From the IMG/VR virus record IMGVR_UViG_3300042525_000303, positions 1 to 38,749 of that record: 38,749 nt of DNA; one strand, given 5' to 3'. The DNA comes from a virus. This document shows, one piece after another, positions 1 through 38,749 of the stretch. Under the pieces are notes generated by a model. That model made no database searches and was not told the DNA's origin. It saw nothing but the letters and a program-made list of their open reading frames with translations. Positions within the stretch are counted from its first letter, which is position 1. Every line of letters starts with the position of its first letter. The translations under genes and the position numbers were made by a program.

Positions 1-217
1 CCCAAAAGAGCTTATTCCGACTCGTGGAAAGGATGGAGCAAGGCGAAATCGTGAATACTCGACAGTTAAGAAGCGATGGACGCTTTGGAAGCACCAACTC
101 GATAGCGGAATGTCGATGAGCGAGCTTGCGAGGGCTTGGGGAGTCCACAGAACAACCATAATGAACGCAAGGAGCCGTAACTTTGCAGTTCGCAAGGCCA
201 AAGGAGGCTCAAGATGA
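1..217 (+). CDS. 3' fragment of the helix-turn-helix protein encoded at 38343-38744
   Basis: This is the last 71 codons plus the stop of the gene that is complete at the right end of the window; the reading frame starts at base 2. It contains the helix-turn-helix segment MSMSELARAWGVHRTT. Six of the seven differences from the right-hand copy are silent, including one that falls in the next gene; the seventh changes Arg to Lys. It is partial because the sequence was opened here, not because the gene is broken. The stop overlaps the ATG of the next gene (ATGA). Confidence 0.85.
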   Translation, partial: PKELIPTRGKDGARRNREYSTVKKRWTLWKHQLDSGMSMSELARAWGVHRTTIMNARSRNFAVRKAKGGSR

Positions 218-222
218 TTGCT
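1..222. repeat. Left copy of near-identical terminal repeat (genome circularises)
   Basis: Bases 1-222 match 38528-38749 in the same orientation with seven substitutions, at 124, 130, 133, 145, 171, 187 and 219, and no gaps. The first 123 bases are identical. This is what a circularly permuted or circular genome gives when it is cut inside a gene. The mismatches suggest that the two ends come from slightly different population variants, or that the repeat is real and has diverged. Confidence 0.9.
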
Positions 223-480
223 ATGGTCGAAGCAGAGCAGTTTGAGTTGCCTTTTATGAGGACAACGCACCCAGTAAAGACAGAAGGCCACGACCAGAAC
301 GCTCGCATCCTAGCCCACTTGCAATCTGGACGAACACTCACGGCTTTGGAGGCACTCGATTGGTTCAAGTGCTTCCGACTGGCGAGCCGAGTTTGTGATT
401 TGCGAAAGGCTGGTTACGATGTGCAGAAGCGAACCATAAAGACGAACAGCGGCAAGAGTGTTGCGGAGTATTACCTATGA
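214..480 (+). CDS. Small helix-turn-helix DNA-binding protein (HTH_39-like)
   Basis: This is an 88-residue protein. After about 28 N-terminal residues the pattern QNARILAHLQSGRTLTALEA leads into a recognition-helix-like RLASRVCDLRKAGYDV. It resembles the short phage helix-turn-helix family (HTH_39 type) found near early or regulatory genes in many tailed phages. The ATG overlaps the stop of the preceding regulator-like gene and the stop overlaps the next ATG, so it is translated as part of a tight operon. A role in transcriptional control is inferred from the fold only; no operator is known. Confidence 0.75.
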   Translation: MIAMVEAEQFELPFMRTTHPVKTEGHDQNARILAHLQSGRTLTALEALDWFKCFRLASRVCDLRKAGYDVQKRTIKTNSGKSVAEYYL

Positions 481-773
481 ATGGGAAGTCTGAAAATTTC
501 CTTCGTCACGCCATTAAAAATCAGCTTTCCCATTATTATGTGAACGGAATTAGCAAAAGGCGATTTAAAAATGGGTTACTTTCTGCAAATAGAGCATACA
601 GAACAAGAACAGCCAAAAACAAAAGCGTGGATTTTGAGCGTGGCTATGCACTAACTGACGGGAAAAGAAACATCTTAAAGAGGACAATGATGACCCCCGA
701 AACAGCATATCAAAGGAATAAGGTGACGAAGGTGGTTGGGCTGGTTTGGGTTGTGTGTGATTACCAAAATTAA
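477..773 (+). CDS. Hypothetical basic protein, 98 aa
   Basis: I do not recognise this gene. The product is strongly basic and rich in Lys, Arg and Asn, with no membrane segment or recognisable catalytic motif. Its ATG overlaps the upstream stop (ATGA), which supports its being a real translated gene. It ends before a 64-base gap holding a weak promoter-like sequence, so it may be the last gene of the transcript that crosses the circular junction. Confidence 0.55.
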   Translation: MNGKSENFLRHAIKNQLSHYYVNGISKRRFKNGLLSANRAYRTRTAKNKSVDFERGYALTDGKRNILKRTMMTPETAYQRNKVTKVVGLVWVVCDYQN

Positions 774-800
774 GAGAGTTGAATAACCCAAAACTACCCC

Positions 801-828
801 TTGCATCAAATCAGACTCAAACTACCTT
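801..828 (+). promoter_or_regulatory. Weak candidate promoter in the 774-837 gap
   Basis: TTGCAT at 801-806 and TACCTT at 823-828 are 16 bases apart and resemble -35 and -10 boxes. The -10 match is poor (3 of 6), and transcription would start almost at the ATG at 838. It is listed because this is one of the few gaps in the early region. Confidence 0.2.
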
Positions 829-837
829 AAAAACTCA

Positions 838-1227
838 ATGAACGAATCTTATGTAACCGCAGAGGCCAAGGCCAAGGGCATTCTTTCTGACCGCTACCCC
901 GGCAAGGAACTGGAAAAGCTATACGCAACGACTCGCAACCAAGCGACCATTGATATGCTTCGAGATGCCGTGTTCACTTTGATTACTAACGAGATTCCGA
1001 CTTGCACGATTGCAGAGGTGCTGAAGAAAACCCACGGAGCAATCCAGTACCACCTTCGATATTTGGAGGGCAGGGGCAAGATCAAAAGGCCAAACAAGCG
1101 ATGCCATTGGACAGAGGTAGAGGCAAGTCCTAACCCATCAGATTGTGATTTGCCGAAGGACGCATTTGCGATTGACCACGAAAGCCCACAGCAAATGGGT
1201 TGGGTGGGTGGAGATGGGCGGCCATAA
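838..1227 (+). CDS. Hypothetical protein with winged-helix-like segment
   Basis: This is a 129-residue protein. Residues about 50-90 contain TIAEVLKKTHGAIQYHLRYL, then GRGKIKRPNKRCHW. This reads like a winged helix-turn-helix in which a recognition helix is followed by a basic wing. The C-terminal 35 residues are acidic and probably disordered. It follows a gap with a weak promoter and precedes the 3D-domain gene by six bases. A DNA-binding role is inferred; the target is unknown. Confidence 0.6.
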   Translation: MNESYVTAEAKAKGILSDRYPGKELEKLYATTRNQATIDMLRDAVFTLITNEIPTCTIAEVLKKTHGAIQYHLRYLEGRGKIKRPNKRCHWTEVEASPNPSDCDLPKDAFAIDHESPQQMGWVGGDGRP

Positions 1228-1233
1228 GGCAAT

Positions 1234-1788
1234 ATGAAGATTAACAAGATGGAGGCCAAGGCAATCGAGGCACAGATCGACAAGCTCAAGACCCCGATTG
1301 ACAACGCAGAGGGCAAAAGAACCAAGGGAGACGAATCACCCTCAAGACGCTACCGCCATTTGTGCGAGCGTCTCCATTTCTTAACGATGAAAAAAGCCAT
1401 CATAATCCTAGCATTAGCAATCCTCGGTTCGGTGCAGGGGGCAAACATAATGATCGAGACCCCAAAGCCACCAGCCAAGAAAACAATCAAGGCTCGTATC
1501 ACGGCATATTGGTTGGGGGAGGACGAGTTTGGCTATAAAAGCTCTACTGGAAAACGGTTGGTTTCTGGCAAATCTTGTGCAGTAGACCCTAAAATTATCC
1601 CCTACGGAACGACCCTGCTTATCGAGGGCAAGGCATACCACGCTCACGACACCGGGACGGCGGTAATCTCACGGAAGGCATCGGGCAAAACCAAGCTCCC
1701 AGTCGTTGATCTTTTTTATGCCACAGAACGGCAAGCAAAGCGGGAATTGGCAAGGGTGGGACGGACAGCACTTGTAGAAATCCAATGA
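1234..1788 (+). CDS. Secreted 3D-domain (double-psi beta-barrel) protein, possible peptidoglycan lytic enzyme
   Basis: The C-terminal 110 residues carry the three aspartate motifs of 3D-domain proteins: AVDPKIIPYGT, HDTGTAV and VVDLFY. Related domains occur in lytic transglycosylases (MltA/RlpA-like barrels) and cell-wall enzymes. An internal Met at 1387 begins a clear signal peptide (MKKAIIILALAILGSVQG), so either that is the true start (133 aa) or a 51-residue basic N-terminal part precedes it. The full-length start at 1234 keeps one open frame with no stop. The gene lies in the early region, away from the lysis genes, so a role in wall remodelling at entry or in superinfection control is possible but unproven. 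Confidence 0.7.
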   Translation: MKINKMEAKAIEAQIDKLKTPIDNAEGKRTKGDESPSRRYRHLCERLHFLTMKKAIIILALAILGSVQGANIMIETPKPPAKKTIKARITAYWLGEDEFGYKSSTGKRLVSGKSCAVDPKIIPYGTTLLIEGKAYHAHDTGTAVISRKASGKTKLPVVDLFYATERQAKRELARVGRTALVEIQ

Positions 1789-2321
1789 ACCACCACCAAG
1801 GCCAAGACCCAGCCGACTCAATCTTGGCATCCTACACGCCGAATATGGCCGACCATATCGACACCCTAGAAGATCGTGTGAAGGAACGGCTCGCCAAGAT
1901 GAAAGCGATGAACCCAGCCATCGACCTCGACCAGCTTGCGAAGCTCACGGCAGAGGTGGTGGAGCAGACCATAAAGCACGAAGGCGATAGCCAGATGTTG
2001 AGGCATAGGCGGGACGATACCTTGGACGAGGCACTCCTAGCCCTAGCCAGCAACCGAAGCCCAGACAGCCTAACCTCAATCGCAAAGCGTTACATCAACC
2101 CCTCAACTGGCAAGCCATATACCAGAGCGGCTATCTCGGCTCGCCTTACGGAGTTGAGCCAGCGAACTGGCCTAGTTTTACGCATCCAACGGAGCGAAAG
2201 GGTACGCCAGATTTACAAGGAACGAGCCTTGAGGGTTCATAAGAAGAGGCGGGAAGAATGCCCAAAATGGAACAAGGAAGCGTGGGAAAAAGGCATAAAA
2301 AAGCGAGGAAAAAAACGGTGA
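1785..2321 (+). CDS. Hypothetical DNA-binding-like protein, 178 aa
   Basis: The middle of the protein (about residues 85-135) reads SPDSLTSIAKRYINPSTGKP followed by TRAAISARLTELSQRTGLVL. This resembles a sigma-like or homeodomain-like helix-turn-helix with an inserted loop. The N-terminal third is helical and acidic, and the C-terminal 40 residues are very basic. Its ATG overlaps the stop of the 3D-domain gene. No family can be named with confidence. The fold suggests a DNA-binding or packaging-accessory role. Confidence 0.6.
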   Translation: MNHHQGQDPADSILASYTPNMADHIDTLEDRVKERLAKMKAMNPAIDLDQLAKLTAEVVEQTIKHEGDSQMLRHRRDDTLDEALLALASNRSPDSLTSIAKRYINPSTGKPYTRAAISARLTELSQRTGLVLRIQRSERVRQIYKERALRVHKKRREECPKWNKEAWEKGIKKRGKKR

Positions 2322-2608
2322 CAACTGGGTCAAAAGTAGTTTGCGTGGACGATAGATTCCCACCCGACATCCTAGCCTTTTACAACGCCCTACCAATCAA
2401 GGATAGGCAGTACACCATAAGAGGCATAGGTATAGGGGTAGGCTTGAACGGAGAGGCAGGGGAAGTGGTGGTGTATTTGGAGGGGCTAGAGAACCCCTGC
2501 TCAACTGTCCCGCCCTACCCGGAGCGAGGCTTTGCCCAGCACAGATTTCGAGAGATAGAACCACCCGCAGAGGTCGAGGCCGAGGAGTTGGCCGAGGCTT
2601 ACGCATAA
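2318..2608 (+). CDS. Hypothetical phage protein (VVCVDDxFPP type), 96 aa
   Basis: I chose the GTG at 2318 because it overlaps the previous stop (GTGA) and is preceded by GAGGAA about nine bases upstream. An ATG at 2258 would add 20 very basic residues that simply overlay the upstream gene. The core, KVVCVDDRFPPDILAFYNAL followed by YTIRGI and a final RFREIE, resembles a small phage protein that I recall as common but uncharacterised. The C-terminus is acidic and Ala/Glu rich. No function is assigned. Confidence 0.65.
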   Translation: MTTGSKVVCVDDRFPPDILAFYNALPIKDRQYTIRGIGIGVGLNGEAGEVVVYLEGLENPCSTVPPYPERGFAQHRFREIEPPAEVEAEELAEAYA

Positions 2609-2626
2609 CCAAAAGGACATCCCAAA

Positions 2627-3100
2627 ATGAGTGAAAAGCAGATCGGAATGGAGCTACAACGCACGGTCAAGCAGTTAGAAAAGGCTAAGGAAAATGCCAT
2701 ACAACAGATGGGGGAGGCCATCGGATTGGCCGCAGACGCTGGCGACATCCTCCTATCGGCAAGGGTGGAGGGGCTAGACCTCGATGCCATCCAAGAGTAT
2801 GCACAAATAAACGGTGAGCAAGCGAGGCGGTATGAGCGTGTAGCCAAGGCAAGGCCATCCCTGCAAGCCCCTAGCCCTAGTGGCCTCAAGCAGTTAGCCC
2901 TTTGGACTGGGCTACTACCCGACCCTATTGAGACCTCGAATCCCAAGGCCGAGCAAGCGTGGCATAGCTACATAATCAAGGCACGACAATGGCTCGCCCG
3001 AAAGAGCGTAACCCATTGGACACCAGCCCAAAAGAGCCAGTTCCTTGATGAAGCACGCCCCATAGTAGAGGCCTACAAGGAGGCAGGGGGGGAGCTATGA
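2627..3100 (+). CDS. Hypothetical helical protein, DUF3102-like
   Basis: This 157-residue protein is almost all helical. The segment AADAGDILLSARVEGLDLDA followed by GEQARRYERVAKARP resembles DUF3102-type phage/plasmid proteins, in which a helix-turn-helix-like stretch ends in an Arg-Tyr pair. It is the last gene before the repeat-rich intergenic region at 3101-3351 and upstream of a ParB-domain gene, so a DNA-associated role is plausible. The match is weak. Confidence 0.55.
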   Translation: MSEKQIGMELQRTVKQLEKAKENAIQQMGEAIGLAADAGDILLSARVEGLDLDAIQEYAQINGEQARRYERVAKARPSLQAPSPSGLKQLALWTGLLPDPIETSNPKAEQAWHSYIIKARQWLARKSVTHWTPAQKSQFLDEARPIVEAYKEAGGEL

Positions 3101-3351
3101 CAAAAGGCATATGTGACTTACGCAAGTTTTTACACAAGGCACAAGTGCGACTTACAGAAGCAGGGTCGTTGATTATAGGGTATTTACGCATAAGTAGGCG
3201 TAAGTTGTTGATGCTAGGGTACTTTAGGAGACTCCTACAAGGCCAAATCCTCCCAAACAGGTTCCGAGTGCGACTTTTTTGTGAGAGTTGACCGAAGAAT
3301 CTTTATGTCAAACACTTACACCATAAATCTTGCGTAACTTTTTTAACAACT
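3101..3351. promoter_or_regulatory. Repeat-rich intergenic region, candidate operator/promoter or origin-like site
   Basis: This is the longest stretch without a convincing gene. It contains several copies of TTACGC or its complement: ACTTACGC near 3116, TTACGC at 3184-3189, GCGTAA at 3198-3203 and GCGTAA near 3332. The middle pair forms an inverted repeat with an 8-base loop. An 18-base imperfect direct repeat, GTTGATNNTAGGGTANTT, occurs at 3168-3185 and 3207-3224. The ParB-domain gene begins right after it. No good -35/-10 pair was found. Confidence 0.5.
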
Positions 3352-4551
3352 ATGAAATACCCCTGCTTGCTTACCAAAAAAATCAACGAAATTTCTTCGG
3401 CAAAATATAACCCAAGAAAAATTACAGACGAGGCGATGGGTCGATTGACCAAGAGCCTAGCGGAGTTTGGAAACATCCAGCCGATCACTTGGAATGTGCG
3501 AACTGGGAATGTTGTCGGAGGCCACCAAAGGCTCAAGGTCTATAAGGCGATGGGCAAAACCGAGGTGGATGTGTGGGCGGTCGATCTGGATGAGCAGAAG
3601 GAGAAGGCGGCCAACATAGCCCTCAACAAGTTGAGTGGAGAGTTCGATATGCCGATGCTCAAAGATATCCTAGAGGAAATCGATACTGGCGATCTGGATA
3701 TGGAAATTACCGGGTTCGGGATGGATGAGATTGCGTTGATGATGGAGGACGCACACCCAGAAGTAACCGAGGACGAAGTGCCAGAAGTTCCAGTCGATGC
3801 TATCACGAAGCCGGGTGACTTGTGGCTACTTGGTGAACACCGAGTTCTTTGTGGGGACTCAACAAGCGAGGCAGATGTATCTAGGCTTATGAATGGCGAG
3901 AAAGCGGATATGGTTTTCACCGATCCTCCTTATGGCGTTAATTATGATGGAGGACACGCAACAGATAAGCGTAGGGAAAAACTTAAAAACGATAACTCTA
4001 CGCTAATCTATGATGACTCTGTTCCAAATATGTTTAGGCATTCGAAAGATGAGGCCGCACTATACTTATGGTTTGCCGCAACCAAGTCGCTCCAAGTCCT
4101 CCAAGTCCTCCAAGTCCTCCAAGTCCTCCAATCAAATAATTATGTGATTCGCAGTTGGCTCATCTGGAATAAAAATCAAGCTCAATTCGGAGCTATTGGG
4201 GCACAATATAAACAGAAGCACGAACCCTGCTTATATTGTTTCAAAAAAGGACAAAGCCCATATTGGAACGGCCCGAACAATGAGGTTTCTGTTTGGGACG
4301 AAAAGCGTTCAAGAATAAACGAGTTTCACCCGACACAAAAGCCAGTAGAGCTATCTGCAAGGGCATTAACAAATTCTTGCCCAGCAAGCGGGCTAGTTCT
4401 CGATCTATTTTTGGGTTCTGGTGCAACTCTTATTGGTGCAGAACAAACCAAACGCAAATGTTATGGAATGGAAATCAGCCCCAACTACTGCGATGTGATT
4501 GTGAAGCGATGGGAAAACCTTACTGGCAAAAAAGCCACGCTTGCCAAATGA
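3352..4551 (+). CDS. ParB-like domain fused to a DNA N4-cytosine/N6-adenine methyltransferase
   Basis: This is a 399-residue two-domain protein. Residues about 10-95 form a ParB/sulfiredoxin-like domain (NPRKI at 20-24, GGHQRLK at 56-62). Residues about 155-395 form a beta-class exocyclic-amine DNA methyltransferase. Its catalytic motif DPPY is at 191-194, before the SAM-binding FLGSG at 353-357. Fusions of this kind are common phage orphan methyltransferases; they modify phage DNA to escape restriction or to time packaging and replication. Between the two methyltransferase motifs lies a 9-bp tandem repeat encoding LQV repeats (residues 247-260). The gene sits directly upstream of the terminase genes. 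Target sequence and base are unknown. Confidence 0.9.
   Translation: MKYPCLLTKKINEISSAKYNPRKITDEAMGRLTKSLAEFGNIQPITWNVRTGNVVGGHQRLKVYKAMGKTEVDVWAVDLDEQKEKAANIALNKLSGEFDMPMLKDILEEIDTGDLDMEITGFGMDEIALMMEDAHPEVTEDEVPEVPVDAITKPGDLWLLGEHRVLCGDSTSEADVSRLMNGEKADMVFTDPPYGVNYDGGHATDKRREKLKNDNSTLIYDDSVPNMFRHSKDEAALYLWFAATKSLQVLQVLQVLQVLQSNNYVIRSWLIWNKNQAQFGAIGAQYKQKHEPCLYCFKKGQSPYWNGPNNEVSVWDEKRSRINEFHPTQKPVELSARALTNSCPASGLVLDLFLGSGATLIGAEQTKRKCYGMEISPNYCDVIVKRWENLTGKKATLAK
4090..4131 (+). repeat. 9-bp tandem repeat (CTCCAAGTC, about 4.7 copies) inside the methyltransferase gene
   Basis: Four perfect copies of CTCCAAGTC and a partial fifth run without interruption. The unit length is a multiple of three, so each unit adds Leu-Gln-Val without breaking the frame. 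The array lies between the DPPY and FLGSG motifs, where target-recognition or linker sequence is expected. Confidence 0.95.
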
Positions 4552-4584
4552 ATGAGGACTATCCCTCCGCAGTTACCCTAGCCA

Positions 4585-5184
4585 ATGATTACACAAAAAG
4601 AACTTCGAGAAAAGTGGGGCATCGATGCGGGGCAGTTGTCTCGAATGGTAAAGCGGGGTATGCCCCTCACCTCCGAGTCAGACGCTCAAAGATGGAGGCT
4701 CGCCAACCAGAAGCGGGTGAGCAAATCACAGATAGCCCGAACACCATCCCCGACCTCATCAGAGCCATTAAAAGACTCGGATGCCGAGTCATACAAATCG
4801 AAAACCTCGCTTGGCAGATTGAATCGAGCGAAGCAAGCCGAGGTAGTTGCTTACTCATTGGTAGCTACGGCGGCAAACAATCAAAACCCAGTCGCTATGC
4901 GAGCCGCAGTTCAAGGATGGGGCGAAGCAAAAAAGCGAGTGGCAGAAGCCGAAATGGAACACGCTCGATTCGAGGAAGTAACCAGAGTGCTAGTCAGAAT
5001 GGACGAGGTGCGAGAAGTATTCGGCAAATGGTTGGGGGCAATTAGAAACCTAATGGATGCTATGCCTTCGAGCTTGGCGGCCAGAGCAAATCCTAGCGAC
5101 CCAGAATGTGCGAAGAGGGCTATTCAAGAGGGCATCGATCAAATCTTTGTTACGATTCAGAAAGCAGAAGGAGCATTCAAATGA
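4585..5184 (+). CDS. terS: Terminase small subunit
   Basis: This 199-residue protein begins with a winged helix-turn-helix (KELREKWGIDAGQLSRMVKR, about residues 4-23) of the kind that lambda Nu1-like small subunits use to bind the packaging site. A Ser/Lys-rich linker follows, then long helices (residues 80-145) that could form the oligomer. It lies just upstream of an HNH gene and the large terminase, the usual place for TerS. It would recognise the genome and load it onto TerL. No cos or pac site was identified. Its stop overlaps the next small ATG. Confidence 0.75.
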   Translation: MITQKELREKWGIDAGQLSRMVKRGMPLTSESDAQRWRLANQKRVSKSQIARTPSPTSSEPLKDSDAESYKSKTSLGRLNRAKQAEVVAYSLVATAANNQNPVAMRAAVQGWGEAKKRVAEAEMEHARFEEVTRVLVRMDEVREVFGKWLGAIRNLMDAMPSSLAARANPSDPECAKRAIQEGIDQIFVTIQKAEGAFK

Positions 5185-5258
5185 ATGAGTGTTTTTTAAT
5201 TATTATAGTGGGCATTGGAATTGTTGGAATTATACTCCCTTACTTTGATGACCGATGA
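5181..5258 (+). CDS. Tiny single-span membrane peptide, 25 aa
   Basis: The frame encodes MNEC, a hydrophobic stretch rich in Ile, Val and Gly, then PYFDDR. Its ATG overlaps the TerS stop and its stop overlaps the HNH ATG, both as ATGA, so the spacing fits a translated link in the operon. It would be a single transmembrane helix. It may be real, or may serve mainly to couple translation between its neighbours. No function can be assigned. Confidence 0.4.
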   Translation: MNECFLIIIVGIGIVGIILPYFDDR

Positions 5259-5560
5259 AACGCACACCCCTTAAACGCAAAACCCCACTCAAACGAGGTG
5301 GGAAATTACGCCGAGTATCTGCAAAGAGAAAAGGCCAGAATGAAGTGTATAAAGATGTGCGAGAGAAGTTTCTAACAAACAATCCAGTCTGCCAAGTCTG
5401 CAAGTGCAAGATGGCGAGCCAAGTTCACCATAGGCGAGGAAGGTTCGGGGATAGGCTAAACGAGGTAGAGTTTTTCTTGGCGGTGTGTTTCGAGTGCCAT
5501 CATCAAATCCATATGAACCCCGCTTGGGCGTATGCGAAAGATTATTTGGTTAAGAGATGA
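5255..5560 (+). CDS. HNH endonuclease
   Basis: This 101-residue protein has the HNH/zinc finger pattern: C46-x-x-C49, a His-His pair at 58-59, C78-x-x-C81 and H82-H83 with H86 downstream. The N-terminus (PLKRKTPLKRGG) is highly basic, as is typical of phage HNH proteins. HNH enzymes encoded next to terminase genes are known to be needed for DNA packaging cleavage in several phages, including HK97. Here it sits between TerS and TerL with four-base overlaps on both sides, so a role in genome maturation with TerL is likely. Confidence 0.85.
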   Translation: MKRTPLKRKTPLKRGGKLRRVSAKRKGQNEVYKDVREKFLTNNPVCQVCKCKMASQVHHRRGRFGDRLNEVEFFLAVCFECHHQIHMNPAWAYAKDYLVKR

Positions 5561-7347
5561 ACCAGATTGATGAGGCCAAGAACTTCGCTCGTCTTTTGTT
5601 TGAGCCAAGGGAACAACTCTCAATCCCAGAATGGGCAGAGAAAAATCTAACCCTTTCAGCTAGGGTAACGAACATACCCGGAGCGTACTCGACAACGCTC
5701 ACGCCCTATGTCCGTGAACCGCTAGAGGCTTTTGGCGATGACTCGATTCGTAGGGTGGTGTTGGTATGGGGGGCACAAACAAGCAAAACCACAACGATTC
5801 TAGCTGGCCTAGCGTATCGAATCGCAGAGCGACCTTGCCCTGCCTTGTGGGTTATGCCCAGCGAGCATTTGGCTAGATCATTCACAGAAACTAGATGGTT
5901 GCCGATGATTGACGATTGCCCAGCCCTAGCCAAAGAGAAGCCAGACAACACCGACAAAATCAAAATCCTAGAGCAACACTTCAAGCGATGCTCGGTATGG
6001 TGGGCTGGCACTAGCCCCTCGGCTCTTTCTAGTCGCTCGATTGCCTTGTTGTGTATGGATGAGGTGGACAAGTTTCCAGAGCAAGCGGGGTCGGGGCGAG
6101 AGGCGAACCCAGTTCAACTTGCGGAGGCACGAGTCAGCACCTACCCAAACCATCTCATCATAGCAACCAGCACCCCCACAACTGCTGACTCAATCATTTG
6201 GAGTGAATGGCAGAAGGGCGATATGCGTTTCTACTTTGTGCCTTGTCCTCATTGTGGGCACAAGCAGAAGCTGGTTTGGGGGCAAGTAAAGTGGGACGAG
6301 TCGGCAAAGATTGAAGATGGGGTTTATGATTTTAAGCTGGTAAAATCCTCGACCTACTACGAGTGCGAGGGGTGCAAAGAAAAGATTACAGACGGACAGA
6401 AAACCAAGATGCTTCGAGAGGGCGAGTGGAGGGCAACCAACCTAAAGGGCGAACCAGCCAGACGCTCCTATCATCTTAATGGCCTATATGCCCCTTGGGT
6501 TAGCTTTGGAAGTCTGGCGGTGAAGTTCCTACAAGATAAGCACAATGGAATCATCGGCCTACAAGACTTCGTGAACCGAGTTCTAGCCGAGCCTTGGATG
6601 GAACACGAATCAGAGAAGATGGAGATAGTGGCGGGTGATTACAAGATGGGCGAGGTCAGAGTGAATGAGAAACTGATTATGGCTTGCGATATTCAAGAGG
6701 CGGGCGGTTTCCACGCTTGGTGCGTTGTTAGGGCTTGGGATATTGAGGGCAGATCGAGGCTTGTGTGGGCTGGTAGGCTAGAGACTTGGGGAGACATCCA
6801 AGCCAAGGCAGAGGAGTTTGGGGTGGAATCGAAATGCGTTTTCTGCGATTCGGGCGATCAAACCAGAGATGTTTATTATAATTGTTGTAAGAATGGATGG
6901 ATGGCGTTGGTCGGTTCAGACCGCACTAGCTTCTCTGAAATTGTAGGGGAGCAAAAACTACAACGCCCATACGCTCGAATTGCCAATGGCGACCCTTTCA
7001 GCGGTAAGGCAGTTCAATCGAAGGCAGGGTGGAAGTGGAAGTTCTGCCCAGTCTGGCGTTGGTCAAACCCATCCATCAAAGACATCCTCTCCAATCTAAT
7101 TAAAGAACCCGGCTACATCGCACTAGATACCCCCGATGTTTGGCGAGTGCATATCGAGGCAGAGGTGAAGGTGAGAGTGAAGAATCCTATGACTGGAAGG
7201 GAAAGGCTTGTGTGGAAGCAAGTCGGAAAGCATAATCACTTAATGGATTGCGAGTGTATGAACATCGTTGGTGCGGCCTTGTATGGACGCTTGAAAGTCT
7301 CTCCCGCAAGTTTGACAGAAAGTGAGTTTGATAATGGCGAAGGGTGA
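5557..7347 (+). CDS. terL: Terminase large subunit (lambda GpA-like)
   Basis: This is the 596-residue motor that pumps DNA into the prohead and cuts it. The N-terminal ATPase has a Walker A-like WGAQTSKTT (residues 71-79, K77) and Walker B LLCMDE (D168/E169). A zinc-finger-like CPHCGHK with a later CEGC lies between the ATPase and nuclease parts. The C-terminal RNase H-like nuclease shows D378 in MACDIQ and D431 in FCDSGDQT. The length and zinc site fit the lambda GpA family rather than the T4 or P22 types. It follows TerS and HNH, and its 3' end overlaps the connector gene. Confidence 0.95.
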   Translation: MNQIDEAKNFARLLFEPREQLSIPEWAEKNLTLSARVTNIPGAYSTTLTPYVREPLEAFGDDSIRRVVLVWGAQTSKTTTILAGLAYRIAERPCPALWVMPSEHLARSFTETRWLPMIDDCPALAKEKPDNTDKIKILEQHFKRCSVWWAGTSPSALSSRSIALLCMDEVDKFPEQAGSGREANPVQLAEARVSTYPNHLIIATSTPTTADSIIWSEWQKGDMRFYFVPCPHCGHKQKLVWGQVKWDESAKIEDGVYDFKLVKSSTYYECEGCKEKITDGQKTKMLREGEWRATNLKGEPARRSYHLNGLYAPWVSFGSLAVKFLQDKHNGIIGLQDFVNRVLAEPWMEHESEKMEIVAGDYKMGEVRVNEKLIMACDIQEAGGFHAWCVVRAWDIEGRSRLVWAGRLETWGDIQAKAEEFGVESKCVFCDSGDQTRDVYYNCCKNGWMALVGSDRTSFSEIVGEQKLQRPYARIANGDPFSGKAVQSKAGWKWKFCPVWRWSNPSIKDILSNLIKEPGYIALDTPDVWRVHIEAEVKVRVKNPMTGRERLVWKQVGKHNHLMDCECMNIVGAALYGRLKVSPASLTESEFDNGEG

Positions 7348-7567
7348 TTTCATTGGCCTACCCCTTGCCACCCTAACTTCTCTTCGTGATAAGTATGTTA
7401 CTTGTCTTGAGGCGATAGCGGTGGCGGGTTCAAGCTATTCGATAGCTGGTCGTTCGTTCTCAAGGGCGAATCTCGGTGAGGTAAGAGATACGATTGCGGA
7501 ATTGACCCTAGCCATTCAGTCTGTTAATGGTACTCGTATCCGCACAACTTACACAAAGTTCTCGTGA
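7334..7567 (+). CDS. gpW-like head-tail connector protein
   Basis: From the ATG at 7334 this is a 77-residue helical protein with TLTSLRDKYVTCLEAIAVAG and a central SIAGRSFSRANLGEVRDTI. The second motif is the beta-hairpin/helix signature of gpW/head-joining proteins: a G-R-S/T-F/V-T/S phrase, then L-x-E-V/L-x-x-x-I. Lambda gpW is 68 residues and lies between terminase and portal, as here. It would plug the portal after packaging. An in-frame ATG four codons earlier is possible. The stop overlaps the portal GTG (GTGA). Confidence 0.75.
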   Translation: MAKGDFIGLPLATLTSLRDKYVTCLEAIAVAGSSYSIAGRSFSRANLGEVRDTIAELTLAIQSVNGTRIRTTYTKFS

Positions 7568-10500
7568 AAAAAGCCCAACTCAATTTAATAGATAAAGCCG
7601 TTGCTTTTCTGAACCCGCAAGGGGCAGTTAATCGGATGATTGCACGGCAGAAGCTCGTCAACTTCTCCTACGATGCCGTCAAATATACAAGGGAACGAAA
7701 GGGGCCGAGTTCGCTTTCTGGTGCGGAAGATTACCGAAGCAACTATGACCGAGTAGAGTTGATGAAAAGGGCGAGGGACTTGGCAGAGAATGTTGGCCTT
7801 GTTCGCTCCATCCTAATGAAGTTCGCCAGCCATACCGCCGCCAACATTTCCTACCAAGCCCGAACCGAGAACCCCGAAGTCAATACAGAGGTCGAGGCGT
7901 ATTGGGCAGAGTGGTGGGACAAGTGCGATCTAACCACAAGGCATACTGGTTCAACACTTATGCAAGTGGCGATGATGAGTATGTTGCGGGATGGTGACTT
8001 CCTTTTCGTTTTGGTTCGAGATAAGGACGGAAATCTAAAGATTCAAGGCATTGAGGCAGATAGATTGGGAGACCCATTCAAGGTTTATACAAGCCTAGAT
8101 TTGATCGGTGGAATCCATATTGATCGGGATACTGGTGCCCCAAGTGCCTACGATATTTATAATCGAAGCATCGGGGATTTCTACACCTACCAGACAACTA
8201 TCCCCTCAAGCCAAGCGTTCCACTTGTTCGACCCGCTCCGCATCGACCAGTACCGAGGAATCTCTGCTTTCCATACAGCCATCAATGATTGCACAGACAT
8301 CTACGACATTATCAACTTTGAGAAGATGGCCGCAAAGAACGCAAGCTCACAGGCTGGCATCGTGAAGAGGAATAACAACAATGCCTCAGATCTCTCCTCG
8401 CTGACAAACGATGAAGATCTCAATGGCAACACGATTAAGCTAGAGGCGATTGAGTCTGGCAAAATCTCCTACCTAGAACCCGGTGAGGACATCGTGTTTC
8501 CAGATGGGCCGAGCCGACCAAGCGGAGCATTTGCAGAGTTCCACAAGATTCTATTGAGGAACATTTGCCTTGGCCTTGGCATCCCTTACTCCTTCGCCGT
8601 TGACCCTTCCGCTATGTCTGGCCCGACTGCTCGCCTTGAAATGCAACAAGCAGGGCGAACCTTCCGCAGATACCAGAAGCTCCTAGATGATAAAGTGCTT
8701 CGACCGATTAAGAACATCGTTATTGCTGACGGAGTAGCTAGGGGATTGATCGAGGACAATGTTGGGAGCAGAACGACTAGGGGTATTTTCAATTTTGGGG
8801 CGAATGTCTCCATAGATTTGGGCAGAGAATCCGCTTCCGCAATCTCCGAGTTCAAGACTGGCCTCCGCACCGCCGCCGACATCTACGCAGAGCGAGGCCA
8901 AGATTTTGAAAGTGCTATGCGACAAAGGGCTATTGAGGCCAAGCTAGTTAAGGATTTAGCTGGGGAATACGAAGTATCAGCCGACACAATTTCCGATATT
9001 GCTATGCAGGGCTTACAGCGAGAAACCCAAGTTCAGACAGCACAAAAGCCAGCCGACCAGCCCCAAGGACAAGAGGGCGATGTGGATATGCTCGGTACGG
9101 CTTCACTCAATGGGGCACAAGTCGCATCCCTTATCAATGTTATCAATGCCGTGGCTATGGGTGCAGTTTCCAAGGAGGGTGCAGTATCTATTATCACCGC
9201 CGCCTTCCCGACCATCAGCCCAGACCAAGCGAGGGCAATCATCGCTGGGGTCAATGTTGGAACAACCATCCCGACCACCAAAGAAGAGAAACAGCAGATT
9301 GGGAAAGACCAAGGCGGGGATGCTTCTGGAGGATCGACACCCCCAGCCCCAGAACCTACTACGCCCCCGACCGCCCCCGCTGGCACTTCTCAAAAAAAAA
9401 GTAGTTTAGAGATTCTGGAAAGCCTAGACCCCGCATCTATCAAGATGCTGATTGAGGGGATGATGGGCGGGATTGAGTTGGCAAAATACGATGGGATTGA
9501 TTTTACCCCACCACAAGGGGCTAGGGATGCCGCTAAAAGAGCCTTGGATGTGCGGGAGACAAAACCACCCAGCCAAAGAGGAATGACCCCAGTAGGCATC
9601 GCCAGAGCTAGGGATTTGATGAATGGGGTAAAACTGTCTCCTGACACATTAAGGCGAATGTTGAGCTTCCTGACTCGCCACGAGGTCGATAAGAAGGGCA
9701 CAAGCTGGGATGAGCAGGGCAAGGGCTGGCAAGCGTGGAATGGATGGGGAGGCGATGCTGGTTACGCTTGGGCAAGGAAAGTGGTTGGGCAGATGGAGGC
9801 TAGGGACAAGAAAACCGAGTTCGTTGCTGGCAGGGATTGTGGGCAAGATGAGGGTGGAACTTTCGGGCCAGACAACAAGTGTGCCGTAGGATATGGCAGA
9901 CCCCCACTCAAGGGGGGATACACCCCAACCCGACCCGGTGGGAAATTCCCCAAGGATTACAAAAGGCCAACGGAACAAGGCAAAAGGGAAAAGCAAAAAA
10001 AACAGAAAGACACAACTCCACCGCCCCCACCGCCAAAACTCCCAGAACCACCAAAGCAAAAAGAAAGATCGCCAGAAGAAAAAAGACGAGACGAAATCAC
10101 AAATACATTTAAGGATGCTGGAATTGAGGCAAACATTCCAGAGAATATAGATAGGGCAAATGATATCGAAAAGTCATTCAAAAATCTAAAAGACAAGGGA
10201 TACGACATACCACCACCAGAAAGAATCCTAACTGCTGATTTAGGGGAAAAATATGGCTCTGCATTTGCTGGTTCATTTGCAGTTGCAACAACTGGGCAAG
10301 ATGGAAAGTCGGAAATGATTTTTGATGTTCAGTACAACAAGAGTGGAGATGGATTGGCAAACCAGCTAGATGACTTGGTGGAGGATAAATACTTTTCTTC
10401 AAAAGATATATTTGTTCACGAATATGCCCATAATGCACACGGTAAGGCCATAGGAATTGAACAATGGACTTCTCACATTGAGAATGGGTTTGGTTCTGGT

Positions 10501-10668
10501 CAAATGGCAGATAAAGAAATTCTAACTGCTGGCAAGGTAAGCACCTATGCGGCAAAAGACCCACTTGAATTTGTGGCAGAGGTTTTCTCTGGACACGTAA
10601 ATGGCGAGTCCTACGATAAAGATGTTTATGAATTATATAAGAAATATAAAGGGCCGAAATTACTATGA
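7564..10668 (+). CDS. Portal protein (lambda gpB-like) fused to a C-terminal zincin-like metalloprotease domain
   Basis: This is a 1034-residue multidomain protein with a GTG start overlapping the upstream stop. Residues about 1-470 are a lambda-family portal (RSNYDRVELMKRARDLAENV, MLRDGDFLFVLV, the PTARLEMQQAGRTFRRYQ phrase). A Gln/Pro-rich linker follows. Near residues 645-745 lies a conserved phage module (SPDTLRRMLSFLTRHEVDKK, then WNGWGGDAGYAWA), then a Cys-bearing GRDCGQDEGGTFGPDNKCAVG and a Pro-rich basic stretch. Residues about 840-1034 contain H952-E-Y-A-H956 and EFVAEVF (E1006), a gluzincin-like zinc site. Portals are normally 450-550 aa, so about half of this protein is extra. The extra part may process head proteins or act on the host when injected. 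Confidence 0.88.
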   Translation: MKKAQLNLIDKAVAFLNPQGAVNRMIARQKLVNFSYDAVKYTRERKGPSSLSGAEDYRSNYDRVELMKRARDLAENVGLVRSILMKFASHTAANISYQARTENPEVNTEVEAYWAEWWDKCDLTTRHTGSTLMQVAMMSMLRDGDFLFVLVRDKDGNLKIQGIEADRLGDPFKVYTSLDLIGGIHIDRDTGAPSAYDIYNRSIGDFYTYQTTIPSSQAFHLFDPLRIDQYRGISAFHTAINDCTDIYDIINFEKMAAKNASSQAGIVKRNNNNASDLSSLTNDEDLNGNTIKLEAIESGKISYLEPGEDIVFPDGPSRPSGAFAEFHKILLRNICLGLGIPYSFAVDPSAMSGPTARLEMQQAGRTFRRYQKLLDDKVLRPIKNIVIADGVARGLIEDNVGSRTTRGIFNFGANVSIDLGRESASAISEFKTGLRTAADIYAERGQDFESAMRQRAIEAKLVKDLAGEYEVSADTISDIAMQGLQRETQVQTAQKPADQPQGQEGDVDMLGTASLNGAQVASLINVINAVAMGAVSKEGAVSIITAAFPTISPDQARAIIAGVNVGTTIPTTKEEKQQIGKDQGGDASGGSTPPAPEPTTPPTAPAGTSQKKSSLEILESLDPASIKMLIEGMMGGIELAKYDGIDFTPPQGARDAAKRALDVRETKPPSQRGMTPVGIARARDLMNGVKLSPDTLRRMLSFLTRHEVDKKGTSWDEQGKGWQAWNGWGGDAGYAWARKVVGQMEARDKKTEFVAGRDCGQDEGGTFGPDNKCAVGYGRPPLKGGYTPTRPGGKFPKDYKRPTEQGKREKQKKQKDTTPPPPPPKLPEPPKQKERSPEEKRRDEITNTFKDAGIEANIPENIDRANDIEKSFKNLKDKGYDIPPPERILTADLGEKYGSAFAGSFAVATTGQDGKSEMIFDVQYNKSGDGLANQLDDLVEDKYFSSKDIFVHEYAHNAHGKAIGIEQWTSHIENGFGSGQMADKEILTAGKVSTYAAKDPLEFVAEVFSGHVNGESYDKDVYELYKKYKGPKLL

Positions 10669-11141
10669 TGTTTGCACCTAAAGATTTCACAATAGAAAAG
10701 CATAAAGAGGCTATGTTGATCTACGGAAGGAACTTGTTGCAACCAAGCCCTAAAGAACTAGCCCGACCAGTCTCCCAAACCCCAGCCCCTCCCAAGGAAC
10801 GAATCAAAGGCTCAAAGGAGAATCCAAAAGGCACGGCATCCACTAGGAGCAAAGCTGGTGACATAGAGATTTCATCCGAGAACGAGGAGGCATTGAAGAA
10901 CAAGATTGCCGAGTTCAAAGACAAGCACCCATCAAGGAAAGCCCCTAGCCTTGGAGCATTAAAGAAAGTGTTTCGTAGGGGGGCGGGTGCATTCTCCACT
11001 AGCTTTAGGCCAACGATTTCCGGGGGAAAGCCCAACTCACGCAACGCTTGGGCGATGGCTAGGGTGAACAAGTTTCTCAAGATGGCGGGTGGGGGTGAGG
11101 TCAAGAAGTCATACCGAGCGGCAGACGGCGATCTTCTTTGA
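10665..11141 (+). CDS. Small phage protein with RRGAGAFS-type module
   Basis: This 158-residue protein has a Pro/Lys-rich N-terminal half. The C-terminal half contains LGALKKVFRRGAGAFSTSFR followed by RNAWAMARVNKFLK. I recall this pattern from many uncharacterised phage proteins encoded next to portal or protease genes, often in the same proteins as the GGDAG module seen in the portal extension. The ATG overlaps the portal stop (ATGA). It probably belongs to head assembly; no activity can be assigned. Confidence 0.6.
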   Translation: MMFAPKDFTIEKHKEAMLIYGRNLLQPSPKELARPVSQTPAPPKERIKGSKENPKGTASTRSKAGDIEISSENEEALKNKIAEFKDKHPSRKAPSLGALKKVFRRGAGAFSTSFRPTISGGKPNSRNAWAMARVNKFLKMAGGGEVKKSYRAADGDLL

Positions 11142-11158
11142 CATAACCTCGATGCTTT

Positions 11159-12232
11159 ATGCCCCTACCCATTCCCTCTGCTGACGAATCCGAGCAAGAC
11201 TTTGTTTCCCGCTTTATGGGAGACGAGCAAGCCATCAGCGACTTTCCAGACGAACAACAAAGGGCGGCGGTTGCCTATTCTACTTATCGGGACGAGGAGA
11301 TGGAGGAAATGGAGCTGGGAGGGGTGAGCATTTTGGAGGTGGGAGAGGCTAAAGGACACGACCTTTTCGTGGATAAGATCAGCCTAGAGACTGCCCTCAA
11401 ACTTATGAAGGGAGCAAGGAACGGAATTAAGGTGAAGATCAACCACGGCTCTGGTCTCGAAAGTGTCGTAGCCTTCGCCAGAAACCCCCGCATCGAAGGG
11501 GACAAGCTAGTGGCCGACCTCCGCTTGCTCCGCAACTCACCCCACTATGGCCTTATCAAAGAGATGGCATCCGAAGCCCCCGACCAGTTTGGGGTTTCAT
11601 TGGCTTTCGTGAATGAGTCCGAGACGATTAATGGCAAGGATTATATTCGCCCCCAGAGCATCGCCTCTGCTGATTTAGTTTCCAGCCCAGCCGCCACAAA
11701 CGGATTGTTTGAGGAGATGGTGAAGTTTATGGAAAAACTCGGTTATGTGCAGGGAGGCAAGACCATCCCAGCCGTAGCCAAAGAAGCCGTGGAGGAAGCT
11801 CCACTTGACAAAAAGGACAAATCAAATATGGAAAACAACGATTATAAGAAAGATATGGACGAAATTAAGGTTCGTCTCGCCGCATTGGAAGATGCGATGA
11901 AACCCAAAGAAGAAATGAAGAAAGAGGAGATGGCCGAGGAAGCTCCAAAGATCGTCATCGAAAAAGAAGACGAAGATGAAAAAGAGGAGACCAAGGAAGA
12001 GATGAGCGAAGTGGTGAAGAAAGTTCTGACCGAGTTCGGCATTAAGCCCATCCCCGCCTCCCCTTCAATCGAAGTTCCTTCCGAGAAAAAGGAAGAACCC
12101 AAAACTTTTGAAGCTCTCGTGGCCGCCCATAGCGACTACGGAACAAGCAAGCTCAAGGCGATGAAAGCCGTGATGCTCTCTAACCCAACCGAATACTCCG
12201 AGGCTCTGTCTCGTGGTATTACCAAACTATAA
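11159..12232 (+). CDS. Prohead protease fused to scaffold domain
   Basis: This is a 357-residue protein. After a short N-terminal phage module (MPLPIPSADESEQDFVSRFM), residues 55-200 look like the herpesvirus-type/HK97 prohead protease fold, with H96 in VKINHG and S147 in FGVSLAF. The 51-residue spacing is close to that of the catalytic His and Ser in HK97 gp4. From about residue 224 the sequence becomes very acidic and Lys/Glu rich with a coiled-coil pattern, typical of a scaffold. The protease would remove the scaffold from the capsid interior after assembly. It lies directly before the decoration and capsid genes. Confidence 0.8.
   Translation: MPLPIPSADESEQDFVSRFMGDEQAISDFPDEQQRAAVAYSTYRDEEMEEMELGGVSILEVGEAKGHDLFVDKISLETALKLMKGARNGIKVKINHGSGLESVVAFARNPRIEGDKLVADLRLLRNSPHYGLIKEMASEAPDQFGVSLAFVNESETINGKDYIRPQSIASADLVSSPAATNGLFEEMVKFMEKLGYVQGGKTIPAVAKEAVEEAPLDKKDKSNMENNDYKKDMDEIKVRLAALEDAMKPKEEMKKEEMAEEAPKIVIEKEDEDEKEETKEEMSEVVKKVLTEFGIKPIPASPSIEVPSEKKEEPKTFEALVAAHSDYGTSKLKAMKAVMLSNPTEYSEALSRGITKL
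11828..12232 (+). CDS. Candidate internal start producing free scaffold protein (in frame)
   Basis: An in-frame ATG at codon 224 of the protease gene (MENNDYKKDMDEIK) marks the exact border between the protease domain and the acidic coiled-coil tail. AAGGAC at 11813-11818 lies nine bases upstream, a reasonable ribosome site. Lambda makes its scaffold Nu3 from an internal start inside the protease gene C, so the arrangement has a precedent. The product would be 134 residues. This is an inference from position and leader. Confidence 0.5.
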   Translation: MENNDYKKDMDEIKVRLAALEDAMKPKEEMKKEEMAEEAPKIVIEKEDEDEKEETKEEMSEVVKKVLTEFGIKPIPASPSIEVPSEKKEEPKTFEALVAAHSDYGTSKLKAMKAVMLSNPTEYSEALSRGITKL

Positions 12233-12250
12233 CCAAAGGATAATACTAAA

Positions 12251-12610
12251 ATGGCAACAAATATTGACGGTGGTGCAATTCGCACCTTTAACTTCGCTTC
12301 GGCGATTTCGGCTTACCGATTCGTTCAAATCGGAACAGATGGATTGGCAGTAGCGGCAGTCTCCGGCACGGCTCGTGCAGTTGGCTCTACTATTTCCGAT
12401 GTAGCGGCTGGTGACAACGGTGCAGTCAAGCTGTTCTACCCAACCTTTTTTGCAACTTGTGATGTGGCGATTGCCGCTGGTGGCCTTGTGGCTACTAGCA
12501 CGGCTGGCCTCGTGACAACTGCGGCGGCCAATGTTGGCATCGTCGGAGTTGCTCTCGAAGGCGGTGCGGCTGATGCAGTAATCGAAGTCGCAGTTCCCTT
12601 AACCCAGTAA
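12251..12610 (+). CDS. Capsid decoration protein (DUF2190-like)
   Basis: This is a 119-residue, Ala/Gly/Val-rich protein. The phrases YRFVQIGTDGLAVAAV, GTARAVGSTISDVAAGDNGA and VGIVGVALEGG match DUF2190-type proteins, which are capsid-stabilising decoration proteins with a small beta-barrel fold. It sits between protease/scaffold and major capsid, the same position as lambda gpD. A leader AACCAAAGGATAATACTAAA precedes the ATG. It would bind the expanded head as trimers or spikes. Confidence 0.75.
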   Translation: MATNIDGGAIRTFNFASAISAYRFVQIGTDGLAVAAVSGTARAVGSTISDVAAGDNGAVKLFYPTFFATCDVAIAAGGLVATSTAGLVTTAAANVGIVGVALEGGAADAVIEVAVPLTQ

Positions 12611-12616
12611 TTTAAC

Positions 12617-12630
12617 CAACCAAGAAAGAA
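12617..12630 (+). promoter_or_regulatory. Shared leader motif CAACCAAGAAAGAA before the capsid gene
   Basis: This exact 14-base word lies 10 bases before the major capsid ATG and recurs at 34130-34143 and 34370-34383, each time between a stop codon and a start codon. It is A-rich and lacks a good Shine-Dalgarno core. A translation-enhancing leader is a plausible role. Confidence 0.5.
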
Positions 12631-12639
12631 TATAAATAT

Positions 12640-13611
12640 ATGGCATACGTAAGTGGTGGTACAACGATTCGAGCAGACATCAACCAAGCGTTGATCGAAG
12701 CTCCTCAAGCCGATGTCGGTTTGATCGGTTCGCAACTTCTCCCTTTGCAGAATGTTGATGCAAAGAGCGGAACATACCTAAAGGTTCAACTCGGCGGTGC
12801 AGAGTTGCTGACCAACAATGCGGCGGCTCGTGATTCTGGTTCGGGATACAACCGAGGGATTCGCTCCTTCAGTTCTGCGAACTACAGCACGGACGAATTT
12901 GGACTTGAGGAGATCGTGCCGGACGATACCGCTAAAGACCTAAACAGGTTTTTTTCGTACGAGGCAGAAACTGCCAAGTTCTTGCTCCGTCAGTTGAAAC
13001 TCTCCCACGAGAAGCGGGTTTCCGATCTTCTCTGGGCTGGTTCGACTCCCTTCACCATCGCTGACCAGACTCGTGCAGTAGCCTACACGAACACGAACAT
13101 CGCCACGGTTGATGTGGCTCGTGACGTAGCGGCCGCCAAACTCGCTCTTAACCAGTATGGTTATGAAGTGAATTGTATTGCGATGTCTGCCAATGTGTTT
13201 GAGTTGATCAGACGCTCCACCCTCCTACAAAATCAGTTCTTCGGAGTTATCTCCAATACTGGTGCAAGGTTGTTGAGCGAAGCTGAAATTGCGGCGGCTC
13301 TCGGAGTTCAAAACCTCCTCGTTGGTCGTGCGGCGATCAACTCTGCTGGCAAGAACAAAGCCTACTCTGGTTCGTTCGTTGTTCCAGATACCAAGATCAT
13401 CGTAGGTCAGATTGCTGGTGGTGAGTTCACCGCTGGTGGAATCGGACGCACCTTGGTCTGGTCGGGTGACTCGGCTGGTGGTTTCGTTAGCGAAAGCTAT
13501 CGTGACGAAGCTCGCCGTAGCCAAGTGTTGCGGGTTCGTATGAACACGGACGAAGTTGTGATTGACCCGAACGCCGCCGTTCGTATCACCACCAACTACT
13601 CCGCTAGCTAA
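12640..13611 (+). CDS. Major capsid protein
   Basis: This 323-residue protein lies after the protease and decoration genes and before a strong terminator, the standard position for the capsid gene. Features typical of HK97-fold capsids include an N-terminal ADINQALIEAPQADVGLIGS, a long helix ETAKFLLRQLKLSHEKRVSD (the spine helix), then MSANVFELIRRS and a C-terminal VRMNTDEVVIDPNAAVRI. The codon choice looks smoother and richer in C-ending codons than in the genes after the terminator, as expected for a highly expressed protein. The leader is the A-rich CAACCAAGAAAGAA word rather than a standard ribosome site. Confidence 0.85.
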   Translation: MAYVSGGTTIRADINQALIEAPQADVGLIGSQLLPLQNVDAKSGTYLKVQLGGAELLTNNAAARDSGSGYNRGIRSFSSANYSTDEFGLEEIVPDDTAKDLNRFFSYEAETAKFLLRQLKLSHEKRVSDLLWAGSTPFTIADQTRAVAYTNTNIATVDVARDVAAAKLALNQYGYEVNCIAMSANVFELIRRSTLLQNQFFGVISNTGARLLSEAEIAAALGVQNLLVGRAAINSAGKNKAYSGSFVVPDTKIIVGQIAGGEFTAGGIGRTLVWSGDSAGGFVSESYRDEARRSQVLRVRMNTDEVVIDPNAAVRITTNYSAS

Positions 13612-13641
13612 AGATTGCTGTTGGTTGTTTCCTCTGAAGAA

Positions 13642-13680
13642 GGGGGAGTGGGTGAATAACCCGCTCCCCCTTTTTCTTTT
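13642..13680 (+). terminator. Rho-independent terminator after the capsid gene
   Basis: A 12-bp stem (13642-13653 with 13659-13670, one G-U pair) closes a 5-base loop GAATA and is followed by TTTTTCTTTT. It ends the head transcript right after the major capsid gene and insulates the downstream sugar/methyl cargo block. It is the only strong intrinsic terminator seen in the window. Confidence 0.93.
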
Positions 13681-13689
13681 AATTGACAT
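13681..13689 (+). repeat. Left copy of 9-bp direct repeat AATTGACAT flanking the cargo block
   Basis: AATTGACAT here matches 18711-18719 exactly. The two copies bracket the seven-gene glycosyltransferase/methyltransferase block. TTGACA also looks like a -35 box, but no matching -10 is placed 16-18 bases downstream. Confidence 0.45.
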
Positions 13690-13717
13690 CCCCTAATAAT
13701 TAGAAATCCTAGTCTAA

Positions 13718-15373
13718 ATGAAAATCCCTATTTCCCTTTACCTAATCGCTGGAAATGAAGAAGCCCACATCAAGCGAGTCATTGAATCCTTTAAGCCCAT
13801 CGCAGAAGAAGTTATTGTTTGTATGGCTAGGGGGTCAGCTACGCCAGACAAGACAGAAGAGATCGCCCTTTCGCTTGGGGCTAAAGTCATTCACTACAAG
13901 AATAAGAAAACTGATTGGCCTCACATAGACGATTTTGCTTCTGCTAGAAACACAGCCCTAGATGCTTGTAAGAACGAGTGGTCTATTTGGGTAGATGCCG
14001 ATGATGTAATGGCAGAGGGTGGGGAGAAGGTTTTGCAAGAGGGGTTGGAACAAGCTGAAAAAGTGGGGGCTGAAATTGTTTGCTTTAGGTATCTAGTTGA
14101 GAATGCCGGATTGAATCCTATTCGAGAGATGGCCTTACGCAAGGGGTGTGGTAGGTGGAGGAACAGAGTTCACGAAGCCCTTGAGCCAAACGATAGGAAC
14201 AAGTTATTAGCCATTGATAAAGTGTTTAGGATTCACCGCCCGATTACAAGCAAGGCAGATTCAGCAGATAGAAACCATCGCATCCTAGCAGACGAGCTAA
14301 CCTCTACCCCATTCAATCTTTACTATCAGCACCAAGAGTTTTTCTTGAGGGGTCAAGTGGATAAAGCGATTGAGGTGGGGGAAAGAGCCTTGGCTTTCCC
14401 AGACCTAGACGAGACTCTCAAATATGAGCTTCTATGCAACCTTGGGAGATGCTCGCCAAGCGAGAAGAGGTTTAGATATTTAGGGGAAGCGATTGGAGTC
14501 AATCCTATTCGCAGAGAGGCTTATTTTTATTTGATGGCTGAATATTCTGCAAGGGGGGATTGGGCAAAGGCTTGGCATTCTGGAAGGGCTTGTATGGCTA
14601 TGCCAAAGCCGAATCTTCATTACTGGAATCAAGTTCACGCCGTCTACGACTGGCAAGCCCTCGATGGATACCGGATGGCCTCTATCTGCTACAACCAAAA
14701 AGAGGAAGTAGCCAAGCTGGTGAATATGTATCCCAAGCCAAAGATAAGCATTGTCCACGCTACAAGAGGCCGCCCCCAGTTGGCCTTCCAGCGGAAGATG
14801 CAATGGCTGGCTTTAGCCAAAGAACCCCTAGCAGTCGAGTGGTTGTTTATGGTCGATCACGATGAGGCAGTTGATTACACCCCGCACGAAGGCAAAAGGG
14901 TTAATCCGGGTGGAATTATCAATGCTTGGAACGAGGGGGCAAAGATGGCAAAAAGCGAGGTTATTGTGCAAATGAGCGATGATTGGAGTCCACCGAGGTA
15001 TTGGGATGCCCTAATTTTGAGCAGAATCGACAACCTAGAGGCCGAAAGGGTTCTGGCGGTATCAGATGGCCTTCGAACCGATAAACTGCTTTGTATGGCT
15101 ATCCTAACGCAAAAGAGGCTACGGAAGCAGGGGGGGTATATGTTCCACCCAGACTACCAAGATAGTGATGGCATCTATTCAGACAACGAGTTCACGGATA
15201 GAGCCTACCAAGACGATTGTGTAATTGAAGCTAGGGACTTGGTATTTAGGCACGAGAACCCTATGTTTGCAGGGGGCAATCCAGACGAACAACTAAAGAA
15301 TCACAACAAACCAGAATACTACGAGAAAGGAAAAGCTATCTATGAAAAACGCAAAGCAAATAATTGGATGTAG
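13718..15373 (+). CDS. Two-domain glycosyltransferase (GT2 + TPR-like + second GT-A-like)
   Basis: This is a 551-residue protein. Residues 1-130 are a GT-A family 2 glycosyltransferase: SLYLIAGNEEAHIKRVIESF at the N-terminus and the metal/nucleotide motif VDADD at 92-96. Residues about 190-315 are helical and TPR-like. From residue 342 a second GT-A-like domain starts (KISIVHATRGRPQ), with an acidic pair in QMSDDWSPP (D421, D422) and a downstream SDGLRTDKL. Two catalytic-type domains could add two sugars or alternate activities. Donor and acceptor are unknown. It opens the cargo block after the capsid terminator and has no evident Shine-Dalgarno. Confidence 0.85.
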   Translation: MKIPISLYLIAGNEEAHIKRVIESFKPIAEEVIVCMARGSATPDKTEEIALSLGAKVIHYKNKKTDWPHIDDFASARNTALDACKNEWSIWVDADDVMAEGGEKVLQEGLEQAEKVGAEIVCFRYLVENAGLNPIREMALRKGCGRWRNRVHEALEPNDRNKLLAIDKVFRIHRPITSKADSADRNHRILADELTSTPFNLYYQHQEFFLRGQVDKAIEVGERALAFPDLDETLKYELLCNLGRCSPSEKRFRYLGEAIGVNPIRREAYFYLMAEYSARGDWAKAWHSGRACMAMPKPNLHYWNQVHAVYDWQALDGYRMASICYNQKEEVAKLVNMYPKPKISIVHATRGRPQLAFQRKMQWLALAKEPLAVEWLFMVDHDEAVDYTPHEGKRVNPGGIINAWNEGAKMAKSEVIVQMSDDWSPPRYWDALILSRIDNLEAERVLAVSDGLRTDKLLCMAILTQKRLRKQGGYMFHPDYQDSDGIYSDNEFTDRAYQDDCVIEARDLVFRHENPMFAGGNPDEQLKNHNKPEYYEKGKAIYEKRKANNWM

Positions 15374-15596
15374 GAAATCAAAAAAGGGGGAGGACACGAA
15401 GGGGCTTGGCACAATTACTTTTGGCAAGTCTCGTCTCGACAAAACAAAGTATGTGCTAGTCGATATTACCTATGATGAGAAGGCGGGGAAGGAATTGTAT
15501 GAGGCTGGGATGATTGCCTTGAAGCACGACCCAGAATCCGTGATTGAGTACGCAATCAAAAAAGCATTAGCTGGGATGGCGAAATGCAAGAAGTAA
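15342..15596 (+). CDS. Hypothetical protein within the cargo block, 84 aa
   Basis: The ATG at 15342 lies inside the end of the glycosyltransferase gene in another frame and is preceded by AAAGGA about eight bases upstream, which supports it. The protein has a short basic N-terminus with one Cys, a beta-rich middle (GTITFGKSRLDKTKYVLVDI) and a helical Lys-rich C-terminus. No family is recognised. Its overlap with genes on both sides indicates co-translation with the sugar/methyl block. Confidence 0.55.
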   Translation: MKNAKQIIGCRKSKKGEDTKGLGTITFGKSRLDKTKYVLVDITYDEKAGKELYEAGMIALKHDPESVIEYAIKKALAGMAKCKK

Positions 15597-16192
15597 CCAT
15601 TCACGATTCATTTGGAAAAGCCCTTGCAAAATATAGTGAGGGGCTGGATGTTGGCCTAGAGATCGGGGGAGGAACCGGGGATGGCTCAACTCAATGTATT
15701 AGGACAAAAAGGCTATTCAGCATAGAGAACCACCCAGACCGCACCGGAAGGCACTCAATGAATCTATCTGCAAGGGGGGGCGTTGCCATCAACGGCACGG
15801 CAACCCTATCAAAGCTATGGATGAACAAAAACGATATCGAGGAGTTTTACCGAACCACCAAAACAAACCTCAACCAATACCCCCTCGAAACAATTTTAGG
15901 CTGGCACAATGTCTGCCTAGAGACTGCCTTCCCTTGTTCAACCAACGCCATTGAGGACATTCACTTTGAGCATAAGGTAGATTTCAACTTTGTGCTGATT
16001 GATGGCTCGCCCTTTTCTGGTGAGGCCGAACTTCGTTGCGTCCGTCCATTCCTAGCGGAGAAAGCAATCATCGCCCTAGACGATGTGAACGACATCAAGA
16101 ACTTGGCAAACTACAACAAGCTCAAGGGATTTGCGGAACTGCTCTGGGAGGATTGGTCGGTGCGAAATGGTGCGGCCATCTTTCAGTTATGA
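15584..16192 (+). CDS. Class I SAM-dependent methyltransferase-like protein
   Basis: This 202-residue protein contains LEIGGGTGDGSTQCI, the Gly-rich SAM-binding motif I, then FSIENHPDR (motif II, acidic end of strand 2). Later, FVLIDGSPFSGEAELR and AIIALDDV are the motif IV-like and following strand regions. This fits a Rossmann-fold methyltransferase of the kind found in sugar or O-antigen gene clusters. The 3' end overlaps the next methyltransferase by ATGA. The substrate is unknown; context suggests a sugar or glycan. Confidence 0.65.
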   Translation: MQEVTIHDSFGKALAKYSEGLDVGLEIGGGTGDGSTQCIRTKRLFSIENHPDRTGRHSMNLSARGGVAINGTATLSKLWMNKNDIEEFYRTTKTNLNQYPLETILGWHNVCLETAFPCSTNAIEDIHFEHKVDFNFVLIDGSPFSGEAELRCVRPFLAEKAIIALDDVNDIKNLANYNKLKGFAELLWEDWSVRNGAAIFQL

Positions 16193-16758
16193 CGATCGTT
16201 CAAATCGGATGCAACAATGGGAAAGATCACATCCTAGATTTTTGCCAAAAGAATAGGGACGGCATCAAGGCGATACATCTTGTAGAGCCAAACCCGGAGG
16301 CACTTGAGGACTGTAAGCAGACCTATTCAGATTTCAAGCAAGCCAGATTCCACAACTTTGCGATTGTACCAAATGATGCTGGCTATGTTGATTTGCACAT
16401 TCCAAGCTCAAAAGCACTCAACGCTCACGCTTCAACATTAAAAAATCACTTAATAGACCACGGCCATATAAGTTTTGATACAATCAATGTGCCATCCATA
16501 AGTCTTGCTGGTTTCCTTGATTCAAATAAAATTGAGGAGTGCGACAGACTTTATGTCGACACGGAGGGCTTGGATTGTGAGATCATACTTAATTTTGATA
16601 TTGCAAAACACAATATAAGAAGAATCGAATTTGAGACTCTGCATTCTGATGGATTTCTAGCAAAGGGACAAAACTATAACTCTTGCATTGAGAAACTAAA
16701 AGCCCTTGGCTACAAGGCAACAGAGGCTGGCGAATACAACGAGGCATACGAACTATGA
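16189..16758 (+). CDS. FkbM-family methyltransferase
   Basis: I chose the ATG at 16189 because it overlaps the preceding stop (ATGA) and begins right at the fold; earlier in-frame Met codons lie inside the upstream gene. The 189-residue product begins TIVQIGCNNGKDHILDFCQ (SAM motif I), continues with HLVEPNPEALEDC (motif II) and has LYVDTEGLDCEIILNF, the D-x-E-G signature of FkbM enzymes. FkbM proteins O-methylate sugars or polyketides. Next to glycosyltransferases, the likely substrate is a glycan hydroxyl group. Confidence 0.8.
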   Translation: MTIVQIGCNNGKDHILDFCQKNRDGIKAIHLVEPNPEALEDCKQTYSDFKQARFHNFAIVPNDAGYVDLHIPSSKALNAHASTLKNHLIDHGHISFDTINVPSISLAGFLDSNKIEECDRLYVDTEGLDCEIILNFDIAKHNIRRIEFETLHSDGFLAKGQNYNSCIEKLKALGYKATEAGEYNEAYEL

Positions 16759-17294
16759 ACCATATTACAGCAGACTTTGAAGAGGATTGGTTTAACTCTC
16801 CTAATGTCTATAAAATGCTTGTGGAGAATTGCAGGGACGATGGGAAGATTGTCGAGCTTGGGGCGTGGAAGGGCAGAAGCTCGGCATTCCTTGTGGTTGA
16901 GGCATATAATAAAAGCCCGAAGATTGAGATTCATATTGTTGATACTTGGGGCGGGAATCCCCTTGATGGCTCGCAAGACAAATCGACTGACCCATATAAT
17001 AAATTTATTTCTAATATGTCTCTCCTTTGCAGACCTTACCAAGCCCACAGAATGACAACAAACGAGGCGGCAGGGCTTTTTGAGGACGAGTCTTTAGACG
17101 CAGTTTTTATAGATGCAGACCATTCCTATGAGGCCGTAAAGTTAGACATTCAAAATTGGATGCCGAAAGTGCGTAAGGGCGGGATATTGGCTGGGCACGA
17201 TTATACTTCTGCTTGGCCGGGAGTCATAAGGGCAGTTGATGAGATATTCCCAGAGGCTCAAAAAATAGACTATTGCTGGCTAAAACAATGCTAA
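16755..17294 (+). CDS. Class I methyltransferase (Methyltransf_24-like)
   Basis: This 179-residue protein has KIVELGAWKGRSSAFLV (SAM motif I), IEIHIVDTWGG (motif II), DAVFIDADHSYEAVKLDI (motif IV plus the D-x-D-H-x-Y phrase) and GGILAGHDYT (motif VI region). These are hallmarks of the Methyltransf_24 family, which often methylates sugars or catechol-like groups and sits in polysaccharide gene clusters. It overlaps its neighbours by four and seven bases, so it is translated together with the FkbM enzyme and the next glycosyltransferase. Confidence 0.85.
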   Translation: MNHITADFEEDWFNSPNVYKMLVENCRDDGKIVELGAWKGRSSAFLVVEAYNKSPKIEIHIVDTWGGNPLDGSQDKSTDPYNKFISNMSLLCRPYQAHRMTTNEAAGLFEDESLDAVFIDADHSYEAVKLDIQNWMPKVRKGGILAGHDYTSAWPGVIRAVDEIFPEAQKIDYCWLKQC

Positions 17295-18055
17295 CCATCT
17301 TTACCATCGTCCTCAACGGAATGCCCTTTATCGAGAGGCATCTTGCAGAGTTTCAAAAGCTCAAGATTCCTTGGAGGTGGAGAATTGTAGAAGGGGTTAG
17401 TGAGCCAGTTGGATGCACCCGATGGTGCAAGCAAGTTCCCGACAAATGGCACAAGGATTTCAAGAGCATAGACGGAACGCACGAATATCTGAATAGCATC
17501 CAAGGTGGGAATGTGGTTGTTCATTCTCAAGGCAAACCATTTAACGGAAAGCTAGAAATGATTCAGCAAGCCTTGTTTGGTGTAGATGATGGGGTTGTGA
17601 TGGAGGTGGACGCTGACGAGATGTGGAGAGCAGAACAGATTGAGGGGATTTACGAATGCCTCAAAGGGGCAGAGGATGGGGCAACGATGCAGTTCCATTG
17701 TAACTTCTTTGTGGGAGAAAATAAGCGAGTGGTTACAAGAGAGGGTTTAGGCTCGAACTGGTACGAATGGATGAGGGCTTGGAAGTGGGGAAAGAATGTT
17801 TGCTTCACAAGCCACGAACCGCCTCGCCTAAACATCCAGTCTCGCCTAGTTCCAAGGGGAGTGACTGAAACTTGGGGGCTAGTGTTTAATCACTATGCCT
17901 ACGCAATTCAAAAGCAAGTTGAGTTTAAGGAAGATTTCTATGGCTACAAAGGGCTAGTTGATGGGTGGAGGGAATTGCAAAAGACAATCGGCCCAGTTCG
18001 ATTAAGCGAATACTTCCCACACCTACACGATAAGAGCGTAGCCGATGACTGCTAA
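17288..18055 (+). CDS. GT-A-type glycosyltransferase
   Basis: I placed the start at the ATG at 17288, seven bases inside the previous gene, because the protein then begins with the fold's first strand (MLTIFTIVLNGMPFIERHLA). An upstream ATG adds only five residues. D108-A-D110 in VVMEVDADEMW is the nucleotide-sugar/metal motif. The C-terminal part is Trp/Tyr-rich with many aromatic residues (WYEWMRAWKWGKNV). The 255-residue length suits a single-domain family 2-like transferase. The sugar and acceptor are unknown. Confidence 0.75.
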   Translation: MLTIFTIVLNGMPFIERHLAEFQKLKIPWRWRIVEGVSEPVGCTRWCKQVPDKWHKDFKSIDGTHEYLNSIQGGNVVVHSQGKPFNGKLEMIQQALFGVDDGVVMEVDADEMWRAEQIEGIYECLKGAEDGATMQFHCNFFVGENKRVVTREGLGSNWYEWMRAWKWGKNVCFTSHEPPRLNIQSRLVPRGVTETWGLVFNHYAYAIQKQVEFKEDFYGYKGLVDGWRELQKTIGPVRLSEYFPHLHDKSVADDC

Positions 18056-18716
18056 AACAATCAAATACTCACAGAGGCTAGGAGACATCATCCGTTGCCT
18101 CCCAGCTTGCAAATATCTAGCCGACCAAGGCCACGAGGTGTTCTTTGATTGCTTGCCACAGTATCACGGCATCTTCGAGATGGTTTCCTATGTAAAGGTT
18201 GGGAACAAGGGCGATGTGATAGACCTTGAGATTTGGCCTAACAAATACCAGCAATATCGTTTTTCAAATAAGACTTGGACAGAGTTTGTGTATGCACACC
18301 CAGAGATTAACAAGGCAGACCCAAAGGATATTCTATTCGACAAGCTGGACGATGCCCCAGCCAAGGGATTACCAGAAGCCTATAATATGGTTGCCCCCTT
18401 TGGGATAAGCCAAGGGCACAAGAGAGACCCTCTACAAATCATAGTTGAGGCAAGGAAGAAGTGCGGTGGAGATAATTTCTTTGTCCTATGCCAAGGCGGT
18501 ACGGAGATTAAGGGATTACAAACTTACACAGCCCCAAGCATCCCAGAATTGGCTAGGGCAATAAGAGGGGCTAATGAGTTTTGGTCAATAGATAGCGGGC
18601 AAATGGCAATCGCCGCTGGGGTTAGGAAAGAAAGTAAGGTTGTGTATTTCCCGCAAACAGTCCAGCCATTCGATAAGGACAATATCTTTATTTGGGATAG
18701 CGTAGAGATAAATTGA
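18045..18716 (+). CDS. GT-B/heptosyltransferase-like glycosyltransferase (GT9-like), short
   Basis: This 223-residue protein starts with KYSQRLGDIIRCLPACKYLA, the loop-helix that resembles the G-D-x-x-x-x-x-P motif of family 9 transferases. It ends with FFVLCQGGTEIKG, ELARAIRGANEFWSIDSGQM and AIAAGVRKESKVVYF, the C-terminal donor-binding half with the S-G-x-M/A-x-x-A phrase. Full GT9 enzymes are about 320-350 aa, so this is a compact version. It closes the cargo block. Its stop codon lies inside the right-hand AATTGACAT repeat. Confidence 0.6.
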   Translation: MTAKTIKYSQRLGDIIRCLPACKYLADQGHEVFFDCLPQYHGIFEMVSYVKVGNKGDVIDLEIWPNKYQQYRFSNKTWTEFVYAHPEINKADPKDILFDKLDDAPAKGLPEAYNMVAPFGISQGHKRDPLQIIVEARKKCGGDNFFVLCQGGTEIKGLQTYTAPSIPELARAIRGANEFWSIDSGQMAIAAGVRKESKVVYFPQTVQPFDKDNIFIWDSVEIN

Positions 18717-18719
18717 CAT
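18711..18719 (+). repeat. Right copy of 9-bp direct repeat AATTGACAT flanking the cargo block
   Basis: This is identical to 13681-13689 and covers the stop codon of the last cargo gene. It lies about 20 bases before the ATG of the next structural gene. Confidence 0.45.
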
Positions 18720-18732
18720 AAGGGGTGGGTTT

Positions 18733-19053
18733 ATGGCGGGGACAATCGATACCACCTATTTCTCAACCGATCTTACAAATATGATCGGCGACCTATATAC
18801 AGTTGTCACCGGGCTTGGTTCTTCTGCTGTATCTGCCTCCATTACTGACTTAACGATTGCACAAGAGCTGGATGTGGGTGGAGAGATTTTAAGGGTTACG
18901 CAAAGTATGGTTGTGCCATCATCAGCTATTTCCTCGCCAGTAACTATCGGGGCTTATATAACAGTAGGGACGGCAGAGAGGATGATTGCTGGATACCAAC
19001 AAAGTGCAGACGGCGTTAGCTACACAATCGATATAGCTGACCCAACGACCTAA
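18733..19053 (+). CDS. Hypothetical protein, possible head-tail joining protein
   Basis: This 106-residue, Ser/Thr-rich and beta-rich protein follows the cargo block and precedes the tail-terminator-like pair. That is where lambda-type phages encode the FII/Z connector proteins. The segment ELDVGGEILRVTQSMVVPSS and the following VTIGAYITVGTAERMIAGY read as alternating strands, similar in style to small beta-barrel connectors. No family match is claimed; the role rests on gene order. GGGGTGGG upstream is not a standard ribosome site. Confidence 0.45.
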   Translation: MAGTIDTTYFSTDLTNMIGDLYTVVTGLGSSAVSASITDLTIAQELDVGGEILRVTQSMVVPSSAISSPVTIGAYITVGTAERMIAGYQQSADGVSYTIDIADPTT

Positions 19054-19463
19054 TGATCTCAATCGAGCGTCAGATTGAGAATGGGCTGGCAACAGCCTTG
19101 GCTGGTATTTCTGGCGTTAATATCTACAAAAGCGATACCGAAGGCCAACGACTGCTACCCAACCTAGTAATTCAAGCCTCTATTGGGTCGGAGGAAGTTA
19201 TCCCCTATTCTGGCGTATTCCGTTGCCCTGCCACAATCACCTACGCAACTAGGGCAGACACAACGACAAGATCAACTTTCGATGCCAAGTTTCAAGAGAT
19301 TCTGCAAGTGATGTATCAAGAGCCTAATCTAGCTAGTGCTCTAACCACGGCCACGCTCAAGGTGTTTTTGGCTAATGTGACATCAGAATCGCCAGACATT
19401 AGGGCAGAGAATAGGACTTGGGCAAAAACCATGTCCATAGACATTTCCTGCACAAGCATATGA
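19053..19463 (+). CDS. Tail-terminator/tail-completion-like protein, copy 1
   Basis: This 136-residue protein is predicted alpha/beta. An N-terminal helix (IERQIENGLATALAGI) is followed by strands with LVIQASIGSEEVIPYSG and a final KTMSIDISCTS strand. Size and location (after connector, before tube) fit tail terminators such as lambda gpU or gpZ-type completion proteins. It is clearly homologous to the next gene (see findings). The start overlaps the previous stop (TAATG) and the end overlaps the next ATG. Confidence 0.6.
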   Translation: MISIERQIENGLATALAGISGVNIYKSDTEGQRLLPNLVIQASIGSEEVIPYSGVFRCPATITYATRADTTTRSTFDAKFQEILQVMYQEPNLASALTTATLKVFLANVTSESPDIRAENRTWAKTMSIDISCTSI

Positions 19464-19948
19464 TTAGCCCCCAGTTCAAGATAGAAGATGCCTTGGCGAG
19501 CCTATTAACGCCAATTTCGGGGCTTAATGTGTGTATAGCGAATAGAAGGGGGTTAAGGCTATTCCCATACGCAACGATTAAGGCTTCTATCGGAAGCCAG
19601 CAAATCATCCCCTACTCTGGTGTATTTGAGATTAGCGTAGAACTAAACTATTCAGATTCTGCCACACGGACTACCCAAGCCATATTTGATGACAATTATT
19701 ACAGCATCTTTTCGACACTATATAGCAACAACAACACATTGAAGGAAAAAGTCCAAGATAAAGTAACTGATTTGAAGATATTTATGGGCAGAATCACAAG
19801 TCAAGCCCCAACGATACGAGCCGATAAAAGGGCTTGGCAGAGGGGGCTTACTCTTTCATTTATAGTAACCCCAGACCCAACGGCTGATGGAACGAGAAAT
19901 TATGACTTCTCGGACTTCTTAAATAGCTTCTATCTCGGCACGATTTAA
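19460..19948 (+). CDS. Tail-terminator/tail-completion-like protein, copy 2 (tandem paralogue)
   Basis: I chose the ATG at 19460 because it overlaps the previous stop as ATGA; an upstream in-frame ATG would add 14 residues that only overlay the upstream gene. The 162-residue protein follows the same plan as its neighbour: helix, then TIKASIGSQQIIPYSGVF, then a middle helix pair and a closing strand region (RADKRAWQRGLTLSFIV). It has about 25 extra C-terminal residues. ASIGS, IIPYSGVF and IRA(D/E) are shared at equivalent positions. The two may form a heteromeric ring, or one may have a new role. Confidence 0.6.
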   Translation: MISPQFKIEDALASLLTPISGLNVCIANRRGLRLFPYATIKASIGSQQIIPYSGVFEISVELNYSDSATRTTQAIFDDNYYSIFSTLYSNNNTLKEKVQDKVTDLKIFMGRITSQAPTIRADKRAWQRGLTLSFIVTPDPTADGTRNYDFSDFLNSFYLGTI

Positions 19949-19963
19949 CAAGGAGATTGAAAT

Positions 19964-21454
19964 ATGGCACTATCCATTTTAGACGGCAACCAGTCAGCAA
20001 CCACGCTTTCCACCATTGTAACGAGTGGGCAACACATTACCGCCCATACGGTTGTTAGCCTTGGGACGCAAGCCGTTGCAGATATTACAACCGCAATTAG
20101 CGGGAGTACGGTATGTGTTGGCAATCTTGGCCTCTTGCAATCTACTGTTGCAACAGAGGGGCTTACTGCGTCTGGTGCTTTTATTAAAATTGGTGGGCAT
20201 GCTGGTACATCTACAACTGGTAATATAGCTCACGTTTCCGCAATCGGAGCTTTGCGGGTGGACGGTTCATCCTTTACACAGCCAGTTTCGATTGCGTCAG
20301 TCACAATCGGGAACACAGTTACAATTGCTGGAACAGTCACAGCCAACCCAACTGGAACACAGACGATTGCTGGAACGGTGACGGCGAATGTTTTTGGTAA
20401 AAATGTAAATAGTTCTACTCTTCAACAGATACCAATTATTGGCTATGATGAAGATATAACAGCCGCTAGTGATCAAATTGTAGTGCCAGTTCAGATATCA
20501 AATAACGATGGGACTATTGGCTCTGCTAACCCTCTCCCCATCTCTGGCACGGTGTCCCTAGGAATACAGCAATCGGATGATGCTGATGCAAATATCAAAT
20601 TCATCCCGATAGGATACGCTACAGTTGATGGCGGTGGCCAGTTAGACCAATGGACAGCCGTTGATCCATTAAGCCCGCTACCAGTTTATTTCCCATCAAA
20701 TAATCCTCTCCCCGCTGGCACAAACCGCATCGGTGTGGTGACGATTGGAGCAGGGACAGTCACCATCGGAGCAGGGACGGCACAGATCGGAGTCGTAACA
20801 ATAGGGAATATCCGTCGTTCGACCGATGGAGCTACAACACAACTTACCACAGAGGTTGGAAGCGGATATCTTGAAGTAAGAAGTTATATCGGAGCAGGGA
20901 CGGCACAGATTGGAAGCGTCACCGCATCTATCAGCGGGACGGTTCCCATCAGCATCTCCTCCGTTACGGTCGGCAATTCGGTCACCATCGGCTCGCTCCC
21001 TGCGATTAGTGGGACGGTCACGGCAAATGCTGTATTACCAGATGAACTTATTGAATTGTTTGATGAAAACTCTGCAACTAAATGCGTCTCTATACACATA
21101 AAAGATGATTCCAATAATATAATTGGAATAAATGCAACCCCTCTTACCATCTCTGGCACAGTCACCGCCGCCTCCTTCGCCGTCCAAGGCACGGCAGTAA
21201 CCACATCTAACTTTACCAGCACAACGGCCTCTACCGTGCTGGCTGGTTACAATGCGACAAGGGAAGTACTAACGATTTTTAACGAGGGAGCTGGCAACCT
21301 TCATATTTGTGCTGGGGCAACTTGCACCACTATTGCCTATCAAGTGCGACTATCTGCGGGCGATTACTACGAAGTGCCAAATCATCAAACCAGTCTCACG
21401 CACTCTGCTGTATTCGCCACGGCTGGAACGGCACGAATTTGCCAAGTTAGCTAG
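19964..21454 (+). CDS. Repeat-rich beta-structured protein, probable virion fibre/decoration protein
   Basis: This 496-residue protein is made of short Gly/Thr/Val repeats (for example TIAGTVTAN, VTIGAGTVTIGAGT, TISGTVTA). The pattern suggests a beta-helix or beta-solenoid fibre shaft. The C-terminal 90 residues are non-repetitive (LTIFNEGAGNLHICAGATCT and ARICQVS) and may form a tip or lectin-like domain. The gene lies inside the connector-tail region. It is probably a surface or tail fibre; the receptor is unknown. DNA repeats such as CGGAGCAGGGACGGCACAGA recur within the gene. Confidence 0.6.
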   Translation: MALSILDGNQSATTLSTIVTSGQHITAHTVVSLGTQAVADITTAISGSTVCVGNLGLLQSTVATEGLTASGAFIKIGGHAGTSTTGNIAHVSAIGALRVDGSSFTQPVSIASVTIGNTVTIAGTVTANPTGTQTIAGTVTANVFGKNVNSSTLQQIPIIGYDEDITAASDQIVVPVQISNNDGTIGSANPLPISGTVSLGIQQSDDADANIKFIPIGYATVDGGGQLDQWTAVDPLSPLPVYFPSNNPLPAGTNRIGVVTIGAGTVTIGAGTAQIGVVTIGNIRRSTDGATTQLTTEVGSGYLEVRSYIGAGTAQIGSVTASISGTVPISISSVTVGNSVTIGSLPAISGTVTANAVLPDELIELFDENSATKCVSIHIKDDSNNIIGINATPLTISGTVTAASFAVQGTAVTTSNFTSTTASTVLAGYNATREVLTIFNEGAGNLHICAGATCTTIAYQVRLSAGDYYEVPNHQTSLTHSAVFATAGTARICQVS

Positions 21455-21463
21455 GAGTAGGCG

Positions 21464-22396
21464 ATGCCTCTTACTAAAGCCACCCTTCAATCTACTGGGC
21501 CTTTTGGTAATCCAGATCAGATTGGATACATCAACCCATCCTTCTACGATGGGACTGGATCACTATGTATTTTGCCAGTAACAAACTCACGATTTGATGC
21601 GACTGGAACTGTTGGGTTTGGTGTTAGGGCAATCTTTTTTTATAGATTTTTCATATCAAAACCCACAACTATTAGCGGAGTTTCACTAGCATTCACGGCA
21701 AACACAGCAACCACAAAAACCATTACATCAATTACGGAAAGTAGTGGTACTGCCACCGCTACCTCAACGGCTCACGGCTTTGTGGCTGGCGATAGAATAA
21801 GAATTGCTGGTGCTACGCCATCAATCTATAATGGGACAAAGGTAATTCTAACTGCCCCAACAGCAGATACGTTTACTTTTGCGGTTACGGCTGGGACTGG
21901 TTCTGCATCTGGAACAATTACGGCAAGAGAGTTTGTTGGTTGTTCAATTTATGATTACGACGCAAGCAATCTTCTTCCAAAAAATAAATTAATTGATTGT
22001 GCCATATTGCCATCAACTTCAAATGTAATTACAAACTTTGATTCAAACATAACTCTACCCACAGGAATGTGTTGGGTTGGGTTTGGATGTTCAAGAAACT
22101 CTAATAACAATACTTTTGCAACTATTGTGCAGGGCGATAACAGCACATCAATGGTTAACAGTCTTTTATTTGGAGAAAAAACTGGGTCTTTTTCACAATT
22201 TCGCGGTGGGGTTGGGGTTTTTGCTTATGACAATGTTGTAAACCCATCGCTATCTAATGGAAATTCTGGCCACGCTCCATCGCTAACTGCTGGTCTTCCA
22301 GCAAATCAATCGGCAGTAGTCGGAATTGCGTCTAATGCATCAGCAGGAAGCGATTGGCGATGTAAGGTTCCATTCCTCGGTCTTGTGGTAGCTTAA
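21464..22396 (+). CDS. Probable virion surface/fibre protein
   Basis: This 310-residue beta-rich protein has an aromatic N-terminal part (FGVRAIFFYRFFISKP). An inserted Ser/Thr-rich module (residues about 75-150, TSTAHGFVAGDRIRIAG, then FTFAVTAGTGSASGTI) resembles the short beta-barrel or Ig-like module seen in many phage tail and baseplate proteins. The C-terminal third is Gly/Asn/Ser-rich. It follows the repeat protein by nine bases and is followed with no gap by a small lipoprotein gene, suggesting a shared transcript. Receptor binding is possible. Confidence 0.5.
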   Translation: MPLTKATLQSTGPFGNPDQIGYINPSFYDGTGSLCILPVTNSRFDATGTVGFGVRAIFFYRFFISKPTTISGVSLAFTANTATTKTITSITESSGTATATSTAHGFVAGDRIRIAGATPSIYNGTKVILTAPTADTFTFAVTAGTGSASGTITAREFVGCSIYDYDASNLLPKNKLIDCAILPSTSNVITNFDSNITLPTGMCWVGFGCSRNSNNNTFATIVQGDNSTSMVNSLLFGEKTGSFSQFRGGVGVFAYDNVVNPSLSNGNSGHAPSLTAGLPANQSAVVGIASNASAGSDWRCKVPFLGLVVA

Positions 22397-22528
22397 ATGC
22401 CCCTCCTCCTCCTAACTCTTTTACTCTGCTCCTGCTCGCCGAAGCCAGTAGATCATAACAACGCCCTGCCACGGTACAGCGATATGTCTGCCGCCGAGGA
22501 CGCTATGAACGCAGGGAAGGCGAAATGA
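22397..22528 (+). CDS. Small lipoprotein, 43 aa
   Basis: This frame is too short for standard gene callers. MPLLLLLTLLLCSCSPKP has a hydrophobic signal core followed by LCSC, which can serve as a lipobox (Cys13 lipidated). The remaining 30 residues are short, charged and Ala-rich. The ATG directly follows the TAA of the previous gene. Small lipoproteins of this kind act as outer-membrane spanin subunits (Rz1-like) or superinfection-exclusion factors. The following genes encode an unknown 51-residue protein and an XhlA-like membrane protein. Confidence 0.55.
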   Translation: MPLLLLTLLLCSCSPKPVDHNNALPRYSDMSAAEDAMNAGKAK

Positions 22529-22684
22529 ATGAGTGCCACGGATGATAAGGATGCCCCTAGCTGGCGGGACTTTATGGCAAGCCTCAAGTTCTTGGAGGCC
22601 GAGGGCTACATAGAGATATTCTATAACGACAAGGGCGAGCAAATGGTAAGGATTGCCCCCGGTGCAGAGAAAGCAAGGCTATGA
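22529..22684 (+). CDS. Hypothetical small protein, 51 aa
   Basis: The frame runs from ATG at 22529 to a TGA that overlaps the next ATG (ATGA). The product has a helical first half (SWRDFMASLKFLEAEGYIEI) and a short beta C-terminus (GEQMVRIAPGAEKARL). The plan resembles a half winged helix: a helix, then a wing ending in a short helix. No family is recognised. Tight packing between the lipoprotein and the XhlA-like gene supports its being expressed. Confidence 0.5.
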   Translation: MSATDDKDAPSWRDFMASLKFLEAEGYIEIFYNDKGEQMVRIAPGAEKARL

Positions 22685-22935
22685 GTGCAGACCAAGTGGC
22701 TGACTTGCGAGAGAGATTGGCAAGAATCGAAGAGAGGCAGGTCAATCTGATTGCTGTTTTAGAGCGTCACACTAGCGAAATAGCCGAATGGACGGGGAGG
22801 ATGAACGGCAAGGTCGATACCCTAGAAAGGGATGCCCACACAATCAAAACAAAGCTATGGCTAGTTGCTCTAGTGTCGGGGGCGGTATTCTCTACAATCT
22901 GGGAACTCATAAAGGTGCGTGTGTTCCCACGATAA
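22681..22935 (+). CDS. XhlA-like membrane protein with coiled coil, holin-associated
   Basis: This 84-residue protein has a long charged helix (residues 1-55, ADLRERLARIEERQVNLIAV) with heptad spacing. One transmembrane segment (LWLVALVSGAVFSTIWELI) and a short basic tail follow. This is the layout of hemolysin XhlA-type proteins, which assist holins in membrane disruption. It forms a group with the upstream lipoprotein and lies inside the tail module rather than in the main lysis cassette at 31409-32458. Confidence 0.65.
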   Translation: MSADQVADLRERLARIEERQVNLIAVLERHTSEIAEWTGRMNGKVDTLERDAHTIKTKLWLVALVSGAVFSTIWELIKVRVFPR

Positions 22936-22956
22936 TTTGACACAAAGGAATATCAA

Positions 22957-23313
22957 ATGGCCGCTACAAGTATAGGACTTTCTACTGTCGCCTTTGGATT
23001 AGCCGCTGAAACTGGCGTTGTTATTCAGAGCTTCTCGCTTACACAGACAGCAGAAACAACGGAAGTCTCAAAGCACAACGGCACTCACTCTGCTGTTGCG
23101 TTTTCTGCTTTCAAAAGGAATGTTAGTCTTTCTGGTAACTGTAGTGGTGCTGTTGCATCCTCTGGAATTGGTGGGACTCTTGCTCTAACTGGCAACACAA
23201 CCGCAGTATCTAGCGGAACTTACTTTGTGACGGATGTTTCTTTCTCGCAAGCCGCAGATGGCTTTAACAGCTTTGACCTATCCGCAACCGCATACGATGG
23301 ATTAAATACATAA
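22957..23313 (+). CDS. Tail-tube-like protein, copy 1
   Basis: This 118-residue Ser/Ala/Gly-rich protein is probably mostly beta-strand. It begins MAATSIGLSTVAFGLAAETG and contains VVIQSFSLTQTAETTEV. The size and position before the tail-assembly chaperone fit a small tail-tube subunit. A second, homologous gene follows immediately. CAAAGGAATATCAA before the ATG holds a modest ribosome site (AAAGGA). TTGACA lies 20 bases upstream of the ATG. Confidence 0.6.
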   Translation: MAATSIGLSTVAFGLAAETGVVIQSFSLTQTAETTEVSKHNGTHSAVAFSAFKRNVSLSGNCSGAVASSGIGGTLALTGNTTAVSSGTYFVTDVSFSQAADGFNSFDLSATAYDGLNT

Positions 23314-23314
23314 T

Positions 23315-23668
23315 ATGGCCGCTACAATCATTGGAAATAGTACAGACCTAGCCTTCGGGATTGCCTCCGCACAGACCGGGATGGTGATTCAATCCATCTC
23401 TTCCTCTGCCTCGGCTGATGCAGTTGAGCTAAAGAATAAGGGTGGCGATGTTACGGCGGTAGTGTTCCGCAACAAGAAAGTCACCTACTCGGTAGAGGGT
23501 GCATACACCACCTTTAGCGGTAGCGTTGGGGCAACGATCACAGTATCCAACGGAAGCAACTATGATCTATCTGGTGCGGCCTATATTACTGAAACCGCCA
23601 GAAACCGTAGTGCAGATAACTTTGAGACAGTGTCCTTCACGGCAGTTCGATACGATGGTATAAGTTAG
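23315..23668 (+). CDS. Tail-tube-like protein, copy 2 (tandem paralogue)
   Basis: This is a 117-residue protein. Its start, MAATIIGNSTDLAFGIASAQ, aligns with copy 1, and both have the V-I-Q-S phrase at about residue 25, a Val/Phe-rich KVTYSVEGAY-like strand and an ending -YDG-. The two genes share the first 13 bases (ATGGCCGCTACAA) and are separated by one base. One may be the main tube subunit and the other a variant for the tube tip or terminus. This rests on position and sequence style. Confidence 0.6.
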   Translation: MAATIIGNSTDLAFGIASAQTGMVIQSISSSASADAVELKNKGGDVTAVVFRNKKVTYSVEGAYTTFSGSVGATITVSNGSNYDLSGAAYITETARNRSADNFETVSFTAVRYDGIS

Positions 23669-23687
23669 TTTTAACCTAGAAATCCTT

Positions 23688-24074
23688 ATGCAAGAAAAAA
23701 TCCTCTATACTCGAAACATCAAGCTCGCCTCAACCCTCGCCACATTTGGCATCCCCTTCAGAGAAAAAGAGCCAATGGCCGTCATTGAGGATGCAGACGA
23801 TAACAATCGCAGAAGCGTTACATTCTTCTTCAGCGACCTTCCTAGTGGTCTTGGGGGCAAGATCGTTGATATGTGGGAAAAGGGCTGGTCGGCAATTACA
23901 AACTACGATGACCCCATAGCCTATTGCAGAGCCGTACTAGAGAACAGAGAGCGTCTATTGGACGCTATGAACAACGCCACCCCCCTAGTTAAAAAGCAGT
24001 TTGGGAAAGCTACTTTGCTTGTTAGCAAGAACGCATCCCCAGAACTACGAAAGAAATTAAGCAAATACCTATGA
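23688..24074 (+). CDS. Hypothetical tail-region protein, 128 aa
   Basis: This alpha/beta protein starts MQEKILYTRNIKLASTLATF and contains SVTFFFSDLPSGLGGKIVDM, then a helical C-terminal half with AYCRAVLENRERLLDAM. It lies between the tube pair and the chaperone, close to where lambda-type phages have additional tube-completion genes. No family is recognised. The ATG directly abuts AAATCCTT with no Shine-Dalgarno. The 3' end overlaps the chaperone ATG. Confidence 0.55.
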   Translation: MQEKILYTRNIKLASTLATFGIPFREKEPMAVIEDADDNNRRSVTFFFSDLPSGLGGKIVDMWEKGWSAITNYDDPIAYCRAVLENRERLLDAMNNATPLVKKQFGKATLLVSKNASPELRKKLSKYL

Positions 24075-24451
24075 ACCTAGACCTACAAAAAGATGAGGAG
24101 ATTCTAAACAAGGCACTCGACAAATCCTTTGTCATAAACGAGAGAATGTTTAAGGGAAGCAAGGTTGGCAAGTTCACTCTGGGCACACGAATTGTAATGA
24201 ACCAGATTCGTGAGGAGGCAGACACTACAGAGTTCTTTATTTGGTCTAGCCTATATTGCCTAACTCACCCAAGGTCTGAGTTAGTGAAATTGGCTTGGGA
24301 CAAGGCCAAGTTTAGGGAGTCGGTTCTGAATTGGTCTGATGAATTTAATGAGGCTGATTTTATTGAGGGAGTTAAAATTGTAGACGAAATCTTTTCTGAA
24401 ATTGCAGAGGCTCGTGTTCAGACCAATGGAGGGAACGACTCCCCAAAATAG
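24071..24451 (+). CDS. Tail assembly chaperone, short form (gpG-like)
   Basis: This 126-residue acidic helical protein is rich in Glu, Asp and Lys (MNLDLQKDEEILNKALDKSF). It lies between the tube genes and the tape measure, exactly where lambda has gpG. The last codons are CCA AAA before TAG and form a slippery heptamer. The short form would bind the tape measure and keep it soluble until the tube polymerises. Confidence rests on position, size and the frameshift site. Confidence 0.7.
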   Translation: MNLDLQKDEEILNKALDKSFVINERMFKGSKVGKFTLGTRIVMNQIREEADTTEFFIWSSLYCLTHPRSELVKLAWDKAKFRESVLNWSDEFNEADFIEGVKIVDEIFSEIAEARVQTNGGNDSPK

Positions 24452-24654
24452 TACAGCCAGCCGGGATTGCTTCGTCCGTCTGGCTATTTGCAAAGGAGTT
24501 CGGGTGGACAGCAGAGCAAGTATTGTGGGAGATGGCAGAAGTGCAACTTGTTCAGCTAGAACACGCTATGCTTGTCAATCGTGGAATTGATGTCAGAAGG
24601 CATAACTCTAACGCAGTAAATATAATTGATGATATTCTTGACGATAGACAATAA
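24071..24654 (+). CDS. Tail assembly chaperone, long -1 frameshift form (gpGT-like)
   Basis: A -1 slip at CCCAAAA (24442-24448) would move ribosomes into a 68-codon open frame that starts with ATA at 24448 and ends with TAA at 24652-24654, giving a 194-residue fusion. The extension reads IVQPAGIASSVWLFAKEF, then WEMAEVQLVQLEHAMLVNR, and is helical like lambda gpT. The T-like part has no good start codon or ribosome site of its own, so frameshifting is the simplest route to its expression. In lambda the long form recruits tube subunits onto the tape measure. Confidence 0.75.
24442..24485 (+). promoter_or_regulatory. Programmed -1 ribosomal frameshift signal
   Basis: The slippery heptamer C-CCA-AAA (24442-24448) is followed by a 6-base spacer. 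A hairpin follows: AGCCAG (24455-24460) pairs with CTGGCT (24480-24485), with an inner CGG/CCG pair (24462-24464 with 24476-24478) across a 1x1 mismatch. Heptamer, spacer and stem have the geometry of classical -1 sites. The zero-frame stop TAG overlaps the spacer. Confidence 0.78.
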
Positions 24655-24658
24655 ATTT

Positions 24659-25360
24659 ATGGCTAATGTATTTAAGTTGGATACTAGGGATTTCAATAGA
24701 ACTATCGATAAGTATATTGAATTGCGTAATGCTGATTTTCTAACAGAAGTTAATAGGAGAGCCGCCAACATTATTATGAAGGCGATGCAAGAAACAAAGG
24801 TTACAAACCCATTGAGAATTGAGGCCGACTTAAAAGCAACCGTGCAATCTTTTAAGAGTCCAAGGCAATTAAAAACAGGTAAAGAATCCAAAAGGAAAAA
24901 ATTTAAGCCCTTCTACAAGGGAACACCAGTAGGCTATAAAATTTTTAATTGGAGAAGAAAGAATAGGCCATTAAGCCTTCGTAAGCACTTGAGAGGAAAG
25001 GGGATTGCTTGGGAGCAAATGGGAACGCAATTCGATCTATTTGTTAAAGCAACAAAAAGCTCTGTGGCATATATAAAGGCGGGATGGTTGCCAGCACTTA
25101 ACAGATATAAGCAACAAGGAATCAAAATTAAATCTGATATTAAAAGAGAGCCAAGTCCTCAAACTTCGGCAGGGAAGGGATATGCCATACCAGCACAAAG
25201 AGTTGGAGATTTTCTCAAGACAACATTTGCAAATGCCGCAAATGGGGTTGGGAAAATTGGTGTACCGGCTTTGGCAAGAGCCTTTAATCGTGAAGAGCAA
25301 GATATGAAAGGCAAGATACTCGAAATGGAGCAGGAGAGGCTTAACAAGCTCCGAAGGTAA
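24659..25360 (+). CDS. Hypothetical basic tail protein, 233 aa
   Basis: I placed the start at the ATG at 24659; an upstream ATG at 24626 would add 11 residues that overlay the frameshift product. The protein is rich in Lys, Arg and Asn. An N-terminal helical region (MANVFKLDTRDFNRTIDKYI) leads into a basic middle with FNWRRKNRPLSL, and a C-terminal helical part with KILEMEQERLNKL. Its place between the chaperone and the tape measure suggests tail completion or an HK97 gp10-like minor role, but I do not recognise the family. Confidence 0.5.
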   Translation: MANVFKLDTRDFNRTIDKYIELRNADFLTEVNRRAANIIMKAMQETKVTNPLRIEADLKATVQSFKSPRQLKTGKESKRKKFKPFYKGTPVGYKIFNWRRKNRPLSLRKHLRGKGIAWEQMGTQFDLFVKATKSSVAYIKAGWLPALNRYKQQGIKIKSDIKREPSPQTSAGKGYAIPAQRVGDFLKTTFANAANGVGKIGVPALARAFNREEQDMKGKILEMEQERLNKLRR

Positions 25361-25361
25361 T

Positions 25362-26657
25362 ATGAGCTTCACCTTGGTTGGCGAGATTAATATTGACGGA
25401 CGCAAGGGTACGATTGCATTAAAAAATATCCAGAGAGAGGCCAACAAGACATCTGATACATTCCGTAGGGCTGGCGGGAATACTGAGCGACTAGGGAAAA
25501 GCCTCTTGTCCCTCGGCCTTAATGCTGGCAAGGCTGGTTCATCCCTTGGCTCATTGGCTCGATTGGGTACTGGGGGGTTGTTTGGGGCGGCTGTCCTAGG
25601 CTCAATTAACAAATTCGGCCAAACTGTCAAGCAAGCCTCTACGGATTACTACGACTCACAGAAAGCACTTTCCTCTGCCTTTGAGACTTCTTTTAGAAGC
25701 ACAAGCGTTGAGCAAGCACAAGCTGGGTTAGAAAAGACAGAGGATACGATTGAGTCTTTGCGGGGTAAGATTACCCAGCTTGGTGCATTTGGCGGGATAT
25801 TGAAAGGCATCGAGAAGTTCACCGGGGTAAATCTTGGGGTTGGAGATACAGAGAGAGCATTGAAACAAGCCCAAGACCAACTCCTAGTCCAAGAAGAAAT
25901 TGTTAATCTTAAACAAAAAGAAGTAGACGAAATTAAAAACATTGAGAAGCAAAGCAGATCGGCCATAAACATTTCAAAGCAGACTCAAGAAACTCTAAAA
26001 TTTGTTAATGAGATGGAGGGCGGTAGGCAGATACTTGTAGACTTGGCTAAGGAAGAACTGAAACAAGCGGTTGCTTTAAGGGACGAAAATATAAAGATTC
26101 TCGACACGCTTATTGCATCTAATCGTGAGGGGAACAATAAGGAACAAATCAATGCACGAAACATAAAATCTGCTGAACTAGAACTTCAAATATACAAATC
26201 ACAAAACAATGTGATTAGGGCACAGAAGGCAGAGAGGGCGGCAGATGCAAAGCGATCACAAGAGGCTGGCGGTGGTTTGTTGGGTGCAAGCAGGGCAGGG
26301 CAACAAGCCCTTGATGTGGCAAGGAAAGTAAGGGCTAGAGAGGTCAAGAAGGAAGATTTTAGAACACAAGACCAAGTATTTGAAAGGATGAAAACAGAGG
26401 AAAACATTAAGCGTAAGGCCAAGGGGTTGCCCCCAGTAACATCCCAGCAGATGAGGGAACAAGTGGCCGCACAACAAGCCGCAGGAGAGATGCCCTTATT
26501 ATCTGAAAAACTTGGAGCGATGCAGGGCGGGACACCCGCAAGTCAGATCGCCGCAGAAAAAGCAAAGGGCGGTGGTGGGGCAGATATGCAAAAATCTCTA
26601 CTAGAAGCAATTAAGGCATTATCAGATAAGCTCCCAGCCGCAGTAGCAACTGGATAA
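25362..26657 (+). CDS. Tape measure protein (short)
   Basis: This 431-residue protein is mostly long helices with heptad and Gln/Lys/Glu-rich coiled-coil stretches (for example ALKQAQDQLLVQEEIVNLKQ). A small Gly/Leu-rich region near residues 55-90 (GSLARLGTGGLFGAAVLG) may be the membrane-active segment that is ejected. It lies after the chaperone and before distal tail genes, the standard place. Tape measures set tail length at roughly 0.15 nm per residue, so a short tail of about 60-70 nm is expected. No lysozyme or peptidase motif is visible. Confidence 0.7.
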   Translation: MSFTLVGEINIDGRKGTIALKNIQREANKTSDTFRRAGGNTERLGKSLLSLGLNAGKAGSSLGSLARLGTGGLFGAAVLGSINKFGQTVKQASTDYYDSQKALSSAFETSFRSTSVEQAQAGLEKTEDTIESLRGKITQLGAFGGILKGIEKFTGVNLGVGDTERALKQAQDQLLVQEEIVNLKQKEVDEIKNIEKQSRSAINISKQTQETLKFVNEMEGGRQILVDLAKEELKQAVALRDENIKILDTLIASNREGNNKEQINARNIKSAELELQIYKSQNNVIRAQKAERAADAKRSQEAGGGLLGASRAGQQALDVARKVRAREVKKEDFRTQDQVFERMKTEENIKRKAKGLPPVTSQQMREQVAAQQAAGEMPLLSEKLGAMQGGTPASQIAAEKAKGGGGADMQKSLLEAIKALSDKLPAAVATG

Positions 26658-26662
26658 AATAT

Positions 26663-27325
26663 ATGGCAACAACTATTATCTCCAACATTTCCTCATTCGA
26701 TTACGAGCCAGACATTACGACAGACAATGGCCGTGATGGGATTACAGCTTTTCAATTTTCTGTTGTCGGTTCGTTTTCTGCACTCAATTCCAACTTCTCT
26801 TTAGATCAAGTATTGGTTGGAGTTCCAGATCAACCACCCGGAAACTTCCGTGTTGTTCGTAGAAATATGAGTCACATAGCTGGGGATACAACAGATGGAC
26901 TTTATAGGCTTCAAGTATCGGCAGAGGGCGGGACTGGGGATAATTCTCTTTTTATCCTAGAAACCAGCTATCAATACCAAAAGGAGATTGTTAGTGGGTT
27001 TGTTCAAACAATACAGCAAGATATTTCTGTTAATTATATTTGTGAATGGTTATCCCCCACAGTCACAATCACAACTAATAGCCAAACCGAAGATGTCACA
27101 GCAGTTCAAGATAGGGTTCGGGGTCTTGTTGCAAGCCAGCAAGTGCAGATTATTAGGAATAAGCCAGATCGAAGTGCGGTTATCGGCACAGTTCAATATC
27201 CAGTATTTGGGCCGGGCATAGATGTGAATGCAATCAACATCGTGGGTTCATCAGTTGAAACCGCTGGTGGATTGTTTAGGGTTAGGGCATCGGCCACTAA
27301 AGGCCAAATGCAGTTATCTCTATGA
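26663..27325 (+). CDS. Distal/minor tail protein
   Basis: This 220-residue beta-rich protein starts MATTIISNISSFDYEPDITT and contains ITAFQFSVVGSFSALNSNFS plus several short strands. It directly follows the tape measure, where siphophages encode the distal tail (Dit) or minor tail proteins that cap the tube. No signature motif of a named family is visible, so the role rests on position. The stop overlaps the next ATG. Confidence 0.5.
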   Translation: MATTIISNISSFDYEPDITTDNGRDGITAFQFSVVGSFSALNSNFSLDQVLVGVPDQPPGNFRVVRRNMSHIAGDTTDGLYRLQVSAEGGTGDNSLFILETSYQYQKEIVSGFVQTIQQDISVNYICEWLSPTVTITTNSQTEDVTAVQDRVRGLVASQQVQIIRNKPDRSAVIGTVQYPVFGPGIDVNAINIVGSSVETAGGLFRVRASATKGQMQLSL

Positions 27326-27597
27326 GATCGGGAACTGGAAGTTCTTTTTCTAAAGTTCCAGTATTAGCTGATACTGGGCTAATAACAAAAACCTACCTAC
27401 ACGACCTAGAGGCGGCAGTAAAGCAACGAACCCCAGTAGCAGGGGCGAATATCGATATTAAGGTAACTGATGGGAGCTATGTAATATCGGCAACGGCGGG
27501 TGCTTTGGTTGGGGGGGGTGTGGCTGGATTTAGAGAGATAACTCTGACTGTCTGCTCTAACGGAACACCCGCCACAATCACGGTCTTGGGCAAGTAA
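27322..27597 (+). CDS. Hypothetical minor tail protein, 91 aa
   Basis: This short beta-rich protein has a Ser/Lys N-terminus, a helix (KTYLHDLEAAVKQRTPVA) and a Gly-rich C-terminal part (VISATAGALVGGGVAGFREI). Its position between a distal tail protein and the large fibre protein suggests a connector or fibre-base role. The overlap with the preceding gene supports its being a real gene. The stop TAA is followed at once by TTGACA. Confidence 0.5.
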   Translation: MRSGTGSSFSKVPVLADTGLITKTYLHDLEAAVKQRTPVAGANIDIKVTDGSYVISATAGALVGGGVAGFREITLTVCSNGTPATITVLGK

Positions 27598-27618
27598 TTG
27601 ACAAGGGCATAGACTAAA

Positions 27619-30600
27619 GTGAACGCTCAAGAGCTATTTCTGGATGTATCTAGTGGCAGATTCTTGGATGGTGAGAGTGCTATTCCAACCATTAAGCCTT
27701 CATTCTTTTCTGATGAACAAAAGAGAGTCAATATTTCTGTATTAAAAGTAAAAAATAATAAAGTTTCTTCTGTAACACCATCACCAGACAGCAAGTTTAG
27801 GTTTAGGCTTGGAACGACTACCTTAAAACTTGCGGATGCAACAAGTGTTACCAGCACTCCTCCGACCTTGTTCACGGCAGTTGGAACGGTATCAACTCTT
27901 TCTTCTTTGCAAGCAAAGGGGCAATCTACAATAGTCACATATTCACCAACTACAGCAACCCTAGAGGCTATTGTCGTTACCTTCCCCGTTGTTACTGGAA
28001 CATTTCAAGCAAAGATTGATTATACCGCACCAGTTACAGCCACGATTACTGCGGGCATTTCATCGGTAACATTACCGACAACATTTAGGTCTGTAAAAAC
28101 AATACCAGTTCCATCAGATTTCTTGCCAAAGTATAGAGACAATGTTGTTTTAACTTTTACTACCCTTCTCAATTCACCTGTCACAGCAACATTTTCTGCA
28201 ACAATTTCTGGTGGAACGGTTACAACTATATCCATAATCAATGATGGGTTTGGTTATTTGAATGGACAATATGGGCTTTCATTTTCTGGCGGCTCTCCAT
28301 CGAGTGTTGCTTCAGCATTTGCGGTTGCCTCTGGCGGCGAGATTTTATCAGTAACGATTGAAAGTGGTGGAAGCGGTTATTCATCAGCTCCAGCGGTAAC
28401 TATGTTTCTGCCAGCAAAACAAGTCACTCAAATTATTCCAAGCAATTTGATTTCTTCTGGTGGGGTTACTGGCACAATTTTCAAGTGGGGTCAGTCTGTA
28501 TCCACATCATCAAGAGTTGAGTTGAATTTCTCTGCACTAGACAATGTTTCTACCCCCACAACCAATTCAGTTCCATCAGCATTTCTTACATATATTGAGC
28601 CATTTGATTCGGATTTTGGTAAGTGGAAATTAAATTTTGTGAGTGGTGGTTACGGATATTCTCAAGTCCCAACAACAACTCACGATCCCGCCTTTATGAT
28701 TTCAAGGGGCTTTTCTTATAATGTGGCAGGAGCATCGGCAGGATTGGCCGCAGATTATTCTCGTGGAGAGGTTTTTTTCGCATCATCAGAATCAAGTAGT
28801 TATAGCACAACAACAAGGTCTGTTGTAGTAATCAATGGTGGAATGTTGCCAGCACAAAGAGGTTTTGGGGATGACCGCCCCTTGTGGTCTCTTGGTTCTC
28901 TTTACCCTACTTTTGCCACCGAGGGCGGCTATCGTTTAGCGTCAGTAGAAAGCATACAAGCCTTAGGCTTTGCAAAAGAGGTCCTACAATCTCCAGCACC
29001 ATCAGCCCTAGTTGGGGCAAGCAAGTTTATTGGCATTCCCGCTAGGAACAAAAGAAAGAGAGCCTCTGTAAGAGACACCGCAATTAATTACGACAGCTTT
29101 CCATTTGTTCCAATTACTAATTCTAATAAAGAAAATCAATCCTACTATGTTGTTGCTGACCCGCAGACATATTCTCCAACTAAATATGCTATTGGAATAG
29201 TTGAATATGCTCCTTTAGACACAACCGTGCAAGTCAATCAGTACTATGCCGATAGGAAAGTAATCTCATCTTATGGTGGTGGAGTATTCAATCCAACAAT
29301 TACTTGGCTAGACTTTGGCGAAGGATATACAGATAAATCAGCTATATCGCTTGTTCCAATATCTAGCCTTGAAAATAATCGCATCTTTTCACAGCAATTT
29401 AATTCGCCTGTTTCCGTTGTTACAGGAAAAAGCTACGGATTCTACCCAAGTGCATTTTCAAAGTTTCCAACGATAGTTACTGCATTTGAAGGCAATCAAG
29501 TGTCCTACAATGTAAGTGACGGCGGGCTAGGCTTCAACAATAGCGGCCTAATTAGGTTTGATGGTCAGTCTGTAACTGGAGGGGTTACGGTTGTTTCTCT
29601 TACAAACATTCCTCAAAACTATATTGATGGAGAGTATGACTGCACGGTTGCAACATCTCCATCTGGAAACACAGCCAAGGTATCAATTTATGTAAGCGGA
29701 GGTTCGGTTGTTCCATTTATTAAGGATACTGGATTTGGTTATTCAACTGCACCAATCGTCACCGCACCATCCCCTAATAAGGAGTCTGGGCAAATTACCG
29801 ACATCGTTGTTATTACAAGACCACAAGGATACTCGCTCGACACATTACAATATCTTTCGATTGCCAATTCTTCTGTATGCGGAGGTAATGCAGTAGCCTA
29901 TTTCACCACAAATTCCGATAACATTACCTCGGTGTTTATTGATAATCCCGGCTATGGATACCAGTCTGTTCCCTTAGTTACTGCCCCATCCCCAGACTTG
30001 GCCTCAAAAAATGGATTCATAAGCTCGATCAATTTAACCAATCAGCCCAAGGGATATATTGTTGGGCAAGAGTACGATCTTCAAATTCAGAACAGCCCAA
30101 CTGTTAGCGGTTCTGCGGTTGCCAAGCTCATTCGTTCAGATGAAACTAGATTTGATGTGTCTATTATTAACTCTGGATATGGCTACACCTCTGCCCCAGT
30201 AATTACAGCCCCAGCACCAGACGCACCGCAAGGGATATTGAACATTGTTTCCGTGACCACGCTAGGCCGAGGCTACGCACCCGGAACATATAACTGCACC
30301 GTGGACAAAGCCCCGGGTGGAGAGACAACGGCCATCGTTAATTTTATTTCTGAATCTCCAAAGGTGGGAAGGTTTGAGGTTGTTGATGCTGGCAGGGGTT
30401 ATGTGGTTGCTCCCGCAGTTGTTGTTCCTACGCCAGCGGGAAATGTGTTGAATCAAATCACCATATCTTGCCAAGGCAATTACTACATCAACAACACGGC
30501 TAATTTTGTTATTTCTGATGGCTCTGGACAGGGGCAAGAAACTGGAAGCTCAATCCTTGATTCTGGAAAGATACTTGGGGTTAATGTTCTTAATGGTGGA

Positions 30601-30837
30601 TATGGATTTACAAATAATCCAACGATTGTGTTCACGCCCCCAACCGCACCAGTTGTTGCAACTATCCCAGAATATGTAATCCAAGGCGATCTAAACATTA
30701 CCACGGCCTCGGCCAACGCCATCCTATCCACAGCCACCCAAAGAGACATTCTTATGGAAGTCTATGAGACGGACGGAACGAATGAACAAGTAGTGGCTCA
30801 AGCCACAGTCAGTCTAGCCAAGCGAGTTTTAGAATAG
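27619..30837 (+). CDS. Large tail fibre/host-recognition protein with GYG-x-P-x-V repeats
   Basis: This 1072-residue protein has a GTG start. The first part is beta-rich and Ser/Thr-heavy. From about residue 200 it carries repeated blocks built on a G-Y-G/S-x-x-x-P-x-V-T-x-P pattern (SGGSGYSSAPAVT, GFGYSTAPIVTAPSP, GYGYQSVPLVTAPSP, GYGYTSAPVITAPAP, GRGYVVAPAVVVPTP, GYGFTNNPTIVFTPP), spaced about 60-70 residues apart in the C-terminal half. Similar phrases occur in phage fibre and baseplate proteins. The fold is probably a chain of small beta domains. It is the largest tail-tip protein and likely binds the host surface. Confidence 0.7.
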   Translation: MNAQELFLDVSSGRFLDGESAIPTIKPSFFSDEQKRVNISVLKVKNNKVSSVTPSPDSKFRFRLGTTTLKLADATSVTSTPPTLFTAVGTVSTLSSLQAKGQSTIVTYSPTTATLEAIVVTFPVVTGTFQAKIDYTAPVTATITAGISSVTLPTTFRSVKTIPVPSDFLPKYRDNVVLTFTTLLNSPVTATFSATISGGTVTTISIINDGFGYLNGQYGLSFSGGSPSSVASAFAVASGGEILSVTIESGGSGYSSAPAVTMFLPAKQVTQIIPSNLISSGGVTGTIFKWGQSVSTSSRVELNFSALDNVSTPTTNSVPSAFLTYIEPFDSDFGKWKLNFVSGGYGYSQVPTTTHDPAFMISRGFSYNVAGASAGLAADYSRGEVFFASSESSSYSTTTRSVVVINGGMLPAQRGFGDDRPLWSLGSLYPTFATEGGYRLASVESIQALGFAKEVLQSPAPSALVGASKFIGIPARNKRKRASVRDTAINYDSFPFVPITNSNKENQSYYVVADPQTYSPTKYAIGIVEYAPLDTTVQVNQYYADRKVISSYGGGVFNPTITWLDFGEGYTDKSAISLVPISSLENNRIFSQQFNSPVSVVTGKSYGFYPSAFSKFPTIVTAFEGNQVSYNVSDGGLGFNNSGLIRFDGQSVTGGVTVVSLTNIPQNYIDGEYDCTVATSPSGNTAKVSIYVSGGSVVPFIKDTGFGYSTAPIVTAPSPNKESGQITDIVVITRPQGYSLDTLQYLSIANSSVCGGNAVAYFTTNSDNITSVFIDNPGYGYQSVPLVTAPSPDLASKNGFISSINLTNQPKGYIVGQEYDLQIQNSPTVSGSAVAKLIRSDETRFDVSIINSGYGYTSAPVITAPAPDAPQGILNIVSVTTLGRGYAPGTYNCTVDKAPGGETTAIVNFISESPKVGRFEVVDAGRGYVVAPAVVVPTPAGNVLNQITISCQGNYYINNTANFVISDGSGQGQETGSSILDSGKILGVNVLNGGYGFTNNPTIVFTPPTAPVVATIPEYVIQGDLNITTASANAILSTATQRDILMEVYETDGTNEQVVAQATVSLAKRVLE

Positions 30838-30867
30838 CCTTGGGGCTAATGCCCTAAAGAAATCCTT

Positions 30868-31392
30868 ATGGCTAAAGTCCTACACGCTAGTTACAGCGGT
30901 TATTTTCCTTATTGTATTTTGCCATATCAAGAATCAGTATTCTTTCCATTTGTATCTAGGGTTAGCTTGACTCAAGCGATGAGTCTGTTTTGGAGAGTCA
31001 AGAAGATGCGTATTTCTGGGACTTATCAAACTCCTCCACCAAATCAAGAAACTCGAAGCTGGGAGATGATCGCCGAGTCAGCCGCTAACGATGAGTCTAA
31101 ACTTGTATGCAACCCGGGTATTGTAATTACATCTACCCATAACATAGTAAGCCAACCCGCCCCGCCAGCTTTTGGATTTACTGATTATGTCCAATCTTCG
31201 GGTGGTTTATTTGTCGCACCATTCGTAATTTCTGGATACTTTGCAGACACACAAGAGGAAGGTTTTAGTTATACCAATCCCGCACAAAGCGGCACAAAGA
31301 CGCTTTCCATAGAGGGAACAACACTAACCGGGGAGGATGCTGGGACTGGGACACAACTAGAAGTTTTAGAGTATTGGCAATACAACCCTTGA
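30868..31392 (+). CDS. Hypothetical tail-tip protein, 174 aa
   Basis: This 174-residue protein is aromatic and Ser/Pro-rich (SYSGYFPYCILPYQESVFFP at the N-terminus) with no recognised motif. It follows the fibre gene and precedes the lysis cassette, so it may be a fibre-associated tip or fibre-assembly protein. AAATCCTT directly precedes the ATG, as at 23688. No function is assigned. Confidence 0.5.
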   Translation: MAKVLHASYSGYFPYCILPYQESVFFPFVSRVSLTQAMSLFWRVKKMRISGTYQTPPPNQETRSWEMIAESAANDESKLVCNPGIVITSTHNIVSQPAPPAFGFTDYVQSSGGLFVAPFVISGYFADTQEEGFSYTNPAQSGTKTLSIEGTTLTGEDAGTGTQLEVLEYWQYNP

Positions 31393-31408
31393 CACCCCCT
31401 CCCTTATT

Positions 31409-31579
31409 ATGGAACAAATCTTAAGCTTCGTTCAGTCTCAAGATGTGTTTGCTTGGGTGGGTGCTTTGGTTGCCCTTCTCTCTGCCGTGATTGCAATCGC
31501 CTCTCTTATCCCCGGTGACGAGCCAGAGAATACCTTGCAGAAGGTTGTGGATTTCTTGTCCAAGTTTTCTAGGAAATAA
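31409..31579 (+). CDS. Small membrane protein, possible holin
   Basis: This 56-residue frame was found by inspection. A single transmembrane helix (VFAWVGALVALLSAVIAIAS) has a short N-terminal segment before it and a charged C-terminal helix (TLQKVVDFLSKFSRK). It is the first gene of the cassette that ends with the endolysin. One-span, class III-like holins have this size. The role is inferred from context. TTGACA lies 20 bases before the ATG. Confidence 0.5.
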   Translation: MEQILSFVQSQDVFAWVGALVALLSAVIAIASLIPGDEPENTLQKVVDFLSKFSRK

Positions 31580-31582
31580 AAG

Positions 31583-31744
31583 ATGTGGGAGGCCATTCTC
31601 GCCTCGCTTGCTGGTGTAATTGGAATCATCGCTTGGTGGACAAAAAATCGTGCAAAGACCCGCAAGGAAAGAGACGATGAAGAAATTGCTTACAACCGCC
31701 GCCTCCGTGATTCGGAAGTCGATTCTTGGATTCACCGCCGCTAG
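31583..31744 (+). CDS. Small membrane protein with charged cytoplasmic tail (possible inner spanin or holin partner)
   Basis: This 53-residue protein has an N-terminal transmembrane helix (MWEAILASLAGVIGIIAWW) and a highly charged, Arg/Glu-rich tail. The 3' third overlaps the lipoprotein gene in another frame by 68 bases. The overlap of a membrane-anchored charged protein with a lipoprotein recalls the Rz/Rz1 spanin arrangement, but it is much shorter than known i-spanins. An antiholin is an alternative. Confidence 0.45.
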   Translation: MWEAILASLAGVIGIIAWWTKNRAKTRKERDDEEIAYNRRLRDSEVDSWIHRR

Positions 31745-31955
31745 TTTGATTTGTGGGTGTGCAACCACCCGCCCCTACGACATTGGGCAAACGCCACACC
31801 AAGACTCGATCTCGGACTTCATTATGCGATGGGACAAGCTCGACAGAACGAAAGCAACCCCAGAAGAATACAGACAGCTTTTTGGGCAAGCACTCAAAAC
31901 GATATCTCGACTCGTGGAGGAAAATGAAAAACTCCGAAAGAGGCTCGACCAATGA
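31677..31955 (+). CDS. Lipoprotein with C-terminal coiled coil (possible o-spanin-like)
   Basis: I chose the ATG at 31677 over one at 31620 because it gives a textbook lipoprotein signal: MKKLLTTAASVIRKSIL, then a hydrophobic stretch and LICGC (Cys lipidation site). The 92-residue product has a charged middle and a C-terminal helix (LVEENEKLRKRLDQ) that could be a short coiled coil. It lies between a membrane protein and the endolysin. The 5' part is shared out of frame with the previous gene, so codons there serve two proteins. Confidence 0.6.
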   Translation: MKKLLTTAASVIRKSILGFTAASLICGCATTRPYDIGQTPHQDSISDFIMRWDKLDRTKATPEEYRQLFGQALKTISRLVEENEKLRKRLDQ

Positions 31956-32458
31956 CGATTCGGGAGGCGGTGGAGAGGTCAAGAGGCCACATCGAAAAGT
32001 GCGAGCCTAGTTTCGGTAAGAGGGTAGGGGCTTGGTACTCCGAGTTGATGAGCAAAAAGATTCCAGTTTTGATCTATTGTTCGGTGCGTACCCCCCAAGA
32101 GCAAGAGGAGCTATACAGCCGTGGACGAACGAAGCCCGGAACCAAAGTCACAAACGCTCGCGGGATACCCCCGCAATCGCTCCACATTGACCAAGGTAAG
32201 GGGAGTCACGCAATAGACTATGTCCCCCTATCCCGCACCCCGACTGGCAATCTATTGGCCTCTTGGGACGATGACCAGACCTATTCGATCTGCCAGAAGA
32301 TAGCCGAGAAACACCAGCTCCGACATCTTGATTGGGAACAACCTCATTTAGAGGATAGCACCATCTCTGGTTGGCGGGAATTAGTCTCCCCACAAAAGCA
32401 ACAAGTGAATAATCAAAAAGTTTCTCTAGTCAGTAAGCGTCCGTGGTCTAGCAGATAA
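31952..32458 (+). CDS. Endolysin, M15-type peptidase (L-alanyl-D-glutamate/D,D-peptidase-like)
   Basis: This 168-residue protein matches the VanY/M15 peptidase layout. IYCSVRTPQEQEELYSRGRT resembles the region that precedes the zinc site. SLHIDQGKGSHAIDYVPL (residues 76-93) corresponds to the S-x-H-x-x-G-x-A-x-D motif but with extra residues between H78 and D89. WEQPHLE (H132) gives the last zinc ligand. It would cleave peptide cross-bridges of peptidoglycan. No signal peptide is seen, so it needs a holin. It follows the membrane and lipoprotein genes, overlapping by ATGA. Confidence 0.75.
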   Translation: MTIREAVERSRGHIEKCEPSFGKRVGAWYSELMSKKIPVLIYCSVRTPQEQEELYSRGRTKPGTKVTNARGIPPQSLHIDQGKGSHAIDYVPLSRTPTGNLLASWDDDQTYSICQKIAEKHQLRHLDWEQPHLEDSTISGWRELVSPQKQQVNNQKVSLVSKRPWSSR

Positions 32459-32462
32459 AAGG

Positions 32463-32825
32463 ATGACATCCGAACAAGGCGTGGAGAAAGCAACTCAAAA
32501 ACATTTTACAAAAAAACACGAACTCCATTTAACGACTTTGCAAGTTGCGGCAGTCGAATCGATGGAGAAGAAATACAAGCGGGGAGTCGAGGAAAACGAA
32601 GGAACGAAGTTATGGGAAATGCCCACGGCTCGATTGGTAGAGGAGGCAATAGCGGAGGCAACCGATCAAATGGTCTATCTACTTTCCCTTCGCCAGCAAA
32701 TGCATATAGTGATGGAGCTTGCGAGGGATGGGTGCACCGATGAGACATTGACAAACCCAAGAGCAAGAGAGTGTTGCCATCTTATTTACACAACTCTTAC
32801 AGGACAATCTAAACCTCAAATATGA
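32463..32825 (+). CDS. Hypothetical all-helical protein, possibly MazG-like
   Basis: This 120-residue protein has a basic N-terminus, then KKYKRGVEENEGTKLWEMPT and LVEEAIAEATDQMVYLLSL. The W-x-x-P-x-x-R-L-x-E-E-x-x-E-x-x-D pattern recalls the EExxE...D metal-binding helices of MazG/all-alpha NTP pyrophosphohydrolases, including phage DUF5664-type proteins. The match is loose. It follows the endolysin and overlaps the phosphoesterase ATG, so it may belong to a nucleotide-metabolism group. Confidence 0.45.
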   Translation: MTSEQGVEKATQKHFTKKHELHLTTLQVAAVESMEKKYKRGVEENEGTKLWEMPTARLVEEAIAEATDQMVYLLSLRQQMHIVMELARDGCTDETLTNPRARECCHLIYTTLTGQSKPQI

Positions 32826-33571
32826 AGCCAATAAAGTTTGTCGCTTGTGGCGATATCCACGGCGATGAACAAGATGCTCCCTCGGTAAAAGCCCTGCTCT
32901 CTTTTACCAAGGAATACATCGGCAAGGATGGTGGGCTAGTCGTTTGCATAGGTGACCTCTGGGATTTCCGAGCCATTCGCAAGGGGGCAGGGGATGAGGA
33001 GCAAGCATCTAGTTTGCAGAAAGATTGGGATGCAGGGGAGGAATTTATTAGGGAGTTTTTTTCGTACGGAGATGAGAGAATATTTCTGCGAGGCAACCAC
33101 GATGAACGCATATATGACTTGAGCCGTAACTCTCGAAGCGGAATAGCAAGGGACTACGCCAACGATGGGATTGAAAACATTGAGGCGATTATGAAAGAGA
33201 CAAGGGGAAGAATGTTCCCCTACGATTCCGTTGCTGGCATCTACAAGTGCGGGACGCTCTCATTTGCACACGGCTACGGCCACGCTATGCACTCCGCAAA
33301 GCAACACGCAGATGCTTATGGGGATGTTATCTTTGGACATACTCACGCCATTGATTATTTCCGTAGCGTCTCCATAGACAGCCGATCTGGATGGAATATA
33401 GGTTGTCTTACCGGGCTACGGCCAGAGTATAATAGAGGACAGCTTCGCCGCCTCCGTTGGCAAAATGGCTGGGCTTATGGAATGATTTATCCCGACAAAA
33501 CCCACGATGTTTTTCAAGCTAAAAAGAGAGGCAACAAATTCCACCTACCCACAAACATAAAATCGTTTTGA
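32822..33571 (+). CDS. Calcineurin-like metallophosphoesterase
   Basis: This 249-residue protein has the full metal-site series: GDIHGD (D11, H13), CIGDLWD, LRGNHDE (the G-N-H-D/E signature), HGYGHAMH and GHTHAID. Phage enzymes of this family hydrolyse phosphodiesters or phosphomonoesters of nucleotides or nucleic acids; a lambda-type phosphoprotein phosphatase is also a member. The substrate here is unknown. It starts inside the preceding stop (ATGA). Confidence 0.9.
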   Translation: MKPIKFVACGDIHGDEQDAPSVKALLSFTKEYIGKDGGLVVCIGDLWDFRAIRKGAGDEEQASSLQKDWDAGEEFIREFFSYGDERIFLRGNHDERIYDLSRNSRSGIARDYANDGIENIEAIMKETRGRMFPYDSVAGIYKCGTLSFAHGYGHAMHSAKQHADAYGDVIFGHTHAIDYFRSVSIDSRSGWNIGCLTGLRPEYNRGQLRRLRWQNGWAYGMIYPDKTHDVFQAKKRGNKFHLPTNIKSF

Positions 33572-33572
33572 T

Positions 33573-33836
33573 ATGAACCAACGAAATCCTTGGCAGAAAC
33601 TTCTGCAAGAACACATCCAAAATAAAGAATGCCCTCCACGACCAGAGGGCTTTAAGACTCGTGAAGAAATAATGGAATTGATGGGCAAGAAATCCAGTTC
33701 GATTGACCGCATTCTTCGTGAGCTACTCGATAAAAAGAAATTGGAGGTTCGGAAAATTCAAGTGATTATTACGAGCAAAAAGGGTTTGAGAATCTTTAGA
33801 TGGATAAAAGCCTACAAAATCCTACCTAGTAAGTAG
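33573..33836 (+). CDS. Small winged-helix protein
   Basis: This 87-residue basic protein contains KTREEIMELMGKKSSSIDRI, then LRELLDKKKLEVRKIQVI. This is a winged helix-turn-helix: the recognition helix is SSSIDRILRELL and the wing is the Lys/Ile-rich hairpin. It sits immediately before the strongest promoter-like sequence of the early region and might regulate it. The start follows the previous stop by one base. Confidence 0.6.
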   Translation: MNQRNPWQKLLQEHIQNKECPPRPEGFKTREEIMELMGKKSSSIDRILRELLDKKKLEVRKIQVIITSKKGLRIFRWIKAYKILPSK

Positions 33837-33875
33837 CGTATTTATAGGTGCTTACAAACAATCGTAAATAAACCC

Positions 33876-33901
33876 TTGACAAGTTGTAGGGGTGTGATAG
33901 T
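33876..33901 (+). promoter_or_regulatory. Candidate early promoter
   Basis: TTGACA (33876-33881) matches the -35 consensus perfectly. GATAGT at 33896-33901 matches TATAAT at 4 of 6 positions, but the 14-base spacing is short. The region 33837-33909 is the only clear non-coding gap here and precedes the long early transcript. Nearby ATTTA/TAAAT half-sites could be operators. Confidence 0.45.
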
Positions 33902-33909
33902 GTGTGGGT

Positions 33910-34125
33910 ATGCAAGAAACAACAAAGACAACCGAACTCGCCCCGGTTAAAGCGGGCAGAACAAAAGGCAACATAGTTAAGGTTCTTGGCTTTGATGTGC
34001 GAGTTGGCACAAAGCGTCACGAAAAGTTGGTTCAGTTAAAAAACAGACTTGATGATTTGAACACCAGCGAAACAGAAGTTGTTGTTTTTACTGGTTCACG
34101 AATCTTGTCTGGTGGATATAGATAA
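33910..34125 (+). CDS. Hypothetical small protein, 71 aa
   Basis: I used the ATG at 33910, since a GTG two codons earlier is a poorer choice. The product has KAGRTKGNIVKVLGFDVRVG, then a helix (RHEKLVQLKNRLDDLN) and a final strand with VVVFTGSRILSGG. It is basic and probably alpha/beta. It is the first gene downstream of the candidate early promoter. No family is recognised. Confidence 0.55.
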   Translation: MQETTKTTELAPVKAGRTKGNIVKVLGFDVRVGTKRHEKLVQLKNRLDDLNTSETEVVVFTGSRILSGGYR

Positions 34126-34129
34126 CCCC

Positions 34130-34143
34130 CAACCAAGAAAGAA
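34130..34143 (+). promoter_or_regulatory. Shared leader motif CAACCAAGAAAGAA (copy 2)
   Basis: This is the same 14-base word as at 12617-12630 and 34370-34383. It lies directly after a TAA stop and 9 bases before the ATG of the next gene. The word is followed by ATAAATCCT, which abuts the ATG. Confidence 0.5.
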
Positions 34144-34152
34144 ATAAATCCT

Positions 34153-34365
34153 ATGACAACAACTAACACCCTGCGTGATTCACAGAAGTTTGATAACCTC
34201 GTAGAGGATTTTCTTAACCCTAACGACAAAACTCCATCGCCAATCGGAGAGCTTTGCCGCAAGGGTAAGAAAGTTTTTTATGCCTTCTTCGATGGCATTT
34301 ACTACGAAGCACCCACCTCCTTGCAAGTTGCCCAGAAACTCGCAACCAAACACATCGGGAAATAA
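34153..34365 (+). CDS. Hypothetical small protein, 70 aa
   Basis: The product starts MTTTNTLRDSQKFDNLVEDF and contains IGELCRKGKKVFYAFFDGIY, then a helical end (SLQVAQKLATKHIGK). The size and charge resemble small early phage proteins, but no family is recognised. It is framed on both sides by the same leader word, which suggests a short expression unit in the early transcript. Confidence 0.55.
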   Translation: MTTTNTLRDSQKFDNLVEDFLNPNDKTPSPIGELCRKGKKVFYAFFDGIYYEAPTSLQVAQKLATKHIGK

Positions 34366-34369
34366 CCCT

Positions 34370-34383
34370 CAACCAAGAAAGAA
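34370..34383 (+). promoter_or_regulatory. Shared leader motif CAACCAAGAAAGAA (copy 3)
   Basis: This is an exact match to the copies at 12617-12630 and 34130-34143, again just downstream of a stop codon (TAACCCT) and 7 bases before an ATG. Confidence 0.5.
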
Positions 34384-34390
34384 AAACCAA

Positions 34391-34477
34391 ATGAACAAAA
34401 TCCTAATCGCATACATCATCGGCCTAGTAGTAGGTGCTGGCTCAACTCTTTTCATAGTTGAGCAACTCCTAAAATAA
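34391..34477 (+). CDS. Tiny membrane protein, 28 aa
   Basis: From the ATG at 34391 the product is MNKILIAYIIGLVVGAGSTL followed by FIVEQLLK, a single hydrophobic helix with a short basic start. An in-frame ATG upstream would overlay the previous gene. The leader word CAACCAAGAAAGAA before it argues that this short frame is expressed. The function is unknown; small phage membrane proteins can block superinfection or alter host transport. Confidence 0.5.
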   Translation: MNKILIAYIIGLVVGAGSTLFIVEQLLK

Positions 34478-34515
34478 GGCTTTACACAACCCCACGAAAT
34501 CCCTACAAAAAAAGA

Positions 34516-35085
34516 ATGACATCCTTCCCACTCCCAGCAAGGCCACAGGCCTCCGCAATTCCAGCATCCCACATTGAGTTCAAAAAAGATACAGCCATCG
34601 AAGGCAAGGCGAATGGATGGCGTGGATTGTTTCATCAAAAGACTGGCATCGGATATAACCGTCACGGAAAGATTGCATCCAACCATAACCTAATGGTTGA
34701 GCGTCTTTCCAATGCTGGCATCAAAGCACCCTACATTGACTGCGAGATTATGGGGCAACGCACCAAGACCGGCAAGGGAACAATCATAGTGATGGATGCA
34801 TTCGACCCCGCCAACCCCAAGCCTTATGCCGAGAGGATGAAAGAGATTGAACACCTCGAAGCCGTCACCTTTGATATTCCAAACAATAAACTCCTCCGCT
34901 TTGTTCGCCTTGCCCACCACAAGATAAATGCAATCTGGGAGGAGATGAACTTCCAGAACAACAAAGCTGGCGAGGTTATCTGGGAAGGCTTTGTGATGAA
35001 GGCCACGGATGATGGCAAGTATCCCTTTATCACCAACCCCAACTACTGCTCACCCGCTTGGCAGAAGCAGAGGATACGCTGGTGA
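34516..35085 (+). CDS. Minimal ATP-dependent DNA/RNA ligase-like nucleotidyltransferase
   Basis: This 189-residue protein shows the ordered motifs of covalent nucleotidyltransferases: motif I EGKANGWRG (Lys31 as nucleophile), the YNRHGK strand, motif III YIDCEIMG (D75, E77), MDAFD, motif IV EGFVMKA (E157, K162) and the end of motif V WQKQRIRW. It stops immediately after motif V. It therefore lacks the C-terminal OB-fold that most ligases use to hold DNA, and is roughly half the usual length. It could seal nicks during replication/recombination or repair RNA. The leader is non-standard, with AAAAAAAGA before the ATG. Confidence 0.75.
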   Translation: MTSFPLPARPQASAIPASHIEFKKDTAIEGKANGWRGLFHQKTGIGYNRHGKIASNHNLMVERLSNAGIKAPYIDCEIMGQRTKTGKGTIIVMDAFDPANPKPYAERMKEIEHLEAVTFDIPNNKLLRFVRLAHHKINAIWEEMNFQNNKAGEVIWEGFVMKATDDGKYPFITNPNYCSPAWQKQRIRW

Positions 35086-35297
35086 TCTTTGGCCTTCTGG
35101 TTTTTATAGGGCTTGTGATTCTGCAGGGGGTGAGGCTCTTTGCAAAGCACATTGACCAGCAGAATTACGAGAGGCGAAGATTCTATTTGAGCGTTGCCGC
35201 CGACCTTGACCGACTAGACAAAATGATTGCCGAGGGCAACCAGCCAAAGCAACCAGAGCTAGTCTTACCAACAAAGAACTGGGTGGGGCGTAACTAA
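35082..35297 (+). CDS. Membrane protein, 71-79 aa
   Basis: The product has one transmembrane helix (VIFGLLVFIGLVILQGVRLF) and a charged C-terminal helix (DQQNYERRRFYLSVAADLDR). I favour the GTG at 35082, since it overlaps the ligase stop (GTGA); an ATG at 35058 would add MAEAEDTL. Membrane topology would place the basic part in the cytoplasm. The function is unknown. It is followed two bases later by a nuclease gene. Confidence 0.55.
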   Translation: MIFGLLVFIGLVILQGVRLFAKHIDQQNYERRRFYLSVAADLDRLDKMIAEGNQPKQPELVLPTKNWVGRN

Positions 35298-35298
35298 A

Positions 35299-35619
35299 AT
35301 GAAGCTCACACCATCTGCCAAGTTCGAGCTTCTTTGGAAGAGTCTTGGTGGGTGGGGGCTGTTAAAGGAATACAAGTTTGTGGAGGGCAGAAGATTTAGA
35401 TTCGACTACTATCACATCGAGGGCGTAGCCATTGAGCTAGAGGGCGGTGTGTGGAGCAGGGGCAGACACACGAGGCCAACCGGGTTCTTGAATGATATGG
35501 AAAAATATAACCTCGCCGCCTCGATGGGCATCCTAGTTTTCCGTGTGCCTTCCCACGACATAAGCACCAAGTGGCTTTCCCCTATAATCAAAACCATAAA
35601 CGAAAGGACAAAAAAATGA
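35299..35619 (+). CDS. PD-(D/E)XK-type nuclease (DUF559/Vsr-like)
   Basis: This 106-residue protein has RRFRFDYYHIEGVAIELEGG, where D36 and the E-x-E pair at 46-48 fit the catalytic core of the restriction-like fold. GRHTRPTGFLNDMEKYNLAA follows and resembles the helix and final strand of Vsr/DUF559-like nucleases. I recall phage relatives of this short form as small endonucleases. It probably cuts or processes DNA in recombination, replication or host takeover. It overlaps the next start by ATGA. Confidence 0.75.
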   Translation: MKLTPSAKFELLWKSLGGWGLLKEYKFVEGRRFRFDYYHIEGVAIELEGGVWSRGRHTRPTGFLNDMEKYNLAASMGILVFRVPSHDISTKWLSPIIKTINERTKK

Positions 35620-35828
35620 GTGATTGTGTACCAAGGTATCCCAAACGCCTTGAAGGAGAAACCCTAGAAGAATGGGTGACGAGAGTGGATGGCCCGATTC
35701 CAGACACGCTCTACGACCAGACGCACGATTTAAGATGTTTGAATTTGCCAGTCAGAGGAAGCAGAGAAGATCGTGAGTCGCTAGGTGACTACGACTACAA
35801 CCAACAACCAATAAGGAGAATGAAATAA
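35616..35828 (+). CDS. Hypothetical small protein, 70 aa
   Basis: I chose the ATG at 35616 because it overlaps the nuclease stop and is preceded by AAAGGA. The product is rich in Arg, Asp and Tyr (PRYPKRLEGETLEEWVTRVD), with a Gln/Arg-rich tail. It looks like a small DNA-region accessory protein of unknown function. It ends at the recombination-type gene, whose AAGGAG ribosome site lies inside this gene's last codons. Confidence 0.55.
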   Translation: MSDCVPRYPKRLEGETLEEWVTRVDGPIPDTLYDQTHDLRCLNLPVRGSREDRESLGDYDYNQQPIRRMK

Positions 35829-36661
35829 TGAGTGATAACCAATTAGTAATTCAGAACGGCAACGGAGTCTCAACCCATATTCGTCAAGCGACTGATGTGG
35901 CTGGGGCTTGTCGAGCCATAGTAAAAGAAACTTGCCAACGAATCGGCCAAAAGGATTATGTCCGAGTTGAAGGCTGGCAAGCAATCGCAGTAGCTCACGG
36001 ATGCGTGGCCTCTGCCAGAGATGTCGAGCGTCTCGAAGATGGCTATCGTTGCATCGGTGAGGTGAAGCGTATGGACAACGGCCAAGTCATATCGAGTGCC
36101 GAGGGGTTCTTGGGTGATGATGAGCCGATGTGGGCAAGCCGCCCAATCTATGCCAAGCGTGCCATGTGCCAGACCAGAGCAATCAGTAGGGCTTGTCGCT
36201 CTGCCTTCGCTCATATCGTAGTGTTGATTGATAAGAGTCTATCCACCACCCCAGCCGAGGAAGTTCCACACGGCGGGTTCGAGGATATAAACACGGACAA
36301 GTATGAGCCAGCACCGAAGCCAGTTAAGCTAGACACGGTTAAGTCTGACTCGATCAGCAAGGCAGACTTAGCCGACATCACGGCCAAGCTTAACGGAGTT
36401 GCGGTCAAGACGAATGGCGGTGAGCCTAGAGATATGGAATTAAAGTTCGGTAAGCATAAAGGCTCAACGCTACGGCAGATCGCCGCCTTCGGAAACAAGG
36501 GCTTGGATTATTTGGAGTGGTTGTCGAAGCAAGACCTCAAGCCCGGTGCAGATGGTAAGCCCTATAAGAACGACATCATTCGCAACGAGATCATAGCGGA
36601 GATTCTTGCGGAAGCAGATGCCATAGCGAAAGGAAATCCCAACGATGAAATCCCATTCTGA
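35828..36661 (+). CDS. Recombination/ssDNA-associated protein with ExoX-like C-terminal domain and SSB-like tail
   Basis: This 277-residue protein has a strong ribosome site (AAGGAG nine bases upstream). The N-terminal 150 residues read like phage proteins that precede nuclease/replication genes (VRVEGWQAIAVAHGC, MCQTRAISRACRSAFAH), a type I associate with single-strand annealing or recombination. Residues about 195-245 contain MELKFGKHKGSTLRQIAAFG and LDYLEWL, like the C-terminal domain found at the ends of ExoX-type exonucleases. The extreme C-terminus, NDEIPF, looks like the acidic DDDIPF tail by which bacterial SSB recruits host repair and replication proteins. No catalytic exonuclease motif is visible. 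Confidence 0.6.
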   Translation: MSDNQLVIQNGNGVSTHIRQATDVAGACRAIVKETCQRIGQKDYVRVEGWQAIAVAHGCVASARDVERLEDGYRCIGEVKRMDNGQVISSAEGFLGDDEPMWASRPIYAKRAMCQTRAISRACRSAFAHIVVLIDKSLSTTPAEEVPHGGFEDINTDKYEPAPKPVKLDTVKSDSISKADLADITAKLNGVAVKTNGGEPRDMELKFGKHKGSTLRQIAAFGNKGLDYLEWLSKQDLKPGADGKPYKNDIIRNEIIAEILAEADAIAKGNPNDEIPF

Positions 36662-36821
36662 TCAACTCCAAGACATCATCAACGATGCGATGAGTAAGGC
36701 CGCCGCCCTCGAAAGGGAGCGGTGTGCCGAACTTGTCCAACGATTAGCAGACGGAACGGAAGATCAAGTCATCCAAGACATTCTCAATGAGGTTGTCGTA
36801 GCCCTGCGGAGGCTCGGATGA
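36645..36821 (+). CDS. Small helical protein, 58 aa
   Basis: The ATG at 36645 lies inside the end of the previous gene in another frame and is preceded by AAAGGAAA at good spacing. The product (KSHSDQLQDIINDAMSKAAA, then LERERCAELVQRLADG) is a coiled-coil-like pair of helices. It overlaps the next start by ATGA. No family is recognised; many phages carry similar short helical proteins before the replication genes. Confidence 0.55.
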   Translation: MKSHSDQLQDIINDAMSKAAALERERCAELVQRLADGTEDQVIQDILNEVVVALRRLG

Positions 36822-37036
36822 GCGTTGATGTCGATGTTCCAAAGCTAAAATGGTCAATGCTTGAATGGCATACAGCCAAGGAGAATCCCAAAAAAGATGA
36901 AAGAATACTTATGGAATCTGGCGGTGTGGTCTTTAGCGGTAGGTATCTCGATGGTCGCTTTGTGTGTGCGTTCGGCGAGGTGCTTAAAAAGGACATTCGG
37001 CTCTGGTCAAGGTGGCCGACTGCACCCAAATGGTAG
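36818..37036 (+). CDS. DUF551-like small protein, 72 aa
   Basis: LEWHTAKENPKKDERILMES, then VVFSGRYLDGRFVCAFGEVL and a final W-S-R-W-P follow the pattern of DUF551 proteins (W-x-P...G/E-x-x-V/I-L, short strands, W-x-P at the end). These are small phage-encoded proteins of unknown function found among early genes. The ATG overlaps the previous stop. The last codons overlap the next membrane gene. Confidence 0.65.
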   Translation: MSVDVDVPKLKWSMLEWHTAKENPKKDERILMESGGVVFSGRYLDGRFVCAFGEVLKKDIRLWSRWPTAPKW

Positions 37037-37182
37037 CTTTCCTTTCATCCATAGGGAGAGTTTTGTGGGACTTATTCATCATCGGTTTAGGGTGCTTCAG
37101 TCTCTATCTCACAATTCTATTCGTGAGCGGCCTATTGTGGGATTTGGGAAAAGATATTCTAGAAAGGATTAAAAAGAAATGA
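37030..37182 (+). CDS. Small membrane protein, 50 aa
   Basis: The ATG at 37030 lies inside the end of the DUF551-like gene. The product is a hydrophobic protein (RVLWDLFIIGLGCFSLYLTI, then LFVSGLLW) with a basic Lys-rich tail (LERIKKK). It has one long or two short membrane segments. The stop overlaps the next ATG (ATGA). The function is unknown. Confidence 0.5.
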   Translation: MVAFLSSIGRVLWDLFIIGLGCFSLYLTILFVSGLLWDLGKDILERIKKK

Positions 37183-37376
37183 AATTATATTGTGTAATTG
37201 ATGGCGAATCATATCCAGAAGGAGCACCAGATGGAATATTTGAAAGTCTTGAAGATGCCAAAGTCTACATTTTAATTAAAGTAGATAACCCAGAGACTAA
37301 ACGTATTTACGAGTACACGCTAAACAGGGACGGATATGAGTTTGTTTTCAATAATTTAGGAGAGAAAATAAAATGA
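37179..37376 (+). CDS. Hypothetical small acidic protein, 65 aa
   Basis: The product is MKLYCVIDGESYPEGAPDGI, then FESLEDAKVYILIKVDN and a short beta C-terminus (YEYTLNRDGYEFVFN). It is compact and probably alpha/beta. ATGA overlaps on both sides argue for translation. No family is recognised. Confidence 0.5.
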   Translation: MKLYCVIDGESYPEGAPDGIFESLEDAKVYILIKVDNPETKRIYEYTLNRDGYEFVFNNLGEKIK

Positions 37377-37582
37377 GCGTTAAAAGATTAAAACTGGTGG
37401 ACGAGTTCCACGCAATCGTCTCTAGGCGGTTGAAGGAATTGTTTAAGGACTTCGACCACGCCAAGCGTGAGAACTATAAGGACATCATCAGTCACCTAGA
37501 CTACAGCCATCGTATCACTAAAGAGCTATTGGATAGGGCAAAGAAATACCAGAAGCGGGATGCGGAGGCCAAAAAGAAATGA
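37373..37582 (+). CDS. Hypothetical small helical protein, 69 aa
   Basis: This is a strongly basic and helical protein (RLKELFKDFDHAKRENYKDI, ending in KRDAEAKKK). It overlaps the replication initiator start by ATGA. Its position suggests an accessory role in replication initiation, but this rests on context only. Confidence 0.5.
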   Translation: MSVKRLKLVDEFHAIVSRRLKELFKDFDHAKRENYKDIISHLDYSHRITKELLDRAKKYQKRDAEAKKK

Positions 37583-38346
37583 GGCGGGACTCTTTCTGGT
37601 TTCCATTCGAGCCTAACCGCTGGCTGGCTAATGAGAAGCTGGCATTGGTAAGCCTTGCCTCTAAAGGGCTATGGATTCACCTATTGTGCCTTATGTATAA
37701 GGCCAACGCCGGCGGCAAGCTAACCATCAACGGACACATACCCACCCCCGAGCAGATCAGCAGAATGGTTGGGCAAGATGCTAAGCCTTTACTGCAAGAG
37801 CTTGAGGTTGCTGGGGTTTATGAGTTAAAGGATGGGGCAATCTATCACGGAGGAGTGGCCTCTGGACTGGCAAAGATGGAGGAAAGATCGGCTGGATATG
37901 CACGAAGGATGACCCATAGATCGTCCATCTATGTACCATCTATGAACCATCTATGTACCAAAGATGAGCCATCTATTGTATATAATAATAGTAATAGTAA
38001 TAGTAACAATAATAGTAAGATAGATAACAAGAAAGAGAGAGAGGGCTTACGCCCTACACTCGCTGAATGGATTGCCTTTGCTAAAGAGATCGGATGGAGG
38101 CAGACGGACGCAGAGTCGGCTTTTGATTATTACGAATCGAACGGATGGAAAGTCGGAGGCAAGGCATCGGTTAAGGACTGGCGAGCGTGTGCCAGAAACT
38201 GTCAGAGACGGAGCAACCAACAACCAACGAAAGGAAACAACCAACCAATGAAGAAACCAATCAAATCGGGGTGCGAATCCCCACCAACCTATAAATTAGC
38301 TGGATTCAACACCCATAGTGACTGGGTAGAAGCGGGGTGTCCGTGA
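37579..38346 (+). CDS. Replication initiator/organizer-like protein containing internal iterons
   Basis: This 255-residue protein has an N-terminal winged-helix-like domain (residues 1-100, RDSFWFPFEPNRWLANEKLA, then LASKGLWIHLLCLMYKANA). It resembles the DnaD-like/phage replisome organizer or DUF1376-type N-terminal domains. The middle (residues 116-148) is encoded by the 11-bp iterons and the AT-rich tract and is low-complexity (SNSNSNNNS). A second helical domain follows (LRPTLAEWIAFAKEIGWRQT), then a Gln/Asn-rich basic tail. As in lambda O, the protein probably binds repeats inside its own gene and recruits the host helicase. No helicase or polymerase motifs are present. Confidence 0.7.
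   Translation: MRRDSFWFPFEPNRWLANEKLALVSLASKGLWIHLLCLMYKANAGGKLTINGHIPTPEQISRMVGQDAKPLLQELEVAGVYELKDGAIYHGGVASGLAKMEERSAGYARRMTHRSSIYVPSMNHLCTKDEPSIVYNNSNSNSNNNSKIDNKKEREGLRPTLAEWIAFAKEIGWRQTDAESAFDYYESNGWKVGGKASVKDWRACARNCQRRSNQQPTKGNNQPMKKPIKSGCESPPTYKLAGFNTHSDWVEAGCP
37925..37979. repeat. 11-bp iterons (CCATCTATGTA) inside the replication gene
   Basis: Units lie at 37925, 37936, 37947 and 37969, with a degenerate one at 37958, spaced exactly 11 bp. Three match CCATCTATG(T/A)A closely and the last reads CCATCTATTGT. The period is not a multiple of three, so the repeat reflects DNA rather than protein constraint. This looks like the initiator binding site of the replication origin. Confidence 0.75.
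37979..38040. other. AT-rich tract next to iterons (candidate DNA unwinding element)
   Basis: This run is made of TATAATAATAGTAATAGTAA-like repeats and is about 80 percent A/T. It follows the iterons directly. Origins commonly pair initiator repeats with an AT-rich melting region, so this is the likely opening site. It encodes an Asn/Ser-rich linker. Confidence 0.6.
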
Positions 38347-38744
38347 ACTACCCGCAAGAAATGGTTTTAGCCGCCACAATTCACCGGATTAAGCTATGCG
38401 AGGACAAATTGCGTGAGTTTGAGCAAATTGTAAGCACACTAACCTCTACAATGGCACAGAATCGAGCGGAATTGGCCTCAAAAGGGCTTGAAAAGTTCGT
38501 AATAGGGGTAACTACCCCACTAGACATCCCAAAAGAGCTTATTCCGACTCGTGGAAAGGATGGAGCAAGGCGAAATCGTGAATACTCGACAGTTAAGAAG
38601 CGATGGACGCTTTGGAAGCACCAACTCGATAGCGGAATGTCGATGAGCGAACTTGCAAGAGCTTGGGGAGTTCACAGAACAACCATAATGAACGCAAAGA
38701 GCCGTAACTTTGCGGTTCGCAAGGCCAAAGGAGGCTCAAGATGA
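38343..38744 (+). CDS. Helix-turn-helix protein with N-terminal coiled coil
   Basis: I used the GTG at 38343, which overlaps the previous stop (GTGA); a GTG two codons earlier is possible. The 133-residue product has a helical N-terminus (HRIKLCEDKLREFEQIVSTL), a linker, and a C-terminal helix-turn-helix (MSMSELARAWGVHRTTIMNA). It is followed, across the circle, by the HTH_39-like gene at 214. It is probably a transcriptional or replication regulator. The 3' part is repeated at 1-217. Confidence 0.7.
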   Translation: MNYPQEMVLAATIHRIKLCEDKLREFEQIVSTLTSTMAQNRAELASKGLEKFVIGVTTPLDIPKELIPTRGKDGARRNREYSTVKKRWTLWKHQLDSGMSMSELARAWGVHRTTIMNAKSRNFAVRKAKGGSR

Positions 38745-38749
38745 TCGCT
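38528..38749. repeat. Right copy of near-identical terminal repeat
   Basis: This copy matches bases 1-222 with seven substitutions and no gaps. It covers the last 71 codons and stop of the helix-turn-helix gene and the first codons of the next gene (ATGATCGCT). It marks the closure point of the circular genome. Confidence 0.9.

What the first reader, a model, noticed from the sequence alone, without database searches (positions are those of the whole stretch)
7564..10668. Portal protein fused to a gluzincin-like metalloprotease domain
The lambda-type portal is about twice normal length. The last 200 residues contain HEYAH with a downstream EFVAEVF, the layout of zinc-dependent proteases (lethal-factor-like zincins). 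Twelve portal subunits would carry twelve protease domains. It could mature head proteins or be delivered into the host with the DNA. A zinc-protease fusion in a portal is unusual as far as I know.
Basis: partly seen in the sequence, partly recalled or inferred. Interest (0 to 1): 0.68.

Follow-up and report, generated by a model that had tools for sequence, protein, structure and literature searches.

The report
Phage portal carrying exchangeable protease cargo
A bacterial virus has fused a zinc-protease, built like the cutting domain of anthrax lethal factor, to the ring protein through which its DNA passes, and close relatives carry different enzymes or nothing at the same spot, which points to swappable weapons or tools packed into the virus head.

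Summary
The 1,034-residue lambda-family portal ends in a 195-residue domain with HEYAH (952-956) and EFVAE (1002-1006). An AlphaFold model (pLDDT 94.6) places both on helices of a lethal-factor/PPEP-like gluzincin fold. The zincin is a mobile cassette, not a fixed part of the portal. Relatives whose portal region is 95-99% identical carry other cargo at or near the same place (a second zincin type, ADP-ribosyltransferase-like domains, others) or none, with portal and DUF5824-like domain then in one uninterrupted frame. The cassette (window 9814-10751) is a Cys-Gly motif, a Pro-rich linker, the zincin, and an ATGA-overlapping start of a ~29-residue partner peptide found essentially only with this zincin. 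Scanned blind, the canonical motif CGxxxGGFxxGNxC lies directly behind portals of three Pfam families and in front of ADP-ribosyltransferases, zeta toxin, HipA-like kinase, an acetyltransferase and a lethal-factor-like domain. Best reading: a polymorphic effector-cargo system built on portals; this phage carries the zincin version. Head maturation is unlikely, because 9 relatives of 25-38 kb without the cassette have no such zincin anywhere. Packaging, release and injection are inferred. Portal- and MuF-fused effectors are known; the swapping portal cassette, shared motif and coupled partner appear new.

The parts
7564..9003 (+). Portal core, lambda family (residues 1-480)
   Evidence: Pfam Phage_portal_2 9.6e-54, PHROG portal 8.4e-58; 75-100% identical in relatives on fetched loci
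9004..9483 (+). Variable linker (residues ~481-640); cargo insertion site 1 in some relatives (e.g. L039, L040, L048)
9484..9813 (+). RHEVDKKG...WGGDAG domain (residues ~641-750), present in cargo-bearing and empty relatives
   Evidence: phrog_2859 3e-22
9814..10751 (+). Cargo cassette: everything absent from empty-site relatives; a 3-nt AAA lies at both ends
   Evidence: Comparison with empty sites L038, L044, L045, L058, L060, L067, L074, L081
9838..9882 (+). Cys-Gly motif CGQDEGGTFGPDNKC (residues 759-773), a one-residue-longer form of CGxxxGGFxxGNxC
9916..10080 (+). Lys/Pro-rich linker (residues ~785-839)
   Evidence: sequence
10081..10665 (+). Gluzincin domain (residues 840-1034), HEYAH 952-956 and EFVAE 1002-1006
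10665..10751 (+). Partner peptide (29 aa), start codon overlapping the portal stop (ATGA), fused here to the next domain
10752..11141 (+). DUF5824-like 'RRGAGAFSTS' domain, part of the portal ORF in empty-site relatives
   Evidence: Pfam DUF5824 1.7e-4, below cutoff; relative domain in L192 above cutoff
11159..12232 (+). Putative prohead serine protease plus scaffold (NHGSG...GVSLAF); assignment by motif only
   Evidence: not confirmed by Pfam, hhalign or AlphaFold
12251..12610 (+). Small head protein (PHROG 'head scaffolding')
12640..13611 (+). Major head protein
   Evidence: phrog_1005 1.7e-26
5557..7347 (+). Terminase large subunit
   Evidence: Pfam GpA_ATPase 4.4e-64
7322..7567 (+). Head-tail adaptor, gpW position
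   Evidence: phrog_118 2.1e-8

Best explanation
The C-terminal zincin is an exchangeable effector cargo module carried on the portal. Shown: a lambda-type portal core and WGG domain are followed by a cassette of Cys-Gly motif, Pro-rich linker, zincin and translationally coupled partner peptide, set between the WGG domain and a DUF5824-like domain that are contiguous in empty-site relatives; the zincin has the fold and conserved catalytic residues of an active gluzincin; other enzymes occupy equivalent positions in near-identical portals. Inferred: the portal C-terminus faces the capsid interior, so up to 12 copies are packed inside the head by covalent fusion; the flexible linker is cut (by the head protease or by the zincin itself) and the freed enzyme enters the host with the DNA, where it cleaves a host protein, possibly a defence component. 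The coupled partner is best read as an inhibitor or immunity peptide that keeps the enzyme quiet in the producing cell.
For: Fold and catalytic residues. Purifying selection, dN/dS 0.03-0.14 in unsaturated pairs. Module exchange: portal cores at least 95% identical carry zincin Z1, zincin Z2, three ART-like types, an EESAHQ module, a ParB-like module or none. Portal and zincin histories disagree: L237/L257 portal 99.6% but zincin 28% identical; L206/L207 portal 86.6% but zincin 100%; window/L009 portal 99.6% but zincin 46.8%. Clean empty sites. Motif scan made without reference to portals: 57 of 91 preceding segments are portals of three Pfam families, 5 prohead proteases, 1 MuF; following segments include ADPrib_exo_Tox, ART-PolyVal, PARP, Zeta_toxin, HipA_2, GNAT, ATLF. 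The same zincin family also sits on MuF proteins and on a Phage_portal protein. Partner peptide found with the zincin in 72 of 74 loci, ATGA overlap in 35 of 39 distinct cases. Related zincins on MuF and other proteins have an unrelated small coupled ORF in the same place.
Against: No virion proteomics, activity or injection data exist here. A portal stays in the capsid, so delivery needs a cleavage that is not shown. The ART-like assignments within this portal family rest on short motifs and one sub-threshold Pfam match (0.0029). The partner may instead be a translation-coupling leader, because it is usually fused to the DUF5824-like domain; inhibition is untested. The window carries a longer variant of the motif than the one scanned. 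Host and lifestyle are unknown.
Confidence: 0.64

Rival explanations
1. The zincin is a processing protease for its own polypeptide: it cuts the portal fusion to free itself and neighbouring domains, as proposed for metallopeptidases in polyvalent proteins, and has no host target.
For: Iyer et al. (PMC5512222) propose autoprocessing for such domains, with P1 DdrB as precedent. Pro-Pro endopeptidases are among the closest folds and a Pro-rich linker adjoins the domain.
Against: Portals with ART-like modules or no module have no zincin in the ORF, so release of cargo in this family does not need one. The zincin is usually the only recognised enzyme in the ORF, so it would have little else to free. 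Self-release can coexist with an effector role.
Confidence: 0.18
2. It acts in the producing cell late in infection, bound to the portal, for example against host defence proteins that recognise portals or against superinfecting phages.
For: Portal fusion would place the enzyme next to any portal-binding sensor; Iyer et al. 2022 raise this option for ARTs (PMC9503650). A rapidly swapped set fits an arms race.
Against: The same motif also joins cargo to S78 proteases and MuF, which fits head packaging rather than one portal-specific sensor. The coupled partner suggests the enzyme is kept off in the producer.
Confidence: 0.11
3. The zincin is the head-maturation protease or a required assembly factor.
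For: It lies in the head gene cluster and is physically part of the portal.
Against: 9 empty-site relatives of 25-38 kb with similar head genes have no such zincin anywhere in the record. The gene at 11159-12232 has the motif layout of a serine prohead protease and is conserved with and without the cassette, though that call is unconfirmed.
Confidence: 0.04
4. The extension is a structural or DNA-contacting ornament with no catalytic role.
For: Other C-terminal domains here (WGG, DUF5824-like, Cys-rich) have no known enzymatic function.
Against: Invariant catalytic residues across very diverse sequences and strong purifying selection.
Confidence: 0.03

Closest known systems
MuF polymorphic toxins of temperate phages (Jamet et al. 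2017, PMC5576092)
   Same: Head-associated carrier with variable C-terminal enzyme domains, about 20% metallopeptidases; small ORF behind the toxin; the same zincin family occurs on MuF proteins
   Different: Carrier here is the portal itself (up to 12 copies) and not MuF; shared Cys-Gly motif; partner is a ~29-aa peptide usually fused to the next domain; temperate lifestyle not shown
Polyvalent proteins and portal/MuF-fused effectors (Iyer et al. 2017, PMC5512222; 2022, PMC9503650)
   Same: Effector domains (PBECR, 2H, InPase, Nudix, ART) fused to portal or MuF; zincin is the commonest polyvalent domain; packaging and injection proposed
   Different: A zincin on a portal, within-lineage swapping on near-identical portals, the motif across three portal families and the coupled partner were not found in the passages read
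Anthrax lethal factor catalytic domain and Pro-Pro endopeptidases
   Same: Gluzincin fold (VIA Z 10.1 and 7.4-8.1); HExxH with a second-helix glutamate, here 46 residues after the last His
   Different: 11-16% identity; no Pfam ATLF hit for this domain; acts, if at all, in a phage-bacterium setting; substrate unknown
Phage T4 Alt (head-packaged ADP-ribosyltransferase)
   Same: Enzyme packed in the head and injected with DNA, the model for the inferred route
   Different: Alt is a separate protein, not fused to the portal
Lambda portal gpB
   Same: Same portal family; lambda-like gene order terminase, gpW, portal, head genes
   Different: About half the length, no cargo

Membership tests
Lambda-family portal (PF05136) | Pfam match above curated cutoff | tested here: met
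   183.3 bits against 32.9
Lambda-family portal (PF05136) | Position between terminase/gpW and head genes | tested here: met
Gluzincin, lethal-factor/PPEP-like fold | HExxH helix and downstream glutamate on a second helix in a zincin fold | tested here: met
   AlphaFold pLDDT 94.6, motif helices 110-135 and 161-173; VIA Z 10.1
Gluzincin, lethal-factor/PPEP-like fold | Match to the Pfam ATLF model | tested here: not met
   No Pfam family for the domain at E up to 10; a motif-linked module in another locus does match ATLF at 5e-5
Gluzincin, lethal-factor/PPEP-like fold | Zinc binding and proteolysis | not testable with these tools
   needs purified protein
MuF polymorphic toxin | MuF domain | tested here: not met
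   No Phage_Mu_F match in the portal ORF
MuF polymorphic toxin | Variable C-terminal enzyme domain on a conserved carrier | tested here: met
MuF polymorphic toxin | Small downstream ORF as candidate immunity | tested here: inconclusive
   Coupled module-specific peptide present; immunity untested
MuF polymorphic toxin | Temperate phage | tested here: inconclusive
   No integrase among the genes scanned; not all genes scanned and the record may be incomplete
Polyvalent / head-packaged effector protein | Effector domain fused to a virion structural domain | tested here: met
Polyvalent / head-packaged effector protein | Packaged and transferred to the host | not testable with these tools
   needs virion proteomics and infection assays

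The most novel reading that the evidence does not exclude
Portals of three Pfam portal families are the carrier of a widespread polymorphic effector system. A short conserved motif, CGTGxGGFxxGNxC, marks the join where exchangeable enzymes (zincins, ADP-ribosyltransferases, zeta toxin, kinases, acetyltransferases) are mounted inside the head, and at least some modules travel with a coupled partner that silences them in the producing cell.
Probability: 0.5. Interest if true: 0.84.

Novelty: new variant of a known kind. Interest (0 to 1): 0.73.

Why it matters
It turns a single odd fusion into a visible, swapping set of phage enzymes on one of the most conserved virion parts. The motif gives a sequence handle for finding unknown phage effectors in metagenomes, many without a Pfam match. 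The empty-site pairs allow a direct test of what the cargo does for infection, and the coupled peptide is a candidate natural inhibitor of lethal-factor-fold proteases.

Tried and rejected
Head-maturation role: rejected. Assembly artefact: rejected, the same fusion occurs on contigs from several metagenomes. Proof that 11159-12232 is a serine prohead protease: failed with Pfam, hhalign against S78 proteases (probability 0.1), PDB profile search and AlphaFold (pLDDT 51.9), so it stays a motif-based guess. Profile search of the zincin against PDB sequences: no hit; only structure comparison linked it. Portal in named bacterial genomes: none. Motif by tblastn in isolated phages: none, probably blunted by the low-complexity filter, so not evidence of absence. 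The motif spellings in the literature: no paper. A search for papers on portal-recognising Avs4 gave little of use, so that rival rests mainly on general knowledge.

Full report
What is there. ORF 7564-10668 encodes 1,034 residues in one frame. Residues 58-371 match the lambda portal family at 9.6e-54, and the neighbours are terminase, a gpW-position adaptor and head genes. Behind the portal core come a variable linker, a domain with RHEVDKKG...WGGDAG (phrog_2859), the motif CGQDEGGTFGPDNKC, a Lys/Pro-rich linker and a terminal domain with HEYAH (952-956) and EFVAE (1002-1006).

The terminal domain is a zincin. AlphaFold on 14 relatives gives mean pLDDT 94.6 with HExxH and EFVAE on two helices. 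The best VIA matches are the lethal factor catalytic domain (Z 10.1, 169 residues, 3.7 A) and Pro-Pro endopeptidases (Z 7.4-8.1); Foldseek alone ranks another zinc peptidase first (7.6e-5). Among viral models the closest include minor capsid proteins and proteins named 'lethal factor'. Sequence profiles against PDB and Pfam find nothing for this domain. The catalytic set is invariant in a diverse alignment, present in 112 of 114 profile hits, and under purifying selection (dN/dS 0.03-0.14 in unsaturated pairs).

It is a swapped module. In IMG/VR, portals of the same family end differently. Among 89 non-duplicate portals, 44 carry this zincin, 32 no recognised module, 4 a second zincin with a coiled coil, and the rest ART-like, EESAHQ, ParB-like or third-zincin modules. 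These classes were assigned by short motifs and 'none' means none of those motifs, so some 'none' portals may hold unclassified inserts. Portal cores at least 95% identical carry most of these classes. Identities of portal and zincin disagree in both directions (99.6% versus 28%; 86.6% versus 100%), and the window itself is 99.6% identical to L009 in the portal core but 46.8% in the zincin. In empty-site relatives the WGG domain runs straight into the DUF5824-like domain; the window differs by an insert at 9814-10751 with AAA at both ends.

The partner peptide. The zincin stop overlaps the start of the next ORF as ATGA. That ORF begins with ~29 residues of the type M(I/M)xPKDFxxEKYxxAMxxYIxxLYG and then continues into the DUF5824-like domain; in L220, L225 and L240 the peptide stands alone. 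Of 74 loci with the peptide, 72 hold the zincin; of the other two, L153 is the same contig as the zincin locus L213 and L080 is a truncated contig. Modules of other types have other leaders or a separate small ORF. More distant zincins, several on MuF proteins (5 of 16 scanned), are followed by an unrelated small Cys-rich ORF with a CxAFPxGIP signature. This resembles toxin-immunity layout; inhibition is not shown.

The motif. Of 91 distinct segments before the motif, 57 match portals of three Pfam families, 5 prohead protease and 1 MuF; only 63 of the 91 are 250 residues or longer. Segments after it match ADP-ribosyltransferases, zeta toxin, HipA-like kinase, acetyltransferase, ATLF and others. 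Position 4 of the motif is Gly in 64 of 66 distinct forms although the pattern left it free. Motif ORFs with a short N-terminal part are a mixed set: of 59, 8 are portal-like themselves, 8 lie directly behind a portal ORF, 17 lie further downstream of one, 14 sit at contig edges and 12 have no portal found upstream. No paper in the library spells the motif. The window has a one-residue-longer variant, so its membership in the motif class is by resemblance and position.

How it most likely works. Portal crowns face the packaged DNA (PMC7617512), so a C-terminal extension would lie in the head; this is general knowledge of portals, not tested for this protein. The likely sequence is packaging by fusion, release by cleavage in the linker, entry with the DNA and proteolysis of a host target, with the partner guarding the producing cell. 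Only the anatomy, exchange and conservation are shown. Head maturation is unlikely because 9 empty-site records of 25-38 kb (and one short 10 kb record) have no such zincin. Self-processing remains possible as a step or as the whole function.

Known ground. Effectors on portals and MuF, and zincins in polyvalent proteins, are described by Iyer et al. (PMC5512222, PMC9503650) and Jamet et al. (PMC5576092). I read passages and no supplements, so an earlier record of a portal-zincin fusion cannot be excluded. New here, as far as I could find, are the within-lineage exchange on near-identical portals, the shared motif across portal families and the coupled peptide.

Noticed in passing
L259, L260, L263, L264, L265, L266, L268, L270, L271, L274, L281, L285 directly behind the zincin ORF: A small Cys-rich ORF family (CxxCxHF...CxAFPxGIPxxI...GDxGIRF, roughly 60-100 aa) follows zincins on MuF and other proteins, mostly with the same ATGA overlap; candidate immunity family without a Pfam name.
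   Followed up: partly
L104, L133, L182, L196: The Cys-Gly motif also sits behind prohead serine proteases (S78), or the protease-like gene of this phage family in L104, so head proteases may carry cargo too.
   Followed up: partly
L021, L024, L027 behind the portal ORF: The second zincin type is followed by its own separate ORF of about 80 residues (MIKIIASLLGENISITIDDG...).
   Followed up: no
L012, L015, L061 and others, after the WGG domain: A Cys-rich domain (CGNCAAF...GYCEIFDFKCAAKRTCDAW) is present or absent next to the DUF5824-like domain; resembles HiPIP-like domains by eye only.
   Followed up: no
window 4082-4131: A 9-bp unit repeated 5.4 times inside the ParB-methyltransferase gene (LQVLQVLQVLQ); copy-number change would keep the frame.
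   Followed up: no
window 13718-18716: A glycosyltransferase gene (13718-15373, Pfam) and several genes that look by eye like methyl- or sugar-transferases lie between the head and tail genes.
   Followed up: no
window 19053-19463 and 19418-19948: Two neighbouring ORFs look like duplicates of one tail-completion-type gene.
   Followed up: no
L276, L280, L281, L285, L288: Relatives of the zincin occur in assemblies named Gastranaerophilales, Pseudomonas sp., Methylovulum and Pseudomonas gingeri; their context was not examined in full.
   Followed up: no

Follow-up and report, generated by a model that had tools for sequence, protein, structure and literature searches.

In the tailed phage analysed here, a block of seven overlapping genes for sugar and methyl transfer lies between the capsid gene and the connector genes; among relatives its first glycosyltransferase gene is conserved and co-inherited with the type of tail, while the tailoring genes behind it are exchanged as cassettes. 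On balance, we favor the reading that this is a late-expressed locus putting variable O-methylated glycans on virion proteins, most likely those of the neck or tail. The multi-gene swappable architecture and the matching of the first glycosyltransferase (B1) to the tail are new here. Among the sources consulted, virion glycosylation in tailed phages is documented only for a few mycobacteriophages (PMC12363180, PMC12619734).

The window, meaning the whole stretch of DNA that was analysed, is a single virus record of 38,749 bases with the gene plan of a tailed phage (terminase, portal, protease, capsid). It is near-complete, as related contigs carry the same set of genes in circularly permuted order. 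The features that bear on the argument are as follows.

12640..13611, + strand: major capsid protein (MCP), left flank (PHROG 1005, E 2e-26)
13636..13676, + strand: intrinsic terminator 3' of the capsid gene, an 18-pair stem plus T tail
13681..13710, + strand: promoter-like AATTGACAT ... GAAATCCT element upstream of B1, with TTGACA and AAATCC kept in most relatives
13718..15373, + strand: B1, constant first glycosyltransferase with GT2, TPR and second GT-A domains, 551 aa
15342..15596, + strand: B2, 84 aa, no family match
15584..16192, + strand: B3, COMT-fold SAM O-methyltransferase-like protein (motif, model and fold match)
16189..16758, + strand: B4, FkbM methyltransferase (PF05050), optional
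16755..17294, + strand: B5, Methyltransf_24 family methyltransferase (PF13578), optional
17291..18055, + strand: B6, GT-A (GT2-like) glycosyltransferase with an invariant DxD region
18045..18716, + strand: B7, compact enzyme of GT9/heptosyltransferase fold (AlphaFold model, Foldseek)
18711..18719, + strand: AATTGACAT at the C1 gene start, a recurring late gene-start element
18733..19053, + strand: C1, head-tail connector-like, right flank (from its position and a deep-relative homologue directly 3' of MCP)
19053..19948, + strand: C2 and C3, paralogous, neck/tail-terminator-like, coupled to B1 alleles
22957..24451, + strand: tail-tube-like paralogue pair (22957, 23315) and assembly-chaperone-like genes of tail type A, with roles suggested by gene order
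27619..30837, + strand: tail-fibre-like protein, 1072 aa, found with B1 class A only

The preliminary description had recognized a tightly overlapped seven-gene block for sugar and methyl transfer within the structural operon, starting right after a terminator. Both points were borne out: glycosyltransferases are encoded among the structural genes of this phage, in seven overlapping ORFs (13718-18716) that follow the terminator stem. The names given to the genes, including the two-domain glycosyltransferase, the FkbM enzyme and the "compact heptosyltransferase," also hold, because the assignments of B1 and B3 to B7 by Pfam, profiles, motifs, fold models and a homologue agree.

B1 matched the Pfam GT2 family (PF00535, E 4e-14) and, below threshold, GT2_4 in its C-terminal part; its DADD and SDDW motifs are invariant. 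In profile comparisons with solved structures, the glycosyltransferases above threshold were GmaR (2e-11), SunS (7e-9) and a third GT2-like protein (7msk), and TPR profiles matched as well; the next glycosyltransferase type beyond this group appeared at E 0.02. A TPR region adjoins the GT2 domain, which places B1 with the GmaR/SunS-like enzymes. SunS, from prophage SPbeta, is a peptide S-glycosyltransferase and has a polypeptide acceptor. The same holds for GmaR, which transfers GlcNAc to Listeria flagellin and combines GT and TPR domains (PMC9638930). B1 resembles both in its N-terminal GT2 domain and GmaR in its TPR, whereas a second GT-A domain takes the place of the antirepressor domain of GmaR.

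The methyltransferases were assigned by different routes. B4 and B5 matched FkbM (7e-13, above the cutoff) and PF13578 (9e-18), respectively. Sequence searches with B3 returned only insignificant matches, some of them to methyltransferases. Its E-I-GGGTGDGST motif is invariant and is the canonical SAM motif, and its structural model (pLDDT 89.5) matched the fold of COMT-like O-methyltransferases. For B6, Pfam gave no match and the sequence profile no useful solved structure; its homologue in L067 matched PF00535 at 4e-6. Likewise, B7 had no Pfam or sequence-level match to GT9 and no useful solved structure by profile, and the folds matched by its model (pLDDT 90.7) in Foldseek were those of GT9 enzymes (3tov, TibC and WaaC). 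The match to TibC and other GT9 heptosyltransferases reached E 1e-6 and a TM score of about 0.7 on the query at 13% identity, with B7 much the shorter (223 aa versus about 320 to 390 aa). TibC is a protein heptosyltransferase (PMC4358343). No family was found for B2 in Pfam or PHROG.

Relatives were collected by a capsid-protein scan of viral contigs (80 relatives) and by later tail-protein scans (about 70 further loci, some on contigs already found). Occupancy was scored in loci where the capsid gene and C1 are both present, 81 in all from 57 distinct contigs. B1 was present in all 81 and led the block in every one; B6 and B7 were each present in 74, B3 in 73, B2 in 72, B4 in 23 and B5 in 21. 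The block had been described as inserted cargo, with the expectation that relatives lacking it would join position 13680 to 18720 cleanly. None of the 81 loci of this capsid family does so, and the word "inserted" is unsupported. Recent insertion, as in a moron, is therefore rejected. Clean junctions between MCP and connector were seen only in far relatives, namely a prophage in a Verrucomicrobia metagenome-assembled genome (MAG; L085) and Akkermansia phage Moulinsart. Among deep relatives whose capsid differs (L219, L222 and L224 to L240), the order is MCP, C1, B1, cassette, C2, tail tube, and B1 identity in L219 to L222 is 43 to 45%; these phages thus carry the block one gene downstream. Together with the occupancy counts, this shows the block to be old, anchored by B1 and able to lie on either side of C1. 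The mobile part is thus not the block but its inside (B2 to B6).

The preliminary description also noted that the block is bracketed by AATTGACAT, and this is literally true, with exactly two copies in the window (13681 and 18711). The bracket is no mark of insertion, however: TTGACA also precedes other late genes, and most relatives have kept it ahead of both B1 and C1; an insertion scar was rejected on the same grounds. TTGACA at 11138, 18713, 22937 and 27598 precedes the starts at 11159, 18733, 22957 and 27619 by 20 to 21 nt, a distance too short for a -35 box of the sigma-70 type, and the copy at 13683 precedes the B1 start by 35 nt. The terminator hairpins are kept, though altered, in many relatives. 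GAAATCCT occurs at 13703, 23679, 30859 and 33583, in three cases shortly 5' of a start codon (13718, 23688 and 30868), and several relatives have two copies of it ahead of B1; it is possibly a promoter or translation element.

B1 and usually B7 are constant, and the genes between them swap freely, bringing in methyltransferases, GT7, radical SAM and epimerase genes and transketolase halves. Swap genes with a recognized family mostly belong to sugar or methyl chemistry. The B4/B5 slot holds both genes, either one alone or neither. Other cassettes contain a GT7 gene (L003), an FkbM and an unknown gene (L068), or a set of B12-radical SAM, unknown and epimerase genes (L064). A Methyltransf_23 gene replaces B3 and B6 in L050 and L058, a weakly GT2_4-like gene replaces B7 in L062, and transketolase halves with a radical SAM gene replace B3 to B7 in L053. 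The L053 set was found again in deep relatives with other capsids. In both L053 (2821-5865) and L222 (6289-9288), whose capsids differ, it runs from the transketolase pyrimidine half through radical SAM to the E1/TPP half, preceded in L222 by a GT-B-like gene, and its content suggests synthesis of an unusual sugar. Some relatives also have lectin-like or glycine-rich genes in a distinct slot that follows the capsid gene and precedes B1. Optional Laminin_G_3 (concanavalin-like lectin) genes in this slot (L015, 1363-2082; L206, 2443-3735; L216, 3307-4047) are possibly capsid decorations.

B1 falls into two main allele classes, A and B. When 34 phages were placed on a backbone tree built from the DNA of their terminase, protease and capsid genes, no fewer than 9 changes of B1 class were needed. 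Tail type A has two tail-tube-like paralogues and a large fibre; in tail type B no large fibre was detected, and L020 has a single tail-tube-like paralogue. In a sample partly picked by tail type, class A B1 occurred with tail type A in 21 of 21 phages, the tail lying 2 to 14 kb from B1, and class B with tail type B in 35; the combination of class A with tail B was not seen. Three phages with the intermediate tail A2 have a class B B1, which counts against the coupling. The 1072-aa fibre-like protein was present in 10/10 class A records and 0/13 others. Class A B1 with tail A also spans two capsid lineages (MCP 66%; L168 and L176).

Pairwise distances, for which permutation p-values are uncorrected for shared ancestry, pointed the same way. 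B1 correlated with B7 (0.83), C1 to C3 (0.76 to 0.79) and the tail genes at 22957, 23688 and 24071 (0.67 to 0.75), as against 0.33, 0.32 and 0.36 for its neighbours MCP, B2 and B3. After control for MCP, the tail correlations were 0.76 to 0.80. B3 follows terminase and the early genes. A tree test found 4 well-supported independent switches, essentially all in one direction (sign-test p 0.125), and falls short of significance because there are only four such pairs.

The coupling may reflect inheritance of a single module from B1 to the tail with conversion inside it. Gene content, conservation, cassette exchange and co-inheritance of B1 with the tail are direct observations, whereas the catalysis, the acceptor, the sugars and a benefit in shielding, adsorption tuning or stability are inferred. 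The TPR of B1 would recognize a phage structural protein, most likely of the neck or tail, and B1 would start the glycan by adding the first sugars and extending them. Further elongation would fall to B6 and the GT9-fold B7, and B3, B4 and B5 would O-methylate the product. Trading of the inner tailoring genes between related phages would give each a differently capped glycan, as in a bacterial serotype locus, with B1 kept matched to tail type and B7 and B6 less strictly so. The solubility of the enzymes, their late position, the protein glycosyltransferases related to B1 and B7 and the coupling of alleles to tails are all in keeping with a virion target, and they would also suit a host-glycan target. 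The neck/tail proteins are rich in S/T (19 to 29% versus 15% for MCP), but tail proteins rich in beta structure often have such a composition. Families GT2 and GT9 also contain lipid and LPS enzymes, which weighs against virion glycosylation.

The strongest rival is modification of the host receptor. The enzymes could alter, late in infection, a surface glycan of the host that serves as the tail's recognition target, blocking re-adsorption by progeny or competing phages. With enzymes and tail both directed at a single receptor, glycosyltransferase alleles would then track tail type, and the coupling is explained equally well: B1 is as strongly coupled to the tail module with its fibre as to any neck gene. 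WaaC-like LPS heptosyltransferases are also among the matched GT9 folds. However, the block proteins have no transmembrane segments, and no membrane flippase or bactoprenol-type glucosyltransferase, as in the gtrABC systems of O-antigen seroconversion, was found among them; furthermore, the enzymes most like B1 have polypeptide acceptors. Lysogenic conversion is unlikely, since no integrase or repressor family was recognized with Pfam among the scanned ORFs of this near-complete genome. Host modification is less likely overall than virion glycosylation.

Pure linkage is less likely still. Here the stretch from B1 to the tail would be exchanged as one recombination module, with the acceptor elsewhere, for example in the capsid. 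Indeed, the exchanged stretch begins on its left with B1, and the MCP-B1 junction recombines freely. However, B2 to B5 lie within the stretch and do not follow B1, and replacement of B2 to B5, and of C1 to C3 in L003, L044 and L006, left the match between B1 and tail intact. Glycosylation of the phage DNA is very improbable: phage glycosyltransferases often modify DNA and the window has a DNA methyltransferase gene (3352), but no base-hydroxylating or hypermodification enzyme was found with Pfam among its scanned ORFs, the alleles follow tail genes and the relatives of B1 use polypeptides.

If virion glycosylation is the correct reading, the locus works like the systems of mycobacteriophages and chloroviruses. 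In mycobacteriophages Che8, Corndog and Myrna (Freeman et al. 2023, as described in PMC12363180 and PMC12619734), phage glycosyltransferases act on structural proteins, the acceptors being capsid and tail-tube proteins. Phage-encoded glycosyltransferases are common to both cases, whereas the locus described here is a 3- to 7-kb cassette that encodes several enzymes, methyltransferases among them, and whose tailoring genes are exchangeable; its virion glycan is a predicted one. A search for homology to the mycobacteriophage enzymes was negative: tblastn with B1 against 50,697 phage records gave 8 weak matches, none named mycobacteriophage. In chlorovirus PBCV-1, the A064R machinery of multidomain glycosyltransferases and a methyltransferase caps the virion glycan with a methylated sugar, and antigenic variants occur (PMC7019647). 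The likeness, drawn by description only, lies in virus-encoded multidomain glycosyltransferases plus a methyltransferase; PBCV-1 is a eukaryotic giant virus with an unrelated capsid and differently fused domains.

More tentatively, the locus could be a phage "serotype" system, in which a constant, tail-type-specific TPR glycosyltransferase builds a tail glycan that exchangeable cassettes vary between phages. The sugar coat as well as the fibre protein would then be under diversifying selection, acting in host recognition or in escape from environmental lectins or defences. If so, many uncultured phages resemble bacteria in diversifying a glycan on their surface, through a conserved, cassette-shuffled, tail-matched locus for methylated sugars, and B1 together with tail type offers a genetic handle on which virion protein is modified and why.

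Sequence profiles of the tail-tube-like protein and of C2/C3 gave no useful solved structure. No isolate phage records were recovered by tblastn with the capsid protein and blastn with the block, and exact peptide patterns, a weak test, found no B1 relative in GTDB genomes. The best cellular match of TerL was a Verrucomicrobia MAG (42%) and the gene plan of Moulinsart resembles that of the window, which is suggestive of a host in that direction.

Several other genes of the window also vary among relatives. The gene at 3352-4551 encodes a DNA methyltransferase fused to a ParB-like domain, with identity that is mosaic across relatives. The portal protein (7564-10668) has a long C-terminal extension with a metallopeptidase-like HEYAH stretch; the extension is variable, since many relatives' portals match residues 1-479 or 1-750 only. 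The 310-aa appendage-like gene at 21464-22396 was found, among the relatives examined, only in the near-identical L004, and its neighbour at 19964 encodes a T-rich repeat protein that varies everywhere.
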